Source: Rhodococcus maanshanensis NBRC 100610
Lineage (GTDB): Bacteria; Actinomycetota; Actinomycetes; Mycobacteriales; Mycobacteriaceae
Direction: 5' to 3'
Assembly: GCF_001894865.1 (NCBI RefSeq)
Contig: NZ_BCXA01000032.1
Location: forward strand, 1 to 64,000
DNA: 64,000 nt
The translations under genes and the position numbers were made by a program. Positions 1-64,000 of the stretch are shown here, piece after piece (the stretch's first letter is position 1; each line of letters begins with the position of its first letter). The notes below the pieces were generated by a model. It was not told the DNA's origin, searched no databases, and worked only from the letters and a program-made list of their open reading frames with translations.

Positions 1-153
1 GCGGCGCAAGAAGTCGATCATCTGCCATGACCCGTTTGAATTGCCAGGGCTCGGTGCGGTGCACGGCGGTGCTCACCTCGTGCAGACGCCGCACCCTGCC
101 AGCGTCCGCCCTTCCATCACGTTTGCGGGGGTGAGGTGGGTGCTTCTTCCTGG

Positions 154-1083
154 TCACCACGGCACCGCCTGCGCAAGTGCGTCCAATTCCGCTGCACTCC
201 ACCACGGTCGGGTCCGCCGTCGCACTCCGCCCAAGATGCCGGCGAGCCTCCCGGTTCCGGTGTGCCCTGACATCTTCATGAACACGGGCAACGGAACGGC
301 CTGGATCATCGCGCACTCCCACGTCGACCGTAGCCGGGAGGACGTCAGCGGCCGCAGTGTCTCGGGGACCTCACAGCGTTCCAGTACATTCCCAAGGGTA
401 TTGACCGCTGGGAATGGATCGTGGAACACATGACCACCATGTGCATTCTCTGCCGCTTCGAGCACTGCATCGGCATATGCCGGACGTACCGGGACTTGCC
501 TCGCGCTCGGACCCCGCACCGCGACGATCACGTGGTCGCCGCGTTCCCGGACGTCCGACGACCTGACCGACACCATCTCGGTGCCGCGAAGGCCCGCACC
601 CGCACCGAGCGCCACCACAGCAGCAAGCCCCCGTCGGCGCACCGCGGTCGCCTGCCGCGGAGCCCACCACAGCAGACGGGACACCTCCGCAGGCGTATAC
701 GGATTCACCGTAAAGGGATAGTGCAGCACCGTGCGGTGCGGCTCCCACGGAGCGGCACGGGTGATCCGGCGCGACAATGACGTCAGCGCGGCTCGACGTG
801 TAGACCGCGTCGACTCGGACAACCCGGCGACGGTGACGGCATATCGGTTGACCGTCGCCGGGTGGAAGATCTGCTCGACGTCGAGCGGCAGGCCCTGTTC
901 GAGCGCCCACCGCACCAGCGATGTCACCATTACCATTCGGTCCACCGCCACCTGGATGACCTGCGTCGCCGCGAACCCTCGCCGGACAATGTCACGCACG
1001 AACGGCCCGATCTCCTCCCACTCCTGTTCCGGCATGTGGGGGGTGTACAACTCGATGACTTCCTCCGGGGTTCGACGCGCCAT
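154..1083 (-). CDS. Degenerate tyrosine-recombinase-like protein (second of a coupled pair)
   Basis: A 309-aa protein with the C-terminal layout of phage-integrase-type tyrosine recombinases. It shows an Arg box (GLRGTEM), a second Arg box (SRLRSTW) and an 'SGHTGTG' segment that resembles the GH motif. The Tyr nucleophile expected about ten residues later is not visible, because the segment reads LAGILGG. The ATG at 1083 was chosen because it overlaps the stop of the upstream gene (TGATG), so the two are probably translationally coupled; the frame stays open further upstream but without coding character. Tyrosine recombinases join DNA through an Arg/His/Tyr active site. Without the Tyr this copy may be structural, or active only with its partner. 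Family assignment is by motif inspection only. Confidence 0.6.
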   Translation of the reverse strand: MARRTPEEVIELYTPHMPEQEWEEIGPFVRDIVRRGFAATQVIQVAVDRMVMVTSLVRWALEQGLPLDVEQIFHPATVNRYAVTVAGLSESTRSTRRAALTSLSRRITRAAPWEPHRTVLHYPFTVNPYTPAEVSRLLWWAPRQATAVRRRGLAAVVALGAGAGLRGTEMVSVRSSDVRERGDHVIVAVRGPSARQVPVRPAYADAVLEAAENAHGGHVFHDPFPAVNTLGNVLERCEVPETLRPLTSSRLRSTWECAMIQAVPLPVFMKMSGHTGTGRLAGILGGVRRRTRPWWSAAELDALAQAVPW

Positions 1084-2030
1084 CACTGCTGCCCTCCCAG
1101 CCGGCACCAGCTCAGCGAACCGACCTGCGGCACTGGGAGATACGGGAGCAGGTCCGAGAAAGCCTTGCCGCTGACGACCCCTGCCGCCGAGAGGATCTCC
1201 GCGACACCGCAATCGGACAGCACCCCGGCCAGCCATGTCGACCGCAGACGCGGCACCATCAGGCGGGGCATCCCAGCGGGGTACTCGAACGACGCGAGCA
1301 GCGCTGCCGCCTGATCACGGCCCGTACGACGTGACGCCACCAACGGCCCCGCCCCCGCCCCAGCAGCGACCTTCTCCAGCCGATCAACCCAACCGGCCCG
1401 CACCGGAACCACCCGCCCCGCAGCGCCCGCGCCCCCGCCGAGCCTGACGGCCACCACGCCACCGACATCGACCACGTCCGAACTCACGACGGCGAATAGT
1501 TCACCCGAACGAGCACCCGCACCCACAGTCAGCGTCAGAATCGCCGTCATCGCCTGGACGCGGAACGGTCCGTTCTGCGATGCCGCCGCCTTCCAGTACG
1601 CCTCGACCTGCTCGCACGTGTACGGCGGCGACAAACCCTGCCGCGACCCGCGCTCGTCCGGCCCGGGCCACGGCGCCCGCTTCGTCACCGATCTCGCCAA
1701 CGTCCGCAATCGCGAGATCTCCGCCGACCGCGATGTCGGGGCCAACTCCCGCATCCCGGTCACCCGGTACCGCTCAAGCACCTCCGGAGTCAGCACCACC
1801 TCACGGTCAAGGACCAACCCGACGTCGACCGCCCACACCGCCAATCGGGTCAGTACCTTGAGTGCGTTCGCGGCCTGACTGTGCAGCGTCGGCTCCGACA
1901 GCGTCACTGTCTCGCGCACCCACTGCCCCACCAATGACCACGATTCCGGATCGACCGATCGTGGTTCAAAACACCTGATACACGCCGCAATTGAGACCGG
2001 GTCATCGGAGCGTCGCCGATACGCGGCCAT
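1083..2030 (-). CDS. Degenerate tyrosine-recombinase-like protein (first of a coupled pair)
   Basis: About 315 aa, starting at the ATG at 2030 (an in-frame opening to 2282 exists but its composition is not protein-like). The N-terminal helical segment is followed by an Arg-box-like GARSGELFAV and a second PRLRSTWL, the same architecture as the following gene, so the two are diverged paralogues. Here the GH position is changed (AGVVSG), while a Tyr (LLPYLP) lies where the nucleophile might fall. The 3' end overlaps the next start by one base. Tandem integrase-like genes occur on actinobacterial plasmids and mobile regions, so this edge of the window may be part of one. Activity is uncertain. 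Confidence 0.55.
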   Translation of the reverse strand: MAAYRRRSDDPVSIAACIRCFEPRSVDPESWSLVGQWVRETVTLSEPTLHSQAANALKVLTRLAVWAVDVGLVLDREVVLTPEVLERYRVTGMRELAPTSRSAEISRLRTLARSVTKRAPWPGPDERGSRQGLSPPYTCEQVEAYWKAAASQNGPFRVQAMTAILTLTVGAGARSGELFAVVSSDVVDVGGVVAVRLGGGAGAAGRVVPVRAGWVDRLEKVAAGAGAGPLVASRRTGRDQAAALLASFEYPAGMPRLMVPRLRSTWLAGVLSDCGVAEILSAAGVVSGKAFSDLLPYLPVPQVGSLSWCRLGGQQ

Positions 2031-2875
2031 CACTGACCACCGCGACCATCGGTACGCGTAGTGCACTGTGAAGGTTCTGGCGCCGTTGGGGCGCAGAGGA
2101 GTATTGTCATGAGTGGTCACAACCTCATGAGTCACATGCGATCCCGCGGGATCCTGGCTGACGATACACAAGGACACCGAATACGACTCGGTGTCCTTCG
2201 AGGTATCAGAGGCGAATAGCGACCACCACCCTGACGAAGGCCCACTTCGGTACTCGGTATGCGCGGACGCATAACGAGTCAACGGAATTCAGGTGGCGTA
2301 ACACCCAGGCTAGTCCCCGATTCCGAATCGCGAAACGCCTCAGAAGAACGAACCACGGAACGAACAAACGACTGCTCAGGGCACGGCCGCATCCAATCTC
2401 ATCGCGCCAACTGCGCGATGCACGCCTATTATTGGAACTGCGGGACGCAGCAGATATTGCGAGCGGATCACCCGAAGTGCCGCCACAACGGGGCGGCGCG
2501 GTCAGTAACGCCAGCGGAGGGCCCCCGACGTTACATGGCTCGGCGACATCGGGCGCCTATTTGGGGACGGCGCCCGGTATGCCGCCATCAATCGCGCAAC
2601 GCGCTCACGGAAGCGAAGCGTCATGGGCAGACGCACACCCTCACATGACGCCACCGCCCGCGGGATGATCGCCGAATTTCAAGCCGTACTCGGATCGAAA
2701 CTCGTTGCCTACCTGACTAAGACGCACTGGATCGACACGATCCATCGACATCGGCCAGGCCCTCTGTGGTGTGTCTTCGTACAACGCTTCTGATTGCAGT
2801 CCACGCCAAGGATCGATCAGGGGCTTCCGGTGACATGGAGGATCAGCCACGCAGCTCGGCTGCCACCAACCGCGG
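2031..2875. other. Gene-free stretch upstream of the recombinase-like pair
   Basis: About 845 bp without an open frame that resembles a protein. Several open frames exist on both strands, but they are low-complexity, Arg/Pro/Ser-rich readings typical of high-GC noncoding DNA. No RNA gene, inverted repeat or repeat family seen elsewhere in the window was recognised here. Confidence 0.5.
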
Positions 2876-3511
2876 CTATGCAGATTCCCACTCAGCCACG
2901 ATGATCACGTCCGCAGCCTGTTCAATGTCTGCCGCGGTGCCGGCGCAACCGGTCAACCACGCCACAATCGATACCGGCTGGCCCTCGATCAGTAGGGACG
3001 GCTGCGGCTCGGTGAGCAGGGCCTGCACAGTCAGCGGATGCAGGCTCTTCGCGAGCAGCGGCGCAATACGCTCGAGATGAGGCACCGCGCCAGAGGCCGT
3101 GAACTGGGCCGGCGGAAGAAGTCGACTGCGCCCCTCCCCGAATGCCCACAACGTGCCGTCGGACAGGCGCTGACGGATTCGGGCCGCGGTGACCCCGAGT
3201 CGGTCCGCCGCCTCGGCGACTGACAGGCAATTGTGGACCAGGTCCTGCATTCGGGCGATGCCCTCCACCCGGGCTCCGGTGGCTGCGATCGGATCCTCGA
3301 CAAACCCAGCGCTGGCGAGGACGCCGGCGTCGTGGTCGGAGAGCTCAGGACTACCAGGACTGCGGCCGGCGAGGCCGCGGAGGATCTGGGCGAGGTCGCC
3401 GCGATCGATGTCGATACCTGTCACCTCCCGCAACGCGTCCTCGAAGCCGACCTCGCCGCGCAAATAGCGGTCTTCCACCGTCCCGTTCGCCATCTCGCCC
3501 ATCACGACCAC
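2876..3511 (-). CDS. HTH (MerR-like fold) DNA-binding protein, possible antitoxin
   Basis: 211 aa from a GTG at 3511, with AAAGGG four bases upstream; ATGs at 3502 and 3493 are alternatives. The centre carries a helix-turn-helix (LSVAEAADRLGVTAARIRQR, roughly residues 95-115) followed by a short segment like the wing of excisionase/MerR-type folds. The C-terminal third (HPLTVQALLTEPQP, then SIVAWLTGC) resembles the partner domain of actinobacterial DNA-binding proteins often found next to RES or other toxin genes. No toxin gene is visible beside it, so the antitoxin idea is inference. It stands alone on the minus strand between two gene-poor stretches. Confidence 0.6.
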   Translation of the reverse strand: MVVMGEMANGTVEDRYLRGEVGFEDALREVTGIDIDRGDLAQILRGLAGRSPGSPELSDHDAGVLASAGFVEDPIAATGARVEGIARMQDLVHNCLSVAEAADRLGVTAARIRQRLSDGTLWAFGEGRSRLLPPAQFTASGAVPHLERIAPLLAKSLHPLTVQALLTEPQPSLLIEGQPVSIVAWLTGCAGTAADIEQAADVIIVAEWESA

Positions 3512-4056
3512 CCGACCCTTTCAATAGAGATTCGGATGCACTTCCACGCTAGCCGCGCGGGAGGACACAGGCCACCAACCAACCCCGTACCGCACAGAAA
3601 GTGCGGCTGAGCAGTACCGGCACCATTCGTCCTGAGCCAGCGGTGCCGAGTTGTATGCCACGCCCACCACTCGGACTCTCTTGAGGTGCGCCTCGCCTGC
3701 CGCCAGTGCAACCGAAATTGGCCGATTGTCCCACCGGCAGAGACTCAGAGATGGGCGTATTGACCTTCACCCACACGGCTGGACACCAAACCGATCAGGC
3801 GTAGATCGACCCCCCAGCGTCTACGGTCGATTGAAGCCGCCCCGGATGATTCCGTGGCCGCGAGGGAATGGAATCGCGATTAGTTACCTCGAGCCAATTG
3901 CAGCAAGGATTGCAAATCGTCCAGTATTGGTCTCGCTATTCGCGGGCCCAGGACCTTGGCGGCCGATCTATCTGCTTTTCCCAAGCTTGCGCCAACCAAA
4001 AGTAGATAGCACTGCGAGGACGGCAGCAGCCTCCGCCCGAATAACGATGATGGCCG
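3512..4056. other. Gene-free stretch
   Basis: About 545 bp between the HTH gene and the 3' end of the NRPS operon. It is slightly less GC-rich than its surroundings. No credible coding frame, RNA gene or repeat was recognised. It probably contains the transcription end of the operon to its right, but no clear hairpin-plus-T terminator was found. Confidence 0.45.
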
Positions 4057-4620
4057 CTATGCCTCTACATGTGGACGGGAACCTAAGGGACTAGATTCAG
4101 GTCGAGGTGTTCCTACATTATTGTCCGGTGTCGGGAGTTGCAGCATAAAGACCCGGAGTTCGCGATTTGCTCGAGTCTGATATATTTCAAAGTTGGGCCA
4201 TTCAGCGACCAGCCGTGGCCAGAGGGCATCTCGTTCAGCTCCGGTTATGTGGTGCACCTGAACTCGCTTTTGTTCTCCCCGCACAATCGCATCGATTTCG
4301 ACTGCCTCGAGTAGGTTGGTACTCCACAATGGGTGGTTCGGCTTTCCCCAGTTCGAGCCAACAACCACATATTCATCTTTAGCGGTACGGATGGAAAGGA
4401 GCCGTATGGGACGTATAGTCCCGGTCTTGCGTCCGGGTATATATAGGATCACTGGCTTCATTCCAGCCCTGCGAACGAACGAATTCTGGTAATTTCCGCC
4501 GCGCGTGATGTACTCATCCAGCCGGACGATATATTTTGCGATCCGCGGAAATAATCGTGCCCGGCTGACTCGGAGGACTAGACGTCGCTTCATGCTTTGG
4601 GGAGGGGTAGTGGTCACCAT
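4057..4620 (-). CDS. Nitroreductase/deazaflavin-dependent oxidoreductase (DDN-like)
   Basis: 187 aa from the ATG at 4620 (GAAAG just upstream). The middle has the hallmarks of the F420-dependent DDN/split-barrel family: 'YIPGRKTGTIRPIRL', then 'EYVVVGSNWGKPNHPLW', the usual G-R-x-T-G and GSxxGxxxxPxW motifs. Members use reduced coenzyme F420 to reduce quinones, enones or nitro groups. It is the last gene of the minus-strand operon headed by the aminotransferase at 15705, 100 bp after an alpha/beta hydrolase, so it may do a late reduction on the NRPS product. The exact substrate is unknown. The upstream open frame as far as 4932 overlaps the hydrolase and is not part of the protein. Confidence 0.75.
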   Translation of the reverse strand: MVTTTPPQSMKRRLVLRVSRARLFPRIAKYIVRLDEYITRGGNYQNSFVRRAGMKPVILYIPGRKTGTIRPIRLLSIRTAKDEYVVVGSNWGKPNHPLWSTNLLEAVEIDAIVRGEQKRVQVHHITGAERDALWPRLVAEWPNFEIYQTRANRELRVFMLQLPTPDNNVGTPRPESSPLGSRPHVEA

Positions 4621-4720
4621 TATTCTTTCGCCGTTGGGTGTGAGTTGATGCCAGAATGGGGATACCTTGATCGCGACATAGCGCGAAACGCTGCAACCCT
4701 CTCCATAGGGAGAGCCGTGG

Positions 4721-5584
4721 CTAGTGGTGAGCGGGGCAAGCTTCGACTGCGTGTTGGCTGTGCCGGAGTAGGAATTCCACGATGACGTCGTTGACGTCTT
4801 CGTGGTGGTCGAAGATTGCATTGGTATGGCCGGCACCGATGATGGTCCTGAACTCTCCGTTCGGCATAGCCTCCGCGGCAGCGCGCCCTGTGCGGGGTGG
4901 CCAGCGAAGGTCATGTTCGAACGCCACCACAAGAGCGGGGACCCCTACCTGCGACCAGTGTTGATGATGGTCGCGTTCGAGTATCCATTCATTGCATGCG
5001 GAGTACTGACCTAGCATTCCGGGGGTCGCGAGTCCTTTGCGTGAGGAGACCATTCGCTGCCAGCTCCGTACAGCGTCGTCGTCGTCACGCAGGATGGTGT
5101 TGGGGAGACCCTGAGCGAGATCATCGGCGATGAACATGCTGTCCGGGAGCTCGGACCCGAATTTCAGTAGGTCACGCCAACTTTCGGCCCACACTCGGGT
5201 CATCGCCGTTGTTTCTCCCACGCCGCCCATCATGACCGCGGATTTCAACAAGTCCGGTCGACGGATGGTCATGTTCTCTGCGATGAAAGTTCCCTGCGAC
5301 AGACTGACAACATGCATTTGACCAAGTTCGAGTTCTTCTATCAGTGCGGCGAAGTCGTCGGTGAGCAGATCCAAGGTGTACGGATTGGGTGTTGATTGTG
5401 ACCGGCCGACGCCGCGTGCGTCCGCGATGATCGGCCGGAATCCGGCTTCGAGTAGTGCCGGCACCTGATAGGGCAGCCATGCCAGGCCCGGCATACCCGC
5501 GCCAGGAATCAGCAGGACGGGATCACCAGCCTCGCCGTGGATCTTGTAGTACATGTCAATCTCATTCACACGGGCGAGGGGCAT
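4721..5584 (-). CDS. Alpha/beta hydrolase in the NRPS operon
   Basis: 287 aa, ATG at 5584. A canonical alpha/beta-hydrolase fold: an oxyanion region LIPGAGMPG, a nucleophile elbow VSLSQGTF (Ser replaces the first Gly of G-x-S-x-G), a late acid region (FEHDLRWPP) and a catalytic His in GAGHTNAIF. The length fits a stand-alone esterase, peptidase or epoxide-hydrolase-type enzyme. It sits 42 bp after the metallo-hydrolase gene in the same operon. Because the NRPS lacks a thioesterase domain, this protein is one candidate for product release or trimming (inference). The unusual Ser at the elbow should be noted but occurs in some family members. Confidence 0.8.
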   Translation of the reverse strand: MPLARVNEIDMYYKIHGEAGDPVLLIPGAGMPGLAWLPYQVPALLEAGFRPIIADARGVGRSQSTPNPYTLDLLTDDFAALIEELELGQMHVVSLSQGTFIAENMTIRRPDLLKSAVMMGGVGETTAMTRVWAESWRDLLKFGSELPDSMFIADDLAQGLPNTILRDDDDAVRSWQRMVSSRKGLATPGMLGQYSACNEWILERDHHQHWSQVGVPALVVAFEHDLRWPPRTGRAAAEAMPNGEFRTIIGAGHTNAIFDHHEDVNDVIVEFLLRHSQHAVEACPAHH

Positions 5585-5626
5585 GGTTTGGCCTTTCGTC
5601 AGGTCAAGATCTGGAGTGTTTGCGGC

Positions 5627-6646
5627 TCAGCTGTTTCGAGTGATGAAGGTCGATGGGCCGTCGTCTGATGTATTGGCTGTGACCTCGCCGATGTCAATGA
5701 GGTATGTCAGGTGCGCCGAGCATTCGGACAGGGCGAGCTGCCAGCCGAGCGGGGGGATGTCTTCCCATCGGGTAGCCCAGGTCATCGACTCCGCGATTTG
5801 CCACAGCGACCTGGGATGACCGTCCGTGATGACTGCTCGCAGGTTGTCGAGTCGCCGATGATGGTGATCGACGATTTCGTCGATCCTTGTATCCCAATTG
5901 ATTTCGATTGCTTCGTGCGCGGGACGTAGCGAGTAGCCGTCGCGCACGAGCTCTCGAATAGTGCTGAGTGATTCGAGATACCTATGGAGCAGACGGTGCT
6001 CGTCGACAGGGAATACGAACTCGCCGACGTGGGGGCTGGTCCTCGAGAGAACATGGTCTCCGGTGAAGACCATCCGCTGCTTCTCCATCAATGCACCCAT
6101 ATGTCCGTGGGTGTGTCCGGGAAGCCACAGTGCAGTGAGATCGCCTGCCGCGGTTGCGATCGTGTCCCCATTCCGCAGGCGTCGATCCACCTCGGCTGTG
6201 GGTATCGCCATGGAGTAGCTTCCTCCGCAGTCGCTGTATGAATCGAGCGCTGAGCGCGGTGCTCCTGCAGATGCCAGGTTGTCCAGTTCCCATGACAGGT
6301 GGGAGTCGTGTGATTCAGTTGTGCGCATGCCTTCCATAAGGTCGGCGTCGAGTTCGTGCATGGCAATCCATGCACCTGACGCTTCCTGGATACGGCCGGC
6401 CAGCCCGGAGTGGTCAGGATGGTGGTGCGTGAGAATGATGCCCTCGGTATTGCCGATGTTCAGGCCGAGTGATGCGAGGCCGCTCGAGAGAGCCTGCCAA
6501 GCGGTTTCATCGTCCCATCCGGCATCGATGAGAATGGGCCCGTGCACGCCTTCAATGAGATAGACGCGCGTTGCGTTGATGGGGAGGCTCATTACTGGTA
6601 CATCGATCACGCCGAGCAGTCCGTCGTTTCCTGTCGAAATAGTCAC
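5627..6646 (-). CDS. Metallo-beta-lactamase-fold hydrolase
   Basis: 339 aa. The GTG at 6646 was chosen because GGAGAAG lies just upstream and the gene starts two bases after the MFS stop. Metal ligands are visible: the HxHxDH motif (LTHHHPDHSG), a third His in LPGHTHGH, the bridging Asp in FTGDHVL and a late His in RPAHE. The extra helical C-terminal ~100 residues (HHHRRLDNL onwards) resemble glyoxalase-II-like/MBL hydrolases with a winged C-terminal domain. Such enzymes hydrolyse thioesters, lactones or phosphoesters, so a thioester-release role beside an NRPS without TE is plausible but unproven. Confidence 0.85.
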   Translation of the reverse strand: MTISTGNDGLLGVIDVPVMSLPINATRVYLIEGVHGPILIDAGWDDETAWQALSSGLASLGLNIGNTEGIILTHHHPDHSGLAGRIQEASGAWIAMHELDADLMEGMRTTESHDSHLSWELDNLASAGAPRSALDSYSDCGGSYSMAIPTAEVDRRLRNGDTIATAAGDLTALWLPGHTHGHMGALMEKQRMVFTGDHVLSRTSPHVGEFVFPVDEHRLLHRYLESLSTIRELVRDGYSLRPAHEAIEINWDTRIDEIVDHHHRRLDNLRAVITDGHPRSLWQIAESMTWATRWEDIPPLGWQLALSECSAHLTYLIDIGEVTANTSDDGPSTFITRNS

Positions 6647-6648
6647 GG

Positions 6649-8160
6649 TTACTTCTCCTCTGGAAGTGGGTGATGGCTGCGGTCGATGAGGTCGACAGAC
6701 GGGAGTGCAAGCACGCACACGATGACCACGATCGCGCCGACTCCTCCAAGTTGGATGATCACGTCGGAGACGGCGGGAGCTGTGGCGTCGCGGGTGCTTG
6801 CTCCGGTGGTGCTTGCCTGCTGAGCTCCGGCAGCGAAGATGCCGCCAGCGAATGCGAGTGCCACGGTTCCGCCGATCTGACGAAAGAAGGTGACTGCGGA
6901 AGTGGCCAGCCCGACGTCGCTCGGGCCGAGTGAGTGCTGCGCGACCATCATCAGCCCTGAGATCATCGGGCCGATTCCGATGCCCAGGAGGGTTAGCCCG
7001 CCGTAGATCGCCGGTGTTGCCTCGCTCGGTAGCTCCCTCAGGAGGACCAGGCCGCCTATGGCGATGATCCCGAATGCGACAAGGGGCCAGCGATATTGAC
7101 CGGTCACCTTAACGATCGCACCGAGTACGACCATGCCCAGGACGAGACCCACCATCAGGGGAAAGGTGCGGATCGCCGATTCGGTGGCCGAGGTTCCAAG
7201 AGCGGTCTGAAAGTAGCGCGGAATGAAGATGACTGCCGGGTACATGAGGAAGGCGACCGCAAATGACGCGATGAGGGTCGGCGCGAGTCGACCACGCTTG
7301 AGCGTGGTGACGGGAATGATGGGGTTCGATGCACGTTGTTCGACAACAACAAAGAGCATGATCCCGATGACGCCGGCTGCAATGAGTGGCCATACCGACA
7401 TGTCACGCCATGCCAGCGGTACAGAACTCGCGCTGCCGCCCTTGTTGCTGAGTCCGATCAGTATTAGGCAGACGCTTGCCGAAAACACCACGAAGCCCGG
7501 CCAGTCGATTCGGCGTGTCCGATCACCTTCAGGTGGCTGTTCGTCCAGTGTTCGAACGACGATCAGCAGCACCAGAACGGCGATTGGAACATTGATGAAG
7601 AACACCCAATGCCAGCTCAGCTGGTCGGAAAGCAGGCCACCGAGGTAGGGGCCGATCAAGAGGCTGACGGCAATGATCGCGCCGAACGCACTCTGGATCT
7701 GAACTGCCTTCTCTGCTGGTGCTCGGTCGAGCATGAGGGCTAGAGGCACTGTCACAAGGACAGCAGCTCCAACTCCTTGCACGGCACGCGCTGCAACCAG
7801 GACGGCCGCATCTCCGGCTAGTCCACAGGCGATCGATGCTCCGGCGAACACCACGATGCCAAATACCAAGAGTCGCTTATGCCCGAATCTGTCCGAGAGC
7901 GATCCGAAAATCGGTACGAAGACCGTGGAGGTGAGTAGGTAGGAGGTGACGACCCAGGTATAGACGTGTGCACCGTCGATGTCCTCGGCAATCTTGGGAA
8001 GTGCGGTGCCGACGATTGTCTGGTCCAACACAGCCATGAACATGGACAGGATGATTGCGCCGACGAGGATTGTGGGGATGGGTCCTCGTGACGCAGTGTC
8101 CGACGTTACGGGAGGTTCGCTCTGCGTTTGATGGTCCGACATCTGGGAATGCGGGTTCAC
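6649..8160 (-). CDS. MFS exporter, DHA2 (EmrB/QacA) 14-TM type
   Basis: 503 aa. The first membrane helix carries the family motif LDQTIVGTALPKI, with motif A (GSLSDRFGHKR) after TM2 and the TM5 motif around GPYLGGLLSD. The length and helix count fit the 14-helix DHA2 drug:proton antiporters. The GTG at 8160 overlaps the upstream stop (GTGA); an ATG at 8142 is an alternative. Its position inside a biosynthetic operon, between the flavoprotein and the metallo-hydrolase, suggests export of, and self-protection from, the pathway product. Confidence 0.9.
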   Translation of the reverse strand: MNPHSQMSDHQTQSEPPVTSDTASRGPIPTILVGAIILSMFMAVLDQTIVGTALPKIAEDIDGAHVYTWVVTSYLLTSTVFVPIFGSLSDRFGHKRLLVFGIVVFAGASIACGLAGDAAVLVAARAVQGVGAAVLVTVPLALMLDRAPAEKAVQIQSAFGAIIAVSLLIGPYLGGLLSDQLSWHWVFFINVPIAVLVLLIVVRTLDEQPPEGDRTRRIDWPGFVVFSASVCLILIGLSNKGGSASSVPLAWRDMSVWPLIAAGVIGIMLFVVVEQRASNPIIPVTTLKRGRLAPTLIASFAVAFLMYPAVIFIPRYFQTALGTSATESAIRTFPLMVGLVLGMVVLGAIVKVTGQYRWPLVAFGIIAIGGLVLLRELPSEATPAIYGGLTLLGIGIGPMISGLMMVAQHSLGPSDVGLATSAVTFFRQIGGTVALAFAGGIFAAGAQQASTTGASTRDATAPAVSDVIIQLGGVGAIVVIVCVLALPSVDLIDRSHHPLPEEK

Positions 8161-9092
8161 GGCGCCGCCTTCGCCTGAATGTCATTGAAGGTCAGTTCCT
8201 GGTTCAGGACTGCGCCGACGTTGAGTCCGTCTGAGACCGCTCGAGCGATGAAGTGCATCCCCGAGGGAGCGCTGCTGCGGCGGGCGATGTCGCCGCAGGC
8301 ATACACCCCGGCGACGGAGGTCTGTCCGAGTTCGGACACTTCGATGGCGTCATCGTCGAGCCGTACGCACCCGAGGTCGTCCGCGATGTCGCTGGTGTAG
8401 TCGATTGGGGGATGTACTACGACGGCCTCGGCCGGCACCGAGCGTCCGTCGACAAGCTCCACTGCGGTGCAGGTACTTCCGTCCGCCGCGATTCTGGCAG
8501 GTTCTCCGTGTATGACCTCCACCCCAGCCTTCGTGAGCAGATCCATGTGAGGGCTGGAGTCGCCCGAATTGGGGGTGGCGATCAGGGTGACCGATGGTGA
8601 CCATTGGGTGAGCAATTCGGCGTGGAAGTAGTCCAGCGGCGACAAGCCCAGCATTACCAGTTTCCGGTTCCGCACTTCCCAACCGTGGCAGTACGGGCAG
8701 GCGAAGACCGTTCTTCCCCAGTTCTCGGCGAATCCCGGGACGTTGAGGAGGACATCTGTGACACCCTGAGCAATAACAACTCGGCGCGATTTGATTGTTG
8801 CCGGAACACCAGCTGTGTCGACGACAAATGCCCCTGGAGTTCCCGACGCTGAAACGGCGGGGCGATCGATACGGGTGACCGATGCGTATTGCGCGAGCTC
8901 GACGTGGGCCGCGGCTCGTAGATCACTCGGCGGTGCGCCGTCTCTTGTCAGGAACCCATGAGCTCGTTCGGCGAAGCGATTCCGCCCTGCTCCGGTGTCG
9001 AGCAGGGCAACCGTACGGCCGGTTCGGCCCAATGTCAGCGCGCAGCTCAACCCTGCGGGCCCCGCACCAATGATGGTGACATCTACGTTCAT
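8157..9092 (-). CDS. Thioredoxin-reductase-like FAD oxidoreductase with CPYC (dithiol-oxidase type)
   Basis: 311 aa, ATG at 9092 with AAGGAG upstream. The N-terminal GAGPAG FAD-binding fingerprint is followed by HGFLTRDG and a redox-active ACPYCHGWE (Cys132/Cys135), then a second nucleotide-binding region and a C-terminal FAD signature (VYACGDIARR). HGFL plus CPxCHGxE is the pattern of thioredoxin-reductase-like proteins such as GliT/HlmI/DepH, which form disulfides in natural products, but it also occurs in other small flavoproteins. Placement directly after an NRPS with a cysteine-like A-domain code makes thiol oxidation of the product an attractive inference. Confidence 0.8.
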   Translation of the reverse strand: MNVDVTIIGAGPAGLSCALTLGRTGRTVALLDTGAGRNRFAERAHGFLTRDGAPPSDLRAAAHVELAQYASVTRIDRPAVSASGTPGAFVVDTAGVPATIKSRRVVIAQGVTDVLLNVPGFAENWGRTVFACPYCHGWEVRNRKLVMLGLSPLDYFHAELLTQWSPSVTLIATPNSGDSSPHMDLLTKAGVEVIHGEPARIAADGSTCTAVELVDGRSVPAEAVVVHPPIDYTSDIADDLGCVRLDDDAIEVSELGQTSVAGVYACGDIARRSSAPSGMHFIARAVSDGLNVGAVLNQELTFNDIQAKAAP

Positions 9093-9124
9093 TCTCTGTT
9101 CTCCTTGTCCGTAGGGCGCAGGGT

Positions 9125-12100
9125 TCAGCGCAGTGCCGATCGGAATGATTCGAGAGCGTCGGGGTTCTGCCGTTGACTAGTCGACTGGATGAGAAGGGCC
9201 GCAAGTTCATCACTGAAATGGGCGGCAAGGTGCTTCAGTTCGGTGTCGTCGGCGTAGGACCTGCGAGCGGTGAAATCCACAACCAGGGCATTGCCGTGTA
9301 GGAATGGTGTGATGGCCAGGTTATGAGGCTGGTGATCGGCCATTGAGCGCTCATGACTGACGTTGGCGGACGAGTCTCGGATGAGCGTGGTGCCGCTGTC
9401 TGCAGTCCGGCCGAGGTAGTTGAACGCGACATCGGAGTCACGCCAGGTCATGGCCTGGCCGCGCTCGTGCAGGTATCTCAGCTGGCCGTACCCAAGGCCA
9501 TGCTGAGGCACCTGGTCGAGTGCTCGTCGTGTTCGACGCAGGACACTGAGTTGGTTGCCGCGGCCTGCTTGCACCGCGATTGGATAGATGACGTTGAACC
9601 AGCCGATAGTCCGGGAGATCTCAAGATTCCCGCGAAGGTCGTGTCGGCCGTGTCCCTCGATGTCGATCTGTACTCGAGATTCGCCCTTCCAACGGTGAAT
9701 CGCGGAGATGCTGGCGGCCAAGAGAAGATCGCGTACTGTCACGCGCTGCTCAGATGCACAACGTGTGAGGGCCTCTTCTAGTGGATCGTTCGACTCGTAG
9801 CGCGCCGCGGTGAGCTCAGCGGCTCGTGAACCATCGGGCAAAGCGTGACCTGTGGGGCGGGTCTCCTGATCGGCCAGGGCATTCCAGTACTCCACTTCGG
9901 AGGTTGGGTTGCCAAAGTTCGTGTACTCGGCGCACTCGTGAGCCCACGCGGCAAAAGGACTACCTGGTGCTGATTCTTCAGTGATCTCCCCCATGTATGC
10001 GCGGTCGAGTTCGTCGCAGAGAACATTGATTCCCACGCCGTCGACGATGAGGTGATGTGCCGAGACGAGCAGCCGTGTTCCGTGCCGCGAAGGAAGTACT
10101 GCCACACGGAATAGCGGCGCCGTGTGGAGGGAGTACGAGGCCTGGACCTCTCGCACGAGGGCATCCTCGTCGGCACCCAAGTCGGCGATCGTGAGTACGT
10201 TGTCGAGATCGATCTGATCGGCGTGCCCGATCGACTGTTGCCATCCGCTTGGTTCATGTCGATACACGTATCTGAGGACGTCATGCCGACGGACAAGAAG
10301 ACCGATTGCGTCCTTCAACCGTGCTGTGTCTACCGGCTCGTCGGTACGCAGCCATGCCGACCGGTTGAAATGATGAAGGTCGTTGAGTTCGAGGCTGAAG
10401 AACCACCGCTGCACCGGCGTAAGCGGAACATGGTCGCCGGGCATTGGGATGATCTGCCGATCATTTCGCGTCTTTCGTTCTACGGGGAGGGCGACAGCGG
10501 CGAGACTTCGGACTGTGGGGTGGTCGAAGAGGTCCTGAGGTCTGACAGCCAAACCCTCAATACCGAGATTACTCACCACATCCAGGGCGGCAAGCGAATC
10601 GCCGCCCGACCCAAAGAAGTCGTCGTCTAACGAAATCGCCGTGCGCTGCAGTACGCGGCACCATACGTCGTGAATCGTGTGCTCGGTGGAAGTCATTGCA
10701 GCGCTATGACTCTCGGATCCGGAATCCTGGATCCCCGGCGCCGGCAGGGACTTGTTGTCAATCTTTCCGTTCGTAGTCAGCGGGAAGGAGTCAAGGACGA
10801 CAAAGCGGCTAGGAACCATGTACGCGGGAAGTCGACCGCGGAGGAACTCACGCAAATCGGAGATCTCGAGGTCGTTGACGCCAGGAACAACGTATGCCAC
10901 GATCCGGCGAGTTCCATCGTCAGCACGAACGTCACAGTGAGCATCACGGACGGAAGAATGCTCACGAAGGTTGTGATCGATCTCGGTCAGCTCGATCCGA
11001 TAGCCGTTGACCTTGACCTGTGTATCGCGGCGGCCGAGGAACTTGATGATTCCGTCTCGCCCGTACTTTCCGTAATCGCCAGTCCGGTACCACCGTGAGC
11101 CATCCCGCAAGGTCACGAACGCCGCGTCAGTCTTCTCCTTGTCACGCCAGTATCCCTGCGCCACACCGATTCCACCGATGTACAACTCGCCGGCAACATT
11201 GACGGGAACAGGGTTTCCGATCTCGTCGAGGATACGGAAGGCTTGTCCGGCGAGCGGTGTGCCATAAGGGATCGAGTCCCACCGAGGGTCAACGCCGTGA
11301 ATGTCGTAGACGATCGACCAAATCGACGCTTCGGTAGCTCCACCCATACTGACAACCCGAGCGTTCGGGCAAAGTGCACGGATTCGGTCTGGCAACGTCA
11401 CCGGGATCCAGTCGCCGGACATCATGACCAAGCGAAGGCTAGATAGGTCGATCCCATGGCGTTCGGCTTCGCCGACAACGAGTTCCATCAGCGCCGGCAC
11501 ACTGTTCCAAACAGTAACTCCCTGGCTCTCGACCAACCGGGCCCAATGCGCGGGGTCACGCGACTCCGCTTCGTCTGGGAGTACCACGGTTCCACCGACG
11601 CCCAGAATTCCGAAGATGTCGAACACCGATAGATCAAAGTTCAACGCGGACAACGCAAGAACAGCGTCAGATCGATTCACCTCGAAGCGCCGGCATATGT
11701 CGACGACCGTGTTTGCGGCACTCGAGTGGGCGATCTCAACCCCCTTGGGGAGACCAGTTGATCCTGATGTGAAAATCACGTAGGCGCTACGACCAGGGTC
11801 GATCTCAATCGCCTCAAGTGCCACTGCGTCATCAGGAATCGGGTCTTCCCGGCTATCGATGTCGATCACAGTGATGCCGTCAGGCCACTGGTGTGCAAGC
11901 CGTGTCTGGGCGTTGGTCAGTACGAGCGTCGTCCGGCCGCGCTCAAGGAGATAGTGCAGGCGGCTGTCGGGGACCTGGGCATCGAGAGGTAGGTACGCGG
12001 CGCCCTCTGCATTGACAGCGAGGACGGCGGCGATCTGCTTGCTGTACTTGGGAAGCACAACTGCGACCAGGCTGTCTTCCGCGGGCTGGTGTGCTCTGAT

Positions 12101-13516
12101 CGCCCGACGAATCCGGTCGACCGCAACTCCCAGCTCGCCGTAGGTCACCTGCTGTCCCTGGTCGACGATCGCCGTGCGGGACGGGTCCTGCGTCAACTGA
12201 GTCATAGCACGCGAATGGAGGGTTTCGTTCTCGCAAGCGGCAGGGCCACCACTGCTCCAATCCTCGAACTCGGTGACCTCGCGCTCGTCGAGCATTGGGC
12301 ATTCGAGCGTGGAGACGGAGCCATCGGCTGCTGCGCTTTTGGCAACCATCTCGATATGGGTAGCTATGGCGGTCGCGGTCGGGCGGTCGATGATGCTTGG
12401 ATCGAAAACGAAGTTCCACTGTTGGGCGGCATCGCCCGGGTGGACCGCCGTAGCCGGCCCCGCAAGCGCCACGTCGTATGGGGAACGGAAGTCCCGGCTC
12501 GCAACGATGCCGTCGATGTCCGCCATCCCGAGGTACGGAGACGTATCTGCGAGAGCTGCTTGGAAGAGCGGTGTACGTGACGGGTCACGATCGGGTGCGA
12601 GTTGGTCGATCAGCTGTGTCATGTCTGTGGGATGCTCGGTGTAGAAGCCTCGGAGCGAGTTGGTCTCGCTAACAACGGAGTCGAATGTCGTGGTACTCAG
12701 TTCGATCGGCACCGGCAGGAGCTGTTCTCTGCCATCGCGGGGGGACTTGACTGGCACGCCAATTGCGGTTGACCTGATGCCTGAGTGCCGCATGAGAACG
12801 GCGGCAAGGATCGTTGCTGCGGCGTCGATGCGAGATGCGTTGGAGCGTTGTCCGATGATGTCAAGGTGATGGGTGAACGCCATCGGATTTCGAAGCGGGA
12901 CCGCTGTGCATTGCGTCCCTTTGATCGGTGGGCGGGCAACGAGCGCCGGCAATGAAAGGGGCTCGGCGGCGGCGAGTCGGTCGAGCAGCCTTGCACGTAG
13001 GTCGGGGGCAACTTGGCGAACTTCCATGCTGTGAGGTTCGTGGACCTCAACGTGGCAACCAAGGCGCTCCAGCAGAGCTGCGAGGATACGGGCACAATCG
13101 AACTCATCGCATAGCATCCGGCTTGCGGTGAGACCGATCATTGTTCTATCGCCGACTGTCGCCATCGACCATCTCGTCAAGCGATCGCCAGGCTGATGGA
13201 CGTCGGCCCACAGTGATTCTGTGAATGATGTGCCGTTATTCCCAGCTGGACGGAGAATGCTGGCGCTGGGACTTCCGGCGGAGTCGGCGGCCTCAATCTG
13301 AGGACGGTTTCCGATCAGCACTAGGTATGAACGCAGAACGTCAAAGTCGTGTTCGACTTCAGCGATCGCCGCTGTTATCACCTCTGGGGCGATCGCTCGC
13401 GCAACTGTAGCTGTGGCGATCGCGTGGGTCGCTGATGTCTGTTGCCCGAGGCGGGAGAGGAACCACACTCGGTGGTCGCCTACGCGAGTTGTCGTCGTCG
13501 CGTTGATGTTCGTCAT
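9125..13516 (-). CDS. Single-module NRPS: degenerate C, A (cysteine-like code), T, E
   Basis: 1463 aa. Residues ~10-415 form a condensation-like domain whose HHxxxDG is replaced (around SRMLCDEFD), so it is probably inactive. The A domain (~430-925) shows TSGSTGLPKG, GGATEASIW, YRTGDYG and NGKID (Lys918). Reading the ten specificity positions by alignment to PheA gives D628 L629 F632 N671 M698 S700 M724 I732 W733 K918, very close to the published cysteine code DLYNLSLIWK. The T domain carries GGDSL (Ser974). Residues ~1020-1455 contain all seven E motifs (TPVQRWF, HHLIVDG, DLLLA, EGHGR, RTIGWFNVIYP, GLGYG, FNYLG), so it is an epimerisation domain. No thioesterase is present. The predicted carrier-bound product is D-cysteinyl. 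No clear Shine-Dalgarno precedes the ATG. Confidence 0.9.
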   Translation of the reverse strand: MTNINATTTTRVGDHRVWFLSRLGQQTSATHAIATATVARAIAPEVITAAIAEVEHDFDVLRSYLVLIGNRPQIEAADSAGSPSASILRPAGNNGTSFTESLWADVHQPGDRLTRWSMATVGDRTMIGLTASRMLCDEFDCARILAALLERLGCHVEVHEPHSMEVRQVAPDLRARLLDRLAAAEPLSLPALVARPPIKGTQCTAVPLRNPMAFTHHLDIIGQRSNASRIDAAATILAAVLMRHSGIRSTAIGVPVKSPRDGREQLLPVPIELSTTTFDSVVSETNSLRGFYTEHPTDMTQLIDQLAPDRDPSRTPLFQAALADTSPYLGMADIDGIVASRDFRSPYDVALAGPATAVHPGDAAQQWNFVFDPSIIDRPTATAIATHIEMVAKSAAADGSVSTLECPMLDEREVTEFEDWSSGGPAACENETLHSRAMTQLTQDPSRTAIVDQGQQVTYGELGVAVDRIRRAIRAHQPAEDSLVAVVLPKYSKQIAAVLAVNAEGAAYLPLDAQVPDSRLHYLLERGRTTLVLTNAQTRLAHQWPDGITVIDIDSREDPIPDDAVALEAIEIDPGRSAYVIFTSGSTGLPKGVEIAHSSAANTVVDICRRFEVNRSDAVLALSALNFDLSVFDIFGILGVGGTVVLPDEAESRDPAHWARLVESQGVTVWNSVPALMELVVGEAERHGIDLSSLRLVMMSGDWIPVTLPDRIRALCPNARVVSMGGATEASIWSIVYDIHGVDPRWDSIPYGTPLAGQAFRILDEIGNPVPVNVAGELYIGGIGVAQGYWRDKEKTDAAFVTLRDGSRWYRTGDYGKYGRDGIIKFLGRRDTQVKVNGYRIELTEIDHNLREHSSVRDAHCDVRADDGTRRIVAYVVPGVNDLEISDLREFLRGRLPAYMVPSRFVVLDSFPLTTNGKIDNKSLPAPGIQDSGSESHSAAMTSTEHTIHDVWCRVLQRTAISLDDDFFGSGGDSLAALDVVSNLGIEGLAVRPQDLFDHPTVRSLAAVALPVERKTRNDRQIIPMPGDHVPLTPVQRWFFSLELNDLHHFNRSAWLRTDEPVDTARLKDAIGLLVRRHDVLRYVYRHEPSGWQQSIGHADQIDLDNVLTIADLGADEDALVREVQASYSLHTAPLFRVAVLPSRHGTRLLVSAHHLIVDGVGINVLCDELDRAYMGEITEESAPGSPFAAWAHECAEYTNFGNPTSEVEYWNALADQETRPTGHALPDGSRAAELTAARYESNDPLEEALTRCASEQRVTVRDLLLAASISAIHRWKGESRVQIDIEGHGRHDLRGNLEISRTIGWFNVIYPIAVQAGRGNQLSVLRRTRRALDQVPQHGLGYGQLRYLHERGQAMTWRDSDVAFNYLGRTADSGTTLIRDSSANVSHERSMADHQPHNLAITPFLHGNALVVDFTARRSYADDTELKHLAAHFSDELAALLIQSTSQRQNPDALESFRSALR

Positions 13517-13560
13517 GGGAGGTAGTCGCTTCTTCCGTCGGAATGGTCTTGAAGTTGTTG

Positions 13561-15705
13561 TCAGCGAGCGCCACGGCGGACGGTGCGCTGGTAGGCCAGC
13601 CGGCTACGTGCTGATGCGGCGATCCGAGTGATGGCGTTGGTATAGACACCCAGCACTGTGAGTTGTCGCGACGATTCGGCAATCCGGAACATCGCCTCGA
13701 AGTATTCGGCTTGAGGCGGCACAAGAGGAGGGAACAGGCGTTGCTGTGCGAGCAGGACGTTGGAACGACGCAGCATGACGTCCTGTAGAGATGCTTCGAG
13801 AGTCTGACCCAGGGCGCTCGTCGATGGTTCGGGAAACCAGCGGCGATTCGGAATGAGACGAAGCAACAATCCAGTCCCAGCCATCCCAGAGAACACAGGT
13901 GATGCGGAGGCAGCCGATTGGAAGGCACGCTTCGCAACGGACTTCGAGTAGTCAATGTGGCCACTGTTTGAGGATTCGGTTACATGACGAAGCGAGTCGA
14001 CTGCAATGTGACATCCGAGTTGATTCAGGTAGTTCTCGCGAATCTGCTGTACGGCAGCTGGATTGGACGCCGCTGCGCGATCAACGAGGTCATCGGATGC
14101 TATGGCCAGCCCGAAGGGGAGAACCATATCGCTCATTGGTTTGGCCAAGGTCGTGAGATCTGCACGAAACCCGAGGTCGGCCTGGTAGAGCAAGTTCTTA
14201 CCCGCTCGGTGGTACCCGGTGAGTACTTCGTCGATTCCGATCAGGTAGCCGTAGTGTTCTCGGCCGCCGACAATGTCCCGAAGCAGGTCTTCGGGTAGGT
14301 GTCGACACTGCATACCTTGGATCAGTTCGCACCACACGAGTCCGACGTCGTACTGGTTGAGGGTCTCAGCAAACTGCTCTCGAGCGGTGTCTGCGAAGGC
14401 ATCGATGTAGACAACGTTCCGGTTGTATGGAGCAAAAGCCTGAGGATGGGATGCGGAACGTTGCGGCCCATGCTTGCTGAGCGATATCGCAGGCAGGGTC
14501 TTTCCCGAGTAGTTGCCTTTGAATGTAACGATCGTTCTTCCTGGCGAGGCCAGAGCTGCAAGATAGAGAGCGTTGTCAACGGCCGTGGCACCGCTCACCG
14601 CCGGGAAGAGCCGTACACCGCCGACCTGTTCTCGCATTGCGCGTTCGAGATCGGCGAAGTAGTCGTGGTTGCTGTCGTGGCTCATGAGGATATCCGCGAC
14701 GACGCTGGAAGGGTTATGCCCACGCAAGCTGGCTCCAGTGCCACCTGCGCAGTCGTACACGGTGCTCCCGTCGCGTAGCGTGAGGAGCATTCCCTTCGCC
14801 TCCACGATGTCGAGGTCTTGTCCGAACATCTCAAGCCCTGCTCCCGCGCTGGGGTTGACGTGCCGGCGGAAGTACGTGTTCCTGGTCTTGCGATCGCCGG
14901 AGATTGCGCACAGCAGGCTCTCGGTGTCACCGTCGATTGCACCTAAGTTCCGAAGGTGGTGTTCGACTAGGTGAAGGCAGTTTCCGTTCCCGCCAAATGT
15001 TGAGGTATGGGCAAGGCTGTCTGTGACGTTGTTCCAGACGCGATAGCTCGATGCCGGCATCACCATGCATCCGAACGGAACCTGATAGTCGGCAAGATTC
15101 TCACCAAAGACGTATACGTCTGGCACCGGCCCCAGATCGCCGATGTCGTCGCGAGAGCGCAGCGGGTGAAATCTGGCTAGTGCCACGAGGATTCCAGAAT
15201 TCACCGCGGTTTCACGCACGCGAATCGATGACTTGTCGGCTGCGGAATCCTCCACCACAACAACTGCAACGTAGGCGGCCGATTCGATGGCTCGTTGGGC
15301 ATCGTCGGCCGTGTGTACAACGTCGACGCCCGGATGCAGGTCTATGAAAGCGGTGAGTGACCACAGCATCGGGTCGTCGACGCTGCGGTTCCGCCCGTCG
15401 AAGACAAGGACGTGCCCCGAAGAAGAGTCATCGGCGATGATTGCGTTGTGCCGCAATAGCTTTATCGCGCCGAAGGTCGCCTCGTCTGCCGAGTTCGCAA
15501 AGAACGAGTAGTGCCTCTGCGGGTCGGTTTCCGGCCGCCGCACGGCGCGGTCGAGGACTACAGCTAGGCGAGCGGCCTCCTCGCTTACCGACGCGCCAGC
15601 GAACAGCATGTTGAGCCGCCCGTCGGCAGTCCGCTCCGCGATCGCATCCCGGGTCCGTTCACCCGCATTGCGGTACCTACTGAGTGTGCGCTCATCAGAC
15701 AGCAT
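13561..15705 (-). CDS. Two-lobed class-III aminotransferase (pseudo-domain fused to catalytic domain)
   Basis: 714 aa, ATG at 15705 with AAGGGGGAG upstream; first gene of the operon. Residues ~30-255 look like a class-III PLP aminotransferase lobe (FFANSADEA, then VPFGCMVM and HTSTFGGN), but the Schiff-base Lys position is Glu202 and the IDEV Asp is lost. Residues ~270-714 are a second aminotransferase domain with IDEVLTGYHRAG (Asp492) and TLAKPMSD (Lys522), but it lacks the STFGGN loop. In class-III dimers the Thr of that loop reaches the PLP phosphate of the neighbouring subunit, so each lobe keeps what the other lost. It probably supplies or modifies an amine in the NRPS pathway. Substrate unknown. 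Confidence 0.8.
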   Translation of the reverse strand: MLSDERTLSRYRNAGERTRDAIAERTADGRLNMLFAGASVSEEAARLAVVLDRAVRRPETDPQRHYSFFANSADEATFGAIKLLRHNAIIADDSSSGHVLVFDGRNRSVDDPMLWSLTAFIDLHPGVDVVHTADDAQRAIESAAYVAVVVVEDSAADKSSIRVRETAVNSGILVALARFHPLRSRDDIGDLGPVPDVYVFGENLADYQVPFGCMVMPASSYRVWNNVTDSLAHTSTFGGNGNCLHLVEHHLRNLGAIDGDTESLLCAISGDRKTRNTYFRRHVNPSAGAGLEMFGQDLDIVEAKGMLLTLRDGSTVYDCAGGTGASLRGHNPSSVVADILMSHDSNHDYFADLERAMREQVGGVRLFPAVSGATAVDNALYLAALASPGRTIVTFKGNYSGKTLPAISLSKHGPQRSASHPQAFAPYNRNVVYIDAFADTAREQFAETLNQYDVGLVWCELIQGMQCRHLPEDLLRDIVGGREHYGYLIGIDEVLTGYHRAGKNLLYQADLGFRADLTTLAKPMSDMVLPFGLAIASDDLVDRAAASNPAAVQQIRENYLNQLGCHIAVDSLRHVTESSNSGHIDYSKSVAKRAFQSAASASPVFSGMAGTGLLLRLIPNRRWFPEPSTSALGQTLEASLQDVMLRRSNVLLAQQRLFPPLVPPQAEYFEAMFRIAESSRQLTVLGVYTNAITRIAASARSRLAYQRTVRRGAR

Positions 15706-15745
15706 TCGACTCCCCCTTGTCCTGAATACTCTCCCCTAATGAACA

Positions 15746-15774
15746 TAGATACTGTCAATAAAGTTGATTGTCAA
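15746..15774 (-). promoter_or_regulatory. Consensus promoter of the NRPS operon with overlapping inverted repeat
   Basis: On the minus strand a perfect -35 TTGACA (15774-15769) is followed by exactly 17 bases and a -10 TATCTA (15751-15746), about 40 bases before the aminotransferase ATG. The -35 lies in an inverted repeat TTGACAATCAA (15774-15764), a possible regulator site, and a second TTGACA lies within the spacer. A match this good is uncommon in actinobacterial DNA and suggests strong sigma-A-type transcription unless repressed. Confidence 0.7.
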
Positions 15775-15775
15775 A

Positions 15776-16384
15776 CGCTGGGATGCACGGGTGTGCACAG
15801 CGTGGAGGCCGGCCGTTCGATGTTCCGCGAAAGATGCAGCTCGGCTGCGTGGCGCGTCCGTGATTGCCACCCGGCACCACAAGGGCTGAGCGATGGGTGC
15901 GGTCGTGGACACCACCCGAAGAATGAGGTGGTGACGCACCGTACAAGCGGATTTCATGCCTAACTGGTCGTCAACCGAGTGCAGCAGGTATGCGCACCCA
16001 TGGCCGAACCCTTCGAGGGGCGACACGAGGTTGGTCGCTTCGTGTAGCAGCGGCGTTGCCAAGCTACCCGGGCCGATCGTGCGCCGATCGCGGCAATCAG
16101 ACCGGGGGGCGATACATTGCGTCGACGAGTTCTCCATCCGGCAGGTCGCCACTACCGTCGTCTATTCTCGCTCGGCACGCCCTACGAACTCGAACAGTCC
16201 CTGCGTCGGTAGAGCACGCGGATCATCGCCTCGACCTGCCGACGCGGGTATCGATGCCACTATGGCGGCAGCCGTTACGCGAGCTGGTGCGATTTTCGGA
16301 GCGTTCGCAGCCGTCGGCCTCGTCCTTCATGACGCCCGGAGGAACTTGGACTACAGGCTCCGCCACAGATTCGCCGTCAGCCTC
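15776..16384. other. Gene-free stretch between the NRPS operon and marR-type gene
   Basis: About 610 bp. Both strands hold open frames, but none resembles a protein family, and codon usage looks shadow-like. A decayed gene is possible because the frames show short plausible peptides, but nothing could be assigned. Confidence 0.4.
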
Positions 16385-16834
16385 CTATACCGAAGGCGGT
16401 AGGACAGTGAGACGCCGGATGTGTCGAGTGACAGAGACGAAGGCTTCGAGGTTTTCAGGCGAGACGTCCTTCAGCAGCCACTCGGCGGCCGTTGTCCGAT
16501 GCGATTCGATCTGGGCTGCGAGATCGGTACCCGTTTCGGTTAGGGATACCAAATGTGCGCGCCGATCGGTCGGGTCCGGATGTCTCTCGATCAGCCCCTT
16601 TTGCCCTAGTACGTCCAGTACGGCGGCAACCTGCTGGGCACTGCAGCCCATCGCGTCGCTGATCTGACGCTGGCGCACCGGCCCCAAGTGGAATATCGCG
16701 TGCAGCATCCTCGCTCGAATCGAGGTGAGCCCTAGTTCTTTGACGCCTCGCTCCATCAAGTCGCTGAGCTGGGCACTCATCAGAAATGCCTCGTCCATAG
16801 CGGTGCGGGGTGAGGAGGCCAGCATTTCGTCCAT
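16385..16834 (-). CDS. MarR-family transcriptional regulator
   Basis: 149 aa, ATG at 16834. A winged HTH typical of MarR: helix 3/4 region QRQISDAMGCSAQQVAAVL and the wing LIERHPDPTDRRAHLVSLTETG, with the DxRxxxxxLT signature. Family members are dimers that bind palindromic operators and release on ligand binding. A perfect palindrome sits five bases before the start codon, suggesting autoregulation. It is transcribed in the same direction as the NRPS operon, 680 bp upstream of it, so it is the nearest candidate local regulator, but the operon promoter does not carry the same palindrome. Confidence 0.88.
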   Translation of the reverse strand: MDEMLASSPRTAMDEAFLMSAQLSDLMERGVKELGLTSIRARMLHAIFHLGPVRQRQISDAMGCSAQQVAAVLDVLGQKGLIERHPDPTDRRAHLVSLTETGTDLAAQIESHRTTAAEWLLKDVSPENLEAFVSVTRHIRRLTVLPPSV

Positions 16835-16838
16835 ATTT

Positions 16839-16850
16839 TGACTATAGTCA
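16839..16850. promoter_or_regulatory. 12-bp perfect palindrome at the MarR gene start
   Basis: TGACTATAGTCA is a perfect 12-bp palindrome located just upstream of the MarR start codon and at the head of the divergent hydrolase remnant. Position and symmetry fit an autoregulatory MarR operator. The core ACTATAGT recurs at 53109-53116 in front of another transporter gene. Confidence 0.5.
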
Positions 16851-16919
16851 CGATTGACTTCGGATTTGCTTGGTAATCGATGAGCAGGCGCCTGGGCGAA
16901 CGGTCAAGGCAAGGGGCGA

Positions 16920-17414
16920 GTGCCCGACGAGTGTGCTCTGAGTTCGGCGATGGAAGCATCTGCAGCGGGCCTCATCGGGGCCTTGTCGGCGTGCTTGCCG
17001 CCGACCATCCACGGTGCAATCGGGGCCGACCACCGCCAGGTCGAGGTGGACGGGCACCGGATGAGCGTCGCGGTCCAGGGCTCAGGATCGCGAACCATCG
17101 TCCTGTTGCCCGGATAGGGCATACCGAAACCGATCCTCGACTTCGCCCCACTGGCCTAGCGCCTCGCCGAGCAGAACTCGGTCGTCGTCGTCGAGAACTT
17201 CGGACTTGGTCTCAGTGACGGCACCTACGCGGCCGCAACGCGCCGAGCCTCGGCAGGTCGGGCAATCCTGGCAGAACGGTTGGGCATATTGGCTGCCGAG
17301 ATGACGGACGTTCTCAGGTCGTCAACTCAGGTGAGGGCTCCACCTACCAGCGAACGGCTCCGCATCAGAAACCGGCTTCTTCCCAGCCCTTCCGCAAGGT
17401 TCGCTGCGGGTTAG
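16920..17414 (+). pseudogene. Alpha/beta hydrolase remnant with two in-frame TAG stops
   Basis: One reading frame gives a recognisable N-terminal alpha/beta-hydrolase segment: VEVDGHRMSVAVQGSG, TIVLLPG, stop, GIPKPILDFAPLA, stop, RLAEQNSVVVVENFGLG, then LSDGTY. The two stops (TAG at 17115 and one around 17157) fall where homologues are expected to have Tyr and an acidic residue. After about 17235 the similarity fades and no Ser elbow or catalytic His follows. It diverges from the MarR gene, so it was probably the original target of that regulator before decay. Confidence 0.65.
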
Positions 17415-17492
17415 CAAGCGCCGCAGTTTTCGACGAATGCGCACGGCTTCTCGACCAGCGTCGGCACAGAGAACAGGGTGTGGGCGATCCTG

Positions 17493-18410
17493 TCAGCTGT
17501 ATTCTGCGACTTCAGCAATTACAGATCGGGCAGCGGTGATCAGCTGTGACAGTCCGGGTTCCTCGATCGGGAAGTGCCCGCAGTTCTCGAGGAGGACCGA
17601 CTGTGTGGGTGCGGCGATGCGGTCGAGGAACCGCTGGCTGGGTTGCGGCGGAGTCCATCGGTCCGCTGCGGGGTGAAGAAGCGTGACCGGGGCGGCGGTG
17701 AACTGCTCAGGTGCGGTGTGCGGGTAGGTGAACCAGTCGGCGAGGAATCCGAGAGGGACCCAGACCCCACCTCCTCGTGGGTCAGAACTGCACAGGCGTG
17801 ACAGGTCGGGGTTGTTGCTCATCTGGTTCATGCGTACGAGCCACTTGATCGGTAGTCGCAGATTGCTGGCAACCCGCGCAACAGGCGGCAGGAGTGTGGG
17901 TGCAGCCTTGCCCGCGAAACTCCATCGGGCTGCGGCCGCCCGGGCTTCAGGATCGGCGGTGTCGAGTAGGCAGGTCGCCAGCACTGCAGCGACTTGTCTT
18001 GTGCGAGCGGCGACCTCGTATGCCATCATCCCGCCCATACTCGCCCCGAAGAGCACCAGCGGACGCGGGTCGCTGGCCCGCTCGGCTTCGACCAAGTCGC
18101 AGAGCAGGTCGATCCAATCTCGGTAGCGAACCTGCGCCGGCCGAGGTTCGACGGTGAGTCCGTAGATCGGCATATCGGGGAACAGGATTTCGACGCCTTC
18201 GTCCGCGGCCAGGGATGCAAAGGGCCAGAGAGCCATTGCGTGACCACCGGCGCCGTGGATTCCCATGACACGGACGGGCGCATCGGGGCGAGAAGCACGC
18301 GCGATGTGGACACGGCGACCGCGCCATTGCCACCACGTCGACTCCGGTTCGCTGCTAGCCGATCGGTAGCCCTCCGGAAGGAAACCTGCATATCGAGCCG
18401 CGTCCGTCAT
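17493..18410 (-). CDS. Alpha/beta hydrolase divergent from the ArsR-family gene
   Basis: 305 aa, starting at the ATG at 18410 because GGGGGAG lies eight bases upstream. Features are GIHGAGGHAMALWP (oxyanion region), nucleophile elbow LFGASMGGMM, the late acid in HPAADRWTPP and the catalytic His in NCGHFPIEEPG. The whole fold is present, so this is an intact esterase/lipase-like enzyme; the substrate cannot be predicted. It is divergent from the CmtR-like regulator, and the 18-bp palindrome at 18472-18489 lies between them, so the regulator may control it too. Confidence 0.82.
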   Translation of the reverse strand: MTDAARYAGFLPEGYRSASSEPESTWWQWRGRRVHIARASRPDAPVRVMGIHGAGGHAMALWPFASLAADEGVEILFPDMPIYGLTVEPRPAQVRYRDWIDLLCDLVEAERASDPRPLVLFGASMGGMMAYEVAARTRQVAAVLATCLLDTADPEARAAAARWSFAGKAAPTLLPPVARVASNLRLPIKWLVRMNQMSNNPDLSRLCSSDPRGGGVWVPLGFLADWFTYPHTAPEQFTAAPVTLLHPAADRWTPPQPSQRFLDRIAAPTQSVLLENCGHFPIEEPGLSQLITAARSVIAEVAEYS

Positions 18411-18471
18411 CTGAATCTCCCCCTGTTGCTGCCCGCACCACCTCACCCCGTTGGACCGGCTTGGCGGGTGT

Positions 18472-18525
18472 CATCGCCAGCTGGCGATGCATCTATCAAA
18501 CACGCTATCATCGCCGTATGGCGAT
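18472..18525. promoter_or_regulatory. Twin palindromic operators of the ArsR/CmtR-like regulator
   Basis: CATCGCCAGCTGGCGATG (18472-18489) is a perfect 18-bp palindrome. A near copy, CATCGCC-GTAT-GGCGAT, lies at 18509-18525, 37 bp further on, and overlaps the regulator's ATG (18518). The shared half-site CATCGCC and placement between divergent genes indicate an ArsR-family operator pair controlling both directions. Confidence 0.65.
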
Positions 18526-18895
18526 TGATAGTGACAAGTGCCTGGCCGCGGGCACCGGCTCGAGTCTGGATGCGGCGGCGGCGTTGTTCCACAGCCTCTC
18601 CGACGGAACCCGGCTGGCGATCGTGCGCCGATTGGCCAATGGCGAGGCTCGGGTGGCGGACCTGGTCAGCGAGCTCGGATTGGCACAGTCCACAGTGTCC
18701 GCGCACGTGGCGTGCCTGCGTGATTGCGGATTGGTGCAGGGGCGGCCAGAGGGACGGCAGGTGTTCTACTCGCTGGCGCCGCCGGAACTGCTCGACCTGT
18801 TGTCTGCGGCCGAGACCCTGCTCGCGGCAACGGGATCGGCGGTCTCGTTGTGTCCGAACTACGGCACCGACACAGGCGCAGAGGTGACGGGATGA
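18518..18895 (+). CDS. ArsR/SmtB-family metal sensor, CmtR-like
   Basis: 125 aa from the ATG at 18518 (MAIDSDKCLAAG). The winged HTH has SDGTRLAIVRRLANG and the recognition helix LAQSTVSAHVACLRDCGLV. The two Cys in CLRDC match the metal-binding Cys pair of mycobacterial CmtR (CLRGC), and a third Cys near the C-terminus (SLCPNYG) matches the third CmtR ligand, so it probably senses Cd(II) or Pb(II). The next open frame begins inside its stop codon (ATGA) and has the Cys-rich start expected for a metal-exporting P-type ATPase. A start further upstream at 18461 would cross the operator and is less likely. Confidence 0.82.
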   Translation: MAIDSDKCLAAGTGSSLDAAAALFHSLSDGTRLAIVRRLANGEARVADLVSELGLAQSTVSAHVACLRDCGLVQGRPEGRQVFYSLAPPELLDLLSAAETLLAATGSAVSLCPNYGTDTGAEVTG

Positions 18896-19038
18896 GTGAC
18901 GTGTGCGGGTGCGGCCACGACGAACCCACCCCGAAAGCGGACAAGCCCGCCAACCGGAGAAGAGGTGACAGGTCACCGAGGTCCGGACCGCCGCCGACGC
19001 GGGCAGGCTGGTGCACGAGGCCGGGGCGATTGTCGTGA
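18892..19038 (+). pseudogene. Truncated start of a metal-transporting P-type ATPase (remnant)
   Basis: An ATG overlapping the sensor stop opens MSDVCGCGHDEPTP, the Cys/His/acid-rich leader typical of cation-exporting P1B ATPases that follow CmtR-type sensors. The frame then runs into Arg/Pro-rich sequence and stops after about 48 residues, with no membrane segment or DKTGT motif. The rest of the ATPase has been deleted, bringing the DUF3703 gene close. Assignment rests on the leader and the neighbourhood. Confidence 0.45.
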
Positions 19039-19043
19039 CTTCG

Positions 19044-19382
19044 ATGCCCGCACACATCCGATCCGCCTACACCGCAGAAATGTCCGCGGCCCGCACCCTC
19101 GACTCCGATTCGGGGCGCTGGGAGCATCTCGAGCGCGCGCACATCATCTCTCAGCCGTATCCGTGGCCGCACACCCGCAACCACTTCGCCATGCTCGCCC
19201 TCGCTTTGCGTCAGCGCGACCGTCGCGAGGCCCTCGGGCAGATCGTGAGGGTCATCGTCGCCGCACCAGGATCGGCACTTAACCGATACCCCGAGGGCAA
19301 CACCGGCCGCACCGCCGCCGGGCTGACCACACCGATGCAGGTCCCGGACGATTTGGCCCAAATTCTGGCCGACAGGACCTGA
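19044..19382 (+). CDS. DUF3703 family protein
   Basis: 112 aa from the ATG at 19044 (MPAHIRSAYTAEMSAART); a GTG at 19011 is a possible earlier start. The body has the DUF3703 pattern: WEHLERAHIISQPYPWPH, then HFAMLALALRQRDRREALGQ and APGSALNRYPEGNTGR. The function of the family is unknown, but it is frequently beside metal-resistance genes, consistent with the CmtR-like sensor and the broken ATPase here. Residues just before the start appear to be a junction left by the deletion. Confidence 0.85.
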   Translation: MPAHIRSAYTAEMSAARTLDSDSGRWEHLERAHIISQPYPWPHTRNHFAMLALALRQRDRREALGQIVRVIVAAPGSALNRYPEGNTGRTAAGLTTPMQVPDDLAQILADRT

Positions 19383-19985
19383 TCCGCTATGGATCCGGAG
19401 AGTCCGGCCTCGGGTAGACGCCAAGAGGCTGACCCGCGCCATCCGGGCCGACGGATGGGCGCGCATCCGCATCCGCAGCGGCCCCACCCGACAGACCAGA
19501 CCGCCCTACGGAAACGCCGCCAACTGACAAGCCCGCGGTGACCAACAAGATCCTGAAAGCTGGGTGAATCGAACGGCCTGTGCGGCCCGAAGGACAAGCA
19601 CGAACAAACCTGGAGCTCATCCAGATTGTGCGATCTGGAGCCGTCCTTATGTGTGATTACCGACCGGTCAACCTAATCAATCCGCGTGCAGCCCAGCGCG
19701 CTCCGCCATTGGTGAACACCCCTCCACTCCACCATCCACGTGGCATTCACCTATTGAGGCCCGTTGCGTTCACCAATGAGACCTCAGGCCGAACCCGATT
19801 CCCCTCGGTACTGCGCGGTTGGGCAGATTCGGTGGTTTCTCGGCCTTTTCACGGCACGATCCCGTCTCAAGCTGGGCACGGTTCCTTCACAGTGCGCCTG
19901 GCGTTGACCGATTCCGCGATGCGACCGAAGTCGAGTCGCGGGATCCGTGGATTTCGCTGCCGCGGCCGGGTCGCGATCTGCCGGT
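19383..19985. other. Intergenic stretch holding R1 repeat copy 1
   Basis: About 600 bp without a credible gene. It contains repeat R1 copy 1 (minus orientation, 19611-19739). The rest has no recognised feature. Confidence 0.5.
19611..19739 (-). repeat. R1 dispersed repeat, copy 1
   Basis: About 125 bp, read on the minus strand: starts near a GATGGTGGAGTGGAGGGG-like stretch, then GTTCACC, GGGCTGCA, GGTTGACCGGTCGGTAATC and ends in an imperfect hairpin CCAGAT/ATCTGG and GAGCTCCA. The same order of blocks appears in six other places in this window. Confidence 0.85.
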
Positions 19986-20261
19986 TCAGGCGAAAGTGTC
20001 AAGATCGAGGACGATTTCGACACCTTCCTTTTCAATGACGATCCTCGCGTGTTCGGCGCCGGTCGCGGCGAGGTATTGCCGCAGCGTTGACAGCATGAGA
20101 TCGTCGCGGCGCTCGATTCGGGACACGGTTCCTTGGTCAGTGTCGAGCAATGCGGCGACTTGTTGCTGCGTGAGGTTGCCGGCCTTACGGATGTCGGCGA
20201 GTCTTTCGGCGTGGACTCGTTTGAGGTCCTGGGTTTCCGAGATGGGCGCGTCGACGTTCAC
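19986..20261 (-). CDS. XRE/HigA-like helix-turn-helix protein
   Basis: 91 aa from the GTG at 20261. A lambda-repressor-like HTH (LADIRKAGNLTQQQVAALL, then DQGTVSRIERRDDLMLSTL) is followed by a short beta-rich tail, as in HigA-type antitoxins and small XRE regulators. A promoter with -10 CATACT (20273-20268) and -35 TTGACA (20296-20291) would start the transcript at or next to the GTG, so the mRNA is probably leaderless. No toxin gene adjoins it. It is divergent from the large SEFIR-STAND gene and may control it (inference). Confidence 0.75.
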   Translation of the reverse strand: MNVDAPISETQDLKRVHAERLADIRKAGNLTQQQVAALLDTDQGTVSRIERRDDLMLSTLRQYLAATGAEHARIVIEKEGVEIVLDLDTFA

Positions 20262-20267
20262 ACACTC

Positions 20268-20296
20268 AGTATGTATTTGAAACCATATGGTGTCAA
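20268..20296 (-). promoter_or_regulatory. Promoter with ACCATATGGT palindrome before the HTH gene
   Basis: Minus-strand -35 TTGACA (20296-20291), a 17-base spacer and -10 CATACT (20273-20268). The 10-bp perfect palindrome ACCATATGGT (20282-20291) overlaps the -35/spacer and is a good candidate autoregulatory operator of the HTH protein. It also lies 32 bp upstream of the divergent SEFIR-STAND start. Confidence 0.6.
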
Positions 20297-20322
20297 CGCC
20301 ATGTTGGCGGTAGGGTTGCTGG

Positions 20323-23259
20323 GTGACTTCGCCGACGCCACCCGCCGCCCTGGTCAGCTGGGCACACAAGAACACCGCCTGGGCCCCGGAGCAGGAGCAG
20401 TCGTGGGAGAACGCGGTCAGGTCCCTTGTGGAGTGTCTGCGTGCGAAGGGTGTCGATGCACACGTCGACCTCTACTACCAGAGCGACAGTTCGATCGACT
20501 GGACTCGTTGGGGTCAGAAGATGGTCCGCGACAGCGACTTCGTAATTGTCGCGGTCAGCACGGCGTGGAAACAGCGCTGGGAGGGAACGAACGAACCCAC
20601 CGTCGGTGCCGGCGCGGTCGTGGAGGCGGACACCCTCAAGGGACGGTTCAACAAGAACCAGCACGAGTTTCAGCAGAAGACGCTGATCGTGATGCTTCCG
20701 GGCGTGTCCGACGAAGATCTACCCGCGGACCTGTACCGGCTCAACCGGTTCTACATCAAAGAGTTCACCGACACCGACGATGGCATCCAACGTCTCCTTC
20801 GTATGCTGCACAAGCGTCCTTTGCACGTCCTTCCAGAGTTGGGCCTGCTGCCTGACCTGCCTCCGGAACGATCAGCGCTGTCGCCGAAACTCATCCCGGC
20901 CGAGTCGAGCAGTCTGCAGTCGCCGGCGCGTGGCCGAGCGACCGGCGGCATTGGAGGCCCGGAGCCATCGGGGAACACCGCGACGCGAGACATCAGCGTC
21001 GTCGGCAACGGCAACACGGTCACCGTGGGCGGCTACCACGTACACAACACCCACATCACCACGACAGCTACAACGCCCTACGAGAAAGCAGATCGAAATG
21101 AGTACCTCGACCGGCTGAACTCGGCCTCTCGGTCGAGGCTCGAACACCGGCGACTCGGTGCCGGACTCTCGCCGGAACAGGTCGCTCGGACCCTCACCGA
21201 ACGGGTACGGGTTCCTCAGCAACTCGATGAACTCATCGCCAGTGACTACCGTTTGCTCGTCGGTCCGCTGGGATCAGGTAAGTCCGACATCGCCGAAGAA
21301 TGGTTCCGTTGCCGCATCGAGGACGCCAAGAAGAACCCGACAGCGCCCGTGCCGGTATGGGTACCCGTCCGGGACCTTGACGGGCAGATTAGTGATCACA
21401 TCGTCAGCGAGGTCGGACTCGATGCTCTGACCGGTCTCGGCGCCGACGTCGTGGTCGACGGCCTTGACGAGCGCACCGACGAGGCAGCCACAGTTCTCCG
21501 ACAGGCCTCCGAGTTCGTCGCCAAATGGCCGAAGTCGAGAATCATCCTGACATCGAGAACGCAGGAGAAGGTCACCAAACGCGTCGTTCCAGTCCCGATG
21601 CTGACCAGGTCGAGCGCCGAGCGGCTGATGAGACTGGTCGCGGGGCGCCCGATTGGCGGCCTGGGACGGCACCTCGAAGAGGCCGTTGAGCGCCCGTTCT
21701 TCGCCCTTCTGGTGGCCTTGCACGCCAGCGCTGTGGAAGGCACGACCGGGGTTCCGGAACTGATCGACCTCGTCGTTGAGGACGTCGTTGCTGCCGAAGG
21801 GCACAATCTGTACACCGGACTGCGGCGCCTCGCGGTCGAGACAATTCGCAGCGGCAAGGCTGTTGATCCCGCGCGGTTCACCACAACCGATGTGGCCGTG
21901 CAGATTCGGAAATCGTCTCTGGTGACGACTACGGGGCGGAAATGCAACTTCTCCCTCACAATCTACGAGCAGTGGTTCGCAGCGAAAGCTCTCCTGGAGG
22001 GGGAGGAGTCTGTCGACGAGCTACTGACATCGCTGCGGGCTTTCGACCGCTGGAAGTACGTGCTCGCGATGGTCCTCGCCGCAGGGGAGCCCACCCGAGT
22101 TGACCCGGTGATGGCGGCGGTCGCGCGATGGAACCCCGGTGCCGCATCGTGGGTGATCGACGAAACCCACAGCGGCGGACTCTCACACACCGCTCCGGAC
22201 TTCGAGCCCGATGACTGGGAAGAGGTGGGCCACAGGCTCCGCACTGCCACCGCGGCGTGGCTGGACGGACTCGGCCCCCTCGCCGAGGCATTCTTCCTCT
22301 TCTCGGCCGCCGAGGCCCAGGACCTCGACGAGGTCACCGTGGCGGTCAATATCGACTGCTCCAAGCTGGCCGTCAGCTGGATGGTCTCCGATGTTGGGAC
22401 GAACGACGTTCTTCCTTCGGTGATTTCAGGGAACCTACCGATGGATCGCTCGCGAGTCTCTCGTAGCCACGCCGTCCCGACCGGGCTGAATTGGGTATGG
22501 GAAATCTCGCGCGACCACCTCGCTGACGACGTGGCGCAGCGCTTCCTCGGGATTGCTCTACGAATCGGTCAGCAGCAACCCGGCGTTGTCCAGCGCGAGG
22601 TGCACGACGGGACCAGAATCCGAAATGCACAGTTCGCATTGCCCGGACAACTCGAAGCTGATCCCGAGGCAATTGCTCCCCTGTACCCGGAGGGCGACAT
22701 CGCACCGACGTACGCGACGCCCTGGTGGTCCTTCACACCCGAGCGGATGCTTGACCGTGTGCAGCAGGTCATCACTGCGGCGATGACCTGTTATCTCGAA
22801 CTCGCCGAGACCGTGACTCCCCGATTCGGAGACACCCTCGGACACCGCGGTCTCATGCCGGCAGAGTTTTACGGAAACGTCTCCCACGACCCGACCCGCG
22901 AACGCAGCCCGTTCGAATTTCCCGGGCTGGACGAGCCCGGGATCCGATGGTTGCTCAAACCGACTGGCACGCCGAGCCCGGACGGACGTCGCCCCGGATT
23001 CAACACAGTGTCGCTGACACTGAACGACGAAGCACGGATCAAAGAGATCGACGATGACCGCGACGCGCTCTACAGCTCATTCAGAGCCTACGTCGAGGCG
23101 TACCCCCCGTACGAAGCCTTCGCGCCCAATTTCTCCACTCACTCTGGCCGCTTCGACATGCACAGCGCCACGCCAGCGACCAGGCTCGCACTGTCGTGGC
23201 TGTGGGAGGACCTCACAGAGCTTGGCTGGGTAGAGGGACACTTTCCGTCGAGTTGGTAA
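20323..23259 (+). CDS. SEFIR-domain STAND NTPase (candidate anti-phage protein)
   Basis: 978 aa from a GTG at 20323. Residues ~8-145 resemble a SEFIR/TIR-like domain (LVSWAHKN, then DWTRWGQKMVRDSDFVIVAVS). Residues 224-237 hold ISVVGNGNTVTVGG, a Gly/Asn-rich amphipathic repeat like the amyloid-type signalling motifs seen in some bacterial STAND proteins. A P-loop GPLGSGKS (314-321), Walker B VVVDGLDE (376-383) and a TSR sensor (ILTSR) define the NTPase. The ~400-residue C-terminus is unassigned and probably a target-sensing region. SEFIR proteins and STAND/NACHT NTPases are known bacterial immune proteins, acting by abortive infection. R1 repeat copies bracket this gene and the HTH gene. Confidence 0.8.
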   Translation: MTSPTPPAALVSWAHKNTAWAPEQEQSWENAVRSLVECLRAKGVDAHVDLYYQSDSSIDWTRWGQKMVRDSDFVIVAVSTAWKQRWEGTNEPTVGAGAVVEADTLKGRFNKNQHEFQQKTLIVMLPGVSDEDLPADLYRLNRFYIKEFTDTDDGIQRLLRMLHKRPLHVLPELGLLPDLPPERSALSPKLIPAESSSLQSPARGRATGGIGGPEPSGNTATRDISVVGNGNTVTVGGYHVHNTHITTTATTPYEKADRNEYLDRLNSASRSRLEHRRLGAGLSPEQVARTLTERVRVPQQLDELIASDYRLLVGPLGSGKSDIAEEWFRCRIEDAKKNPTAPVPVWVPVRDLDGQISDHIVSEVGLDALTGLGADVVVDGLDERTDEAATVLRQASEFVAKWPKSRIILTSRTQEKVTKRVVPVPMLTRSSAERLMRLVAGRPIGGLGRHLEEAVERPFFALLVALHASAVEGTTGVPELIDLVVEDVVAAEGHNLYTGLRRLAVETIRSGKAVDPARFTTTDVAVQIRKSSLVTTTGRKCNFSLTIYEQWFAAKALLEGEESVDELLTSLRAFDRWKYVLAMVLAAGEPTRVDPVMAAVARWNPGAASWVIDETHSGGLSHTAPDFEPDDWEEVGHRLRTATAAWLDGLGPLAEAFFLFSAAEAQDLDEVTVAVNIDCSKLAVSWMVSDVGTNDVLPSVISGNLPMDRSRVSRSHAVPTGLNWVWEISRDHLADDVAQRFLGIALRIGQQQPGVVQREVHDGTRIRNAQFALPGQLEADPEAIAPLYPEGDIAPTYATPWWSFTPERMLDRVQQVITAAMTCYLELAETVTPRFGDTLGHRGLMPAEFYGNVSHDPTRERSPFEFPGLDEPGIRWLLKPTGTPSPDGRRPGFNTVSLTLNDEARIKEIDDDRDALYSSFRAYVEAYPPYEAFAPNFSTHSGRFDMHSATPATRLALSWLWEDLTELGWVEGHFPSSW

Positions 23260-24793
23260 CCCGCGGAAGTCAGAGAGACGCTTTTCGGTCACCGTCCGAC
23301 CTCAACCATGTTTCCCCGTCGACGTCGTCAAAGACCCCGTAGTTGCAGGCCCGGCACGGGATCACATGCGCCTGAGCGGTGTGGCCCACGCCGAACTGGA
23401 CGGACCCGACCAACTCTCGAACTGCAGTGCGGGGCACCAAAGTCCGACTCATCGAGGAGTTCCTTGTAGCCGAGGAATCTCCTCGGTGTCTCGCATCACT
23501 GGGCCACGGCTCGACGATGCAACCCGACTGAGCATGTCCACGCTCGGCCAAGTCCGACATCGATCTGAGGATCCAGGAAGCAACGATCCTCCACGTATGC
23601 GGACCGAAGAGTTTCGCTTCCGATGCACTCAACGAGCCACTCCGTCGCGTCCGACCAAGCAGATACCTGAGCCAGGTACAACTACGAGGGACGAGAATCC
23701 AAGGAGCCCATCAGGTCGGTGTGATCCAAAGCCTCCACTAAGTGTGATCACCAACTGGTCAACCAATCCACTCCGCAGGCGGCCCAGCACGACCCGTCAT
23801 AGGTGAACACCCCCCCCGTAGTGTCCGTCTTCCCAGAACAGGGGCGACAGCGCGAAGATCAGCGGCCCGACGACGAGACCGAGAACTTGCAGCCGTGGCA
23901 CAAGCATGGCACTGATGGTAGACACACGCCCGAAGCAGATCGTCGAATTCCGCCACATGGCGGTTCCGGCTCCCGCCGTTACCTGCGGATGCTGATCGGG
24001 GACCAGCAGACCGACAAACCCCACCCGATGGTGCTGCGCCGGCTCGCCCGCCAGGGCACTACGGTCACCGCAGACTCGGCCCGCACCTTGCTTGAGGACG
24101 TCGCGCGACAGTAGGCCACCACCGGCCGGCAGGTCACACCCTGGGAAGTCGACCGGGCCGCGCGGCGAGTGGGTACGAGACGTTGGCGTGCTGGTCAGCC
24201 CCTCCCTCAACCGCTACAACTTTCAGCTCACATGAGCTTGTATTCCGCGGCGGCGCCCGGAACCGGGAATCCACGAACCCATCGGCTTGGGGTGCGTCGC
24301 GCTGACAAGTCGTGTATTGGCATTCCCTGAGCCTTCGTTAGATCTGCTCGACGCGGTTGATGGGGACTGTCCAATGAACGATGGATCCGCCTTGGCGCCG
24401 GTGGCGGGACACTGAGCGGGCCGGGAGGAATCGTACGAGCCCGAGGCACGACGGATGGGGTTGGGCCGCAATGGTTCCCCCTCGAGGATGAACTCCTTAG
24501 GCACGACGATCTGACGGATGGACCGACCCCCAGCCAGATGGCACGCGCCGTGCACCCAGCGACACCCTCACCGACCTTGTCGAGTTGTGCGGCATCCTGG
24601 AAGCCGACTGGCGGTGGTCCGTGTGATGAGCTGGCACCGGGCTATCGACCCGCGGACCGGTGGGGGATCGCCGATCACGGCCGGACTACGGTCGGGTGAG
24701 GCGAAGTTCTCGATCACCACATACATCTCGCGGGGGGGGGGGACTTCCAGCGCTGGCAGATGATCGGGCCGCGCTCCTATTTTCTTCATTCTT
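23260..24793. other. Gene-poor, decayed stretch
   Basis: About 1.5 kb. It contains R1 copy 2 (23697-23815) and only fragmentary open frames: a ~60-residue minus-strand reading around 23270-23450 with CRAC-type Cys residues, and a plus-strand piece ending near 24120. Around 24729-24745 there is a run of eleven G. None of these frames matches a family I recognise. The area looks like remnants of deleted genes. Confidence 0.45.
23697..23815 (-). repeat. R1 dispersed repeat, copy 2 (diverged)
   Basis: Minus-strand copy. Recognisable blocks are GGTGTTCACCTATGACGGGT-like sequence, GGGCCGCCTGCGGAGTGG, GGTTGACCAGTTGGTGATC and the ACACTTAGTGGAGGC segment. The terminal hairpin is eroded. It is in the same orientation as copy 1, with the HTH and SEFIR-STAND genes between them. 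Confidence 0.75.
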
Positions 24794-24917
24794 GATGGAT
24801 GGATGGAGGGTGTTCACCTATGACGGTTCATTCTGGGCTGCATGCAGATTGGATTGTTTGACCACTCGGTAATCACACTTGAGGACGGTTCCAAATCACA
24901 CAAATCTGGATCCGTTC
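24794..24917 (+). repeat. R1 dispersed repeat, copy 3
   Basis: Begins GATGGATGGATGGAGGG, then GTTCACCTATG, GGGCTGCATGCAGATTGGAT, TTTGACCACTCGGTAATC and ends with the CCAAAT/ATCTGG hairpin. It is in direct orientation with copy 4 at 25673; a small membrane-protein gene lies between them. Confidence 0.85.
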
Positions 24918-24942
24918 GAAGTTAGTGGCCGACAGGACGTGA

Positions 24943-25019
24943 CTAGGGCGTGTCTCCTAAAGCCGGTGATTGTTCGCGCGATGATTCTTGAGTGAGTCGC
25001 GAGTGAGGACACACCCTAG
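24943..25019. mobile_element. 77-bp mini insertion element flanked by CTAG
   Basis: CTAG-GGCGTGTCTCCT on the left and AGGACACACC-CTAG on the right form imperfect terminal inverted repeats (GGYGTGTC core) with CTAG on each side. YTAR 4-bp target duplications with such ends are typical of IS5-family elements. No transposase fits in 77 bp, so it would be a deletion derivative or MITE. The right CTAG supplies the stop codon of the membrane-protein gene. Confidence 0.45.
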
Positions 25020-25531
25020 AGTCCCCGGAGCCCGAGCAGCCGACTCGCGAGGCGAGGTGGTCGATCCCCTCGCCCCCTCAGTCGATCTACGAGCTCAGGC
25101 GTGTGGGGTGGGAACGAGTCGAGGATCTCAGCGGGCCCGAACGCGATGGATTCTCCCCGTTTCGCACGGTCTTGAGCATCCGTCCAACCCGTGATGAGGA
25201 GATACCATCCCGCTTCCGCGACTACTGGCGAGGCTGAGGTCAAGACCGCATCGACCTCCACGACTCCGTCACTGAGCGTGGCGACATCCTCGACCGCCCG
25301 AGATATCACCACGATCTTCGCCGATGGATCGCTGTTCCAGACGGTCGCGTTGGACCACCGCTTGACGAGCTCGGTCTCCTTGCATTCTCGGGCATCTTGA
25401 CGCCACCAGAATGCGAGGAGCCCCGCCACGATGAGTCCAGTGGAGCCCCAGAGAACGAACTCGAACACGCCCACATCATAGGGATCGATACGCCAGCCTC
25501 TCCGAGAGGCGGGCGTATCCGAGAAGAGCAT
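25016..25531 (-). CDS. Small membrane-anchored protein of unknown function
   Basis: 171 aa from the ATG at 25531; the frame stays open to 25642, but that part overlaps an IS-end-like sequence. One clear membrane helix (VFEFVLWGSTGLIVAGLLAFWW) near the N-terminus precedes a soluble domain beginning RQDARECKETELVK, with alternating strands (SAKIVVISRAVEDV, GWYLLITGW). I do not recognise the family. It is flanked on both sides by insertion-element ends and by R1 copies, and its stop codon lies in the CTAG of the 77-bp element, so the original C-terminus may have been altered. Confidence 0.5.
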   Translation of the reverse strand: MLFSDTPASRRGWRIDPYDVGVFEFVLWGSTGLIVAGLLAFWWRQDARECKETELVKRWSNATVWNSDPSAKIVVISRAVEDVATLSDGVVEVDAVLTSASPVVAEAGWYLLITGWTDAQDRAKRGESIAFGPAEILDSFPPHTPELVDRLRGRGDRPPRLASRLLGLRGL

Positions 25532-25630
25532 GCAGAGGTCGGCGACAAGCGCGTCAAAGAGCACGATCAGAAGGCGATGAGTGTCAACAGTCCGAAGCGC
25601 CCTGGCGCCACCGTGGGCGATGACCAGACA

Positions 25631-25650
25631 TTTAGGGGACACGCCTTAGG
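25631..25650. mobile_element. Solitary IS-end-like sequence
   Basis: TTTAGGGGACACGCCTTAGG is, on the other strand, CTAAGGCGTGTCCCCTAAA, matching the left end of the 77-bp element at 24943 (CTAGGGCGTGTCTCCTAAA) in 16 of 19 positions and lying in inverted orientation to it. Together they bracket the small membrane-protein gene like the ends of an IS without a transposase. Confidence 0.4.
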
Positions 25651-25672
25651 TGTCCGATGGGCGCAGCTCCAC

Positions 25673-25802
25673 GATGGATGGATGGTGGAGAGGTGTTCAC
25701 CTATGCCGGTTCGGTCTGGGCTGCATGCGGATTGGATAGGTTGACCAGTTGGTAATCACACATCGCGAGGGTTCCAGATCACATAAATCTGGATGAGTTC
25801 CA
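25673..25802 (+). repeat. R1 dispersed repeat, copy 4
   Basis: Full-length copy: GATGGATGGATGG, GTTCACCTATGCCGGTTC, GGGCTGCATGCGGATTGGAT, GGTTGACCAGTTGGTAATC, CACA, then the CCAGAT/ATCTGG hairpin and GATGAGTTCCA. It ends about 120 bp before the DUF418 gene. Confidence 0.88.
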
Positions 25803-25923
25803 TACGTGTGATGTCCTGGCCGAGGGTGGGCGACAGAGTGGGCATCGAACGGGGAAAGGAGGATCGTCTACGCATCCACCCCTGTCCCGGCCATTGCCTC
25901 GCCAACCAGCCAGCCGGATTCGC

Positions 25924-27141
25924 TCATTCGGTATCGCGGCCCTCGCGGGTGAGCATGCGATATGACCAGTTCCAGGCCAGCTCGAAGGGGCCGCGGGTGA
26001 ACTTCCGCAACCAGGCCCACGAGAACACGATCAGGAGCGCGGAGATCGTCGCGAATACCGCGTACGTGCCGTAGGTCGGGTCGAGTTGTTGGAAGAACGG
26101 ACGGTTGAAGAGAAGCCGCTGAGCGAGCACGCCGAGTACGTTCTGCAGCAGGTAGCAGCTCAGTGCCATGCGGCCGACGTTGGACAGCATGCGTCTCGGG
26201 GCGCCGACCCGACCGCGTCGGCCGATGTACTCGCCGGTCAGTGCCAGGATGCCGAGAGCGACGCCGGCGGCGGCACCGTACCTGGCGAACTGGTTGAGGC
26301 TCGACGGGAATACCGAGGTCATGGACAGTAGGTAGTCCAGTGGAAGTGCGACACCGAATCCGAAGCTCATCATCGCGAACCGCAGCCGGCGCCTCTCCTC
26401 CGTGAAGATGCCGATTCGGTATAGCTTCGCGCCGAGCAGGAACAGGCCCAGTCCCATGAGCAGGATGGTCAGGAACTCCGATCCGTAGCCGAAGCTCCAG
26501 CCGAGGCCCTTGATGTTGGAGACCACCTCGGCGAGGTAGCTGCTGGAAATGGTGTCGCTGGGCAGTGTGTCGGCCCGTGTCAGGTCCATCCGTGTCGGGT
26601 CCATCGGTGGCGGGTCCATCTCCGGCCGCTCGACGCTGCTGCGGTGGCCCTGCCAGGCCATCACCGCGAAATGCACGGTCAGAAACAGACCGATCAACCA
26701 GTACTGGACCCGTTCGCTCGTCAGCAACAGAAACGCGACGAGCACACCCACGACGGCGTAGGCGCGCAGCACATCGAACTGGACAACGAAGATGTAGTTC
26801 AGAACACCGTCGGCGAACAACAACAGAGCGCGGACTGGGTATTTGCCCGGCCATCTCGCGCCCGCCCGCAGCGCGGACTGACGCTGGATCTCGAGCCCAA
26901 TGCCGAACATGATGGTGAGCAGCCCCAGGAACTTGCCATTCGGCAGCCATCCCGAGAAGTTGTACAGCCAACTACTCGCGGCAGACGAGCCTCGGAGCGT
27001 GCCGAAGCCACTTGTGAAGATCCAGACATTGCTAGCCAGCGTGCCCAGAATGGCGATACCGCGCAGCACATCCAGCGCGAGAACTCGCTCGCTCTTCGGT
27101 TTGTCCCCCACAGCGGCTTCGGCTGTGGCAGTGGTCGTCAC
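25924..27141 (-). CDS. DUF418-family multi-spanning membrane protein (YeiB-like)
   Basis: 405 aa from the GTG at 27141, chosen because GGAAGGGA lies eight bases upstream. The N-terminal ALDVLRGIAILGTLASN is the family signature, followed by about ten membrane helices, and the C-terminus has the DUF418 pattern (ALTGEYIGRRG, then VGRMALSCYLLQNVLG and FTRGPFELAW). A low-complexity Met/Pro/Asp stretch (MDPPPMDPTRMDLTRAD) between helices is unusual and looks like a short tandem expansion. Function unknown; related proteins are acyltransferase-like. It diverges from the two-component operon and may be its target. Confidence 0.85.
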   Translation of the reverse strand: MTTTATAEAAVGDKPKSERVLALDVLRGIAILGTLASNVWIFTSGFGTLRGSSAASSWLYNFSGWLPNGKFLGLLTIMFGIGLEIQRQSALRAGARWPGKYPVRALLLFADGVLNYIFVVQFDVLRAYAVVGVLVAFLLLTSERVQYWLIGLFLTVHFAVMAWQGHRSSVERPEMDPPPMDPTRMDLTRADTLPSDTISSSYLAEVVSNIKGLGWSFGYGSEFLTILLMGLGLFLLGAKLYRIGIFTEERRRLRFAMMSFGFGVALPLDYLLSMTSVFPSSLNQFARYGAAAGVALGILALTGEYIGRRGRVGAPRRMLSNVGRMALSCYLLQNVLGVLAQRLLFNRPFFQQLDPTYGTYAVFATISALLIVFSWAWLRKFTRGPFELAWNWSYRMLTREGRDTE

Positions 27142-27287
27142 GACGCGGTCCCTTCCTCTCGAGTCGTGTCCGACGCTATGGCGCGGCAGACGGCCCGTCG
27201 TCGCCCTTGGGGACGATTCGTGCCAGCCACCTGGCTGCACAAACTTCGGCCACTCGTCGCCGGTCGACCGGCGTATCGTTGCTGCCG

Positions 27288-27941
27288 ATGATCAGAACGA
27301 TGGTGATCGACGACGAAGCGCTGGTCAGGACCGGTTTCGAGTTGATTCTCGGCCAGGATCCGGAGATCGAGGTCGTTGCGACGGCAGATGACCGAACGGC
27401 GCTCGACCGGATCGAGCGGCACCGCCCCGATGTGGTGCTGCTCGACATTCGCATGCCGCACATCGACGGGTTGACCATTCTGCGCGAGACGCTGCGACGC
27501 GACGAACCGCCAGCCGTGGCCATCCTCACCACGTTCGACGCGGACGAATACGTTGTCGAGGCACTGCAGCTGGGCGCGTCGGGGTTCCTGCTCAAGGACA
27601 CCGATCCACGTCAACTCGCGACTCTGGTGAAGACTCTCGCGGCCGGTGGCGTTGTGCTGTCGCCCCGTGTGACCAGGTCGGTCATAAGCGGATTCGCCGC
27701 GTCCAGCGCGGTCGCCTCGGCCGTGACCTCGGTCGCGAAACTGACCGAACGAGAGCGCACCGTGCTCGCACACGCGTCGGTTGGCCTGTCCAACCGGGAA
27801 ATCGCCGGACTCGTCCAGCACAGCATCGGGACGGTGAAGGACGATATGAGCGCGGTGCTTGCCAAGTTCGGCGTAGCGACCCGCGTTCAGGCCGCGTTGA
27901 TTGCGCAGCAGGCCGGGCTGATCGACGGTGAGTCGCCGTGA
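27288..27941 (+). CDS. NarL/FixJ-family response regulator
   Basis: 217 aa from the ATG at 27288 (MIRTMVIDDEALVRTG). The receiver domain has the acidic pair (IDDE), the phospho-Asp in VVLLDIRMP, a Thr in AILTTFDAD and the Lys in FLLKDTDP. The C-terminal LuxR-type HTH includes LTERERTVLAHASVGLSNRE and IGTVKDDMSAVLAKF. Its stop overlaps the start of the kinase gene (GTGA), so the pair forms a two-component system. The divergent DUF418 gene shares its upstream region (27142-27287). Confidence 0.92.
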   Translation: MIRTMVIDDEALVRTGFELILGQDPEIEVVATADDRTALDRIERHRPDVVLLDIRMPHIDGLTILRETLRRDEPPAVAILTTFDADEYVVEALQLGASGFLLKDTDPRQLATLVKTLAAGGVVLSPRVTRSVISGFAASSAVASAVTSVAKLTERERTVLAHASVGLSNREIAGLVQHSIGTVKDDMSAVLAKFGVATRVQAALIAQQAGLIDGESP

Positions 27942-29044
27942 TCGATCATCCCTTGATCGCGCGGCTGGCGTTCGTGGCTCTGATCTTTGTTGCGGCGCTC
28001 GATATCTGGCTGGTCGGTGGCGGTATGGACGGGCAGGGGCAGGCTGCCGTCATGATAGGTATTGCCGCGCTCTTTCTGCGTTCCCGGTTTCCGGTCGTAG
28101 CGTTCGTGGCGACCTTGCCGGTCGCGGCGCTCGGAGTGTCCGTGTTGATCCCGGCCATTGCCATCTACAGCGTGGGCCGTTGGATCCGGCGTGATGCTGT
28201 GGTGGTGCTGTGCGTCGCCGCCCTCTGCGTCGCGGGGATTGTGAGCCGGTACCCGATCGATTGGCGAATCGATACGCGGTGGTTCGTCAGTGATCTCATA
28301 TTCATCGTCATGCTCGCGGCGGCACCGGTGCTCCTCGGCCGACTGGTCGCATCCCGAATCACGTTGCAGGGCAAGATCGCCGAGATCACCCGTGCCCACG
28401 AGGAGGGTGATGTTCTGCGCACCGAGACCGCGCTCGCCCGTGACCGTGCCCAGCTCGCTCGCGAGATGCACGATGTCGTCTCCCATCAGGTCAGCCTGAT
28501 CGCGGTGCAGGCCGGTGCGTTAGAGGTGAGCAGTCGCGACGAGCTCACCGCGGACATCGCGGCGACCATCCGGACACTCAGCGTTCGAACGCTCGACGAG
28601 CTGCGACACATGATCACCGTGCTGCGCGCATCCGGCACCAGCGCAACTGGTCTGGCCCCGCAACCGACCGTCGCTCAGTTGACCGAGCTCGTGGAGTCCA
28701 GCGGACTCGACGTCTCGGTCCGCGGCAACCTGCCGCCGGATCTGCCTGCCGCGATCCAGCGGGCGATCTATCGCACCGTGCAGGAGGCGCTCACCAATGT
28801 CCGTAAGCACGCCCCCGGCGCGCGGGTCACTGTCGACTACGGTTCGAGTACGACCACTATCACTGTTGCTGTGGTGAACAGCCACTCCGAGGCGCCTGCA
28901 ATGGAGCTACCCGGTTCGCGGCACGGGCTGCGCGGTCTGACAGAACGCGCCGAACTGTTGGGCGGCACGCTCAGCGCGCAGTCGGAACCCGACGGGGGCT
29001 TCGGGGTCGAACTGTGTCTGCCTTGGTCATCACGCCCGCACTGA
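27938..29044 (+). CDS. Sensor histidine kinase, HisKA_3 type
   Basis: 368 aa from a GTG that overlaps the regulator stop. Four to five N-terminal membrane helices (about residues 8-145) form a small sensor without a large extracellular domain. The dimerisation/phosphoacceptor box is ARDRAQLAREMHDVVSHQVS (His in EMHDVVSH), and the ATPase domain shows the N-box VQEALTNVRKHA and a G-box GLRGLTERAELLGG. It phosphorylates the partner NarL-type regulator. The signal is unknown; the membrane-embedded input suggests envelope stress or an antibiotic-like cue (inference). Confidence 0.92.
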   Translation: MIDHPLIARLAFVALIFVAALDIWLVGGGMDGQGQAAVMIGIAALFLRSRFPVVAFVATLPVAALGVSVLIPAIAIYSVGRWIRRDAVVVLCVAALCVAGIVSRYPIDWRIDTRWFVSDLIFIVMLAAAPVLLGRLVASRITLQGKIAEITRAHEEGDVLRTETALARDRAQLAREMHDVVSHQVSLIAVQAGALEVSSRDELTADIAATIRTLSVRTLDELRHMITVLRASGTSATGLAPQPTVAQLTELVESSGLDVSVRGNLPPDLPAAIQRAIYRTVQEALTNVRKHAPGARVTVDYGSSTTTITVAVVNSHSEAPAMELPGSRHGLRGLTERAELLGGTLSAQSEPDGGFGVELCLPWSSRPH

Positions 29045-29123
29045 GAAGTTCCGGCAGGCCACCACCCTTACGGGTGAACCCCCTCCGCTTCCCCCCGTGG
29101 ATCCGCGTGGGTGGGTGGAGGGG

Positions 29124-29744
29124 TCAGCCGGAGGGTCGGCGCTGCGCCCGCGGCGGCGCGCCGAACAGTGTTGCGGTGAATCCGGGTGCCAGCCCGCGCA
29201 CCAATTCATCAGCGGGCATCGAGGCTGTCGGTTCGAGACGCAGGACGTAGCGGGCGTGGATGACACCGAGCGCCTGCGCGGCGAACAGTCCGGCGCGGGC
29301 GCGCGCCCCGGTGCCGCCGAGGTGTTCGGCCAGCACGGTGACGAGTTCGCGGTCGATCATCTCCCTGATCAGCCGGGCCAGATCCTCGTCGTGGGCGGCG
29401 GCGGTGAGCAGTACGCGAATCGTGCCGCCGCGCTGCGGATCGTCCCAGGTGGAGACCAGAGCCGTCAGCACCCGGGCGGCCAATCGCGCCGGGGGACCGG
29501 GCAGTGCCTCGGCCAACAGGTCCGCCGGGTTCGCCGACAGCGCCATGGCGGCAGCGAAAAGTCCACGCTTGGAACCAAAGAAATAGCTGATCAGCGCCGC
29601 GTTCACACCGGCATCGGCGGCGAGGGAACGCATCGTGACCTTGACGTAGCCCTCGGCGAGAAAACGCCGGCGCGCGACCTCGAGGATGCCGCGCCGGGTA
29701 TCGGGCGCTCCGGATCGGCGGCCGCGGGGCCCGGGTTTATTCAT
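29124..29744 (-). CDS. TetR-family regulator
   Basis: 206 aa from the ATG at 29744 (MNKPGPRGRRSGAPDTR). The N-terminal HTH reads ILEVARRRFLAEGYVKVTM, AADAGVNAALISYFFGSKRG, as in TetR proteins; the C-terminal half is a TetR_C ligand domain (LLTAAAHDEDLARLIREMI). It is divergent from the CocE-type hydrolase with 68 bp between start codons, so it probably represses that gene. No obvious palindrome was found in the short gap. Confidence 0.9.
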   Translation of the reverse strand: MNKPGPRGRRSGAPDTRRGILEVARRRFLAEGYVKVTMRSLAADAGVNAALISYFFGSKRGLFAAAMALSANPADLLAEALPGPPARLAARVLTALVSTWDDPQRGGTIRVLLTAAAHDEDLARLIREMIDRELVTVLAEHLGGTGARARAGLFAAQALGVIHARYVLRLEPTASMPADELVRGLAPGFTATLFGAPPRAQRRPSG

Positions 29745-29812
29745 CGCCGTTGATTCTAGGCAGCGGTGCGGTCCACAGTGGGCATATCGCACCGACGAGA
29801 CGGGGGAAAACG

Positions 29813-31495
29813 ATGACCAGGTCCTACCTTCGCCGACCGGGGGCCTTGCGCCGGGCCGGCCACCGGATCGCCAACCTGATCCGGCCCGGTGTCGACATCG
29901 TGCCCGCCCCCGACGTCCGCGCCGACTACGACGTGGCGGTTCCGGTCCGTGACGGAACGGTGTTGCGGATCAATGTCTTTCACCCCGATTCGGCGGGCCC
30001 GCATCCGGTGATCATGTCCGCGCACCCGTACGGCAAAGACCGCGTCCCCGCCCATGGCAGGAACCGGCGCGCGGTCTCGGGCCAGTACCGGCTGATGCCG
30101 CAGCCCGCCCGCGTCCGGTTCAGCGAGCTGACCAGCTGGGAGGCACCCGACCCGCTGATTTGGACGGCGCACGGTTTCGTCGTGGTCAACGCGGATCTGC
30201 GCGGCGGCGGCACCTCCGAGGGCGTCGGCTCGCTGTTCACCGATACCGAGGCCCAGGACTACTACGACCTCATCGAATGGGTCGCGGCTCAACCGTGGTG
30301 CACCGGCCGCGTGGGTCTGGACGGGGTGTCCTATCTGGCCCTGAGCCAGTACCGGGTGGCCGCGCTCCGCCCGCCCCACCTGGCCGCCCTGTGTGTCTGG
30401 GAGGGCTTCTCCGATTTCTATCGAGACTTCGCCTACCCCGGCGGAGTTCGTGAGGACGGCTTCAGCGTCTTCTGGAGCAAGGCCACCTCCCGCGAGGCCC
30501 GTGTCACGGACGACATCCGCGCCGAGATCCTTCGCCGCCCCGACCGTGACGACTGGTATGCCGACCGCACACCGGATCTGGCTCGCATCACCGTTCCCAT
30601 GCTGGTGTGTGCCTCCTTCTCCGACCACAGCCTGCACAGCCGTGGCAGCTTCGAGGCGTTCCGGCGGGCCGGTTCCGAGCGCAAATGGCTCTACACCCAC
30701 CGCGACGGCAAGTGGTCGCATTACTACGGCCCGGAGGCCACTGCCGAGCGAATTCGCTTCTTCGACCACGTCTTGCGCGACGTCGACAACGGGTGGGACA
30801 CCCGACCGGCGGTCCGCATCGCCGTTCACGAGCAGGGCCCGCATCCGACCGAGATCCACTACGCAGACGACTGGCCGCCCCGGGACGTCGAGACCACCAC
30901 CCTCCACCTGCGTGCCGACGGCCTGCTGTCCGACGACGCTGGGCCGGCCGACGGACAACGTTCCTTCCGCTCCCGTGGCCGCCCCCTGGCCTGGACCTGG
31001 ACCGCGCCCACCGATCTGGACATCCTGGGCGCGTCCGCTCTGCACCTGCACGTATCCCTCGCCGACGCGGAGGACCTCAACCTCTTCGCCGTCCTCCGCA
31101 AATTCCGTAACGGTCGAGAGATCTGCTTCGAAGGCTCCTACGGCTTCAATGCCGATGTCGTCACCAAGGGCTGGCAGCGCCTGGCCCACCAGACTCTCGA
31201 CCCGGCTCTGTCCACTCCTCTGCAACCGGTCCACACCCACCACAAGCCCGAACCCCTCACCCCGGGCCACCCCACCCCCATCGACTTGGCCCTGCTGCCC
31301 CATGCCACCCGTCTGCGGCGCGGCGAACAACTTCGCCTGGAGCTCAGTGGCCGCTGGCCCTTCGCCCGTGACCCCTTGCGCGGCCAGTTCCCCGCCTGGT
31401 ATCGCCAATCCCCGAATACCGCCTGTGCCATCCACACCGGCCCTGGCACCCCGAGCGCCCTGACCCTTACTTGGCGGCCAGTCGCATCGAATTGA
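29813..31495 (+). CDS. CocE/NonD-type X-Pro dipeptidyl-peptidase-like hydrolase
   Basis: 560 aa from the ATG at 29813 with GGGGGAAAA upstream. The S15 fold is clear: PVRDGTVLRINVFHP, MSAHPYGKD, the nucleophile motif VGLDGVSYLALSQY (G-x-S-Y-x-A), the acid in SFSDHSLHSRG and the His in GKWSHYYG. The C-terminal ~200 residues form the jelly-roll lid domain (PLAWTWTAPTDLDILG, LRRGEQLRLELSGRWPF). Members hydrolyse esters, acylated antibiotics or peptides. It pairs divergently with a TetR regulator. An opposite-strand open frame of similar size is a compositional shadow. Confidence 0.9.
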   Translation: MTRSYLRRPGALRRAGHRIANLIRPGVDIVPAPDVRADYDVAVPVRDGTVLRINVFHPDSAGPHPVIMSAHPYGKDRVPAHGRNRRAVSGQYRLMPQPARVRFSELTSWEAPDPLIWTAHGFVVVNADLRGGGTSEGVGSLFTDTEAQDYYDLIEWVAAQPWCTGRVGLDGVSYLALSQYRVAALRPPHLAALCVWEGFSDFYRDFAYPGGVREDGFSVFWSKATSREARVTDDIRAEILRRPDRDDWYADRTPDLARITVPMLVCASFSDHSLHSRGSFEAFRRAGSERKWLYTHRDGKWSHYYGPEATAERIRFFDHVLRDVDNGWDTRPAVRIAVHEQGPHPTEIHYADDWPPRDVETTTLHLRADGLLSDDAGPADGQRSFRSRGRPLAWTWTAPTDLDILGASALHLHVSLADAEDLNLFAVLRKFRNGREICFEGSYGFNADVVTKGWQRLAHQTLDPALSTPLQPVHTHHKPEPLTPGHPTPIDLALLPHATRLRRGEQLRLELSGRWPFARDPLRGQFPAWYRQSPNTACAIHTGPGTPSALTLTWRPVASN

Positions 31496-31598
31496 CCACC
31501 GCCGCAATGGCTTCAGCACGCCACCCCCGAACAGTCACCCGCGCGGGACGGGAGCGTCCGATGAACGGCTTCCACCTCATCGTCCATCGTTATGAGAA

Positions 31599-31735
31599 GG
31601 CCTCGCCACCCCATGCGGTGAGTGGCGAGGCCGCCGCCGCTGGCTGGGACCGGAAACGGCGAGGCAGGACGATATGTGACCCCGGTCGGGGCGCGCTTCG
31701 ATACTCAGCGAATTCTCAGAAAGCGCGTTGAGGGC
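31599..31735 (+). repeat. RE2 structured repeat, partial copy a
   Basis: Consists of an 11-bp stem hairpin (GGCCTCGCCAC / GTGGCGAGGCC, 31599-31632), a GC-rich linker with AACGGCGAGGC, a short hairpin ACCCCG-GT-CGGGGC, then CGATACTCAGCGAATTCTCAG. It lies 100 bp after the CocE-type gene, so the first hairpin could also end its transcript. Confidence 0.75.
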
Positions 31736-31843
31736 GGCGAACGCCGTTCTCTCGCAGGACCCCGTGGCGAACTTTCCCGGTCGATCGTCCGGTCCGAGCT
31801 TGGCCGCCCGTGCCGGCGGAGATCTGTTTTGTAACAGCGGTTT

Positions 31844-32217
31844 CCGCACTACTGATGTACTCAGTGTCACACCTACTTGCCCCCTGTGCAGGTGAGGTGG
31901 GTGGTGGCGTCCTATGCGTCATCGTGCCAGTAGGTGGCCCCGTCCACGCTCGGGCCGTTCGCTGAGTGCCCGCACGGCATTAGGTCGGTCTCCGGCCGTG
32001 CGCGCGTCCGTGGACTGGGGTGCGCGACGCTGCGAGCGGAAGAGAATGGCGATTCCATCGGCGCCGCTCAGGGTATGAGTGTGGGCCCCGCCGCTCTCCA
32101 CGACGGCGAGGCCCACGCGCCGTCCCGACCCAGCTCCGGACCGGGGTGGCGGGGAGGACGGTAGGTGACCCGCGCGCGGATGCGCCACGATACTCAGCAA
32201 ATTCTCAGCAAAAGCCC
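31844..32217 (+). repeat. RE2 structured repeat, full copy A
   Basis: Full ~370-bp unit. It opens with TACTCAGTGTCACACC, has a Cys-less, stop-rich GC region with the stem CCGCACGGCAT / GGCCGTGCGCGCG, then a hairpin GTGGGCCCCGCC / GGCGAGGCCCAC (32081-32116), a GACCCGCGCGCGGA segment and ends in CGATACTCAGCAAATTCTCAGC. The same unit occurs inverted at 56221-56590 and 57246-57598. Confidence 0.75.
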
Positions 32218-32350
32218 ACAGACGGGGCGGGGGGAAGCGCTGCCTAGTAGCAGGACCACGCATGCACGGCGTTAGTCGAACTTCGTCGGCCGTGTATGCC
32301 TTCGAGAGGCCGCTGGTGTGTCGGGACGCCGACGGCCTCGCTCATGAAAC

Positions 32351-32385
32351 GAGCCCTGCCGAATGTCACGCATCCGGCAGGGCTC
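32351..32385. terminator. Strong hairpin (bidirectional terminator-like)
   Basis: GAGCCCTGCCG (32351-32361) and CGGCAGGGCTC (32375-32385) form an 11-bp perfect stem with a 13-base loop. No U-run follows, so it may act as an L-shaped or bidirectional actinobacterial terminator. No gene is adjacent. Confidence 0.5.
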
Positions 32386-32549
32386 GTGTGCCACACACAG
32401 GGGGATGGGAGTGGCACATTCTGGAAATCGGGGATTCAGGGCGTCGCGTTACTGCTACGTGCCGGACCGCAGCCGCAGGGCGGGCGGTGGAACGCGGAGT
32501 AGGGCGCGGCGGTGCTGCCCCGAGCGCGAATCGCGTCACGCCGGTATGG

Positions 32550-32705
32550 GAAAGGGCCTCGCCACCCAATTCGGGTGGGTGGCGAGGCCAACGCGCCGTC
32601 CCGACCCATCTCCTGACCGGGATAGCGGGGAGGACAGTAGGTGGCCCACGCGCGGGAGCGCCACGATACTCAGCGAATTCTCAGCAAAAGTCCCACGGGC
32701 TGGGC
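32550..32705 (+). repeat. RE2 structured repeat, partial copy c
   Basis: Hairpin with a 13-bp stem (GGCCTCGCCACCC / GGGTGGCGAGGCC, 32555-32589), then CGCCGTCCCGACCCA, GGACAGTAGGTGGCCCACGC and CGATACTCAGCGAATTCTCA. It lacks the 5' half of the full unit. Confidence 0.75.
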
Positions 32706-33027
32706 GGGGGAGGCGCAGCCTGGGTGCAGGACCAGGCGAGGCATGCGCTGTCTCAAATGGAAAGTTGCGAAACAACTCTGGCAAACCATGCGCGACGGCC
32801 GCGCCGACCGACTCGACACGCAGCTCACTGACTTCTCATCGGGTGAAAGGTTCGGAGCGATCGAGCGCGCCTGAAGTACCGTGGAATTGCCGGAAACGTA
32901 GCGCTCAGTGGTCATTCGAGACCCACCCCTGGCATTCATTTCAGTCCGCGACGTGTCGAGTCGCCCGGGTCGGTTTGCCGGGCGGCCGGTGTGCCGACGA
33001 TCCCCACGATCGTCCTGCGGTGTCGAC

Positions 33028-33471
33028 CTACAAGCGCCTGTTGTGGATCACGTAGGGGACGGTCTCGGTGACCGCGATGAGCGCGGTGACCGCGAAGAGG
33101 GCAACCATTGGCGACGGGCCGCGGTCGAGTGCGCCGACGATGAGGACCGCACCTCCGAGCACCAATGAAAACCCGACTCCGGCAAACAGATCGAACCGCC
33201 GCGGTCGCACCGGCGGCGAACCCAACATCGGAATCCGGTGACCGGCATTCTCATGCAGCGTCCGCGCTGTCGAAATGCTCATGCATCCCATGCCGACTAT
33301 GACCTCGAGAATTCCGACTGTCCATGCGACCGCGGCACCGGGAGTCGCCATCAACGAGTAGATGAACGCTGCCGGGGACAGCACCATCGCGGGCACTACT
33401 TGCCACCACGGCGCATCTATCGGCGGGTCGTAGCGCACCTCAACCGGTCGCATCGGCGGTAGCTCGTTCAT
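33028..33471 (-). CDS. Small multi-spanning membrane protein downstream of ccsB
   Basis: 147 aa from the ATG at 33471, chosen for the strong GGGGAGG upstream; a longer open frame is a shadow of ccsB. About four membrane helices (QVVPAMVLSPAAFIYSLM, AVAWTVGILEVIVGMGC, LFAGVGFSLVLGGAVLIVGA, MVALFAVTALIAVTETV). No catalytic motif is visible and I do not recognise the family. It follows ccsB by 86 bp on the same strand and is probably co-transcribed, which suggests a membrane or cytochrome-biogenesis-linked role (inference). Confidence 0.7.
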   Translation of the reverse strand: MNELPPMRPVEVRYDPPIDAPWWQVVPAMVLSPAAFIYSLMATPGAAVAWTVGILEVIVGMGCMSISTARTLHENAGHRIPMLGSPPVRPRRFDLFAGVGFSLVLGGAVLIVGALDRGPSPMVALFAVTALIAVTETVPYVIHNRRL

Positions 33472-33557
33472 TGGCCTCCCCTGTCTCGCTTGCTGCCCTG
33501 TACGCGAAAGCTGCTGTATCTGTCCATCGTCCACAGCAGTCGTGTCGGGCTGGTACG

Positions 33558-34532
33558 TCAGTTGAGTCCTGCGTAGGAGTGCAGGCCCGATACGACGAAG
33601 TTGATCGCGAACATGTTGAACAGTGTCGTGGCGAGTGCTGCGACATTGATCCAGGACGCGCGAAGGCTTCCCCATCCGCTGGTAGCTCGGGCGTGCAAGT
33701 ATGCGGCGTACAGCACCCATGCGATGAAAGAGACGGTTTCCTTCGGATCCCAGCCCCAGAAGCGACCCCACGCGGCCTCGGCCCAGATCGCACCACACAT
33801 GACCCCGATGGTGTAAAGCGGGAAGCCGACGAGGGTCGTGCGGTAGGCGACCCGGTCGAGCAGTTCCGCGGATGGGAGCCGGTTGGCGATCCACGCCAGC
33901 GAGCCACGGGCGCCATCGCGTCCGTAGACGGCGATGACGTGGAGCAAGCTCGCGGTGCTGGCGAAGGTGAGGATCCCGCACGCGGACACGATGATTGTCA
34001 CGTGGATTGCAATCCAATAGGAGCGCAACGCCGGCACGACGGGAGCTGCTTCGTTGTACATCGCCGCTGCCGCGATGAACAGGAGGATGACCACCGGTGC
34101 GAGGACGAACACCGTCAGGTTGCGGATCGGGTACTGCCGCACCGCGACCAGCCAGCAGGCAGTGATCGCTGCACACAGGAACAGTGCGTACTCATAGAGG
34201 TTGCCCAGCGGCCACCGGCCGGTCGCCATGCCACGTAGGACGATCGCGGCCACGTTCAATGTCAGGGCAACGAGCGTGACTGCGATGGCGGCACGTCCAG
34301 CTCGCTCGCTTGGCGGGCGGATGCTGTCCGCGGCCGAAATCCGCCCCGGCGTATCCGGGGTAGGTGCGCCGACAGCGGTCACAGCCCGGGTCTGGGCGTC
34401 TGCCGCGACCCTCCGTCGAACTGAGGTGCCCGCAAAGTCGAACGCCGAAAGAACCAGAGCAAGAACATAGATGGCAAACGCGGACGCGAACGCGTAGTCG
34501 CTGTACTGCGCCAGCGTGGTGTTGACCGGCAT
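33558..34532 (-). CDS. ccsB: Cytochrome c biogenesis protein CcsB/ResC
   Basis: 324 aa, ATG at 34532 with GGGGGG upstream. The heme-handling WWD signature is present as WAEAAWGRFWGWDPKET, with conserved segments GNLYEYALFL and YWIAIHVTIIV, and a C-terminal WINVAALATTLFNMFAINF. In System II, CcsB and CcsA/ResB export heme and attach it to CXXCH apocytochromes on the outer face of the membrane. The usual neighbours (ResB, CcdA, thioredoxin-like ResA) are absent here, so this may be an additional stand-alone copy. An N-terminal extension rich in Thr/Pro/Arg follows TM1. Confidence 0.93.
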   Translation of the reverse strand: MPVNTTLAQYSDYAFASAFAIYVLALVLSAFDFAGTSVRRRVAADAQTRAVTAVGAPTPDTPGRISAADSIRPPSERAGRAAIAVTLVALTLNVAAIVLRGMATGRWPLGNLYEYALFLCAAITACWLVAVRQYPIRNLTVFVLAPVVILLFIAAAAMYNEAAPVVPALRSYWIAIHVTIIVSACGILTFASTASLLHVIAVYGRDGARGSLAWIANRLPSAELLDRVAYRTTLVGFPLYTIGVMCGAIWAEAAWGRFWGWDPKETVSFIAWVLYAAYLHARATSGWGSLRASWINVAALATTLFNMFAINFVVSGLHSYAGLN

Positions 34533-34768
34533 GAGCCCCCCGTGACTTCTCGGCTACTACGGTGGATCGTAGAGGATTGTCGGTTCGGACTTGACCCGTG
34601 CAGCCGCCACCGCCCTCGTACCTCGATCACCTCGGAAGCGCGCATTCCGGTGACCATCCACGCGTGCATGGGGATATCCGACTCACTCGCGGGACCCCGA
34701 AGCGCGATCGGCCCAATCAGGGAGTGGTACTCGACTTGTGCTCGTCGTCCCGAAGGTGATGGCCGGCC

Positions 34769-34895
34769 GATGGATGGATGGAGGGGTGTTCGCCAATGCC
34801 AGTTCGGTCTGGGCTGCATGCGGATTGGATAGGTTGACCAGTCGGTAATCACACTTTACGGAGGCTCCCGATCACACAAATCTGGACAAGTTCCA
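34769..34895 (+). repeat. R1 dispersed repeat, copy 5
   Basis: GATGGATGGATGGAGGGG, GTTCGCCAATGCCAGTTC, GGGCTGCATGCGGATTGGAT, GGTTGACCAGTCGGTAATC, ACACTTTACGGAGGCTCC, then the hairpin region ending in ATCTGGACAAGTTCCA. It lies between ccsB and the NUDIX gene, in the same orientation as copies 3, 4, 6 and 7. Confidence 0.88.
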
Positions 34896-34936
34896 GTTTG
34901 TGAAGTCAGCTTCAATGGGCTTCGATTCCGGCCGCC

Positions 34937-35674
34937 CTACCGACCCTCACTGAATCCGCGGATGACTGGACCGAGGTAGTCGGCCTTTTGTCCGTCGAGG
35001 TGGCGTAGATCTGCAGTTGACCACGCCAGGGCGATCCGGTCGAACTCCGGAGTGCGGCCGGCCGCCTTCTCTGAGGACATGAGCAAGGAGTATCGATCAT
35101 GCAGGAACGTCGCAGACTTTGGCGGGGCTAGGAAATGAACTCCGATGTTGCCATCGTGACCGCGGGTCACTGTCCAAAGTCCTAGCTCTGCTGGCTGCAC
35201 CTCGACGCCGGTTTCTTCCTCGAGCTCCCGTGAGGCCTGGCGTTGGAGCCAATCGAGGTCAAGTATTTCGTGGTCGGGAGGCGGCTCAACCGATCCACCG
35301 GGCAACTGCCACCGTCGGGGTGCCGCGGTTGACGACGACATCTGTCCAACCAGCAATGATCCCTCAGGCGTCGGCTGCAAAGCGGTGACAAAAAGTGATG
35401 GATGCCAGGAGGTGGCGCCTGGAACACGACGCAAAGCATGGATCCGGTATGTGGCTCTGGCCCATGAGATCCGCAGTGCTGCCGGCGGGTGCTGCTCGAC
35501 CGCTGTGCATACCACCACAGGACCGTCGAAGAGATTCGGATTCTCTCGAGTTGCAGCGTCCCACACTGCGTTCATCGCGACCCGCTGATCCGGCGTGATT
35601 GTGAGATGTGACGTTTCGACCAGATCAAGATGGCGGACCGGCAAGCACTCAGCATCGGCGGGGTGAGCTGTCAC
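34937..35674 (-). CDS. NUDIX hydrolase-domain protein
   Basis: 245 aa from the GTG at 35674 (an in-frame opening to 35824 has no coding character; the start is uncertain because no strong ribosome-binding site is visible). The NUDIX box is recognisable: PRRWQLPGGSVEPP, then ASRELEEETGVEV (R-E-x-x-E-E-x-G), with an unusual ~15-residue insertion (DHEILDLDWLQRQ) between the GG and RE parts of the box. Such enzymes cleave nucleoside-diphosphate-linked compounds with Mg2+. The long N-terminal region has no clear domain. R1 copies 5 and 6 flank the gene. Confidence 0.75.
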   Translation of the reverse strand: MTAHPADAECLPVRHLDLVETSHLTITPDQRVAMNAVWDAATRENPNLFDGPVVVCTAVEQHPPAALRISWARATYRIHALRRVPGATSWHPSLFVTALQPTPEGSLLVGQMSSSTAAPRRWQLPGGSVEPPPDHEILDLDWLQRQASRELEEETGVEVQPAELGLWTVTRGHDGNIGVHFLAPPKSATFLHDRYSLLMSSEKAAGRTPEFDRIALAWSTADLRHLDGQKADYLGPVIRGFSEGR

Positions 35675-36008
35675 ATTCGTGACACTACAACTGGCATGAC
35701 CTCCGAATGGTGCCGTACACGTGGGAGGAATGGAGGCGCGCGGGCGAAGCGGGTGAGCGACGCCGCCGCCAGCCGTAGCCAGCCTGCCGACTCGGCCGTG
35801 GAGTGGTGCGGCTTGGAAGCGCACGGGGGTGGATGGAACGCGCGCGCGTAGTGGCGTGGGCGCGCGATGGAGAGGCGCGAGAGAGAGCAGCAGTGGATGG
35901 ATGGAATGGTGCGGGTCCGGTCCGCGGCGAGATGGAGCGAGCGAGCGAGGCGATGGAGGCGCGCGCAGCTAAGGAATGGAGCATCAGATCAACAGTCAGA
36001 ATAGAACA
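35675..36008. other. Purine-rich, GATGGA-type low-complexity stretch
   Basis: About 330 bp. From ~35830 the plus strand becomes strongly purine-rich (GCGAGCGAGCGAGG, repeated GGATGG, GGAATGG), running into the GATGGATGG start of R1 copy 6. No coding frame is credible on either strand. The pattern looks like slippage-driven expansion around the repeat edge. Confidence 0.45.
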
Positions 36009-36135
36009 GATGGATGGATGGAGGGGTGTTCACCTATGCCGGCTTGTTCTGGGCTGCATGCTGATTGGATAGGTTGACCAGTCGGTAATCACACTTAACG
36101 AGGGCTCCAGATCACACAAACCTGGATGAGTTCCA
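36009..36135 (+). repeat. R1 dispersed repeat, copy 6
   Basis: GATGGATGGATGGAGGGG, GTTCACCTATGCCGGCTTG, GGGCTGCATGCTGATTGGAT, GGTTGACCAGTCGGTAATC, ACACTTAACGAGGGCTCC, hairpin CCAGAT/CCTGG, GATGAGTTCCA. It is in direct orientation with copy 5 across the NUDIX gene and with copy 7 across the hydrolase/MarR pair. Confidence 0.88.
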
Positions 36136-36455
36136 TGTTGCTGATGGTCGGGGCCCGATTGGAACAATCTCCGCTTCGAGCCAGGTCGGCCGATCGAGTC
36201 CGGCTGTTATGGACACGACAACGGTCAGGAGCGACGACGCTCACAACCCAAGCGCGCAGACCCCGGGTGACCATCGAGATCCTGCTGCTGTGCGCGATCC
36301 TGATGGCCAGCGGTCGGGTCATTCGCTGCGTCCTCGACACCCCGGGCCTCGACGACGTCGAATCCTCCATTCAGACCTCTTCGCCGTTGCCCCCGGACTC
36401 ATCGTTTCCGGTGGAACCACAGGACGGCGCCATCATTCTGGGGGCAGAACCTCCG
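36136..36455. other. Gene-free stretch after R1 copy 6
   Basis: About 320 bp. A plus-strand frame includes a hydrophobic segment (IEILLLCAILMASG) that might be the remnant of a helix from a lost gene, but it has no credible start and runs into the 3' end of the minus-strand hydrolase. Not called as a gene. Confidence 0.4.
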
Positions 36456-37370
36456 TCACGGACTGTCCGCCTCTCCGACTGGCCTCTCGCTTTCGCGCGG
36501 GGCAAGGCCGTCCAGCAGAGCGCAGTTCAACTCCGTGGCGGGGCTCATGGGCATGGTGTGGTGCGTTGCTCCGCCAACGATGATCGTGCGCAGCCGCGGG
36601 ATTGATTCGGTCACGGTCGCCAGTCGCCGGCTGTCGTGCACCTTGCTGCCCTCCGCAAGAATCACCGTCGTGTCGACAGTCAATGCTTCGAGAGCATTTC
36701 GCTTGGGCCGCTTAGGAACAACGGTTCTCGACTTCGGGAAATGCTCCGCGCCACGGGCATCCAGATCGAGCCAGTCCTCATCGATGTGCTGCCCGTTGGT
36801 CTCCCAACGGATGAAGTCGCCTCTGCGCTTTTCAGTGGGCCGCAGAAGCAACGGAATGGCGCGGGCCAGGTACTGCGCTCGCATGCCGACGAAGCACGAA
36901 TTTGGGTCGAGCAGCACCAGGTTCTGGACGCGATCGGGCTCGCGGAGCGCGTAGGCGAGCGCGATCATTGCGCCATAGGAGTGGCCGACGAGGCTGAAAG
37001 CTGCCAGACCGGCGGCGGTGGTGACATCGTCGAGCCATGACAAGAGGTCATCGACTGTCCGCGGGTGGTTGTCGCCCGCGACGCTCCGGCCGGCGTCGCC
37101 GATCAGATCCACCGCGAAGACCCGGTATCGATCGGCGAGAGCAGCGACATTCTGGAACCACACCGTCGAGGTCGCCCCACCTCCGGGCAGGAGTACCAGA
37201 GCTCGGGCATCTGCCGGCCCGCAAATGTTGACCCGGGTCGTTCCGTGCTGCGTTTCGAGGTCGACGCTGGTGACGTCGACCGGCCACTTTTCGAGAACTA
37301 GGTCGTATGCACCGTAGAAGGCGACTCCTTCCGGGGTGGTGGCGAAATCGACTGTCGACAACTGGGGCAT
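36456..37370 (-). CDS. Alpha/beta hydrolase (GHSYG type) divergent from MarR
   Basis: 304 aa, ATG at 37370 with GAGGAGA upstream. Features are LVLLPGGGATSTVW (oxyanion loop), the nucleophile elbow LVGHSYGAMIALAYA, a strand and acid around VILAEGSKVHD and the catalytic His in GGATHHTMPMS. The pattern is that of haloperoxidase/esterase-like alpha/beta hydrolases. It is divergent from a MarR regulator with an inverted repeat between them, so it is probably repressed by MarR and induced by its substrate. The pair is bounded by R1 copies 6 and 7. Confidence 0.88.
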   Translation of the reverse strand: MPQLSTVDFATTPEGVAFYGAYDLVLEKWPVDVTSVDLETQHGTTRVNICGPADARALVLLPGGGATSTVWFQNVAALADRYRVFAVDLIGDAGRSVAGDNHPRTVDDLLSWLDDVTTAAGLAAFSLVGHSYGAMIALAYALREPDRVQNLVLLDPNSCFVGMRAQYLARAIPLLLRPTEKRRGDFIRWETNGQHIDEDWLDLDARGAEHFPKSRTVVPKRPKRNALEALTVDTTVILAEGSKVHDSRRLATVTESIPRLRTIIVGGATHHTMPMSPATELNCALLDGLAPRESERPVGEADSP

Positions 37371-37390
37371 CCGGTCTCCTCGGCAGATAG

Positions 37391-37424
37391 CTCGATTGAT
37401 CGAGATAATGGATCTGTCGAGATA
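37391..37424. promoter_or_regulatory. Inverted and direct repeats between hydrolase and MarR genes
   Basis: CTCGAT-TG-ATCGAG (37391-37404) is a perfect 6+6 inverted repeat, and TCGAGATA occurs twice (37400-37407 and 37417-37424). Located between two divergent starts, this is the likely operator of the MarR protein. Confidence 0.55.
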
Positions 37425-37465
37425 GTAGATTGTTGAGGCAATGCTGTCGACCGCAGGAGATCGTG

Positions 37466-37948
37466 ATGGATACCGGAAGTAGACCTGCCGAGGATTCGCT
37501 CAATACGGTGCACCGGCTTCGGGCGCTGACGGTCGAGTTGCACCTTCTGGGCGCGGAGTTTGGGCGAGTGTATGGCTTGCATTCCACCGACGTCCGAGCA
37601 CTGATCTGCCTACTTGACGCCGAACGCAGCAGCCGCCCGGCGACCCCGAGTTGGTTGGGGGAGCAGCTCCACCTCAACTCCGCATCAGTGACCGCACTGA
37701 TCGACCGCATGGAAAAGGCGGGACATGTGCGGCGTCAACGGGACTCGCAGGACCGCAGAAGGGTCTTCGTTGAGGTGACTCCTGAAGCCGTGGAGCTCGG
37801 TTGGGCGTTCTTCGGGCCAGCGATCGCGAATGCGTTGGCCGCCATTGGCACGTACAGCCCTCAGGAAATGGAGACTGTGGTCAGGTTCTTGACTGACATG
37901 CAGGCGGCTGTCGCGAGCACTCGCCGGGATCCCGACATCAACGAGTAG
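37466..37948 (+). CDS. MarR-family regulator
   Basis: 160 aa from the ATG at 37466 (AGGAGA five bases upstream). The winged HTH shows LGEQLHLNSASVTALIDRM and the wing VRRQRDSQDRRRVFVEVTPEA, with the family DxRxxxxxxT signature. An N-terminal helix (VHRLRALTVELHLLGAEFGRV) and a C-terminal helix provide dimerisation. It is divergent from the GHSYG alpha/beta hydrolase and probably represses it. Confidence 0.9.
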   Translation: MDTGSRPAEDSLNTVHRLRALTVELHLLGAEFGRVYGLHSTDVRALICLLDAERSSRPATPSWLGEQLHLNSASVTALIDRMEKAGHVRRQRDSQDRRRVFVEVTPEAVELGWAFFGPAIANALAAIGTYSPQEMETVVRFLTDMQAAVASTRRDPDINE

Positions 37949-38288
37949 CGGCGCGACGGTCGGTCGCGCGCGCAATCGACTGCTTTCACGCCACCCGACT
38001 TGCGAACGCTCATCTAGGACGTGGCTGAGTTCAGGAGACTGACTGTGCTGATCACACCGCCTCGCGAAGCAAACACTGAGCAGGACCGGCTGAGCTGGAA
38101 GGCCGCCGCGGATGGATGTTCGGCGTGTCAATCCATCTCGTTTCATCCTGGGTTACATGTGAATGGCTAGGTTGACCAGTCAGTAGTCACGCATCGACAA
38201 CGGCTCTTGATCACAAACTGGATGAGCTCCCGGGGTGCAATCGCTCGATCTTTCGCCGTTGATGCAGCGGTCCCCTCGCGCAGCAGAG
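37949..38288. other. Intergenic stretch holding R1 copy 7
   Basis: 340 bp between the MarR stop and the 3' end of the LysR gene. It contains the diverged R1 copy 7; nothing else was recognised. Confidence 0.5.
38111..38230 (+). repeat. R1 dispersed repeat, copy 7 (diverged)
   Basis: GATGGATG then GTGTCAATCC, GGGTTACATGTGAATGGCT, AGGTTGACCAGTCAGTAGTC, ACGCATCGACAACGGCTC and a degraded end AACTGGATGAGCTCC. The middle block with GGTTGACCAGT is the best conserved part. Confidence 0.75.
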
Positions 38289-39194
38289 TCACCTCGTGAT
38301 GAACTCGTTGGCGCGGTGGGTGATGTGGTCGCGCAGACGGGTGACTGCGGCGGTCGGCCGATGATTGCCCGTGGCGAGCCCGATGGTCCGGTCGCTCACT
38401 CCGGGCAGGTGGATGCTCACGAGGTCGGGGTGAGGGGTTTCCGCGGCCGGTAGCAGGGCAATGCCGAGGCCGTGCCCGACGAGGACCCGGATCGTCTCGA
38501 ACTCGCTGATCTCGAATGCTACGTGCGGGTTGAACCCTGCATCGGCGCACCAGGAGTCGAGGCTCTGCCGCAGGTGGTAGGACGGTGGGCTGGCGATGAA
38601 ATGCTCCTGATCGAGTTCCGCGAGGTCGACCTGTGTGCGTCCGGCCAGCGGGTGGGTGCGTGCGACGTGGAGCAGGATGCGCTGGTGTCCCAGAACAGTT
38701 ACGGGCAGGTCGTCGGGCGGCGGGATCATCACGGCGAGGTCGAGGCGGCCATCGCGCACCATCCCGGCGAGCGCTTCGCCGTGTGCCTGCACAAGATGCA
38801 GTCGAATTCTCGGCGCTACCCGGTGAAACTCGGCGAGCAACGAGGGGATGCTCACCGGTCCGAGGGTGAGGGGGAACCCGAAGCGGACGAGTCCGCTGTC
38901 GGGGTCGGCGTTGCTGCGCACCGCGCTCACAGCGTCATCGAGTGCCCACACCAGGTCTCGGGTTCGTTCGTGGAGTTCGCGTCCGGCGGTGGTGAGGGAG
39001 ACTCCACGCCCGACTTGTTGGAAAAGGGGCACACCCAGCGTGTGCTCCAAGGCCTTGAGGCGTCGGCTCAGTGACGACTGCGGCACTCCGAGCAGGTCCG
39101 CTGCGCGGGTGATGTGGCCTTCACGGGCAGCGGTGTCGAACGCGGCCAGTAGCGGAACCACGGCCGCGACCTCGTCCGACAGGAATCGATCCAT
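38289..39194 (-). CDS. LysR-family regulator divergent from mqo
   Basis: 301 aa from the ATG at 39194 (MDRFLSDEVAAVVPLL). The N-terminal winged HTH is typical: AFDTAAREGHITRAADLLGVPQ (written in part), SSLSRRLKALEHTLGVPLF. A LysR substrate-binding domain follows (GLVRFGFPLTLGPVSIP, then LVGHGLGIALLPAAE). The longer in-frame opening upstream runs antisense into mqo and is discarded. It diverges from mqo with 94 bp between starts. LysR proteins usually control the divergent gene in response to a small molecule, here perhaps a C4 acid (inference). Confidence 0.9.
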   Translation of the reverse strand: MDRFLSDEVAAVVPLLAAFDTAAREGHITRAADLLGVPQSSLSRRLKALEHTLGVPLFQQVGRGVSLTTAGRELHERTRDLVWALDDAVSAVRSNADPDSGLVRFGFPLTLGPVSIPSLLAEFHRVAPRIRLHLVQAHGEALAGMVRDGRLDLAVMIPPPDDLPVTVLGHQRILLHVARTHPLAGRTQVDLAELDQEHFIASPPSYHLRQSLDSWCADAGFNPHVAFEISEFETIRVLVGHGLGIALLPAAETPHPDLVSIHLPGVSDRTIGLATGNHRPTAAVTRLRDHITHRANEFITR

Positions 39195-39288
39195 ACTCGG
39201 ATGATAAGGCCTTGATCTGGTCATTGGACGGATGAGTGGTGCGGGAGCACCCTGGGGGCCACCACCGACGAACAAGGAGCGCGATCCC

Positions 39289-40785
39289 ATGGACCACAGT
39301 GAATCGGCAAGCGCAGGAACGAGTATCGACCACGACGTAGTCGACGTCGTCCTCATCGGTAGCGGCGTCATGTCCGCAACCCTGGGTGCGTTGCTCGCCA
39401 GGTTGCAGCCCGACTGGTCGATTGTCGTGCTCGAGCGCCTCGGCGAGATCGCTGGCGAGAGTTCGTGTACATGGCACAACGCCGGTACCGGCCATGCGGG
39501 GCTGTGCGAGCTCAACTACATGCCCGATCCTGGGGACTCGGCGAAGGCGGAGGCCATCGGACGCCAGTTCCACCTCTCTCGTCAGTTGTGGGCCGCGCTG
39601 GTCGAGGGCGGTGACCTGCCCACTCCCGCGTCTTTCATCAATTCGACGCCGCATATGGACGTCGTCTTCGGCGATCGCGATGTCGACTATCTGCGGCAAC
39701 GGTTCGCCACCCTGCAGCGCTCGCCGCTGTTCTCGGCGATGCAGTACACCGAGGATCCCGACGTGATCCGTCGATGGGCGCCGTTGTTGATGGAGGGGCG
39801 CACCGGTATTGGGCCGATCGCTGCGACACGGTATAAGGCGGGCACCGACGTCGACTTCGGCGCGCTGACCCGTTCTCTGGTCTGCGCCATGACCCGGCGC
39901 GGTGCACAGGTCCGCCTGCACCATGAGGTCACCGGGCTCTCCCGGGGAGCCGACGGCCAGTGGACCGTGACGGGCCGCGACCGCAGCTGCGGGGATCGCT
40001 TCAGGATCAGGTCCCGGTTCGTCTTCGTCGGCGCCGGCGGATACGCCCTCAAGCTCCTACAGAAGGCAAAGATTCCGGAGGTGCGTGGGTACGCAGTCTT
40101 CCCGCTCGGCGCGCAGTTCCTGCGCACCAGCAACCCCGACGTCGTCGCACAGCACACCGCGAAGGTCTACAGCCAAGCCTCCGTTGGTGCCCCGCCGATG
40201 TCGGTGCCCCACCTCGACCGGCGAGTGGTCGACGGTCGCCCGTCGCTGATGTTCGGGCCCTACGCGACGTTCAGTACCAGGCTCCTCAAGCACGGCAGGC
40301 TCACCGACCTGTTCACGACAATCCGACTGCGCAACATCGCACCGCTGCTCGCCGTCGGCGCTCAGAACCTGCCGCTCGTGCGCTACCTGATTGGTGAGCT
40401 GCTGGCATCACGGAGACGAAAGCTCGCACAGCTGAAGCGTTTCTACCCAGGCGCCGACCCCGCCGACTGGGAGCTGGTGCAGGCGGGCCAACGCGCTCAG
40501 TTGATCAAGCCGGACCCGCGAAGGGTCGGTGTACTGACCTTCGGGACCGAACTGGTCATTGGGGCCGACGAGACCATCGCGGGACTGCTTGGCGCATCAC
40601 CTGGTGCCTCGATCGCCCCGTCCGTGATGGTCGACCTCCTCGCGACCTGCTTCCCCGAACACTACGAACAATGGGAGCCGACGTTGCTTGAGCTGATGCC
40701 GGCGATCGAGACTCGAGTGGACGCAGACCAGCACACCATCGACAGCAACCTCGACCGCACCGGGCGAATCCTCGGCGTGGCATAG
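39289..40785 (+). CDS. mqo: Malate:quinone oxidoreductase
   Basis: 498 aa from the ATG at 39289, with AAGGAG nine bases upstream. It matches the Mqo pattern: LIGSGVMSATLG (FAD), SSCTWHNAGTGHAGLCELNY, HTAKVYSQA and WELVQAGQRAQLIKPD. Mqo is a peripheral membrane FAD enzyme that oxidises malate to oxaloacetate and passes electrons to menaquinone; in Corynebacterium and mycobacteria it is the main malate-oxidising enzyme. Divergent from a LysR regulator, which suggests substrate-dependent control. Confidence 0.95.
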   Translation: MDHSESASAGTSIDHDVVDVVLIGSGVMSATLGALLARLQPDWSIVVLERLGEIAGESSCTWHNAGTGHAGLCELNYMPDPGDSAKAEAIGRQFHLSRQLWAALVEGGDLPTPASFINSTPHMDVVFGDRDVDYLRQRFATLQRSPLFSAMQYTEDPDVIRRWAPLLMEGRTGIGPIAATRYKAGTDVDFGALTRSLVCAMTRRGAQVRLHHEVTGLSRGADGQWTVTGRDRSCGDRFRIRSRFVFVGAGGYALKLLQKAKIPEVRGYAVFPLGAQFLRTSNPDVVAQHTAKVYSQASVGAPPMSVPHLDRRVVDGRPSLMFGPYATFSTRLLKHGRLTDLFTTIRLRNIAPLLAVGAQNLPLVRYLIGELLASRRRKLAQLKRFYPGADPADWELVQAGQRAQLIKPDPRRVGVLTFGTELVIGADETIAGLLGASPGASIAPSVMVDLLATCFPEHYEQWEPTLLELMPAIETRVDADQHTIDSNLDRTGRILGVA

Positions 40786-40998
40786 CGATCCAGCTCCGGG
40801 TAACGCGCGACCTAGTGCAAGGAGATCCTGGGCTGTGCGCACTGGTGAACCCAAGCGGGCCTCATGAGTGAACACTCGATGGTTTCCTCGACAGGTTCGT
40901 GGCCGCGAGAGGCGCTCAGAGAATACGATCCCCGCTGAACACATCAAGGGGGGAGCTGCCCGCCGGGCGGGGACAGCTGACAGTGGAACGGACGTCGA

Positions 40999-41694
40999 AT
41001 GAACACCATCGCGCGCGCTGACAGCGCCGAACGATCCGAGATCATCCAGCAGGCGAACAGCCTCTGGCGACGTGCCGGTGTCCGCGGGGCCGATCGCAGG
41101 ATGCTGCTTTCGGAATTGAAGACTGAACTCCGCGGCGTCGACCCAGATGGTCACGGTATGCAAGCGGCCCCGGATCCCGTGAGCGAGCGGATGCTCCGGG
41201 AGCGGGCGCTCGAACGGGGTATGTGCGGTCGCGCGTTGCGGTTGGAATTGGCTATTCCAGCCGCCGTTCTCGGACTCGTGGCTGGTCTAATTACTCCTTC
41301 GCTCGTGCTCTGGCTCGTGCTCTCACTAGTGCTCTCGCCACTTTCGGCGATCCAGATGGGGCAGTACGCACGCCCGGTGAATGTCTCGTCCGGGATTCTG
41401 GGATATCTGTGTGCACTGTTGTTCGTGTGGCGGTTCCTGCACAACTACGGTGATCCTCGCGCCACGTCGACCGTGCGGTGGCTCGCTGCGCTACTTCCGG
41501 TTGGTGCCGCGCTCAGTGTCGGTGCGGTGGTTCTCATCACGCGGACGACGAACTTCTTCACGTCTCTCACGGCGTACCTGGTGGGTGTAGCGGTCGTCAT
41601 CGGTGTTGTGGCCGTCGGGATCGGGCTGACTGTTGGGATCGCTCGGTTCTTGGCCGTCAGGACGCCAAACAGGACCGAGCCCAATCTCATCTAG
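40999..41694 (+). CDS. Integral membrane protein with a helical cytoplasmic N-terminus
   Basis: 231 aa, ATG at 40999 with GGAACGGA upstream. The first ~75 residues form a charged helical region (IIQQANSLWRRAGVRGADRR, then LLSELKTELRGV) reminiscent of the small helical domains before membrane segments in DUF1700/DUF1129-like proteins. Five membrane helices follow (AAVLGLVAGLITPSLVLWLV to VVIGVVAVGIGLTVGIARFL). Function unknown. It stands alone between mqo and the ECF sigma gene. Confidence 0.75.
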   Translation: MNTIARADSAERSEIIQQANSLWRRAGVRGADRRMLLSELKTELRGVDPDGHGMQAAPDPVSERMLRERALERGMCGRALRLELAIPAAVLGLVAGLITPSLVLWLVLSLVLSPLSAIQMGQYARPVNVSSGILGYLCALLFVWRFLHNYGDPRATSTVRWLAALLPVGAALSVGAVVLITRTTNFFTSLTAYLVGVAVVIGVVAVGIGLTVGIARFLAVRTPNRTEPNLI

Positions 41695-41886
41695 AGGTTC
41701 GATGCGCGGTGGTAGTCGGCGCCAGTCGCATCCCGCTCACTCGAGGTCGACGGCGAGTCCGCTCTCATGACGGATCAGCCCATGAACTGTCGTCGTGTCC
41801 TGTCTATTCAAGTAGGTGTGCGGGGCTGTGTAATTTTCGCCCACCGAGCGGCCGTTACTTGAGGACGGGGTGAGCGAGGGGGACCG

Positions 41887-42429
41887 ATGGGCGCCGACGA
41901 GGCGAGATTCACGGAGATGTACACGCGGTTGTACTCCCGCGTGGGGGCGTACACCCGTCGGCGGGCCACAGATTCGGCCGCCCAGGACGCCACCGACGAA
42001 ACCTTCCTTATCGCGTGGCGGAAGCTGCACCAGCTCCCAGACGATCCGCTGCCATGGCTATTGGTGACAGCGCGAAACGTTCTCTCCGAGTATCGGCGCC
42101 GCACTGACCGACAGGAGGCGTTGGTCGAACGGATGACGGCGAGCTTGCTCGAGTTCGAGGCTGCCGAGCCAGGAGCGGACCACGCTGCTGTTGAACGCCT
42201 CGCAGTACTGGGCGCGCTGGCATCCCTCTCCGATCGCGACCGGGAGACCCTGATGCTGACAGTGTGGGATGGCCTGAGCCACGCACAATCAGCCGAAGTC
42301 ATGGGTTGCAGCACCTCGGCCTTTGCGGTCCGGCATCACCGCGCCCGGCGTCGGCTGGAGGTCGCACTGTCCGCCCAGGACCCGAGCACCGTCAACCCCA
42401 CATTGCGGAGCGAAAGGGACGCGAGATGA
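41887..42429 (+). CDS. ECF RNA polymerase sigma factor
   Basis: 180 aa from the ATG at 41887 (GAGGGGGA upstream). Region 2 has FTEMYTRLYSRVGAYTRRRA and DATDETFLIAWRKL; region 4 has LASLSDRDRETLMLTVWDGL and SAEVMGCSTSAFAVRHHRAR. The gene overlaps the next one (ATGA), a membrane protein of the CU044_5270 family, an arrangement typical of actinobacterial ECF groups in which the partner takes the place of an anti-sigma factor. Confidence 0.92.
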   Translation: MGADEARFTEMYTRLYSRVGAYTRRRATDSAAQDATDETFLIAWRKLHQLPDDPLPWLLVTARNVLSEYRRRTDRQEALVERMTASLLEFEAAEPGADHAAVERLAVLGALASLSDRDRETLMLTVWDGLSHAQSAEVMGCSTSAFAVRHHRARRRLEVALSAQDPSTVNPTLRSERDAR

Positions 42430-43487
42430 GCGACGACCGAACAGCTCTCGCCAGGATGGAACGTCAGAATCCGGTGTCGCCGGATGCCGAGCTGGCGCCG
42501 CCACCCGGTGCCCTGGAATCGATCCTGCTACACGAACGAGACCACTCGGAAGGCCGCACTCGGCAGTACCGGCCGCTGCTCGTTGCGGCGAGCGTCATGG
42601 TTGCGGCGGGGTTGGCGATCAGCGCATTGGTCGCACTGAATCAGGACGAGCAGGGACGAACCGTCGCCACCCCCGGCTCGACTGCCGAACGGACCTTCTC
42701 GCTGCCGCCAACCAATCCCGATGCGGCCGTGTTCCCACCGGTCGGCGCGAATCCAGGCGATGCTGCGACCGCCCCCATGCTGCACTTCGTCGCCTATAGC
42801 AGCCCGGTCTCCTCACACGAGCTGCTGTTGAACCTGGCTGACCGAGCTGAGCAGCAGCCACCCGCTCGAGGCGAAGGGCCGTACGAGTATGTGACGAGCC
42901 GCGGGTGGTACCTGACAACTCATCAGACCACCGATGGTCTGGTTCTCAGAACCGAGATCGCGGAGATCAACCGCGAGCAGTGGCGCGCCGAGGACGGGTC
43001 TGGTCGTGTGACCGACACCGAGAACGGTGTCACCCAATCCTGGGAAGTAAGTCCCCAGGAACACCCATGGACTCGGCTGGATACGGGGGACGAATCGGCC
43101 CCGGTGCTACGCGATCAACTCCTCGACGACGGGCAGGGCCGAACAGTCCAGCAATGGTTCGGCGCGTTCAGAGATACTTGGGCATCACAGATCGCCTCGC
43201 CGGAACTCCAATCGGCCTACCTGAGCCTCCTCGCAGACCAAAACGACATCGAGGTCCTCGGAGCCGTCAACGATCGTGTGGGGCGCCCCGGAATCGCCGT
43301 CAGCACCTCGACCGGCGATCGAAAGCTCGTCCTCATCCTCGACGAATCGACCGGCGCACTACTCGACTACGAGGAGATCGCACTCATCCCGGAAGCTGCA
43401 GAAGTTCCAATCCCCCTGCCCTCCACAGTCAATTACACAGTCTGGCTCGACACAGCTCGCGTGGGGTCGGTAGGCGAGCGGCCGTAG
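42426..43487 (+). CDS. CU044_5270-family membrane protein, partner of the ECF sigma factor
   Basis: 353 aa from the ATG at 42426, inside the sigma stop codon. A short cytoplasmic N-terminus (MSDDRTALARMERQNPV) is followed by one membrane helix (LLVAASVMVAAGLAISALVAL) and a large extracytoplasmic domain with the family features (YEYVTSRGWYL, LDDGQGRTVQQWF, LLDYEEIAL). By position it is the presumed anti-sigma-like regulator that holds the ECF factor inactive until an envelope signal arrives, though a zinc-type anti-sigma motif is not visible. Confidence 0.85.
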   Translation: MSDDRTALARMERQNPVSPDAELAPPPGALESILLHERDHSEGRTRQYRPLLVAASVMVAAGLAISALVALNQDEQGRTVATPGSTAERTFSLPPTNPDAAVFPPVGANPGDAATAPMLHFVAYSSPVSSHELLLNLADRAEQQPPARGEGPYEYVTSRGWYLTTHQTTDGLVLRTEIAEINREQWRAEDGSGRVTDTENGVTQSWEVSPQEHPWTRLDTGDESAPVLRDQLLDDGQGRTVQQWFGAFRDTWASQIASPELQSAYLSLLADQNDIEVLGAVNDRVGRPGIAVSTSTGDRKLVLILDESTGALLDYEEIALIPEAAEVPIPLPSTVNYTVWLDTARVGSVGERP

Positions 43488-43547
43488 CGGGACCTAGAGC
43501 GGCACGCGGTGGATGGTTTTGAGAATGTTGATAGGGCGTGTTGTCGT

Positions 43548-44477
43548 TCAGCCGAGTGCCACGGGAAGTAGGCCGCGCGGAGTCTCCTGAGTGATCTGGT
43601 TCAACGCCGACTTGAGCGTCGGGTATTTGAACCGGAAGCCGGTATCTGCGAGCACAGCCGGGTCGACCCAACGGCTCTTGAGTACCAGCTCAGCCTCGGT
43701 GCGGATGATCCGTGCGCCGAGTTCCAGCATCCAGTCGGGTGTCGGTAACCCGCGCTGTCGACCCAGAGCAGTTCGCATCTCACGCATCATCTGGTCGTTG
43801 GTCACCGGGACCGGCGCTGCGATGTTGACCGGCCCAGAGATGTCCTGGTGTTCGAAGACATGGGTGATCGAGCGAACGACATCCTCAACGTGCACCCAAC
43901 TGAACATCTGCCCACCATCGCCCATCTTGCCGCCGAAGCCCAGGCGGGTCAGATTGATGATGGGGTTGATCGCCCCGCCGCCGGCGCCGAGCACGATCGA
44001 CATCCGGAGCGCGACCTTGCGGATGGGTGTTGGTGCATCGGATAGCTCCTGCTCCCAGGCTCGTGCGACGGCCACCGAGAATCCCTTGCCTAGCTCGCCG
44101 GTCGCCTCGTCCATCGGTCGATCACGAGCATCTCGGTAGATCGTGCCGGTGCTGGCATTTGCCCACAGCGACGGAGGCTGCGGCGTGCGGGCCAGTGCAC
44201 GACCAAGCAAGGCGGTGGTTTCCACCCGTGATGAGAAGATCTCATCGGCATTGCGTTTGTTGTAGCGGCAGCTCACCGAACGGCCGGCGAGGTTGACGAC
44301 CAGATCTGCGCCGCTGAGAACATCGACGACACTTTGCTCATCGGACCAGGTCGCATCGCTCACGCCGCCTCGGCCGATCGTCCGCACCGCGACCTCGCCC
44401 GCTTCGAGCGATCGGCGAAGGTACTGCCCGATGTAACCCGAAGCGCCGCAAATGACGACGCTGTTCATAGTGCTCAT
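43548..44477 (-). CDS. TIGR01777-family SDR/epimerase
   Basis: 309 aa, ATG at 44477 overlapping the TetR stop (ATGA). The N-terminal Rossmann motif GASGYIGQYL (GxxGxxG), NLAGRSVSCRYNKRN and SWVHVEDVVRSI identify the TIGR01777 group of NAD(P)-dependent sugar-epimerase-like proteins, with the usual C-terminal DUF1731 tail (PTPDWMLELGARIIRTEA, LADTGFRFKYPTL). Substrate unknown. It is the second gene of a TetR-SDR operon, so it is probably repressed by that TetR. Confidence 0.9.
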   Translation of the reverse strand: MSTMNSVVICGASGYIGQYLRRSLEAGEVAVRTIGRGGVSDATWSDEQSVVDVLSGADLVVNLAGRSVSCRYNKRNADEIFSSRVETTALLGRALARTPQPPSLWANASTGTIYRDARDRPMDEATGELGKGFSVAVARAWEQELSDAPTPIRKVALRMSIVLGAGGGAINPIINLTRLGFGGKMGDGGQMFSWVHVEDVVRSITHVFEHQDISGPVNIAAPVPVTNDQMMREMRTALGRQRGLPTPDWMLELGARIIRTEAELVLKSRWVDPAVLADTGFRFKYPTLKSALNQITQETPRGLLPVALG

Positions 44478-45151
44478 CGCGTTGTGACTCCTTCTCTGAC
44501 ACCGATATTGGCCATCAACTTGGCGACGTCGCCGACGATGCCCCGGGCAACTGGCAACCGGGCGAGCTTGACTGCCTTGGCGACCACAGGGGAAAGACCG
44601 TCGATCAGCGCACGGGTGCGCGTCTGCTCGGGAGACGAATCAGTGACCCAGTGCAACGTCACACCGAGATACGCGAGCCACAGAAGTGCGGGGAGCTGCT
44701 TCTCCAATGACGGCGGCGTCTTCTGACGCGAGGCAACCAGAACATCGCGCATCAGATCGATGGCCATCGCCCGCGCGTCGGTCGACTCGACCGAAAACGG
44801 GCTAGATCGCGATGTGGTCGGCAGGGCACTCTGCAGAAATGTGCCGCCGAAGCCGTGATAAGGAGCCATGACATCGAGTCCGGAGTGCAGGACCGTCCTC
44901 AAGTTCTCCTCGAGTGAGCCACCCTCACGCAGGAGCGGCAGCACCCGATCACGGTGATCGCGCTGGATCACCAGATACAGCTCATGAACGAGCTCGTCCT
45001 TGCTGGCGAAGTAGTAGTAGGCATTACCGAGCGAGACGCCTGCCTCCTTCGCGATCCGACGCATGGTCGTCGGCTGGAAGCCCTCGTCACGAAAGAGCCG
45101 CAACGCGGTCTCCACCAGCTTCTCCCGAGTCTCGGTCCCGCGATCGCTCAT
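44474..45151 (-). CDS. TetR-family regulator heading a TetR-SDR operon
   Basis: 225 aa, ATG at 45151. The HTH reads ETALRLFRDEGFQPTTMRR, then KEAGVSLGNAYYYFASKDEL, a typical TetR N-terminus. The C-terminal domain (PALLWLAYLGVTLHWVTDSS) is of the TetR type with a ligand cavity. Two palindromes upstream (45165-45178 and 45197-45212) probably mediate autorepression and control of the co-transcribed SDR gene. Confidence 0.92.
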   Translation of the reverse strand: MSDRGTETREKLVETALRLFRDEGFQPTTMRRIAKEAGVSLGNAYYYFASKDELVHELYLVIQRDHRDRVLPLLREGGSLEENLRTVLHSGLDVMAPYHGFGGTFLQSALPTTSRSSPFSVESTDARAMAIDLMRDVLVASRQKTPPSLEKQLPALLWLAYLGVTLHWVTDSSPEQTRTRALIDGLSPVVAKAVKLARLPVARGIVGDVAKLMANIGVREGVTTR

Positions 45152-45164
45152 CGCATCTCCCTAT

Positions 45165-45212
45165 TTGAACGCGTTCAACTTCAGCGTAACGCCTCATTTG
45201 AACACGTTCAAA
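45165..45212. promoter_or_regulatory. Twin TetR operators
   Basis: TTGAACGCGTTCAA (45165-45178) and TTTGAACACGTTCAAA (45197-45212) are perfect or near-perfect palindromes sharing TTGAAC-N2-GTTCAA, with centres 33 bp apart (about three helical turns). They lie just upstream of the TetR start codon. Confidence 0.8.
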
Positions 45213-45448
45213 GAGGGCAGTCGGTGCCCACCCCGTCAGGCTCGTCGGCTCATCCGCAGCGGAAGTCGGCACCGCGCTGGTGGGGCGACATATCGGCCGA
45301 ATCGTGTGGCCCGCCATAGATGGTTTGGTCGCGGTCACCGTACTGGCCCGGCGATGATCGCCGTCGCTGGAATCTGCCTCCTCTGGGTGCGGGCCCCGGT
45401 CTAGCATCGGTTCCGGTCGGCGATCACGCCGGCCGGAACGGGGGCGTT

Positions 45449-46045
45449 GTGCGGTGGTTGCTGTCGGTACTCGCGGTGCTGGGGCTGGCGGGAGTGCTGC
45501 CGTTGTCCGCTCCTGGCGTGGCTCATGCCTGCTCGTGCGTCTACGAGCCCGACGGTCCTCGGATAGTCGAGCAGGTCTCGTATGCCGCGTCGGTCTTCAC
45601 CGGGACCGCGACGGCGAAGCGCGTCGAAGATCAAACCGAGTTTTACGAGTTCGATGTCCGTGAGGTGTTCGAGGGCGACGTCGGTGCTGAGACGGTGGTG
45701 TCGTCGAGTGTGCAGAGCGCTGCCTGTGGGCGCGGCTTCGATATCGGTACCGAGTATCTTGTGTTCACTTCGACATACGACACCAAGGGTGCACCGTGGT
45801 CGGTCGACAGTTGTTCGGCGACAACCGAATCGAGAAACAACCGGACTCGCGACGCTGCGGTGACCGTCTATGGGGCGCCGTTAGCAATTGATCCACAGGA
45901 CCAGGTCTTTGTCTTCATCGACGACGGCGGTGAGGGCGCCGGGGACGCCGCCGGTGCATCGTGGTGGTGGAGGCTCGCCTTCGCGGGAGGTGCGGTCGTG
46001 ATCGCGGGGGCACTGGTGCGCCGGTGGATCCGGTCACGCAGGTAA
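45449..46045 (+). CDS. Exported, C-terminally anchored protein with TIMP/netrin-like domain
   Basis: 198 aa from a GTG at 45449, chosen because the signal peptide begins there (MRWLLSVLAVLGLAGVLP). The mature start ACSCVYEP has the Cys-x-Cys pattern of the TIMP/netrin fold, and the Cys in SAACGRGF and DSCSAT may pair with it. The C-terminal helix (RLAFAGGAVVIAGALVRRW) anchors it in the membrane, giving a surface-exposed domain. Bacterial members have no assigned function. It is preceded by the TetR operon (divergent). Confidence 0.8.
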   Translation: MRWLLSVLAVLGLAGVLPLSAPGVAHACSCVYEPDGPRIVEQVSYAASVFTGTATAKRVEDQTEFYEFDVREVFEGDVGAETVVSSSVQSAACGRGFDIGTEYLVFTSTYDTKGAPWSVDSCSATTESRNNRTRDAAVTVYGAPLAIDPQDQVFVFIDDGGEGAGDAAGASWWWRLAFAGGAVVIAGALVRRWIRSRR

Positions 46046-46228
46046 GCGGCGGCCCCGATCCCGGCCCCGCGTTTGCCGGACTACCCACCTCACGATTGCG
46101 GCCGGCCTGCGAACACGCTAAAGGTCCGAGGCCTGCTGCCACGGCAGGTGGCGCGTCCGGTTTCCCGGGTACACCCACAACGCTTCTACCGGGCGCGGGC
46201 ATGTGGACAGTGCCCTAGCTGTGCCCGG

Positions 46229-47458
46229 TTACGGCGAGGTAATCGCGTCGCGCTCCTTGACGTGCATTCTCAGGTTTTCGCGGTAGAACGCGTATCGCTG
46301 ATGATCCGCGAGCGCGGTGCGTACCTCCTCATCGGTGAATCCCGTGTGGCCCAGAAGGCACAGCCGAAGGACCCAGATCACAGACGATTCCGCGATCATC
46401 CAGTTGAGGAACTGAGCGTCGAATGTTCGCCCAGTGTTGTGATGCGCCAGGTCGTTTCGTGCCGTCTTTACCAACCTCGCCCACTCGGCGACGGGATCGG
46501 TGATATCGCTGGCAATACGCTGGGCCATCGCGTGAAGGTCTCCGGCGCGGCCGACGTAGTCTCGCTTGCTGCCGACAATTCGCTTGTGAATCCCCTCGAC
46601 GAGGGAGCACGCAATGAGCGCGTGAACTTGGATCGCCTGCTTTTCGACCGGGTCGGCAACAGCGGCGGCGAGCCCATCCATCGTCTGTTCGATCGCCAGC
46701 CACCGCGCGACGCGCTCGAGTGTGAGAGCGTCGGGTGACAAGAGATTGCGCGGGTTGGGTGCCGACGTTGTGCACGGATCCGTGCGATCTGTCTTGACCT
46801 CCAACCAGTCCGATTGTCCGGCGTTGCGGATCTGTACCCGCGTTGGTGTCAGCTCCGCGTCGAGCGCCAGCTTCGCCAACGTCACCACGGATCGGACCGC
46901 GCGATCGGCCGAGCGGATCGACATGGTCGACGACGGCCGGAACTCCAGCCATGTCTCGCCTCCGACACGCTCACACACGATCTCGCCCGCATCATCGGAC
47001 GCCGACGCGCGGTCGGGCAGGTGCGACCACCAAACCGGGCTATCGAGGACAAGCTTCACCGCGTCCAACTGGGTCGCATGCCCTTCGGTTAGATGGGCGC
47101 CAATGATGAGCGTGTACGGGTCCCAGACTTGCTGGAGGGGCGGCGTCGTGAAGTCGAACAGATTCATCGGAGGGTGCTGGAGATAAGAATCGACACACGT
47201 CACCGGACCCAGGTCGGTGTCGCCCAAGATCAGACGGGGCACGCCGTCGGCGACGATTCGAGCTGGATCACCGCTGCGTGTGATCTGTAACCCGCCAGTC
47301 TCGGGCGTCACGGTGAATGGCGCGGCGGCCTCGTCGATCACTCGCGACTTGAGAGTGAGCCGTGCCGGCGACCCTGGCTCCCATGTCAACGCGCCATCGA
47401 TGCGCTTGCTGTTGTCTTCAGAGGACCAGAACTGCCCAGGTGTTTCCAGCGATTCCAC
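46229..47458 (-). CDS. ApeA-like HEPN ribonuclease, candidate anti-phage defence protein
   Basis: 409 aa, ATG at 47458. The N-terminal half begins GQFWSSEDNSKRIDGALTW, the pattern of ApeA N-terminal domains, and the C-terminal ~180 residues form a HEPN-type helical domain with the Rx4H catalytic motif ARNDLAHHN (Arg334, His339). ApeA was reported as a single-gene anti-phage system in which HEPN RNase activity stops infection, probably by abortive infection. It stands alone on the minus strand and lies next to a duplicated, partly broken gene segment, a frequent surrounding of defence genes. Confidence 0.75.
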   Translation of the reverse strand: MESLETPGQFWSSEDNSKRIDGALTWEPGSPARLTLKSRVIDEAAAPFTVTPETGGLQITRSGDPARIVADGVPRLILGDTDLGPVTCVDSYLQHPPMNLFDFTTPPLQQVWDPYTLIIGAHLTEGHATQLDAVKLVLDSPVWWSHLPDRASASDDAGEIVCERVGGETWLEFRPSSTMSIRSADRAVRSVVTLAKLALDAELTPTRVQIRNAGQSDWLEVKTDRTDPCTTSAPNPRNLLSPDALTLERVARWLAIEQTMDGLAAAVADPVEKQAIQVHALIACSLVEGIHKRIVGSKRDYVGRAGDLHAMAQRIASDITDPVAEWARLVKTARNDLAHHNTGRTFDAQFLNWMIAESSVIWVLRLCLLGHTGFTDEEVRTALADHQRYAFYRENLRMHVKERDAITSP

Positions 47459-47678
47459 TCGATCAAGCTACTTGCGACACCAGATCTCGCAGGCAGAACG
47501 TCGTATTTGCCGCCATCGCAGAACACGAGGATCAGTCAGCGCTGGAGCCTGCCGGATACGAGCGCCTGCGCTGACTTCCAGACCGGGCGCCACGGCCGTC
47601 TCCGAAGGAGTCTAGAGAGGTCGTATCCGCTCGTTACGGTCGTAACGTGGTAGCTCATCACGAGGAGGCGACGAGACG
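47459..47678. other. Short gap left of the duplicated segment
   Basis: 220 bp between the ApeA-like gene and the SRAP remnant. No gene, promoter or repeat was recognised. Confidence 0.45.
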
Positions 47679-48001
47679 GTGGATGGACGGTATGCGAGCA
47701 CCAGCAGTCGCCGGACCTGGTCGCGGCGTTCGAGGCCACCGAGACGGTCGGGGAGGAGCTGTCTCTGTCGTACAACATCGCCCCGACGAAGCGGGTGGAC
47801 GTGGTGCTTGAAGGGTCGCCCAGCGACGAGCCCGGCGTCGACCCGGTCCGGCAGGTCAAACAGCACGGTGAAGTGGGGCCTTTTACTGGACTACGGATCG
47901 GGTCAGTGGATGCGCGGTGCAACTCGTCGAAGGATGACGCAACCATTTCTGTTGCCGTAGGTTCCGCGAGTTCTTTGCCGCCGAACCGATTGACTTCGTA
48001 G
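47679..48001 (+). pseudogene. Broken SRAP (YedK/HMCES-like) gene with antisense nuclease fragment, copy 1
   Basis: Starts DGRYASTSSRR, where an SRAP protein has the catalytic CGRYAST; the Cys is Asp here. After a frameshift the other frame continues PDLVAAFEATETVGEE and SYNIAPTKRVDVVLEG, the expected SRAP sequence. The rest of the enzyme is missing. From ~47885 the sequence is the reverse complement of the 3' end of a nuclease gene related to the one at 62719 (YEVNRFGGKELAEP on the minus strand). The part from 47771 is almost identical to 61683 onwards. Confidence 0.7.
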
Positions 48002-48727
48002 CTTGCGATCCGCAGGCGGCGGTGACGTGGGATCAGTATCGCGTAGGTCGGTCAACTGGCGGATGTGCAGGCTTCCCACGGTGCGGTCTTCCTATCGTTG
48101 TCGGTGTGTCTGCGAGACTCCTCGAATGGAACACATCGGGCGCGAAGCAGCAGCACTGCTCAACGAAGCTGGGGTCGAACTCGACCGCGGTCTGACCGAT
48201 GCTGAGTTTTCCAATGTTCACGAACGCTTTGGATTTCACTTCAACCCCGACCACCGAAGTCTTCTGGCGACGGCTCTACCAGTCGGCGACGGCTGGCCGG
48301 ACTGGCGTAATGGCGACGATCTCAAGCTGGGTACCTGGCTGGACCGCGTCGCCGAGGGCTTCATTTGGGATGCACTGCATCAGACACCGCCCTTCTGGCC
48401 GGCGTCGTGGGGCAAACTGCCTTCCACATCCGAGAATGTGGCCACAACCGTGCGTCGGGAACTCGGGGCGTGGCCGCGCCTCGTCCCGATCTACGGGCAC
48501 CGTTTCACGCCCGCCGCACCCTCCCCGACGGGATCGCCGGTCTTCTCGGCATGGCAGACCGACATCATCTATTACGGGGCGAACCTCGTCGAATACCTGA
48601 CCAATGAGTTTCCTCTCGGTCAGGGCCGGAAGTCTCTTCGCCCATCACCGTCCGCGTGCCGTTTTGGTCCCGGTTCGTCGAGTCGGCCAACAGCGCAGAA
48701 TCAATCTGACCGGCACCACCGCGCGAC
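47771..48727 (+). repeat. Near-identical ~957-bp direct repeat, copy 1
   Basis: Matches 61683-62640 almost base for base, including noncoding parts, while the sequence to the left (SRAP N-terminus) is clearly diverged and the sequence to the right is unrelated. Copy 1 lacks one T within the SUKH-like gene (near 48637). The offset between copies is 13,912 bp. Confidence 0.9.
48126..48709 (+). pseudogene. SUKH/SMI1-like gene, frameshifted copy
   Basis: Identical to the intact gene at 62038-62622 for about 170 residues (MEHIGREAAALLNEAG..., HERFGFHFNPDHRSLL, GDGWPDWRNGDD, PPFWPASWGKLP, IIYYGANLVEYL). Near 48637 one T of a TTT run is missing, which changes KSLSPIT to KSLRPSP and extends the frame to about 48953. 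The original C-terminus (VPFWSRFVESANSAESI) survives only in another frame. It may still give a protein with an altered tail, so function is uncertain. Confidence 0.8.
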
Positions 48728-48730
48728 GCG

Positions 48731-48907
48731 GTGGTGCTCGGTATCCACAGGACCTTGGTTGCTTGGCGCAGGGTCAACCCGGTCGAGAACCTCAGGGGTG
48801 TGCATCTGCTGCAAGCACGGCAGGTGGATTGTGCACCGGTGTGGTTCGACGGCCATACCGGTCAGGTGGTGGCCCCGATCGGTGCGCTCTGCGAAGCAGC
48901 GTGGTGA
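48731..48907 (+). pseudogene. C-terminal fragment of an unidentified gene
   Basis: Immediately after the repeat end, a frame beginning VVLGIHRTLVAWRR and continuing NPVENLRGVHLLQ, APVWFDGHTGQVV and IGALCEAAW ends at a stop. The composition is protein-like, but it has no start of its own. I do not recognise the family. It appears to be the tail of a gene cut by insertion of the duplicated segment. Confidence 0.4.
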
Positions 48908-49053
48908 CCTGTCCGGTCTAGGGCCGAATGGCGCGCGTGGGAATTGCCCATAATGATCTTGTCGTTCTGATCAATCGAGCCACGCCGTCCGGCATCGTCG
49001 TTTCAGCCGCCGCTCGTCGCTGCTCGGCTGGGGACGGCAGTGATACTGGCTGG

Positions 49054-49641
49054 GTGAGCATCACACGGTGTAGGGACCTGACCGCGGCGCGGTGGATCGA
49101 ACAACGACCCGAGGACTGGGGTCGGCTCGCCGCCCGGGGCCCGGTCTGCTTCGACAGGTACTCGAGGCTGCGGATCATCCCCGACCCGGCCTTTCCGGGG
49201 CAACGGGAGACCGACGTCCACGTCGGTGCCGACGCCTTGCACGACACCGACCAGATCGGGGTCGTGTTGGCAGCGTTGGCGCGATACACCGAAACTCCCG
49301 ACGACTGCTACTTCCTCGTCTGGGAGGGATGGCCGAGTTTCCACTCCGACGGCCCGTTCCCGAGGGTGGCTATCCCCAACCGTGGCTACTACCTCTTTCA
49401 CGGCTCGCTCGCGGACTTCCCCTACTGGAACAGTCAGTTCGAGGCGCTGCTCGGTGACAAGGACGCACCGACTCCGTCGTTCGTGTGGCCCGCAGATCGC
49501 GCTTGGTGCGTGACGTGTGACGTCGACCCCCACTTCGCCACGATCGGCGCATCCGCCGAGGCGATCGCTGCGACGTTGGCCCTGCCGGAAGTCGACGTCG
49601 TCGTCGACGACCCAGACGTTGAGCCGCCCTACTACTGCTGA
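49054..49641 (+). CDS. Conserved-looking hypothetical protein
   Basis: 195 aa from a GTG at 49054 (start chosen because protein-like sequence begins there: VSITRCRDLTAARWIE). Features are Trp/Tyr-rich segments (CYFLVWEGWPSFHSDG, NRGYYLFHGSLADFPYW) and a terminal AWCVTCDVDPHFATIGAS, IAATLALPEVDVV, EPPYYC. Proteins with this AWCVTCDVDPH ending are frequent in Mycobacteriales, without a known function. No signal peptide or membrane helix. Confidence 0.7.
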   Translation: MSITRCRDLTAARWIEQRPEDWGRLAARGPVCFDRYSRLRIIPDPAFPGQRETDVHVGADALHDTDQIGVVLAALARYTETPDDCYFLVWEGWPSFHSDGPFPRVAIPNRGYYLFHGSLADFPYWNSQFEALLGDKDAPTPSFVWPADRAWCVTCDVDPHFATIGASAEAIAATLALPEVDVVVDDPDVEPPYYC

Positions 49642-49783
49642 TACCCGAAGTGCCGGGTCAGTGCTGAGGCGGGTAGGGGTCGTGGTCGGAACATCTGCGG
49701 TGCGCGTTTCACGGCTGCTCAAGTTCGGCCCGCTTGAACTGACCGGTAAGAGCTTGCGGAGGAAAGGCTGACAGACTCGCACG

Positions 49784-50185
49784 ATGGTCCCCTTCGATCA
49801 CCGAGAACAAGTGTTGACCGCGACCTGGACACCGCAGGACGGGGTTCGAGTGACGTTCTCGGATTTGCCCGACCCCTGGTTGATTTCCCTGGATCGGCTT
49901 GGCCGGGATCTGAAGGTGCGTCAGTACGGCGGTGATGTCGAGCGCATCGACTGGGTAGCCGAGTACGACCCTGAGGGCGGTTGGGTGTGGCTTCTGAGCT
50001 CGGTCACGATAGCGGGCCACCGCCCGAGCGGGCTCGGAGTGAGTGGCATGGGCGCGTCTGTTGACGACGACGAGGAAAAGGTGCTGATGTCGATGGCTGA
50101 CCTGGTGCAGAACGAGGTGGCGGAGTCAGGCACGGCGTGGCCATGGGGTGACGCGGTTACCGCGCAATCACTCCTACTTCAGTGA
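49784..50185 (+). CDS. Hypothetical protein overlapping the AfsA-like gene
   Basis: 133 aa from an ATG at 49784. Short beta-rich protein (VRVTFSDLPDPWLISLDRLG, YGGDVERIDWVAEYDP, WVWLLSSVTIAGHRP) with an acidic C-terminus. I do not recognise the family. Its 3' end overlaps the start of the AfsA-like gene by 38 bp, more than is usual for a real operon junction, which may mark a DNA junction. Confidence 0.5.
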   Translation: MVPFDHREQVLTATWTPQDGVRVTFSDLPDPWLISLDRLGRDLKVRQYGGDVERIDWVAEYDPEGGWVWLLSSVTIAGHRPSGLGVSGMGASVDDDEEKVLMSMADLVQNEVAESGTAWPWGDAVTAQSLLLQ

Positions 50186-51020
50186 TCATCGAGGCACGGC
50201 TGCGACGTACGATCCGATGCTGCTGATCGAGGTATTCCGTCAGGTTGCGATCTACTACGCCCACACCTTCGCCGGCGCTGACCGTTCGCAGAAGTTCATC
50301 TTCGGATCCGCGGACTTCGAGATCATTGATCGCGAGACCTTCCGAATCGGGACGTGTCCCGGACACTGCACCATCATCGCGGAAGTGGTCAACGAGAAGA
50401 CGCGCGACGGCGTGGTGACCGGACTGACGCTGGAGATGACCGCTTACATCGAGGGCAAGGTTGCTGCGCGCGAGGCGATGGCCTACCAGTGGATGCCCGC
50501 TGAGGTGTGGACGCGTATCCGGTGCCGTGGGCGTAATAGCCTGGGGCTGCCCGATATGCATGAAATCCCCAATGCCACACCGGTCGCTCGGATGCGACCC
50601 GGTGCAGTCGGTCGACACAATCCGCGAAATGCGATCTTGGCCAACCCGACGTTCGACACCGCCGAAATCAGCGCCGTGACGGTGATCGACACCAATCACC
50701 CGTCCTTGTTCGATCACGCCCTCGATCACGTGCCGGGCATGCTCCAGTTCGAGGCCGCCCGCCAGATCGCGATGGCCGCGGCGAACGCCTCGCTGGGGTT
50801 GGATACCAACCGGATGGTGATGCATCAGCTCGAGATCAGCTTCGAGAAGTTCGGCGAGTTCGAGCTCGAGACCATCGCGCATGCTGTCGTCGAGACCGAC
50901 CCGGACGGCAAGGGTGCAGTGATCGCGGCTATCCGGATTACACAGGGCGATGAGGCCATCGCCACCGGGCGCGTTCACCTCCAGGTGATGCCGGTCGACA
51001 TTTGGACGATGGTCCAGTGA
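50148..51020 (+). CDS. AfsA-like hotdog protein (gamma-butyrolactone biosynthesis type)
   Basis: 290 aa from a GTG at 50148. Two AfsA repeats are visible: PRNHSYFSDH with YDPMLLIEVFRQVAIYYAHT, and NHPSLFDHALDHVPGMLQF with EAARQIAMAAA. AfsA-type enzymes join a beta-ketoacyl chain to dihydroxyacetone phosphate, the first step to gamma-butyrolactone signals. The family's usual N-terminal VHR...EV.LT block is absent: in-frame stops occur at 50085, so about 30 residues are missing. It overlaps a HAD phosphatase gene (GTGA), which could remove the phosphate. Confidence 0.85.
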   Translation: MTRLPRNHSYFSDHRGTAATYDPMLLIEVFRQVAIYYAHTFAGADRSQKFIFGSADFEIIDRETFRIGTCPGHCTIIAEVVNEKTRDGVVTGLTLEMTAYIEGKVAAREAMAYQWMPAEVWTRIRCRGRNSLGLPDMHEIPNATPVARMRPGAVGRHNPRNAILANPTFDTAEISAVTVIDTNHPSLFDHALDHVPGMLQFEAARQIAMAAANASLGLDTNRMVMHQLEISFEKFGEFELETIAHAVVETDPDGKGAVIAAIRITQGDEAIATGRVHLQVMPVDIWTMVQ

Positions 51021-51691
51021 CTCTGCGAAAGCCCTTCGTCTGGTTCGACTTCGGCGGTGTCCTTTCGCCGTCACTGCCTGAGCTCTTCGATACCTACGCC
51101 GAACGCACGGGGATCCCCTCGGTCATCCTGCAGGAGGCGATGGCTGCGGTCGCCCTTGAGTACTCGATGCCGACGCTCGCTCCCATCGAGCTCGCGGTTG
51201 TCGACGAGCGGACGTGGGTGAGGAAGCTGCACGAGGTGATCGCCCGCGAGTACCCCGGCGTTGATCTCACGCGTAGCGAGCTCGACTTCGGGCGACAGTG
51301 GTTCGATGGACACCGGGCGAACGAATCGGTTCGGCAGTTCGCGCTGGAACTCGCCACGTCCGGCATTCCGGTGGGGATCCTCAGCAACAATGTCGTCGAA
51401 TGGGAGCCGTATTGGCGACCCATGGTCGGTCTCGACTGTGTTGTCACCGACGTTGTCGATTCATGCAAAGTCGGGGTCCGCAAGCCTGACCCATCCATCT
51501 TCGGCCTTGCGGCCGAGCGGAACGGCGTCTTGCCCAATGACTGCATTCTCATCGATGATATCGCCGAGAACTGCGCTGCAGCTCGTCAGTCCGGTTGGTC
51601 CGCAGTTCAGTTCGTCGACGCAGAACAGGCGATCGGCGATGTCCGCGAGCTGCTCAGCAAACGGAATGCGCTAAGTAGCCATCCGGTGTGA
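51017..51691 (+). CDS. HAD-superfamily hydrolase (HAD-IA)
   Basis: 224 aa from a GTG overlapping the AfsA-like stop. Motif I is WFDFGGVLSPS (nucleophile Asp, the second Asp replaced by Gly as in many HAD-IA proteins), motif II is GILSNN, the Lys is in VGVRKPDPSIF and motif IV is ILIDDIAENC. Translational coupling with AfsA suggests a phosphatase for the butyrolactone-phosphate intermediate (inference). Its 3' end overlaps that of the convergent monooxygenase gene by 38 bp. Confidence 0.85.
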   Translation: MTLRKPFVWFDFGGVLSPSLPELFDTYAERTGIPSVILQEAMAAVALEYSMPTLAPIELAVVDERTWVRKLHEVIAREYPGVDLTRSELDFGRQWFDGHRANESVRQFALELATSGIPVGILSNNVVEWEPYWRPMVGLDCVVTDVVDSCKVGVRKPDPSIFGLAAERNGVLPNDCILIDDIAENCAAARQSGWSAVQFVDAEQAIGDVRELLSKRNALSSHPV

Positions 51692-53066
51692 TGTGAGCCG
51701 ACCGCCACGGAGGGGCGGGGGCGATGGAACCGGTCATCGACATCCGGTCAGAATCGTCCTCGCCCAGCCGCGGTGCGTCCTCGGCCACTCGAAGCTCGAC
51801 GCTGCGTCCAGACTGCAATAGTCGCGCCAGGCTCGTAGTCTTCCCGGAGTCGTGGTCCGTGACAGCGAGATCGGTCACGAAACCCGGCTGAAACTGGCCG
51901 GAGATCATTTCTGCGAATCCGTCGTGGATCGACGGAACTGTCAACATCGCCTGCATCGCGTCGCGGAGATCGGTCATGGCGGGATTCATCATTCGCGACT
52001 GGAGGACAGTGTTCCCGACCACGACCGCTGCGACGGCCGCGCGGCGTCGGGACCAGTCGTCGAGCGTGTTATCGGCCAGCTTCCCTTGCACGACCTTTGC
52101 CAGGCGCCAGCCGAGGGTGAACGAATCCTGCATCCCGGTGTTGAGGCCCTGGCCTCCCAGCGGGTAGTGGATGTGGGCGGCGTCGCCGATCAGGAGAAGC
52201 CTGCCATTGCGCATCGCGGAGCGATAGCGCCCGTAGTCGCTGAATCGGGTCAGGTGGGAAATCAAAGTCAGGTCAGGCGTTTCACCCAGGACCGCAGTCA
52301 TCGTGTCGAGGTACTCCGACTCAGTAGGGACTGATCTGTCGGCCGCAGGGCCGCGGAAATCCATCCCGATCACCCGTCCCTGGCCGATCGGATTCGGATT
52401 GTGCATGGTCCAGCCGTTCGCCGTGGGGTTCCACCCGGCCGGCGGACCGCCGAATCCGGCACGTGCGAGGCCGGCGATCGCGTTCATCGTCGCCGGGACC
52501 TCGACGGATGGAAATGTGCCAGCGGTCGCCACGAGGCTGCGCGCACCGTCGGCCCCCACGCAGTACTGCGCCGTCACTGTGCCAATGGATTTCGTGGCAC
52601 CACTACCGGATGAGAACTGCACCTGGACACGCCTATTGCCGTTGATCCCGCTGCAGACGACAGAGCGCGCGGTAACCCCACGACGGATATCTGCGCCGTG
52701 CTCGCGGGCGCGTAGCTCGAATGCCGCCTCGAGGGTCGCCTGCCCAATTCCTGCGATGGGCGCAGGCTCCTCGGCGGGCGCGCTCAATGTCAAACCGGAA
52801 ACGCCGGCGAACTGAAACCCGGTGCGCTGCACGGTGCCAGCAACCTGGGGGATCTGTTCTGGTTCGCATGAGGGGATGTAGCCACGGCGAGCGAGATGCG
52901 ACAGCGACCGCGCATGCACTGTTCCGGCCCGAGGACGTTCGTCGACCTCGGTCCGTGTCTCGAGCAAAAGCACCTCCACGTCCTGAAGAGCCAGCTCAGC
53001 GGCGAGCAGCATCCCTACCGGGCCACCTCCAACAATCACGACATCGACGCTGATCGGCGGCGTCAT
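51654..53066 (-). CDS. FAD-dependent aromatic-type monooxygenase (PHBH-like)
   Basis: 470 aa, ATG at 53066 with GGAG upstream. The N-terminal VIVGGGPVGMLLAAELAL (GxGxxG), a DG motif (YCVGADGARS) and the second FAD motif LLLIGDAAHIHYPLGGQGLN identify the class A flavin monooxygenases. The C-terminal thioredoxin-like extension is short. Such enzymes hydroxylate or do Baeyer-Villiger-type oxidation with NAD(P)H and O2. It is divergent from the MFS-P450 pair and convergent with AfsA-HAD, so it probably belongs to the same metabolite cluster. Confidence 0.9.
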   Translation of the reverse strand: MTPPISVDVVIVGGGPVGMLLAAELALQDVEVLLLETRTEVDERPRAGTVHARSLSHLARRGYIPSCEPEQIPQVAGTVQRTGFQFAGVSGLTLSAPAEEPAPIAGIGQATLEAAFELRAREHGADIRRGVTARSVVCSGINGNRRVQVQFSSGSGATKSIGTVTAQYCVGADGARSLVATAGTFPSVEVPATMNAIAGLARAGFGGPPAGWNPTANGWTMHNPNPIGQGRVIGMDFRGPAADRSVPTESEYLDTMTAVLGETPDLTLISHLTRFSDYGRYRSAMRNGRLLLIGDAAHIHYPLGGQGLNTGMQDSFTLGWRLAKVVQGKLADNTLDDWSRRRAAVAAVVVGNTVLQSRMMNPAMTDLRDAMQAMLTVPSIHDGFAEMISGQFQPGFVTDLAVTDHDSGKTTSLARLLQSGRSVELRVAEDAPRLGEDDSDRMSMTGSIAPAPPWRSAHITPDGYLAHSVC

Positions 53067-53100
53067 CGGAGCGACTCCAGTTGCAGGGGTTCAACAGACA

Positions 53101-53118
53101 TGATAGCTACTATAGTCC
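53101..53118. promoter_or_regulatory. Palindromic motifs between monooxygenase and MFS genes
   Basis: ATAG-CTA-CTAT and the overlapping ACTATAGT (53109-53116) lie between divergent starts. TATAGT can serve as a -10 for the plus-strand operon. The ACTATAGTC core also occurs in the MarR operator candidate at 16839-16850. Likely a shared control region for the two transcripts. Confidence 0.4.
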
Positions 53119-53134
53119 TCGAACCTACGAAGAA

Positions 53135-54457
53135 GTGAGAACCCTTGTGACTGCCACCTCGCAGGACTCCGTAACAATCTCGCCGCCACCGAGCCGGTGG
53201 ACGCTCCCGATCGTGCTCACCGCGCAGTTCGTCACTCCTATGGCGATCGCCGGTACCGCAATCGCCCTCCCAGAAATCTCCAGTGACCTTGGAGCCCAAC
53301 CGACCGCCCTGCAGTGGGTGGTCAACGGGTTCAATGTCGCGTTCGCCCTCGGGGTGCTGGCGTGGGGATCCCTGAGCGACCGCATCGGCTACCGCGTGAC
53401 ATTCACCCTCGGTGCGACACTGTTCGCCGTCGGCAGCGCTATCAGCGCAGCCGCACCGTCGCTCGCGATCCTCGACGGAGCTCGCCTCGTCGCCGGTATC
53501 GGCGCCGCCGCCATCCTCACCGGCGCAACCGCCATGCTTTCCAAGACCTTCGAAGGGGCCGTGCGGACTCAAGCGTTCGCGCTGTTCGGCACGATCAACG
53601 GCCTCGGTCTCGCCCTCGGCCCAACCATCTCCGGTCTCCTTGTCGCAGGTGTCGGGTGGCGCGGGGTCTTCCTCGTTCAGGCCGCAGTCCTCGCTCTCGC
53701 TGCTGTCGGCTCTCGGGCTCTCCCGAGCACGCGACCTGCTCCGGCCCCCGCAGGCGGGAAACGAGCGCCCATCCTCGACCTGACCCTCCTGCGTAACCGC
53801 GAGTTCCTCGCGATGTGCCTCGTGCCCGTGGCGGGCTCCATCGGCTTTGTCACCCTGCTGACCTATCTGCCGTCGGCATTCAGTGGCATCAAGTCCATGT
53901 CGCCCGGCGCCGCGGGTCTGACCATGTTGGCCATGACCATTCCCGTGCTCGTCGCCCCGACTGCGGTCGCCAAGCTCGTCAACACTGTCCGATCCGTCCA
54001 CGTCGGATCCGTCGTCTACGCGAGCCTCGCCGCGCTCATCCTGGGCAACATCGGAATGCTGCTCCTGTCCGAAAACCGTTCGATCGCCTGGGTCATCGTC
54101 CCAATGGTCCTGCTAGGGTTCGGTTTTGGCCTGCCCATCGGTCTCGTCGACGGCCACGCGCTCGCTGTCGTCCCCGCCGAACGCGCCGGCACCGCCGCCG
54201 GCCTACTGAACTTCTTCCGCATCGGCAGCGAAGCGATGTTCGTCGCCGGCTACGCATTCGTTCTGTCGACGGTTGTCGGTCAACAACTCACCGGCGCCGC
54301 CGCGGAAGACACCGCCGCGGGCCAGCCCGGTCACCCCGAGGTGTACCGCTGCGCCTTCGACACCACCGTCGTCGGCCTGATCAGCCTCCTCATCGCGATC
54401 ACTATCGCGATCCTTATCGTCCGCAGCAAGTCCGCACAGTCGACCAAGGAGGCCTGA
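53135..54457 (+). CDS. MFS transporter (12-TM, DHA type)
   Basis: About 440 aa; the GTG at 53135 or 53147 is the likely start, because the open frame to 53081 crosses the promoter region. Motif A is SLSDRIGYRVT after TM2, with ALQWVVNGFNVAFALG before it and the TM5 motif LALGPTISGLL. A 3' Cys-containing loop (VYRCAFD) precedes the last helix. It is followed by a P450 gene with a one-base overlap (TGATG), so the two form an operon: exporter plus tailoring oxidase. Confidence 0.88.
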   Translation: MRTLVTATSQDSVTISPPPSRWTLPIVLTAQFVTPMAIAGTAIALPEISSDLGAQPTALQWVVNGFNVAFALGVLAWGSLSDRIGYRVTFTLGATLFAVGSAISAAAPSLAILDGARLVAGIGAAAILTGATAMLSKTFEGAVRTQAFALFGTINGLGLALGPTISGLLVAGVGWRGVFLVQAAVLALAAVGSRALPSTRPAPAPAGGKRAPILDLTLLRNREFLAMCLVPVAGSIGFVTLLTYLPSAFSGIKSMSPGAAGLTMLAMTIPVLVAPTAVAKLVNTVRSVHVGSVVYASLAALILGNIGMLLLSENRSIAWVIVPMVLLGFGFGLPIGLVDGHALAVVPAERAGTAAGLLNFFRIGSEAMFVAGYAFVLSTVVGQQLTGAAAEDTAAGQPGHPEVYRCAFDTTVVGLISLLIAITIAILIVRSKSAQSTKEA

Positions 54458-55689
54458 TGTCCGCACCCGCCAGCCCGAGCCGTGTCCGGTTCGACGTTCG
54501 CTCGATACCCAACATCACCCCGCCGGGAATGATCACCACCCAAGCAGCCCTCTCACCAGGCGGGCTCCCGCAGATCACATTGCCCACCGGCCATACCGCA
54601 GTTCATCTGACCACCTACGCCGATGTGCACCAGGTGCTCACCGACACCTCGTTCATCCGACGCGAAACCAACGTCGATGACGGCCCGAGCTTCCTGCCGA
54701 CGATCATGCCCGAGGACATGCTCCTCAACCTCGATCAGCCAGATCACGGGCGGCTCAAGCGCTTCGTCGCCGCGGGCTACAGCGCAAACGCGATGACTGG
54801 CCTCGCGCCGACCGTACGTCGACTCGCTGACTCCGCCGTCGACAGCCTCAGCAGCACCCTCACTGCGGGCGCCGACGTCGACCTCATGAGCGAGGTCCTC
54901 GACCCCCTGACAATCAACGTCAACGCTTACTACCTGGGGATCCCCGCATCCGACATCCCCAAATTTCGGCACCTGTCCCGACAAATGCAGCTCGCCCACG
55001 ACACCGACGTGCCCCAGCTTCTCGAAGACTTCTGGGAGCTCTACCACTACATCGAAGACCTCGTCAGCGGCCAACGCGACCTCAGTAACGGGCTCATCAA
55101 GGATCTCCTCGCCGCCCGAGACACCGTCGAACCACCGGTCAGCGACGCCGAGTACGCCGCGACGCTGCTCGGCTCCCTGGTCGGAGGCGACCAGAACGTC
55201 CTGTCGGTTCTGTCGAAGATCATCTACACAGCCCTGGTGGAGCACAGCCTCTGGGACCTGATGGCGGACGACCGGAGGACGGTCCCCGACGTAGTCGAGG
55301 AACTGCTCCGTCTGCTCCCGCTCGGGCGGATCTCGACATTCCCCCGCATCGCATCGCGCGACATCGAACTTTCCAGTGGAACTGGAACCCTTCGAGCAGG
55401 CGAGATCGTTTACGCCGATGCGCACAAGGCGAACCGTGACCCCGAGGTCTTCCCGGAACCATGGGTTGTTGACACCGCCCGAACGGGAAAGCGGCACCTC
55501 CAGTTCGGCTACGGTATGCACCACTGCATGGGATCAGCCCTGGCCCGCATGGAGATCATCGAAGCGATAACCGTGCTGACAAACCGCCTGCCGAACCTTC
55601 GCCTCGCGGTGGACCCCGAAACCATCGCCTGGGACACCGGTGTGCTTGTGCACCGCCCCCTGAGCCTGCCTGTCGACTCCGCAATCTGA
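54457..55689 (+). CDS. Cytochrome P450 with atypical I-helix
   Basis: 410 aa, ATG at 54457 with AAGGAGG upstream. Heme-binding FGYGMHHCMGSALARME (Cys ligand) and ExxR (VVEELLRLLPLG) are intact. The I-helix reads LVGGDQNVLSV where most P450s have (A/G)Gx(D/E)T: the acid is Gln and the Thr is Asn by position, which affects the usual proton-relay pair. Redox partners are not encoded nearby. In the cluster with AfsA, HAD and a flavin monooxygenase it would hydroxylate or oxidise the product, as CYP enzymes do in avenolide-type signal synthesis. Confidence 0.9.
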   Translation: MSAPASPSRVRFDVRSIPNITPPGMITTQAALSPGGLPQITLPTGHTAVHLTTYADVHQVLTDTSFIRRETNVDDGPSFLPTIMPEDMLLNLDQPDHGRLKRFVAAGYSANAMTGLAPTVRRLADSAVDSLSSTLTAGADVDLMSEVLDPLTINVNAYYLGIPASDIPKFRHLSRQMQLAHDTDVPQLLEDFWELYHYIEDLVSGQRDLSNGLIKDLLAARDTVEPPVSDAEYAATLLGSLVGGDQNVLSVLSKIIYTALVEHSLWDLMADDRRTVPDVVEELLRLLPLGRISTFPRIASRDIELSSGTGTLRAGEIVYADAHKANRDPEVFPEPWVVDTARTGKRHLQFGYGMHHCMGSALARMEIIEAITVLTNRLPNLRLAVDPETIAWDTGVLVHRPLSLPVDSAI

Positions 55690-55778
55690 TCCCACGGGAG
55701 TGCAACCAGCCACATTTTCAGTAGGTACCATTTATTGCGGAGGTATTGCCGCGCCTCCGCGAAAGGAACACGGTTGAC

Positions 55779-56114
55779 ATGGCTGATCAGGACGGACACC
55801 CGGACCTCGACGAGTTCGATCTCTCGAAGATCCTGCACGCACTCTCAGACGAAAACCGGCGCAGCGTCATCGTCCAGCTTGCCGAACAACCCGACGACAC
55901 CGAGCAGTTCTGCAGCGTCTTCGGCATGCCCTGGGCCCAATCCACCCGCACCCACCACTTCAAGGTCCTCCGAACCGCGGGACTGGTCTGGCAACGCGAC
56001 GTCGGCAACGGCCGCATGACCCGACTACGCCGTGACGACCTCGAGAAGGCATTCCCCGGGCTCCTCGACCTGATCGTCGCTGCCGACCGCAAGGCACGCA
56101 TGGGCGCACAATGA
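55779..56114 (+). CDS. ArsR-type HTH regulator
   Basis: 111 aa from an ATG at 55779 (AAAGGA further upstream). A winged HTH of the ArsR fold: ILHALSDENRRSVIVQLAEQ, then WAQSTRTHHFKVLRTAGLV and the wing WQRDVGNGRMTRLRRDDL. It has no Cys metal motif at the usual positions apart from QFCSVFG. It lies 90 bp after the P450 gene on the same strand, probably as the last gene and local regulator of the cluster. Confidence 0.82.
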   Translation: MADQDGHPDLDEFDLSKILHALSDENRRSVIVQLAEQPDDTEQFCSVFGMPWAQSTRTHHFKVLRTAGLVWQRDVGNGRMTRLRRDDLEKAFPGLLDLIVAADRKARMGAQ

Positions 56115-56220
56115 TGTGCACTGTCCGTAGCGCGCACGCGTGGCCCAGCAGCCAGGCTGCACCTGCGCTCGCGGTGGTCGCAAGGCGTTGGAGAGCGCAG
56201 CCTTCGCCACCCGCATCGCG

Positions 56221-56590
56221 CTATCTGAGAGTTCGCTGAGTATCGAAGCGCGCCCCGCACGGGGTCGCCTACCGTCCTCCCCGCTGTCCTGGTCCTGCGT
56301 TGAGTTGGGATGGCACGTGGGCCTCGCAGTCGTGGAGAGCGGCGGGGCCCACACTCATAACCGATCGTCGCTGATGAGGTCGCCAGTCTCACTGGCTAGC
56401 AGCGTCGCGCACCCTGGTCTGCGGACCGCGCGCACGGCCGGGGACCAACCAGTGCCGTGCGCGCGGGCACTCAGCGAGCGGCCGCGAGGGGCCACCGACT
56501 GGTGCGATGACGTATGGGACGCCACCACCGGGGTGCCTCACCTACGCAGGGGGGTGAGTAGGTGTGACACTGAGTTACATCGTATTGCGG
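56221..56590 (-). repeat. RE2 structured repeat, full copy d (inverted)
   Basis: Reverse complement of the unit at 31844-32217. On the plus strand: CTGAGAGTTCGCTGAGTATCG, CCCCGCACGGGG, a hairpin GTGGGCCTCG / CGGCGGGGCCCAC (56317-56352), the stem CGCGCGCACGG / CCGTGCGCGCG, CACTCAGCGAGCGGCC and GTGTGACACTGAGT. Paired substitutions keep the stems intact. Confidence 0.75.
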
Positions 56591-56695
56591 TGACAGCCGT
56601 TACGGCCACCGCACCAAGCTCCGCACATGCTGCGTCTCGCGGCAGTCGGATCGATTCCTGCCCGGCTCCCCGCGACCGGCGGCACAATCGAAGTT

Positions 56696-56926
56696 GTGAG
56701 TGACGTCGGGGATCTCACCGCGGTCGTGACTGAGATCGAATCACGTCTGGCGAATGAACAGGTCGACGACCAGGACCGCGAATCCCTCCTACATGACCGG
56801 GACCGCGCGACCCTGTTTCTCGCCGCAGTGCGCTCCGGGCGCCGCGAGCTCATCCGTCAGGACCTGTACTTCGACCTCCTCGAGCGCTACCCGGCACAGG
56901 CCCAAGGTGGCAACGATGAATCCTGA
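56696..56926 (+). CDS. Small helical protein of unknown function
   Basis: 76 aa from a GTG at 56696. Charged helical protein (VVTEIESRLANEQVDDQDRE, LFLAAVRSGRRELIRQDLYF). It overlaps the next small gene by 11 bases, so the two are probably translated together. No known domain was recognised. Confidence 0.55.
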   Translation: MSDVGDLTAVVTEIESRLANEQVDDQDRESLLHDRDRATLFLAAVRSGRRELIRQDLYFDLLERYPAQAQGGNDES

Positions 56927-57146
56927 TCTGCCGCCGAGCGACGAACACCGCCATCTGGAGTTCGTGAGCGACCGCCTCCGACAAAAGCACCCCGATGTGA
57001 CCGGGGAAGTGATCTGCGAGACGGTCGATCGAGTGCACCACCGATTCGATGGCCGCGGGGTTCGCGACTTCGTACCCGTCCTCGTCGAGCGGAGGGCCGC
57101 GGAGGAGCTGGTGCGCCCCAACCAGATTCACCAGGTCCCAGGCTGA
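56916..57146 (+). CDS. Three-helix-bundle dimerisation-domain small protein
   Basis: 76 aa from an ATG at 56916. HRHLEFVSDRLRQKHP, then VICETVDRVHHRFDGRGVRD and FVPVLVERRAAEELV match the short three-helix-bundle proteins common in Mycobacteriales; their role is not established. Usually stand-alone; here it overlaps a second small helical gene, suggesting a small two-protein unit. Confidence 0.7.
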   Translation: MNPDLPPSDEHRHLEFVSDRLRQKHPDVTGEVICETVDRVHHRFDGRGVRDFVPVLVERRAAEELVRPNQIHQVPG

Positions 57147-57245
57147 ACTGTACCGCCTCTCCCGCCGCCTTCAGTGGCCCTGGCGTGAACCACGCTTCCC
57201 GCCGCGTCGCCCCGGGCACGCGGTGCGGGTCGGCTCGTGGACCTT

Positions 57246-57598
57246 GTTGCTGAGAATTTGCTGAGTATCGAAGCGCGCCCCGACCGGGGTCGCCTATCGT
57301 TCCGCCTCGCCGTTACCTCCCAAAGCTGCGGCAAAGGCCTCGCCGCTCCCTCGGGCGGCGAGGCCTTCTTATGCCGACCGTGAAGCGCATTTTCATCGGC
57401 CAACAACGGTGTGCTGCGTGGCCCGCGGGCCGCGCGCACGGTTGAAACCCGTTGCGCCGTGCGCGCGGTCACTCAGCGAGCGGCCACGAGTATGGAAGCG
57501 GCCACCCTGCTGGCGCGGTGACGCAATGGGGCGCCACCACCTGCGTCACACCTACGCAGGCGGTGGTAGGTGTGACACTGAGTCCAGTCTATTGCGGA
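57246..57598 (-). repeat. RE2 structured repeat, full copy e (inverted)
   Basis: Plus strand: CTGAGAATTTGCTGAGTATCG, CCCCGACCGGGG, hairpin GGCCTCGCCGC / GCGGCGAGGCC (57336-57365, followed by TTCTT), stem CGCGCGCACGG / CCGTGCGCGCG, CACTCAGCGAGCGGCC, and a hairpin GTCACACCTAC / GTAGGTGTGAC (about 57545-57575). Same unit as copies A and d. Confidence 0.78.
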
Positions 57599-57608
57599 CA
57601 GTGGGCGC

Positions 57609-58032
57609 CTACCAGAGCGACGACCAGCGATAGCGGCTTTCGCATACCTCGAACGCGCGCTGCGGGCTTGCGAAGCAGTGGAACCGCATGTCAGCGTCGG
57701 TGGCAGCGACCGCGCGCTTCACACAGCGCGGACCGACCACCAGGACCACGTCGATCCCCGCGCATCCAGCGCGGTAGTGCGCCTCGATGAGGGCTTCGAT
57801 CGCGCACACCGCCAGGAAGGTGACTCGGGACAGGTCGACGATGAGGCCGTGGTCGGCGGCGTCTACTCCCGGCGTCCAGGCGCTCGACGAGATCGGGCAA
57901 CGTGTCCGCGTCCACGTCCCCCGATACCTCGATGACGCCGATTGCGACGCTGGGTACACCTGCGGGTATTCGGCCAACTGCAAGGCCCTCCGACGTCGCC
58001 GGCGCGCGGGCGAGAATGGGTGAAATCGACAT
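57609..58032 (-). pseudogene. STAS-domain (anti-anti-sigma type) protein interrupted by a +1 frameshift
   Basis: Starts at the ATG at 58032 (AGGAG upstream) as MSISPILARAPATSEG, then SVAIGVIEVSGDVDADTLPDL. Near 57866 one extra base shifts the frame; the other frame continues DAADHGLIVDLSRVTFLAVC and AIEALIEAHYRAG, the second half of a STAS domain with the Asp-Leu-Ser phosphorylation region. The two halves make one normal ~135-residue domain. It is either a recent pseudogene or a sequencing error. STAS proteins act in partner-switching with anti-sigma kinases; none is visible nearby. Confidence 0.7.
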
Positions 58033-58225
58033 GACAGGACTCCTAATTTGGGCCTCTCAGTCGAAAAGGGCCACGCCCGAAGTGCAGGTGCCGATTGGTA
58101 CCGGCGATCACGCGAGAGGCGATCTGCGGGGCTGTGGACTCAACCAACTCCTGTCTACCACCTCTGCGGAATGCTGTATACGTCGAGATTCGGATCGCGG
58201 GAACTGTACTGTTCTTCAAGTGCGT

Positions 58226-58411
58226 ATGACGTTCACGGAGCGGCGGGGGTTGATCGCAGGTCTCGTCATGTCCGTCGTCCTTGGCGTCGTGTTAAGTGTT
58301 TCGGCTGGTAGCTGGACTAAAGGGCTTGCGACTCTGTTGATTTGCGTCGTCGGAACTTGCCTCGGGTTGCTGATCTCCCGGGCTAGGTCCAAGAACCGCC
58401 CACAGGCGTGA
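58226..58411 (+). CDS. Small two-helix membrane protein
   Basis: 61 aa from an ATG at 58226 (a GTG at 58220 is also possible). Two membrane helices (GLIAGLVMSVVLGVVLSVSA and GLATLLICVVGTCLGLLIS) with a basic C-terminus (RARSKNRPQA). No family assigned. It is alone between a STAS remnant and the double-hotdog gene. Confidence 0.5.
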   Translation: MTFTERRGLIAGLVMSVVLGVVLSVSAGSWTKGLATLLICVVGTCLGLLISRARSKNRPQA

Positions 58412-58456
58412 CCTGCGGCGGAGTCCCACAGGGCGTGTCCGCTGCCCGCGCACGCG

Positions 58457-58497
58457 ATTGACAACAGCAATTTGTCAATTCGGCGGTAAATTGCTGT
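58457..58497. promoter_or_regulatory. Nested inverted repeats upstream of the double-hotdog gene
   Basis: ATTGACA (58457-58463) pairs with TGTCAAT (58473-58479), and ACAGCAATT (58464-58472) pairs with AATTGCTGT (58489-58497), so two overlapping inverted repeats compete for the same central segment. It lies about 150 bases before the start at 58647. It could be an operator or a switchable leader structure. Confidence 0.5.
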
Positions 58498-58646
58498 TTA
58501 AGCGGTCCGGTTCAGTAACCCGGGATTTGTGTTTGACTTCCGCCGATTGGCGTGCGAGCCTCGATTCGGCGCGCGTTCCGTCATTTCAATCCCAATTCAG
58601 TTCTCCTGCTTAGCCCATGTTTGGTTACTGACCAGCGGAGGTTACC

Positions 58647-59540
58647 GTGGAAGATTTGAACAGCACTGTCGGGTTCTCGTCACTTTCAACGACTTTTGTT
58701 AATGAAGGTGTCGGTGCACTGCTGAATCGGATTTGCGTTCGGGCGCCATATTTTGCGCTACAAGACCTCGCTATCCCCTCTGGCGGCACGGTGACCTGCA
58801 ACTTCCCTACGGAAGTCGACCCAGGCGATGACGGGCCCATCACGATGGCTGAACTCGCCCGGCATTCGGCTATCGCGGGTTTGTGTGCCGTCGCGAGTTC
58901 GTTTGACGACGGCGGTCGACGCTACTACCTCGCGCGAACCGGAACCATGACGCCACTGAGCGACACAGAATACGGACCGGGGGCAATCATCTCGGCCAAA
59001 GCAACCGGCGCACTCACTTCCCAGCGAACCGCGCAAGCACAGTGTGCGGTGACAGTTGGTGGGGGCTCCGTGATTCGTGTGGATATCGGATACAGCGTCT
59101 TCACTGAGTCGGCGTTCGGCAAGATCTTTGGGTACCTCAGGCGTGACACGGAAGACGATCTGCTTTTCAACCCATACACGGCCCCGATGCCGATACACGA
59201 CGTGCGAGTCGAAACGCGTTCAGCGACAGCCTTTTCGAAGGTGACCCCCGAGCAGTGCATCGGCCACTTCTCCGGTTATCCAGCAATGCCGATCGCGTAC
59301 CTGTTGAGCGCGAAGTTCGAGCTCGGGGCGATCCTGGCCTCCGAAATTCTGGCTGGACGGAAGGTGATCCCGACATCATCCGAACTGATCGACGCGCGCG
59401 CGCTGATCCCGTCGAGCACTCGAGTGGATCTGTCCGCGGTTGTCGAACACGCTGCCGAAGACTCCTGCACGATCAATCTTTCGGCAACGGTTGCAGGAGA
59501 AGTTGCCGTGCTCGCACGCGCGAGCTACCGGTCCGCCTGA
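58647..59540 (+). CDS. Double-hotdog-fold protein (thioesterase/dehydratase-like)
   Basis: 297 aa from a GTG at 58647 with GGAGG upstream. The C-terminal half has CIGHFSGYPAMPIAYLL, close to the GHFPG.P.MPG signature of FabZ-type hotdog enzymes, and a following beta-rich region (SSTRVDLSAVVEHAAEDS). The N-terminal half is a second, diverged hotdog unit (PITMAELARHSAIAGLCAVA, RRYYLARTG). The usual catalytic His-Glu pair is only partly visible (His in GHFSGYP). Substrate is probably an acyl thioester. It has its own leader with nested inverted repeats and no clear operon partner. Confidence 0.65.
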   Translation: MEDLNSTVGFSSLSTTFVNEGVGALLNRICVRAPYFALQDLAIPSGGTVTCNFPTEVDPGDDGPITMAELARHSAIAGLCAVASSFDDGGRRYYLARTGTMTPLSDTEYGPGAIISAKATGALTSQRTAQAQCAVTVGGGSVIRVDIGYSVFTESAFGKIFGYLRRDTEDDLLFNPYTAPMPIHDVRVETRSATAFSKVTPEQCIGHFSGYPAMPIAYLLSAKFELGAILASEILAGRKVIPTSSELIDARALIPSSTRVDLSAVVEHAAEDSCTINLSATVAGEVAVLARASYRSA

Positions 59541-59686
59541 CCGGACAGGTCACCACTCCGATTGCGGTGGCTCTGGTGGCCGCGGGTGGTTCGTGCTCGG
59601 CCTTCCTGCTGTCTTCGTGTGGGCGCTGCTGGGCGCCCAGCAGCGAGTGTCGGCAGCGTGCGCGGGGTGGTCGAGTTGCAACGAAG

Positions 59687-59748
59687 ATTGACAGGACGCG
59701 CCTGTGCGCTCTGACCGTGGTCGGGCGTGTCGGACGCGTCCTGTCAAT
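59687..59748. repeat. 62-bp element with 14-bp perfect inverted repeats
   Basis: ATTGACAGGACGCG (59687-59700) and CGCGTCCTGTCAAT (59735-59748) are perfect inverted repeats separated by 34 bases. They could be a long hairpin/terminator for the double-hotdog gene or the ends of a miniature mobile element. No target duplication is obvious. Confidence 0.5.
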
Positions 59749-59802
59749 GTAGGTGTGTCACCGACCCCAGAGGCAGGTCTTCGCATCCATCAGGATGTGA
59801 AT

Positions 59803-60483
59803 ATGAAACACGCGCAAACGGATCCGGACCGGATCGCCGAGATCCTGACCGGCCTCGACCGACTACGAGCAGCCGATCTGAAGACCACCGTCGTATCGCT
59901 CGGCGACCGGGAGGTCATCGGCTACAGATGCCGCATCCACGGGGCAGCCGTGCATCGCTACGAGCACGCTGCTCCGGCGGACCCGGACGTGCTCGCTGCA
60001 TTCGAGAACCGGCTCGGCGTCGGCCTTCCTGCCGACTACCGCGAGTGGATCACCCGGGTGGGCGACGGAGGAGCCGGACCGATGCTCGGACTGCTCCCGC
60101 TGGCGCAGGAGGCCGAGGACGCCGCGATCGACTACGCCGCGGACTTCCCCTTCTCCGCCGAGCGACCCTGCCCGCCCGCCGCCGAGGACTCCGAGTTCCA
60201 GTGGTCGGAGAACATCGGCCGGATCCATCGAGGTGCGACATTCCTCGCGGACGAGGGATGCGGCATGTACAACCTCCTGATCCTGCGCGGCCCGGCTGCG
60301 GGGCAGGTGTGGTTGCACAGCTACGAGCACGCCGCCGCGCTGCCTGTGCTTCACCCAGACACCCGCGAGTCGCTGACGTTCCTCGACTGGTACGAACTCT
60401 GGCTCGCCCGCGCCCTCGGGCCGGACCTTGACCAGGTGGAGAGCTTTGCTGAGTTCACAGATCACGGCACGAACCAGGCCTGA
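59803..60483 (+). CDS. SMI1/KNR4 (SUKH) family protein
   Basis: 226 aa from an ATG at 59803 (AGGATGTGA upstream). The SUKH signature is clear: FENRLGVGLPADYREWITRV, then GDGGAGPMLGLLPL and a later TFLADEGCGMYNLLIL. SUKH proteins often serve as immunity proteins against polymorphic toxins; in actinobacteria many are stand-alone. It is a different subfamily from the duplicated SUKH-like gene at 62038. No toxin gene is visible nearby. Confidence 0.85.
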   Translation: MKHAQTDPDRIAEILTGLDRLRAADLKTTVVSLGDREVIGYRCRIHGAAVHRYEHAAPADPDVLAAFENRLGVGLPADYREWITRVGDGGAGPMLGLLPLAQEAEDAAIDYAADFPFSAERPCPPAAEDSEFQWSENIGRIHRGATFLADEGCGMYNLLILRGPAAGQVWLHSYEHAAALPVLHPDTRESLTFLDWYELWLARALGPDLDQVESFAEFTDHGTNQA

Positions 60484-60775
60484 GGTGTCTCGTTCCCCGC
60501 CTGGGGTCGCGGTGGCGTCCCCGGCCCCTGAGCACGTCCAGGAGCGGCGAAACCAGATCGGGGAAGGCGCCCGGTCACCTCGTTGCCGTTGCGGCTGAAC
60601 AGGTGGCACCGGTCACAGCGCACGACGGCGATAGCGCGCTACCCGTCCCACTTCATCTCGAATGCCCACCCCGGACTTGCCGATGCTGGCCGAGAGTGGC
60701 CAGCATCGGCGAAGCGCCTAGGCGACCGTGACAACAGGCCGCGACGGGCGACGAACGGGTCCTCGGTGTCCTCGG

Positions 60776-61354
60776 TCATGCCGTGGGCGCGGCGTCGAAA
60801 GGCTTGGTACGCGTGGCTAGTGGAATCGTGCAGGCCTGGGAATAGCCCTGGGACGTGATCCCGTGCGCGGTATTGACCCTGGTCGACAGGTTGGCGAAGC
60901 CGATGAACACGGTGAGTTCGACCAGCGCCGCCGGGCCGAGCCGGTCGAGCAGACGCGCAGACAACTCGTCGGTGACGGTCGGCGGCGTGTTCGTCATGGC
61001 CTCGGCGTACTCCAGCACGTCCCGCTCCGACGGCGTGAACACCTCCGACTCCCGCCAACGCGGCACCTCGCTCGCTTTGGCCGGGTCCAGGTTCTGATTC
61101 AGCGCCGCGAAGTAGTTGATGTCCAGGCACCAACTGCAGCCGACCTGCGCCGCGACGGCCATGTGCGCGAAGGTCTTGAGGCTCGCGTCGGCCGCGTCCC
61201 ACGCGCCCATCTTGGCCGTGAACTCCTGGTTGTCCTCGGCGAGCCTGGGGTTGTTCCAGAGCACTTCGACGGGCTCGGGTACGGCACCGAGTTGCCTGAT
61301 CAGGTTTTCCCTCATCCCGGCGGGGAGCTCTGCCTTCGGAATGCGCGGTGTCAT
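60776..61354 (-). CDS. Carboxymuconolactone decarboxylase/AhpD-family protein
   Basis: 192 aa from the ATG at 61354, chosen for the strong GAAGGAGGAGA upstream. The CMD domain has FAHMAVAAQVGCSWCLDIN (CxxC) with the conserved His after it replaced by Asn (CLDINYF), then RDVLEYAEAMT and ALVELTVFIGFANL. AhpD-like members with CxxC reduce peroxidase partners or act as simple thiol antioxidants; the lost His argues against classical AhpD chemistry. Longer frames on this strand are shadows. Confidence 0.85.
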   Translation of the reverse strand: MTPRIPKAELPAGMRENLIRQLGAVPEPVEVLWNNPRLAEDNQEFTAKMGAWDAADASLKTFAHMAVAAQVGCSWCLDINYFAALNQNLDPAKASEVPRWRESEVFTPSERDVLEYAEAMTNTPPTVTDELSARLLDRLGPAALVELTVFIGFANLSTRVNTAHGITSQGYSQACTIPLATRTKPFDAAPTA

Positions 61355-61589
61355 GGTTTTCTCCTCCTTCGGTGGCCTGTCGGCCTGTCCGCCATGAAGA
61401 CACCGCCGGGTCACCGGATGTGACAGTGGGGCCGTGCTGCGGCAGGTCGTTCCTTCTCTGCGGGTTTGGCAGTTGGTGGCGGGAATTCGCGTCTGCGAAG
61501 TCGCGATGCTGGTTACAAACGATGACGTCCGTACGGCCTTCCTGCGGGAAGATAGTGGTCGAGGCCCACCACGAGGAGGCGATGAGGTC

Positions 61590-61913
61590 GTGTGCGGACG
61601 CTCCGCATCCACCAGCAGCCGACGAGACCTGCTCTCGGCCTTCGAGGCCACCAAGGCGGTCGGGGAGGAGCTGCCGCCGTCCTACAACATCGCCCCGACG
61701 AAGCGGGTGGACGTGGTGCTTGAAGGGTCGCCCAGCGACGAGCCCGGCGTCGACCCGGTCCGGCAGGTCAAACAGCACGGTGAAGTGGGGCCTTTTACTG
61801 GACTACGGATCGGGTCAGTGGATGCGCGGTGCAACTCGTCGAAGGATGACGAGACCATTTCTGTTGCCGTAGGTTCCGCGAGTTCTTTGCCGCCGAACCG
61901 ATTGACTTCGTAG
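61590..61913 (+). pseudogene. Truncated SRAP gene with antisense nuclease fragment, copy 2
   Basis: Opens VCGRSAST (SRAP catalytic Cys2 retained, Tyr to Ser), then LLSAFEATKAVGEELPPSYN and IAPTKRVDVVLEG, about the first 50-60 residues of SRAP/YedK, the abasic-site DNA-crosslinking family. From ~61795 the homology stops and the sequence becomes the reverse complement of a nuclease 3' end (61833-61925; FGGKELAEPTATEMV on the minus strand). It is left in frame and stops at 61913, so it is not a functional SRAP. Confidence 0.65.
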
Positions 61914-62640
61914 CTTGCGATCCGCAGGCGGCGGTGACGTGGGATCAGTATCGCGTAGGTCGGTCAACTGGCGGATGTGCAGGCTTCCCACGGTGCGGTC
62001 TTCCTATCGTTGTCGGTGTGTCTGCGAGACTCCTCGAATGGAACACATCGGGCGCGAAGCAGCAGCACTGCTCAACGAAGCTGGGGTCGAACTCGACCGC
62101 GGTCTGACCGATGCTGAGTTTTCCAATGTTCACGAACGCTTTGGATTTCACTTCAACCCCGACCACCGAAGTCTTCTGGCGACGGCTCTACCAGTCGGCG
62201 ACGGCTGGCCGGACTGGCGTAATGGCGACGATCTCAAGCTGGGTACCTGGCTGGACCGCGTCGCCGAGGGCTTCATTTGGGATGCACTGCATCAGACACC
62301 GCCCTTCTGGCCGGCGTCGTGGGGCAAACTGCCTTCCACATCCGAGAATGTGGCCACAACCGTGCGTCGGGAACTCGGGGCGTGGCCGCGCCTCGTCCCG
62401 ATCTACGGGCACCGTTTCACGCCCGCCGCACCCTCCCCGACGGGATCGCCGGTCTTCTCGGCATGGCAGACCGACATCATCTATTACGGGGCGAACCTCG
62501 TCGAATATCTGACCAATGAGTTTCCTCTCGGTCAGGGCCGGAAGTCTCTTTCGCCCATCACCGTCCGCGTGCCGTTTTGGTCCCGGTTCGTCGAGTCGGC
62601 CAACAGCGCAGAATCAATCTGACCGGCACCACCGCGCGAC
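61683..62640 (+). repeat. Near-identical ~957-bp direct repeat, copy 2
   Basis: Partner of 47771-48727, with only a few differences, among them the extra T (near 62550) that keeps the SUKH-like gene intact. It ends 80 bp before the full-length nuclease gene. Confidence 0.9.
62038..62622 (+). CDS. SUKH/SMI1-like protein, intact copy
   Basis: 194 aa from the ATG at 62038. Key segments are EFSNVHERFGFHFNPDHRSL, VGDGWPDWRNGDD, HQTPPFWPASWGKLPS, then PIYGHRFTP, VFSAWQTDIIYYGANLVEYL and VPFWSRFVESANSAESI. This resembles actinobacterial SMI1/KNR4-like proteins with the GWPDWR and FWPASWG motifs. SUKH proteins are often immunity proteins. A second, frameshifted copy lies at 48126. Both sit next to defence-like genes and an antisense nuclease fragment. 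Confidence 0.75.
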   Translation: MEHIGREAAALLNEAGVELDRGLTDAEFSNVHERFGFHFNPDHRSLLATALPVGDGWPDWRNGDDLKLGTWLDRVAEGFIWDALHQTPPFWPASWGKLPSTSENVATTVRRELGAWPRLVPIYGHRFTPAAPSPTGSPVFSAWQTDIIYYGANLVEYLTNEFPLGQGRKSLSPITVRVPFWSRFVESANSAESI

Positions 62641-62718
62641 TGTCCGGACGCAGCCCCTGCCGGCCCGCCTGCTTCGCAGCACCGTGAAATGAGGCCTTCT
62701 GCCAGACTAAGGCGTCGG

Positions 62719-63744
62719 TCAGCTCATGCGTTGCTGTAACTCGTCGAAGAATGACGAAACCATCTCAGTTGCAAGAGGTTCCATGAGTTCTTTGCCGCCG
62801 AATCGGTAGACTTCGTAGCCGGCAAGTCGTAGGCGGCGGTCCTCGGCCACCATCTCCGCGTAGAGCGTGGGATTCGCGGTGCCGTCGCGGTCCGAGTAGT
62901 GCTGCTTTCCATCGACCTCGATGACCACACGTTGGCGGTCACTGAAGAGAAGCAGAAAATCCATTCGCTGTCGTGCGAGGGGGTTGTTCCGGGTGCCGCG
63001 GCTACGGACGGTGTAGGGATCGTAGTGGAGGTAGACCTGCGGAATCAGGGCTGGGATTCCGAATCCGTGCTGCTTGTAGCGGCGACTGTAGACATCGAAG
63101 ACGAGGCGTTCGGCGGGGTTGTCGCCGATGCTCGCGGCGAGGCGCTGATGAAGATCCAGTCCCACCGCTCTGTCATCGGACTCCGTGAGACCCTCGCGAT
63201 CGCGCCACCAGTCGATGAGCCGCTCGAAGCTGAGGCCGTCGGCTGGGATCGGTTGTTCAAACACGAGGCAGTACTTGGCGTTCTTGACGATCTCGATGTC
63301 GTTGTTGACGGCGTCCCGAAGGACGAGTTCAGGTTTGGGGCCGTTCGCGGCGAAGATGAGGTTCTTGGCGGGGGATCCGACGCCGCCGCCTCGGTCGTAT
63401 TCGGCCAGAAGATCCTGAATCTCTGTGGTGTAGACGTTGTGTTCGGAGAGGATCCTCCGCGCGAGGCCCACCAACTGTGGAACTGTCCATTCGGGCATGT
63501 AGGCCTCGATCAGCGATCGCTTAGTGCTCTGGTCCTCGGGTGATTCGCTGTGGGTCCAGGGAAGCTTCAGCTCGTCGGCGAGCACCACTTCGAGCTCTGG
63601 ACGGGTGTACGACATCAGAGCACTCTCGATCGCGGTGCGCAGAGTCCGCACCGACACGATCACCTTCCGCGGCGTAGTCGGTTGGAACAGGTCAGCGAAG
63701 AAGGAGCCGGTGGTCACGCTTTGAGTATCCAAGCTGCCGCCCAT
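62719..63744 (-). CDS. Nuclease with AbiJ-like N-terminal region (candidate defence gene)
   Basis: 341 aa, ATG at 63744; a GTG at 63717 is also possible and neither has a strong ribosome-binding site. The C-terminal ~85 residues have the layout of a PD-(D/E)XK/Vsr-like nuclease: RQRMDFLLLFSDRQRVVIEV then EVDGKQHYSD and EDRRLRLAGYEVYRFGGKEL (the E-x-D-G-K core). The N-terminal ~200 residues (SYTRPELEVVLADELKLPW, PKPELVLRDAVNNDIEI) recall AbiJ N-terminal domains of abortive-infection proteins. Fragments of a related 3' end occur at 61833-61925 and ~47885-48010. Confidence 0.65.
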   Translation of the reverse strand: MGGSLDTQSVTTGSFFADLFQPTTPRKVIVSVRTLRTAIESALMSYTRPELEVVLADELKLPWTHSESPEDQSTKRSLIEAYMPEWTVPQLVGLARRILSEHNVYTTEIQDLLAEYDRGGGVGSPAKNLIFAANGPKPELVLRDAVNNDIEIVKNAKYCLVFEQPIPADGLSFERLIDWWRDREGLTESDDRAVGLDLHQRLAASIGDNPAERLVFDVYSRRYKQHGFGIPALIPQVYLHYDPYTVRSRGTRNNPLARQRMDFLLLFSDRQRVVIEVDGKQHYSDRDGTANPTLYAEMVAEDRRLRLAGYEVYRFGGKELMEPLATEMVSSFFDELQQRMS

Positions 63745-63913
63745 CAGAGGTGTTCAAAGCGTGATCGTGACGACTTCGCCCGCCGGCCGCTTGGCCGGAG
63801 CGTCTTTGATGTGCAAAGAGACTGAGGGCTTCTCGCCCAGCTTGGGCCACCGAATACCGGCCGCTGTGCGCCCGCGCCACCCTAGGTTTGACCTAGGTCT
63901 CGTGACAAGGGAC

Positions 63914-63946
63914 AGTAACCCGCAGCGTCGCCCGGTTACCTTTTTC
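63914..63946 (+). terminator. Hairpin with T-run at the right edge
   Basis: GTAACC and GGTTAC arms with a 13-base loop are followed by CTTTTT, a plausible intrinsic terminator reading left to right. It lies between the nuclease gene and the right edge of the window. Confidence 0.45.
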
Positions 63947-63961
63947 AGCAGCGAAGTGTGC

Positions 63962-64000
63962 ATGGCGGTGCCGCTTGATCCGGATTGGTCGGACCTTGGG
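63962..64000 (+). CDS. Possible start of a gene running off the window
   Basis: An ATG at 63962 opens MAVPLDPDWSDLG in a protein-like frame that leaves the window after 13 codons. The upstream ribosome-binding site is weak (GCGAAG). A minus-strand frame entering from the same edge and ending at 63754 (KLGEKPSVSLHIKDAP near its end) is an alternative. Too short to assign a function. Confidence 0.3.
   Translation, partial: MAVPLDPDWSDLG

Follow-up and report, generated by a model that had tools for sequence, protein, structure and literature searches.

A rare seven-gene Rhodococcus operon that looks set to load, invert and export cysteine as a small sulfur compound and encodes an aminotransferase joined to a dead duplicate of itself

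What might be made by an operon that carries a single nonribosomal peptide synthetase (NRPS) module for cysteine and, as an earlier note on this DNA had it and the gene content bears out, neither a thioesterase nor a second module? The question is raised by seven open reading frames of Rhodococcus maanshanensis NBRC 100610, which run from 15705 to 4057 on the minus strand of the window (the whole 64,000-nucleotide stretch that was analysed). The one-strand arrangement is present as described, and all seven proteins score above the curated threshold of a Pfam family.

13561..15705, minus strand: fused class III aminotransferase, 714 residues (P0007; Aminotran_3, E 3.9e-25)
9125..13516, minus strand: NRPS, 1463 residues, vestigial C-A-T-E by Pfam and alignments (P0006)
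8157..9092, minus strand: DepH/GliT-type FAD flavoprotein (P0005; DepH 8e-43, GliT 2e-23; Pyr_redox_2 5e-26)
6649..8160, minus strand: DHA2-type MFS exporter (MFS_1 1.5e-51)
5627..6646, minus strand: metallo-beta-lactamase-fold (MBL) hydrolase (Lactamase_B 3e-21; HHHPDH and PGHTHGH motifs)
4721..5584, minus strand: alpha/beta hydrolase (Abhydrolase_1 4.6e-20)
4057..4620, minus strand: F420-dependent (DDN-type) reductase, start trimmed (F420H2_quin_red 8.6e-18)

Read from sequence, the cluster is a rare one in which an aminotransferase is fused to its own dead copy, and it looks as though cysteine would be loaded on a carrier, flipped in handedness and exported as a small sulfur compound. In operon order the genes are spaced by 44, 32, -4, 2, 42 and 100 bases, where the value of 2 assumes a GTG start of the MBL gene at 6646, likely the true start rather than 6718, and the value of 100 an ATG of the DDN-type gene at 4620. 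As listed, the DDN-type frame (4057-4932) would run into the hydrolase gene, and the family profile is matched only from residue 154 on (profile position 18); the gene therefore likely spans 4057-4620, so that the F420-type reductase of the earlier note keeps its family but probably not its listed length. The two hydrolases and the MFS exporter are as it named them, the exporter scoring 211.2 bits against the EmrB model, under that model's cut-off of 230.2.

The promoter described upstream as consensus does not hold up as such: the -35 hexamer is perfect, but the -10, TATCTA, is weak (three of six positions). A promoter scan of 15600-17500 listed no promoter-like site, and Rfam at gathering thresholds listed nothing. 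A regulator gene in the same orientation precedes the seven by about 680 bases, and its product possibly controls the operon.

15769..15774, minus strand: TTGACA, possible -35, with TATCTA 17 bases on
16385..16834, minus strand: MarR-type regulator (family model match)

The NRPS contains the adenylation (A), carrier and complete epimerization (E) domains that had been reported, and additionally a vestigial N-terminal condensation (C) domain that had been passed over.

12239..13516, minus strand: vestigial condensation domain; SRMLCDE (residues 132-138) at the HHxxxDG position, with 26 residues deleted behind it
10745..12229, minus strand: adenylation domain, cysteine type, code DLFNMSMIWK (PchE 3.4e-78, BmdB 1.7e-77)
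10493..10708, minus strand: carrier domain, GGDSL (PP-binding 2.4e-12)
9149..10435, minus strand: epimerization domain, HHLIVDG and EGHGR intact (Pfam Condensation 7.5e-62)

The best solved matches of the A domain (Pfam AMP-binding, E 1.1e-75) are PchE and BmdB, whose corresponding domains take cysteine. In alignments to these (7emy and 7ly7, respectively), the columns that we take to be the code positions read DLFNMSMIW, against DLFNLSLIW in PchE and DLYNLSLIW in BmdB; the tenth position, Lys, falls outside the aligned stretch. Seven of the nine aligned positions are thus identical to PchE and the remaining two are Leu-to-Met changes, so the proposal of a cysteine-type domain stands, and activation of cysteine, as predicted from the specificity code, is supported. 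The two substitutions might instead signal a cysteine analogue, such as alpha-methylcysteine or another small residue, and 6lta, which we take to be the alpha-methylserine enzyme FmoA3, ranks third after PchE and BmdB. We give this alternative little credence, given the near-identity of the code to PchE, the better domain-wide fit to PchE and BmdB, and the sequence GGATEASIWS where 6lta has GGPTETICWS.

PchE and BmdB resemble the operon NRPS in their code, but they have heterocyclization (Cy) domains and make thiazolines. The N-terminus here has no Pfam Condensation match and only weak C-domain-like ones; its six weak solved matches include four NRPS proteins, two of which are named condensation domains. 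A Cy domain is therefore unsupported, although the vestige may descend from a decayed one. Both the HHxxxDG motif and full length are lacking, so the protein should not condense, leaving a condensation-free A-T-E module. GrsA and TycA are A-T-E initiation modules, likewise without a working C domain, and the NRPS aligns in one stretch with tyrocidine synthase 1; those enzymes take phenylalanine rather than cysteine, and they differ from the present protein in its C vestige and in the absence of a downstream module from the cluster. C-terminal E domains commonly feed the C domain of the next protein, as in GrsA and TycA, and the module here could on that pattern hand D-Cys in trans to a large NRPS, with the other genes tailoring the peptide. 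The genome does hold at least 97 Condensation-type matches (a count that includes E domains and pieces), and long frames outside this contig account for nearly all of them. No partner NRPS lies in the operon or its 107.5-kb contig, however, where the sole Condensation match is this E domain, and the operon has its own exporter; initiation of a larger peptide is accordingly unlikely.

The flavoprotein gene follows the NRPS gene by 32 bases. Its product has the FAD fold with a CxxC motif and is nearer to DepH, its closest characterised relative, than to ordinary thioredoxin reductases: the solved matches bearing the latter name are 4ntd (1.7e-41), which we take to be HlmI, and 4fk1 (5e-39), with the next at 9.4e-19. 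Fold, FAD and CPYC are common to DepH, HlmI and GliT.

8688..8699, minus strand: CPYC (Cys132, Cys135) of the flavoprotein, preceded by Ala131 (alignment)

In each of four solved sequences aligned with it (3fbs, two of DepH, and 4ntd) CPYC follows a His, whereas here the position is Ala131. The dithiol-oxidising flavoprotein of the earlier note is thus confirmed as DepH-like with CPYC, but because Ala replaces His its predicted oxidation of dithiols is likely rather than secured. Flavoprotein and exporter might alternatively serve as a defence against disulfide toxins, with a product that contains no disulfide; DnoP, of the DepH group, is reported to protect Pseudomonas aeruginosa, which makes no such product. 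The position of the gene inside a cysteine-NRPS operon argues against this, and we regard it as quite improbable.

One cysteine NRPS module, a flavoprotein of the HlmI/DepH dithiol-oxidase type and an MFS exporter are also the common ground with holomycin biosynthesis (HlmE, HlmI and HlmH, in published accounts of that cluster), where a single Cys module that iterates, together with a dithiol oxidase, yields a dithiolopyrrolone. In those accounts, however, HlmE is Cy-A-T, against the dead C domain and added E domain here, and the acyl-CoA dehydrogenase, FMN oxidoreductase, decarboxylase and N-acyltransferase described there have no counterpart among the Pfam families matched by the seven proteins, whereas a fused aminotransferase, a metallo-hydrolase and an F420-type enzyme are additional here. 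Gene content largely rules out such a pathway, to which we assign a very small probability.

The aminotransferase is indeed a fusion, as noted earlier, but its partner, on which the earlier note was silent, is a degenerate second aminotransferase copy; that is, the protein is an internal duplication.

14851..15705, minus strand: degenerate N-terminal aminotransferase half; Glu202 at the Lys site, loop TSTFGGN retained
13564..14850, minus strand: catalytic C-terminal aminotransferase half; Lys522, Asp492 and SGAT (371-374) present, TTFGGNP-type loop lost

The C-terminal half holds the PLP lysine (Lys522) and aspartate (Asp492) of class III enzymes and has lost the loop, while the N-terminal half has lost the lysine and kept the STF loop. 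Eight full-length actinobacterial relatives display the same complementary split, which is found in nine of the ten full-length sequences compared, and the N-terminal lysine is absent from all ten. Because of this conserved residue pattern in both halves, the two should together form one composite active site, a pseudo-dimer. The nearest solved relative is the aminotransferase domain of PigE. Fused transaminases such as PigE and TamH are reported to carry a thioester reductase as second domain, which in PigE is N-terminal (PMC8341465, PMC9594044). The partner here is of a different kind, and profile and model matches speak against a PigE-like reductase fusion. A profile search with the N-terminal half (E up to 1) returned 20 matches, 18 of them aminotransferases and none an acyl-ACP or thioester reductase, and a structure model of this half alone has class III aminotransferases among the best 50 matches listed (TM-scores about 0.43-0.54, at a modest pLDDT of 60.3; 65.9 for the aminotransferase model). 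The half is divergent in direct tests: Pfam and single-sequence searches detect only the C-terminal half, and profile comparison of the two gives a probability of 8.4% (E 0.004, 66 columns). If the composite-site reading is correct, this protein is a natural single-chain version of a dimeric PLP enzyme, in which complementary losses in two fused copies have left a single active site. In the open-licence PMC literature we found nothing on fused or tandem aminotransferases, nothing relevant on D-Cys, single-module or Rhodococcus NRPSs, and no mention of Strvi_7410 (the name of the MBL family model), so prior publication is possible in each case.

The operon sits in a stretch of low GC: the six 2-kb windows that cover it (4001-16000) have values of 0.571-0.613, and the remaining 26 span 0.604-0.678 (plain GC; a GC3 contrast was set aside, the gene picker favouring GC3-rich frames). 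The left flank matches a congener contig at 87-88% as far as 3554, whereas a comparison with 38.4 kb of the same contig gave no match to the operon. Of six genomes of this genus searched for the aminotransferase, only the one that contains the window yielded it; it was not found in the five sampled congeners. The operon was probably acquired horizontally; an integrase-like frame at 154-1236 has no PHROGs match. The degraded C domain, low GC and strain specificity could also be taken as marks of a decaying operon whose pathway is losing function. That is very unlikely: all seven frames are open, the catalytic motifs examined in the remaining parts are present, and loss of the N-terminal lysine in ten of ten aminotransferases is not local decay.

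We infer, at roughly even odds of being right, that this MarR-adjacent, probably horizontally acquired operon directs synthesis of a small, exported, D-cysteine-derived sulfur metabolite. The sequence itself shows the gene content, the Cys-type A domain, the intact E motifs, the degenerate C domain and the complementary aminotransferase halves; all the chemical steps and their order are deduced, as follows. The A domain would adenylate L-Cys and load the carrier, the E domain would convert it to D-Cys-S-carrier, and with a dead C domain a peptide bond would not be formed on this protein. A stand-alone hydrolase would release the thioester, more likely the glyoxalase-II-like metallo-hydrolase, otherwise the alpha/beta hydrolase. 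The fused aminotransferase, its catalytic half completed by the dead one, would supply an amine to an aldehyde or keto partner (no aldehyde-forming enzyme is among the operon genes) or, alternatively, would act on a cysteine-derived keto acid. The DepH-like flavoprotein would oxidise product thiols to a disulfide, the DDN-type enzyme would reduce one bond, and the MFS protein would export the product, which would be very small and perhaps a disulfide; with one Cys per product, the disulfide would not be intramolecular unless two were joined. The weak -10, the Ala ahead of CPYC, the missing aldehyde-forming enzyme and the failure to find a second copy, which would show these genes travelling as a unit, also count against the scheme. 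A more specific and decidedly tentative proposal is that the condensation-free NRPS acts as a carrier-bound racemase, turning L-Cys into D-Cys that passes via the metallo-hydrolase to the aminotransferase and dithiol oxidase. This would constitute a new kind of pathway, using NRPS machinery without a peptide bond to reach a D-cysteine-derived disulfide; even the general scheme would be a compact one-module route to D-cysteine metabolites, free of peptide bonds. A small set of purified proteins would suffice to test both this route and the composite active site.

The earlier note knew of no pathway that matched its proposed product, and the searches made found neither a matching operon nor a second copy of the seven genes. 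Among the matches listed, the whole NRPS has no full-length relative in plasmids or in 377 genomes of the order, the best non-self match in those genomes (649 bits, against 3326 for self) being partial and inside larger NRPSs. Plasmid relatives of the MBL gene, and two plasmid records matching the NRPS N-terminus, revealed no similar operon (one neighbourhood examined for each). The Methylorubrum megaplasmid match (L010) may be the toblerol cluster.

The fused aminotransferase travels more widely, and could serve as a probe for further uncharacterised actinobacterial clusters. No NRPS relative was found near its relatives. Five mycobacterial loci (L015-L019) encode the same fused protein, 36-40% identical, beside P450 and WS/DGAT genes; unlike the operon, they contain no detected relatives of its NRPS, flavoprotein, exporter or hydrolases (E 1e-8, over 50 bits). 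A DDN-type gene lies nearby in all five, and in five of the eight loci tested overall. DDN-type genes are common in mycobacteria, and the five loci count as about one case because all share the P450, WS/DGAT and aminotransferase genes; the link between aminotransferase and DDN-type gene is thus no more than suggestive. Two of the five mycobacterial loci also carry a carboxylic acid reductase gene.

Two features stand out as the strongest additions to an earlier note on this DNA: a predicted dead condensation (C) domain in the NRPS and a predicted one-site fused aminotransferase. The operon runs from 15705 to 4057 on the minus strand and comprises, in order, the fused class III aminotransferase (P0007, 714 aa), the NRPS (P0006, 1463 aa), a DepH-like flavoprotein (P0005), an MFS exporter, a metallo-beta-lactamase-fold (MBL) hydrolase, an alpha/beta hydrolase and a DDN-type F420 enzyme. 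The proposed seven-gene, one-strand arrangement with an overlap or short gaps is borne out, with intergenic gaps of 44, 32, −4, 2, 42 and 100 bases and Pfam matches above curated cut-offs in all seven proteins, and the first reading of the operon sequence was good. The starts of the MBL and DDN-type genes need moving, to 6646 and about 4620, respectively. The consensus promoter stands only in its −35 hexamer, a perfect TTGACA at 15774–15769; the −10 hexamer, at a spacing of 17 bases, reads TATCTA, and a promoter scan listed no site in this region.

The C-terminal half of P0007 (from about residue 286) is a class III aminotransferase, with PigE nearest. PigE carries a reductase beside its aminotransferase domain, as described in an excerpt of one report (PMC8341465). 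A PigE-like reductase as the N-terminal half of P0007 is rejected, its profile finding class III aminotransferases instead (best match E 3.9e-4; 18 of the 20 matches with E ≤ 1). Pfam and single-sequence searches gave no match for this half. For a separate model of it (pLDDT 60.3), the best 50 rows were all class III aminotransferases or their constructs, with TM-scores of about 0.43–0.54, and the two halves, compared directly as profiles, matched weakly (probability 8.4%, with E 0.004 over 66 columns). Stronger evidence comes from the residue pattern in P0007 and nine full-length relatives (loci L015–L021, L010 and L045). The claimed fusion holds, its partner being a degenerate aminotransferase-like N-terminal half with Glu at the PLP-lysine site in all ten sequences. 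This half retains an STF or TTF loop in nine of ten, and the C-terminal half retains the PLP lysine in nine of ten and a TTFGGNP-type loop in none; the exception in both cases is L010 (Methylorubrum extorquens), which has lost both loop and lysine. A further relative, split over two contigs of genome G640 (L043, L044), agrees at both sites. The TTFGGNP-type loop of class III enzymes contacts, through its Thr, the phosphate of the PLP in the partner subunit. Because one half keeps the loop, the other keeps the lysine and the loop Thr serves the partner subunit, the halves complement each other; P0007 is predicted to be a pseudo-dimer made by fusion, with a single active site.

Searches located the fused aminotransferase in 1/6 genomes within the genus (E ≤ 1e-10), 5/401 of the family (1e-30) and 3/394 of the class (1e-60), the own genome included each time, and in three named genomes of a genome contig collection, in a search reaching close relatives only. 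Among plasmids, one of 165 records with a match covers over 80% of the length of the aminotransferase. Eight neighbourhoods (E 1e-8 and over 50 bits) contained no flavoprotein, exporter or hydrolase relative, and the NRPS query matched solely an acyl ligase (57.8 bits, L010); a DDN-type gene lies close to the aminotransferase in five of the eight. At a ninth locus, L045 (10.3-kb contig), the aminotransferase alone was matched. The uncharacterised mycobacterial-type loci L015–L019 all combine the aminotransferase with a P450 and a WS/DGAT; four, not including L018, also have a second P450 (≥72% identity) together with SDR, FMO-like and sulfotransferase genes, and two (L015, L019) have a carboxylic acid reductase-type gene. 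Given these differing neighbourhoods, the fused aminotransferase occurs repeatedly in unlike gene clusters, in some cases next to an enzyme that forms aldehydes. The whole operon has no second occurrence in the genomes, plasmids and neighbourhoods searched.

The best solved matches of the P0006 A domain (residues 430–924) are PchE at 3.4e-78 and BmdB at 1.7e-77 (271 residues), both cysteine enzymes. In these alignments, the nine aligned code positions read DLFNMSMIW in P0006, DLFNLSLIW in PchE and DLYNLSLIW in BmdB; the A domain, as previously claimed, is by these residues of the cysteine type. A complete E domain behind the carrier is likewise upheld: the carrier motif is found, the E motifs are intact and the A-T-E portion aligns in a single stretch with tyrocidine synthase 1. 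Overlooked earlier were the first 426 residues, which, judged from alignment, are a decayed C domain. Pfam gave no match to an N-terminal C domain and solved C domains matched weakly (best E 2.6e-4); aligned against 19 C domains, the stretch has SRMLCDE in place of HHxxxDG and lacks 26 residues behind this site. This N-terminus was matched in 18/401 family genomes, own included, the top non-self match reaching 42.4 bits versus 941 for self. With its C domain decayed, P0006 should load and epimerise cysteine and is predicted not to condense it. A 4406-aa frame in genome G1021 (L059) has two stretches matching P0006 A-T-E at 38–39%; the one stretch read carries EGHGR and a GGATEASIWS of cysteine type, so E-bearing Cys modules exist in long NRPSs too.

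P0005 is closest among solved proteins to 3fbs (1.6e-49) and DepH (8e-43), followed by 4ntd (presumably HlmI), 4fk1 and GliT, with the next thioredoxin reductase at 9.4e-19. Its CPYC agrees with the suggested kinship to dithiol oxidases, yet Ala131 precedes the motif where DepH, 3fbs and 4ntd have His. DepH-group enzymes build disulfides, and DnoP of that group protects non-producers, according to part of one account (PMC11317636). The MBL protein has the glyoxalase II-like motifs HHHPDH and PGHTHGH; among NCBIfam models, Strvi_7410 fits it best (239.9 bits, cut-off 525), and a hydroxyacylglutathione hydrolase model matches weakly (42.9 bits, cut-off 200.8). From these motifs and that weak match we favour the MBL protein as the putative stand-alone thioesterase. 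As far as a partial description of the holomycin pathway extends (PMC3826145), the operon shares with it one cysteine module, a dithiol-oxidase-type protein and an exporter, but its NRPS domains and tailoring genes are not those of holomycin. Each reaction step of the operon, like its product, is an unproven proposal.

GC content is 0.571–0.613 in the six 2-kb windows over 4001–16000 versus 0.604–0.678 in the other 26. Congener G005 matches the left flank at 87–88% up to 3554, and within the 38.4 kb of the G005 contig that were compared, nothing matches the operon. The window also holds an integrase-like ORF and defence-type genes. The region looks accessory, and the operon was probably gained by horizontal transfer. 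Further features are as follows.

154–1236, minus strand, integrase-like ORF, Pfam match below cut-off
16385–16834, MarR gene
20323–23259, plus strand, 978-aa protein with SEFIR-like N-terminus (PADLOC bSEFIR E 3.4e-15; Pfam SEFIR just under cut-off)
46229–47458, minus strand, ApeA N-terminal domain protein, also with a weak ApeA-like HEPN match
47653–48727 and 61564–62640, 1.08-kb direct duplication, 97% identical
62677–62840, third, partial copy of this duplication (164 bases)
19604–19743, 23700–23816, 24794–24923, 25669–25803, 34769–34901 and 36009–36139, interspersed repeats of about 120–135 bases, both orientations
31592–32261, 32582–32737 and 56191–57598, partly similar repeats, some inverted, 69–86% identical

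PHROGs returned no match for the integrase-like ORF; DNA related to it occurs at three places of G005 contig C24. The SEFIR-like protein is a possible anti-phage defence protein and the ApeA-type gene a possible defence gene. The interspersed repeat family is mobile-element-like and is also matched in G005.
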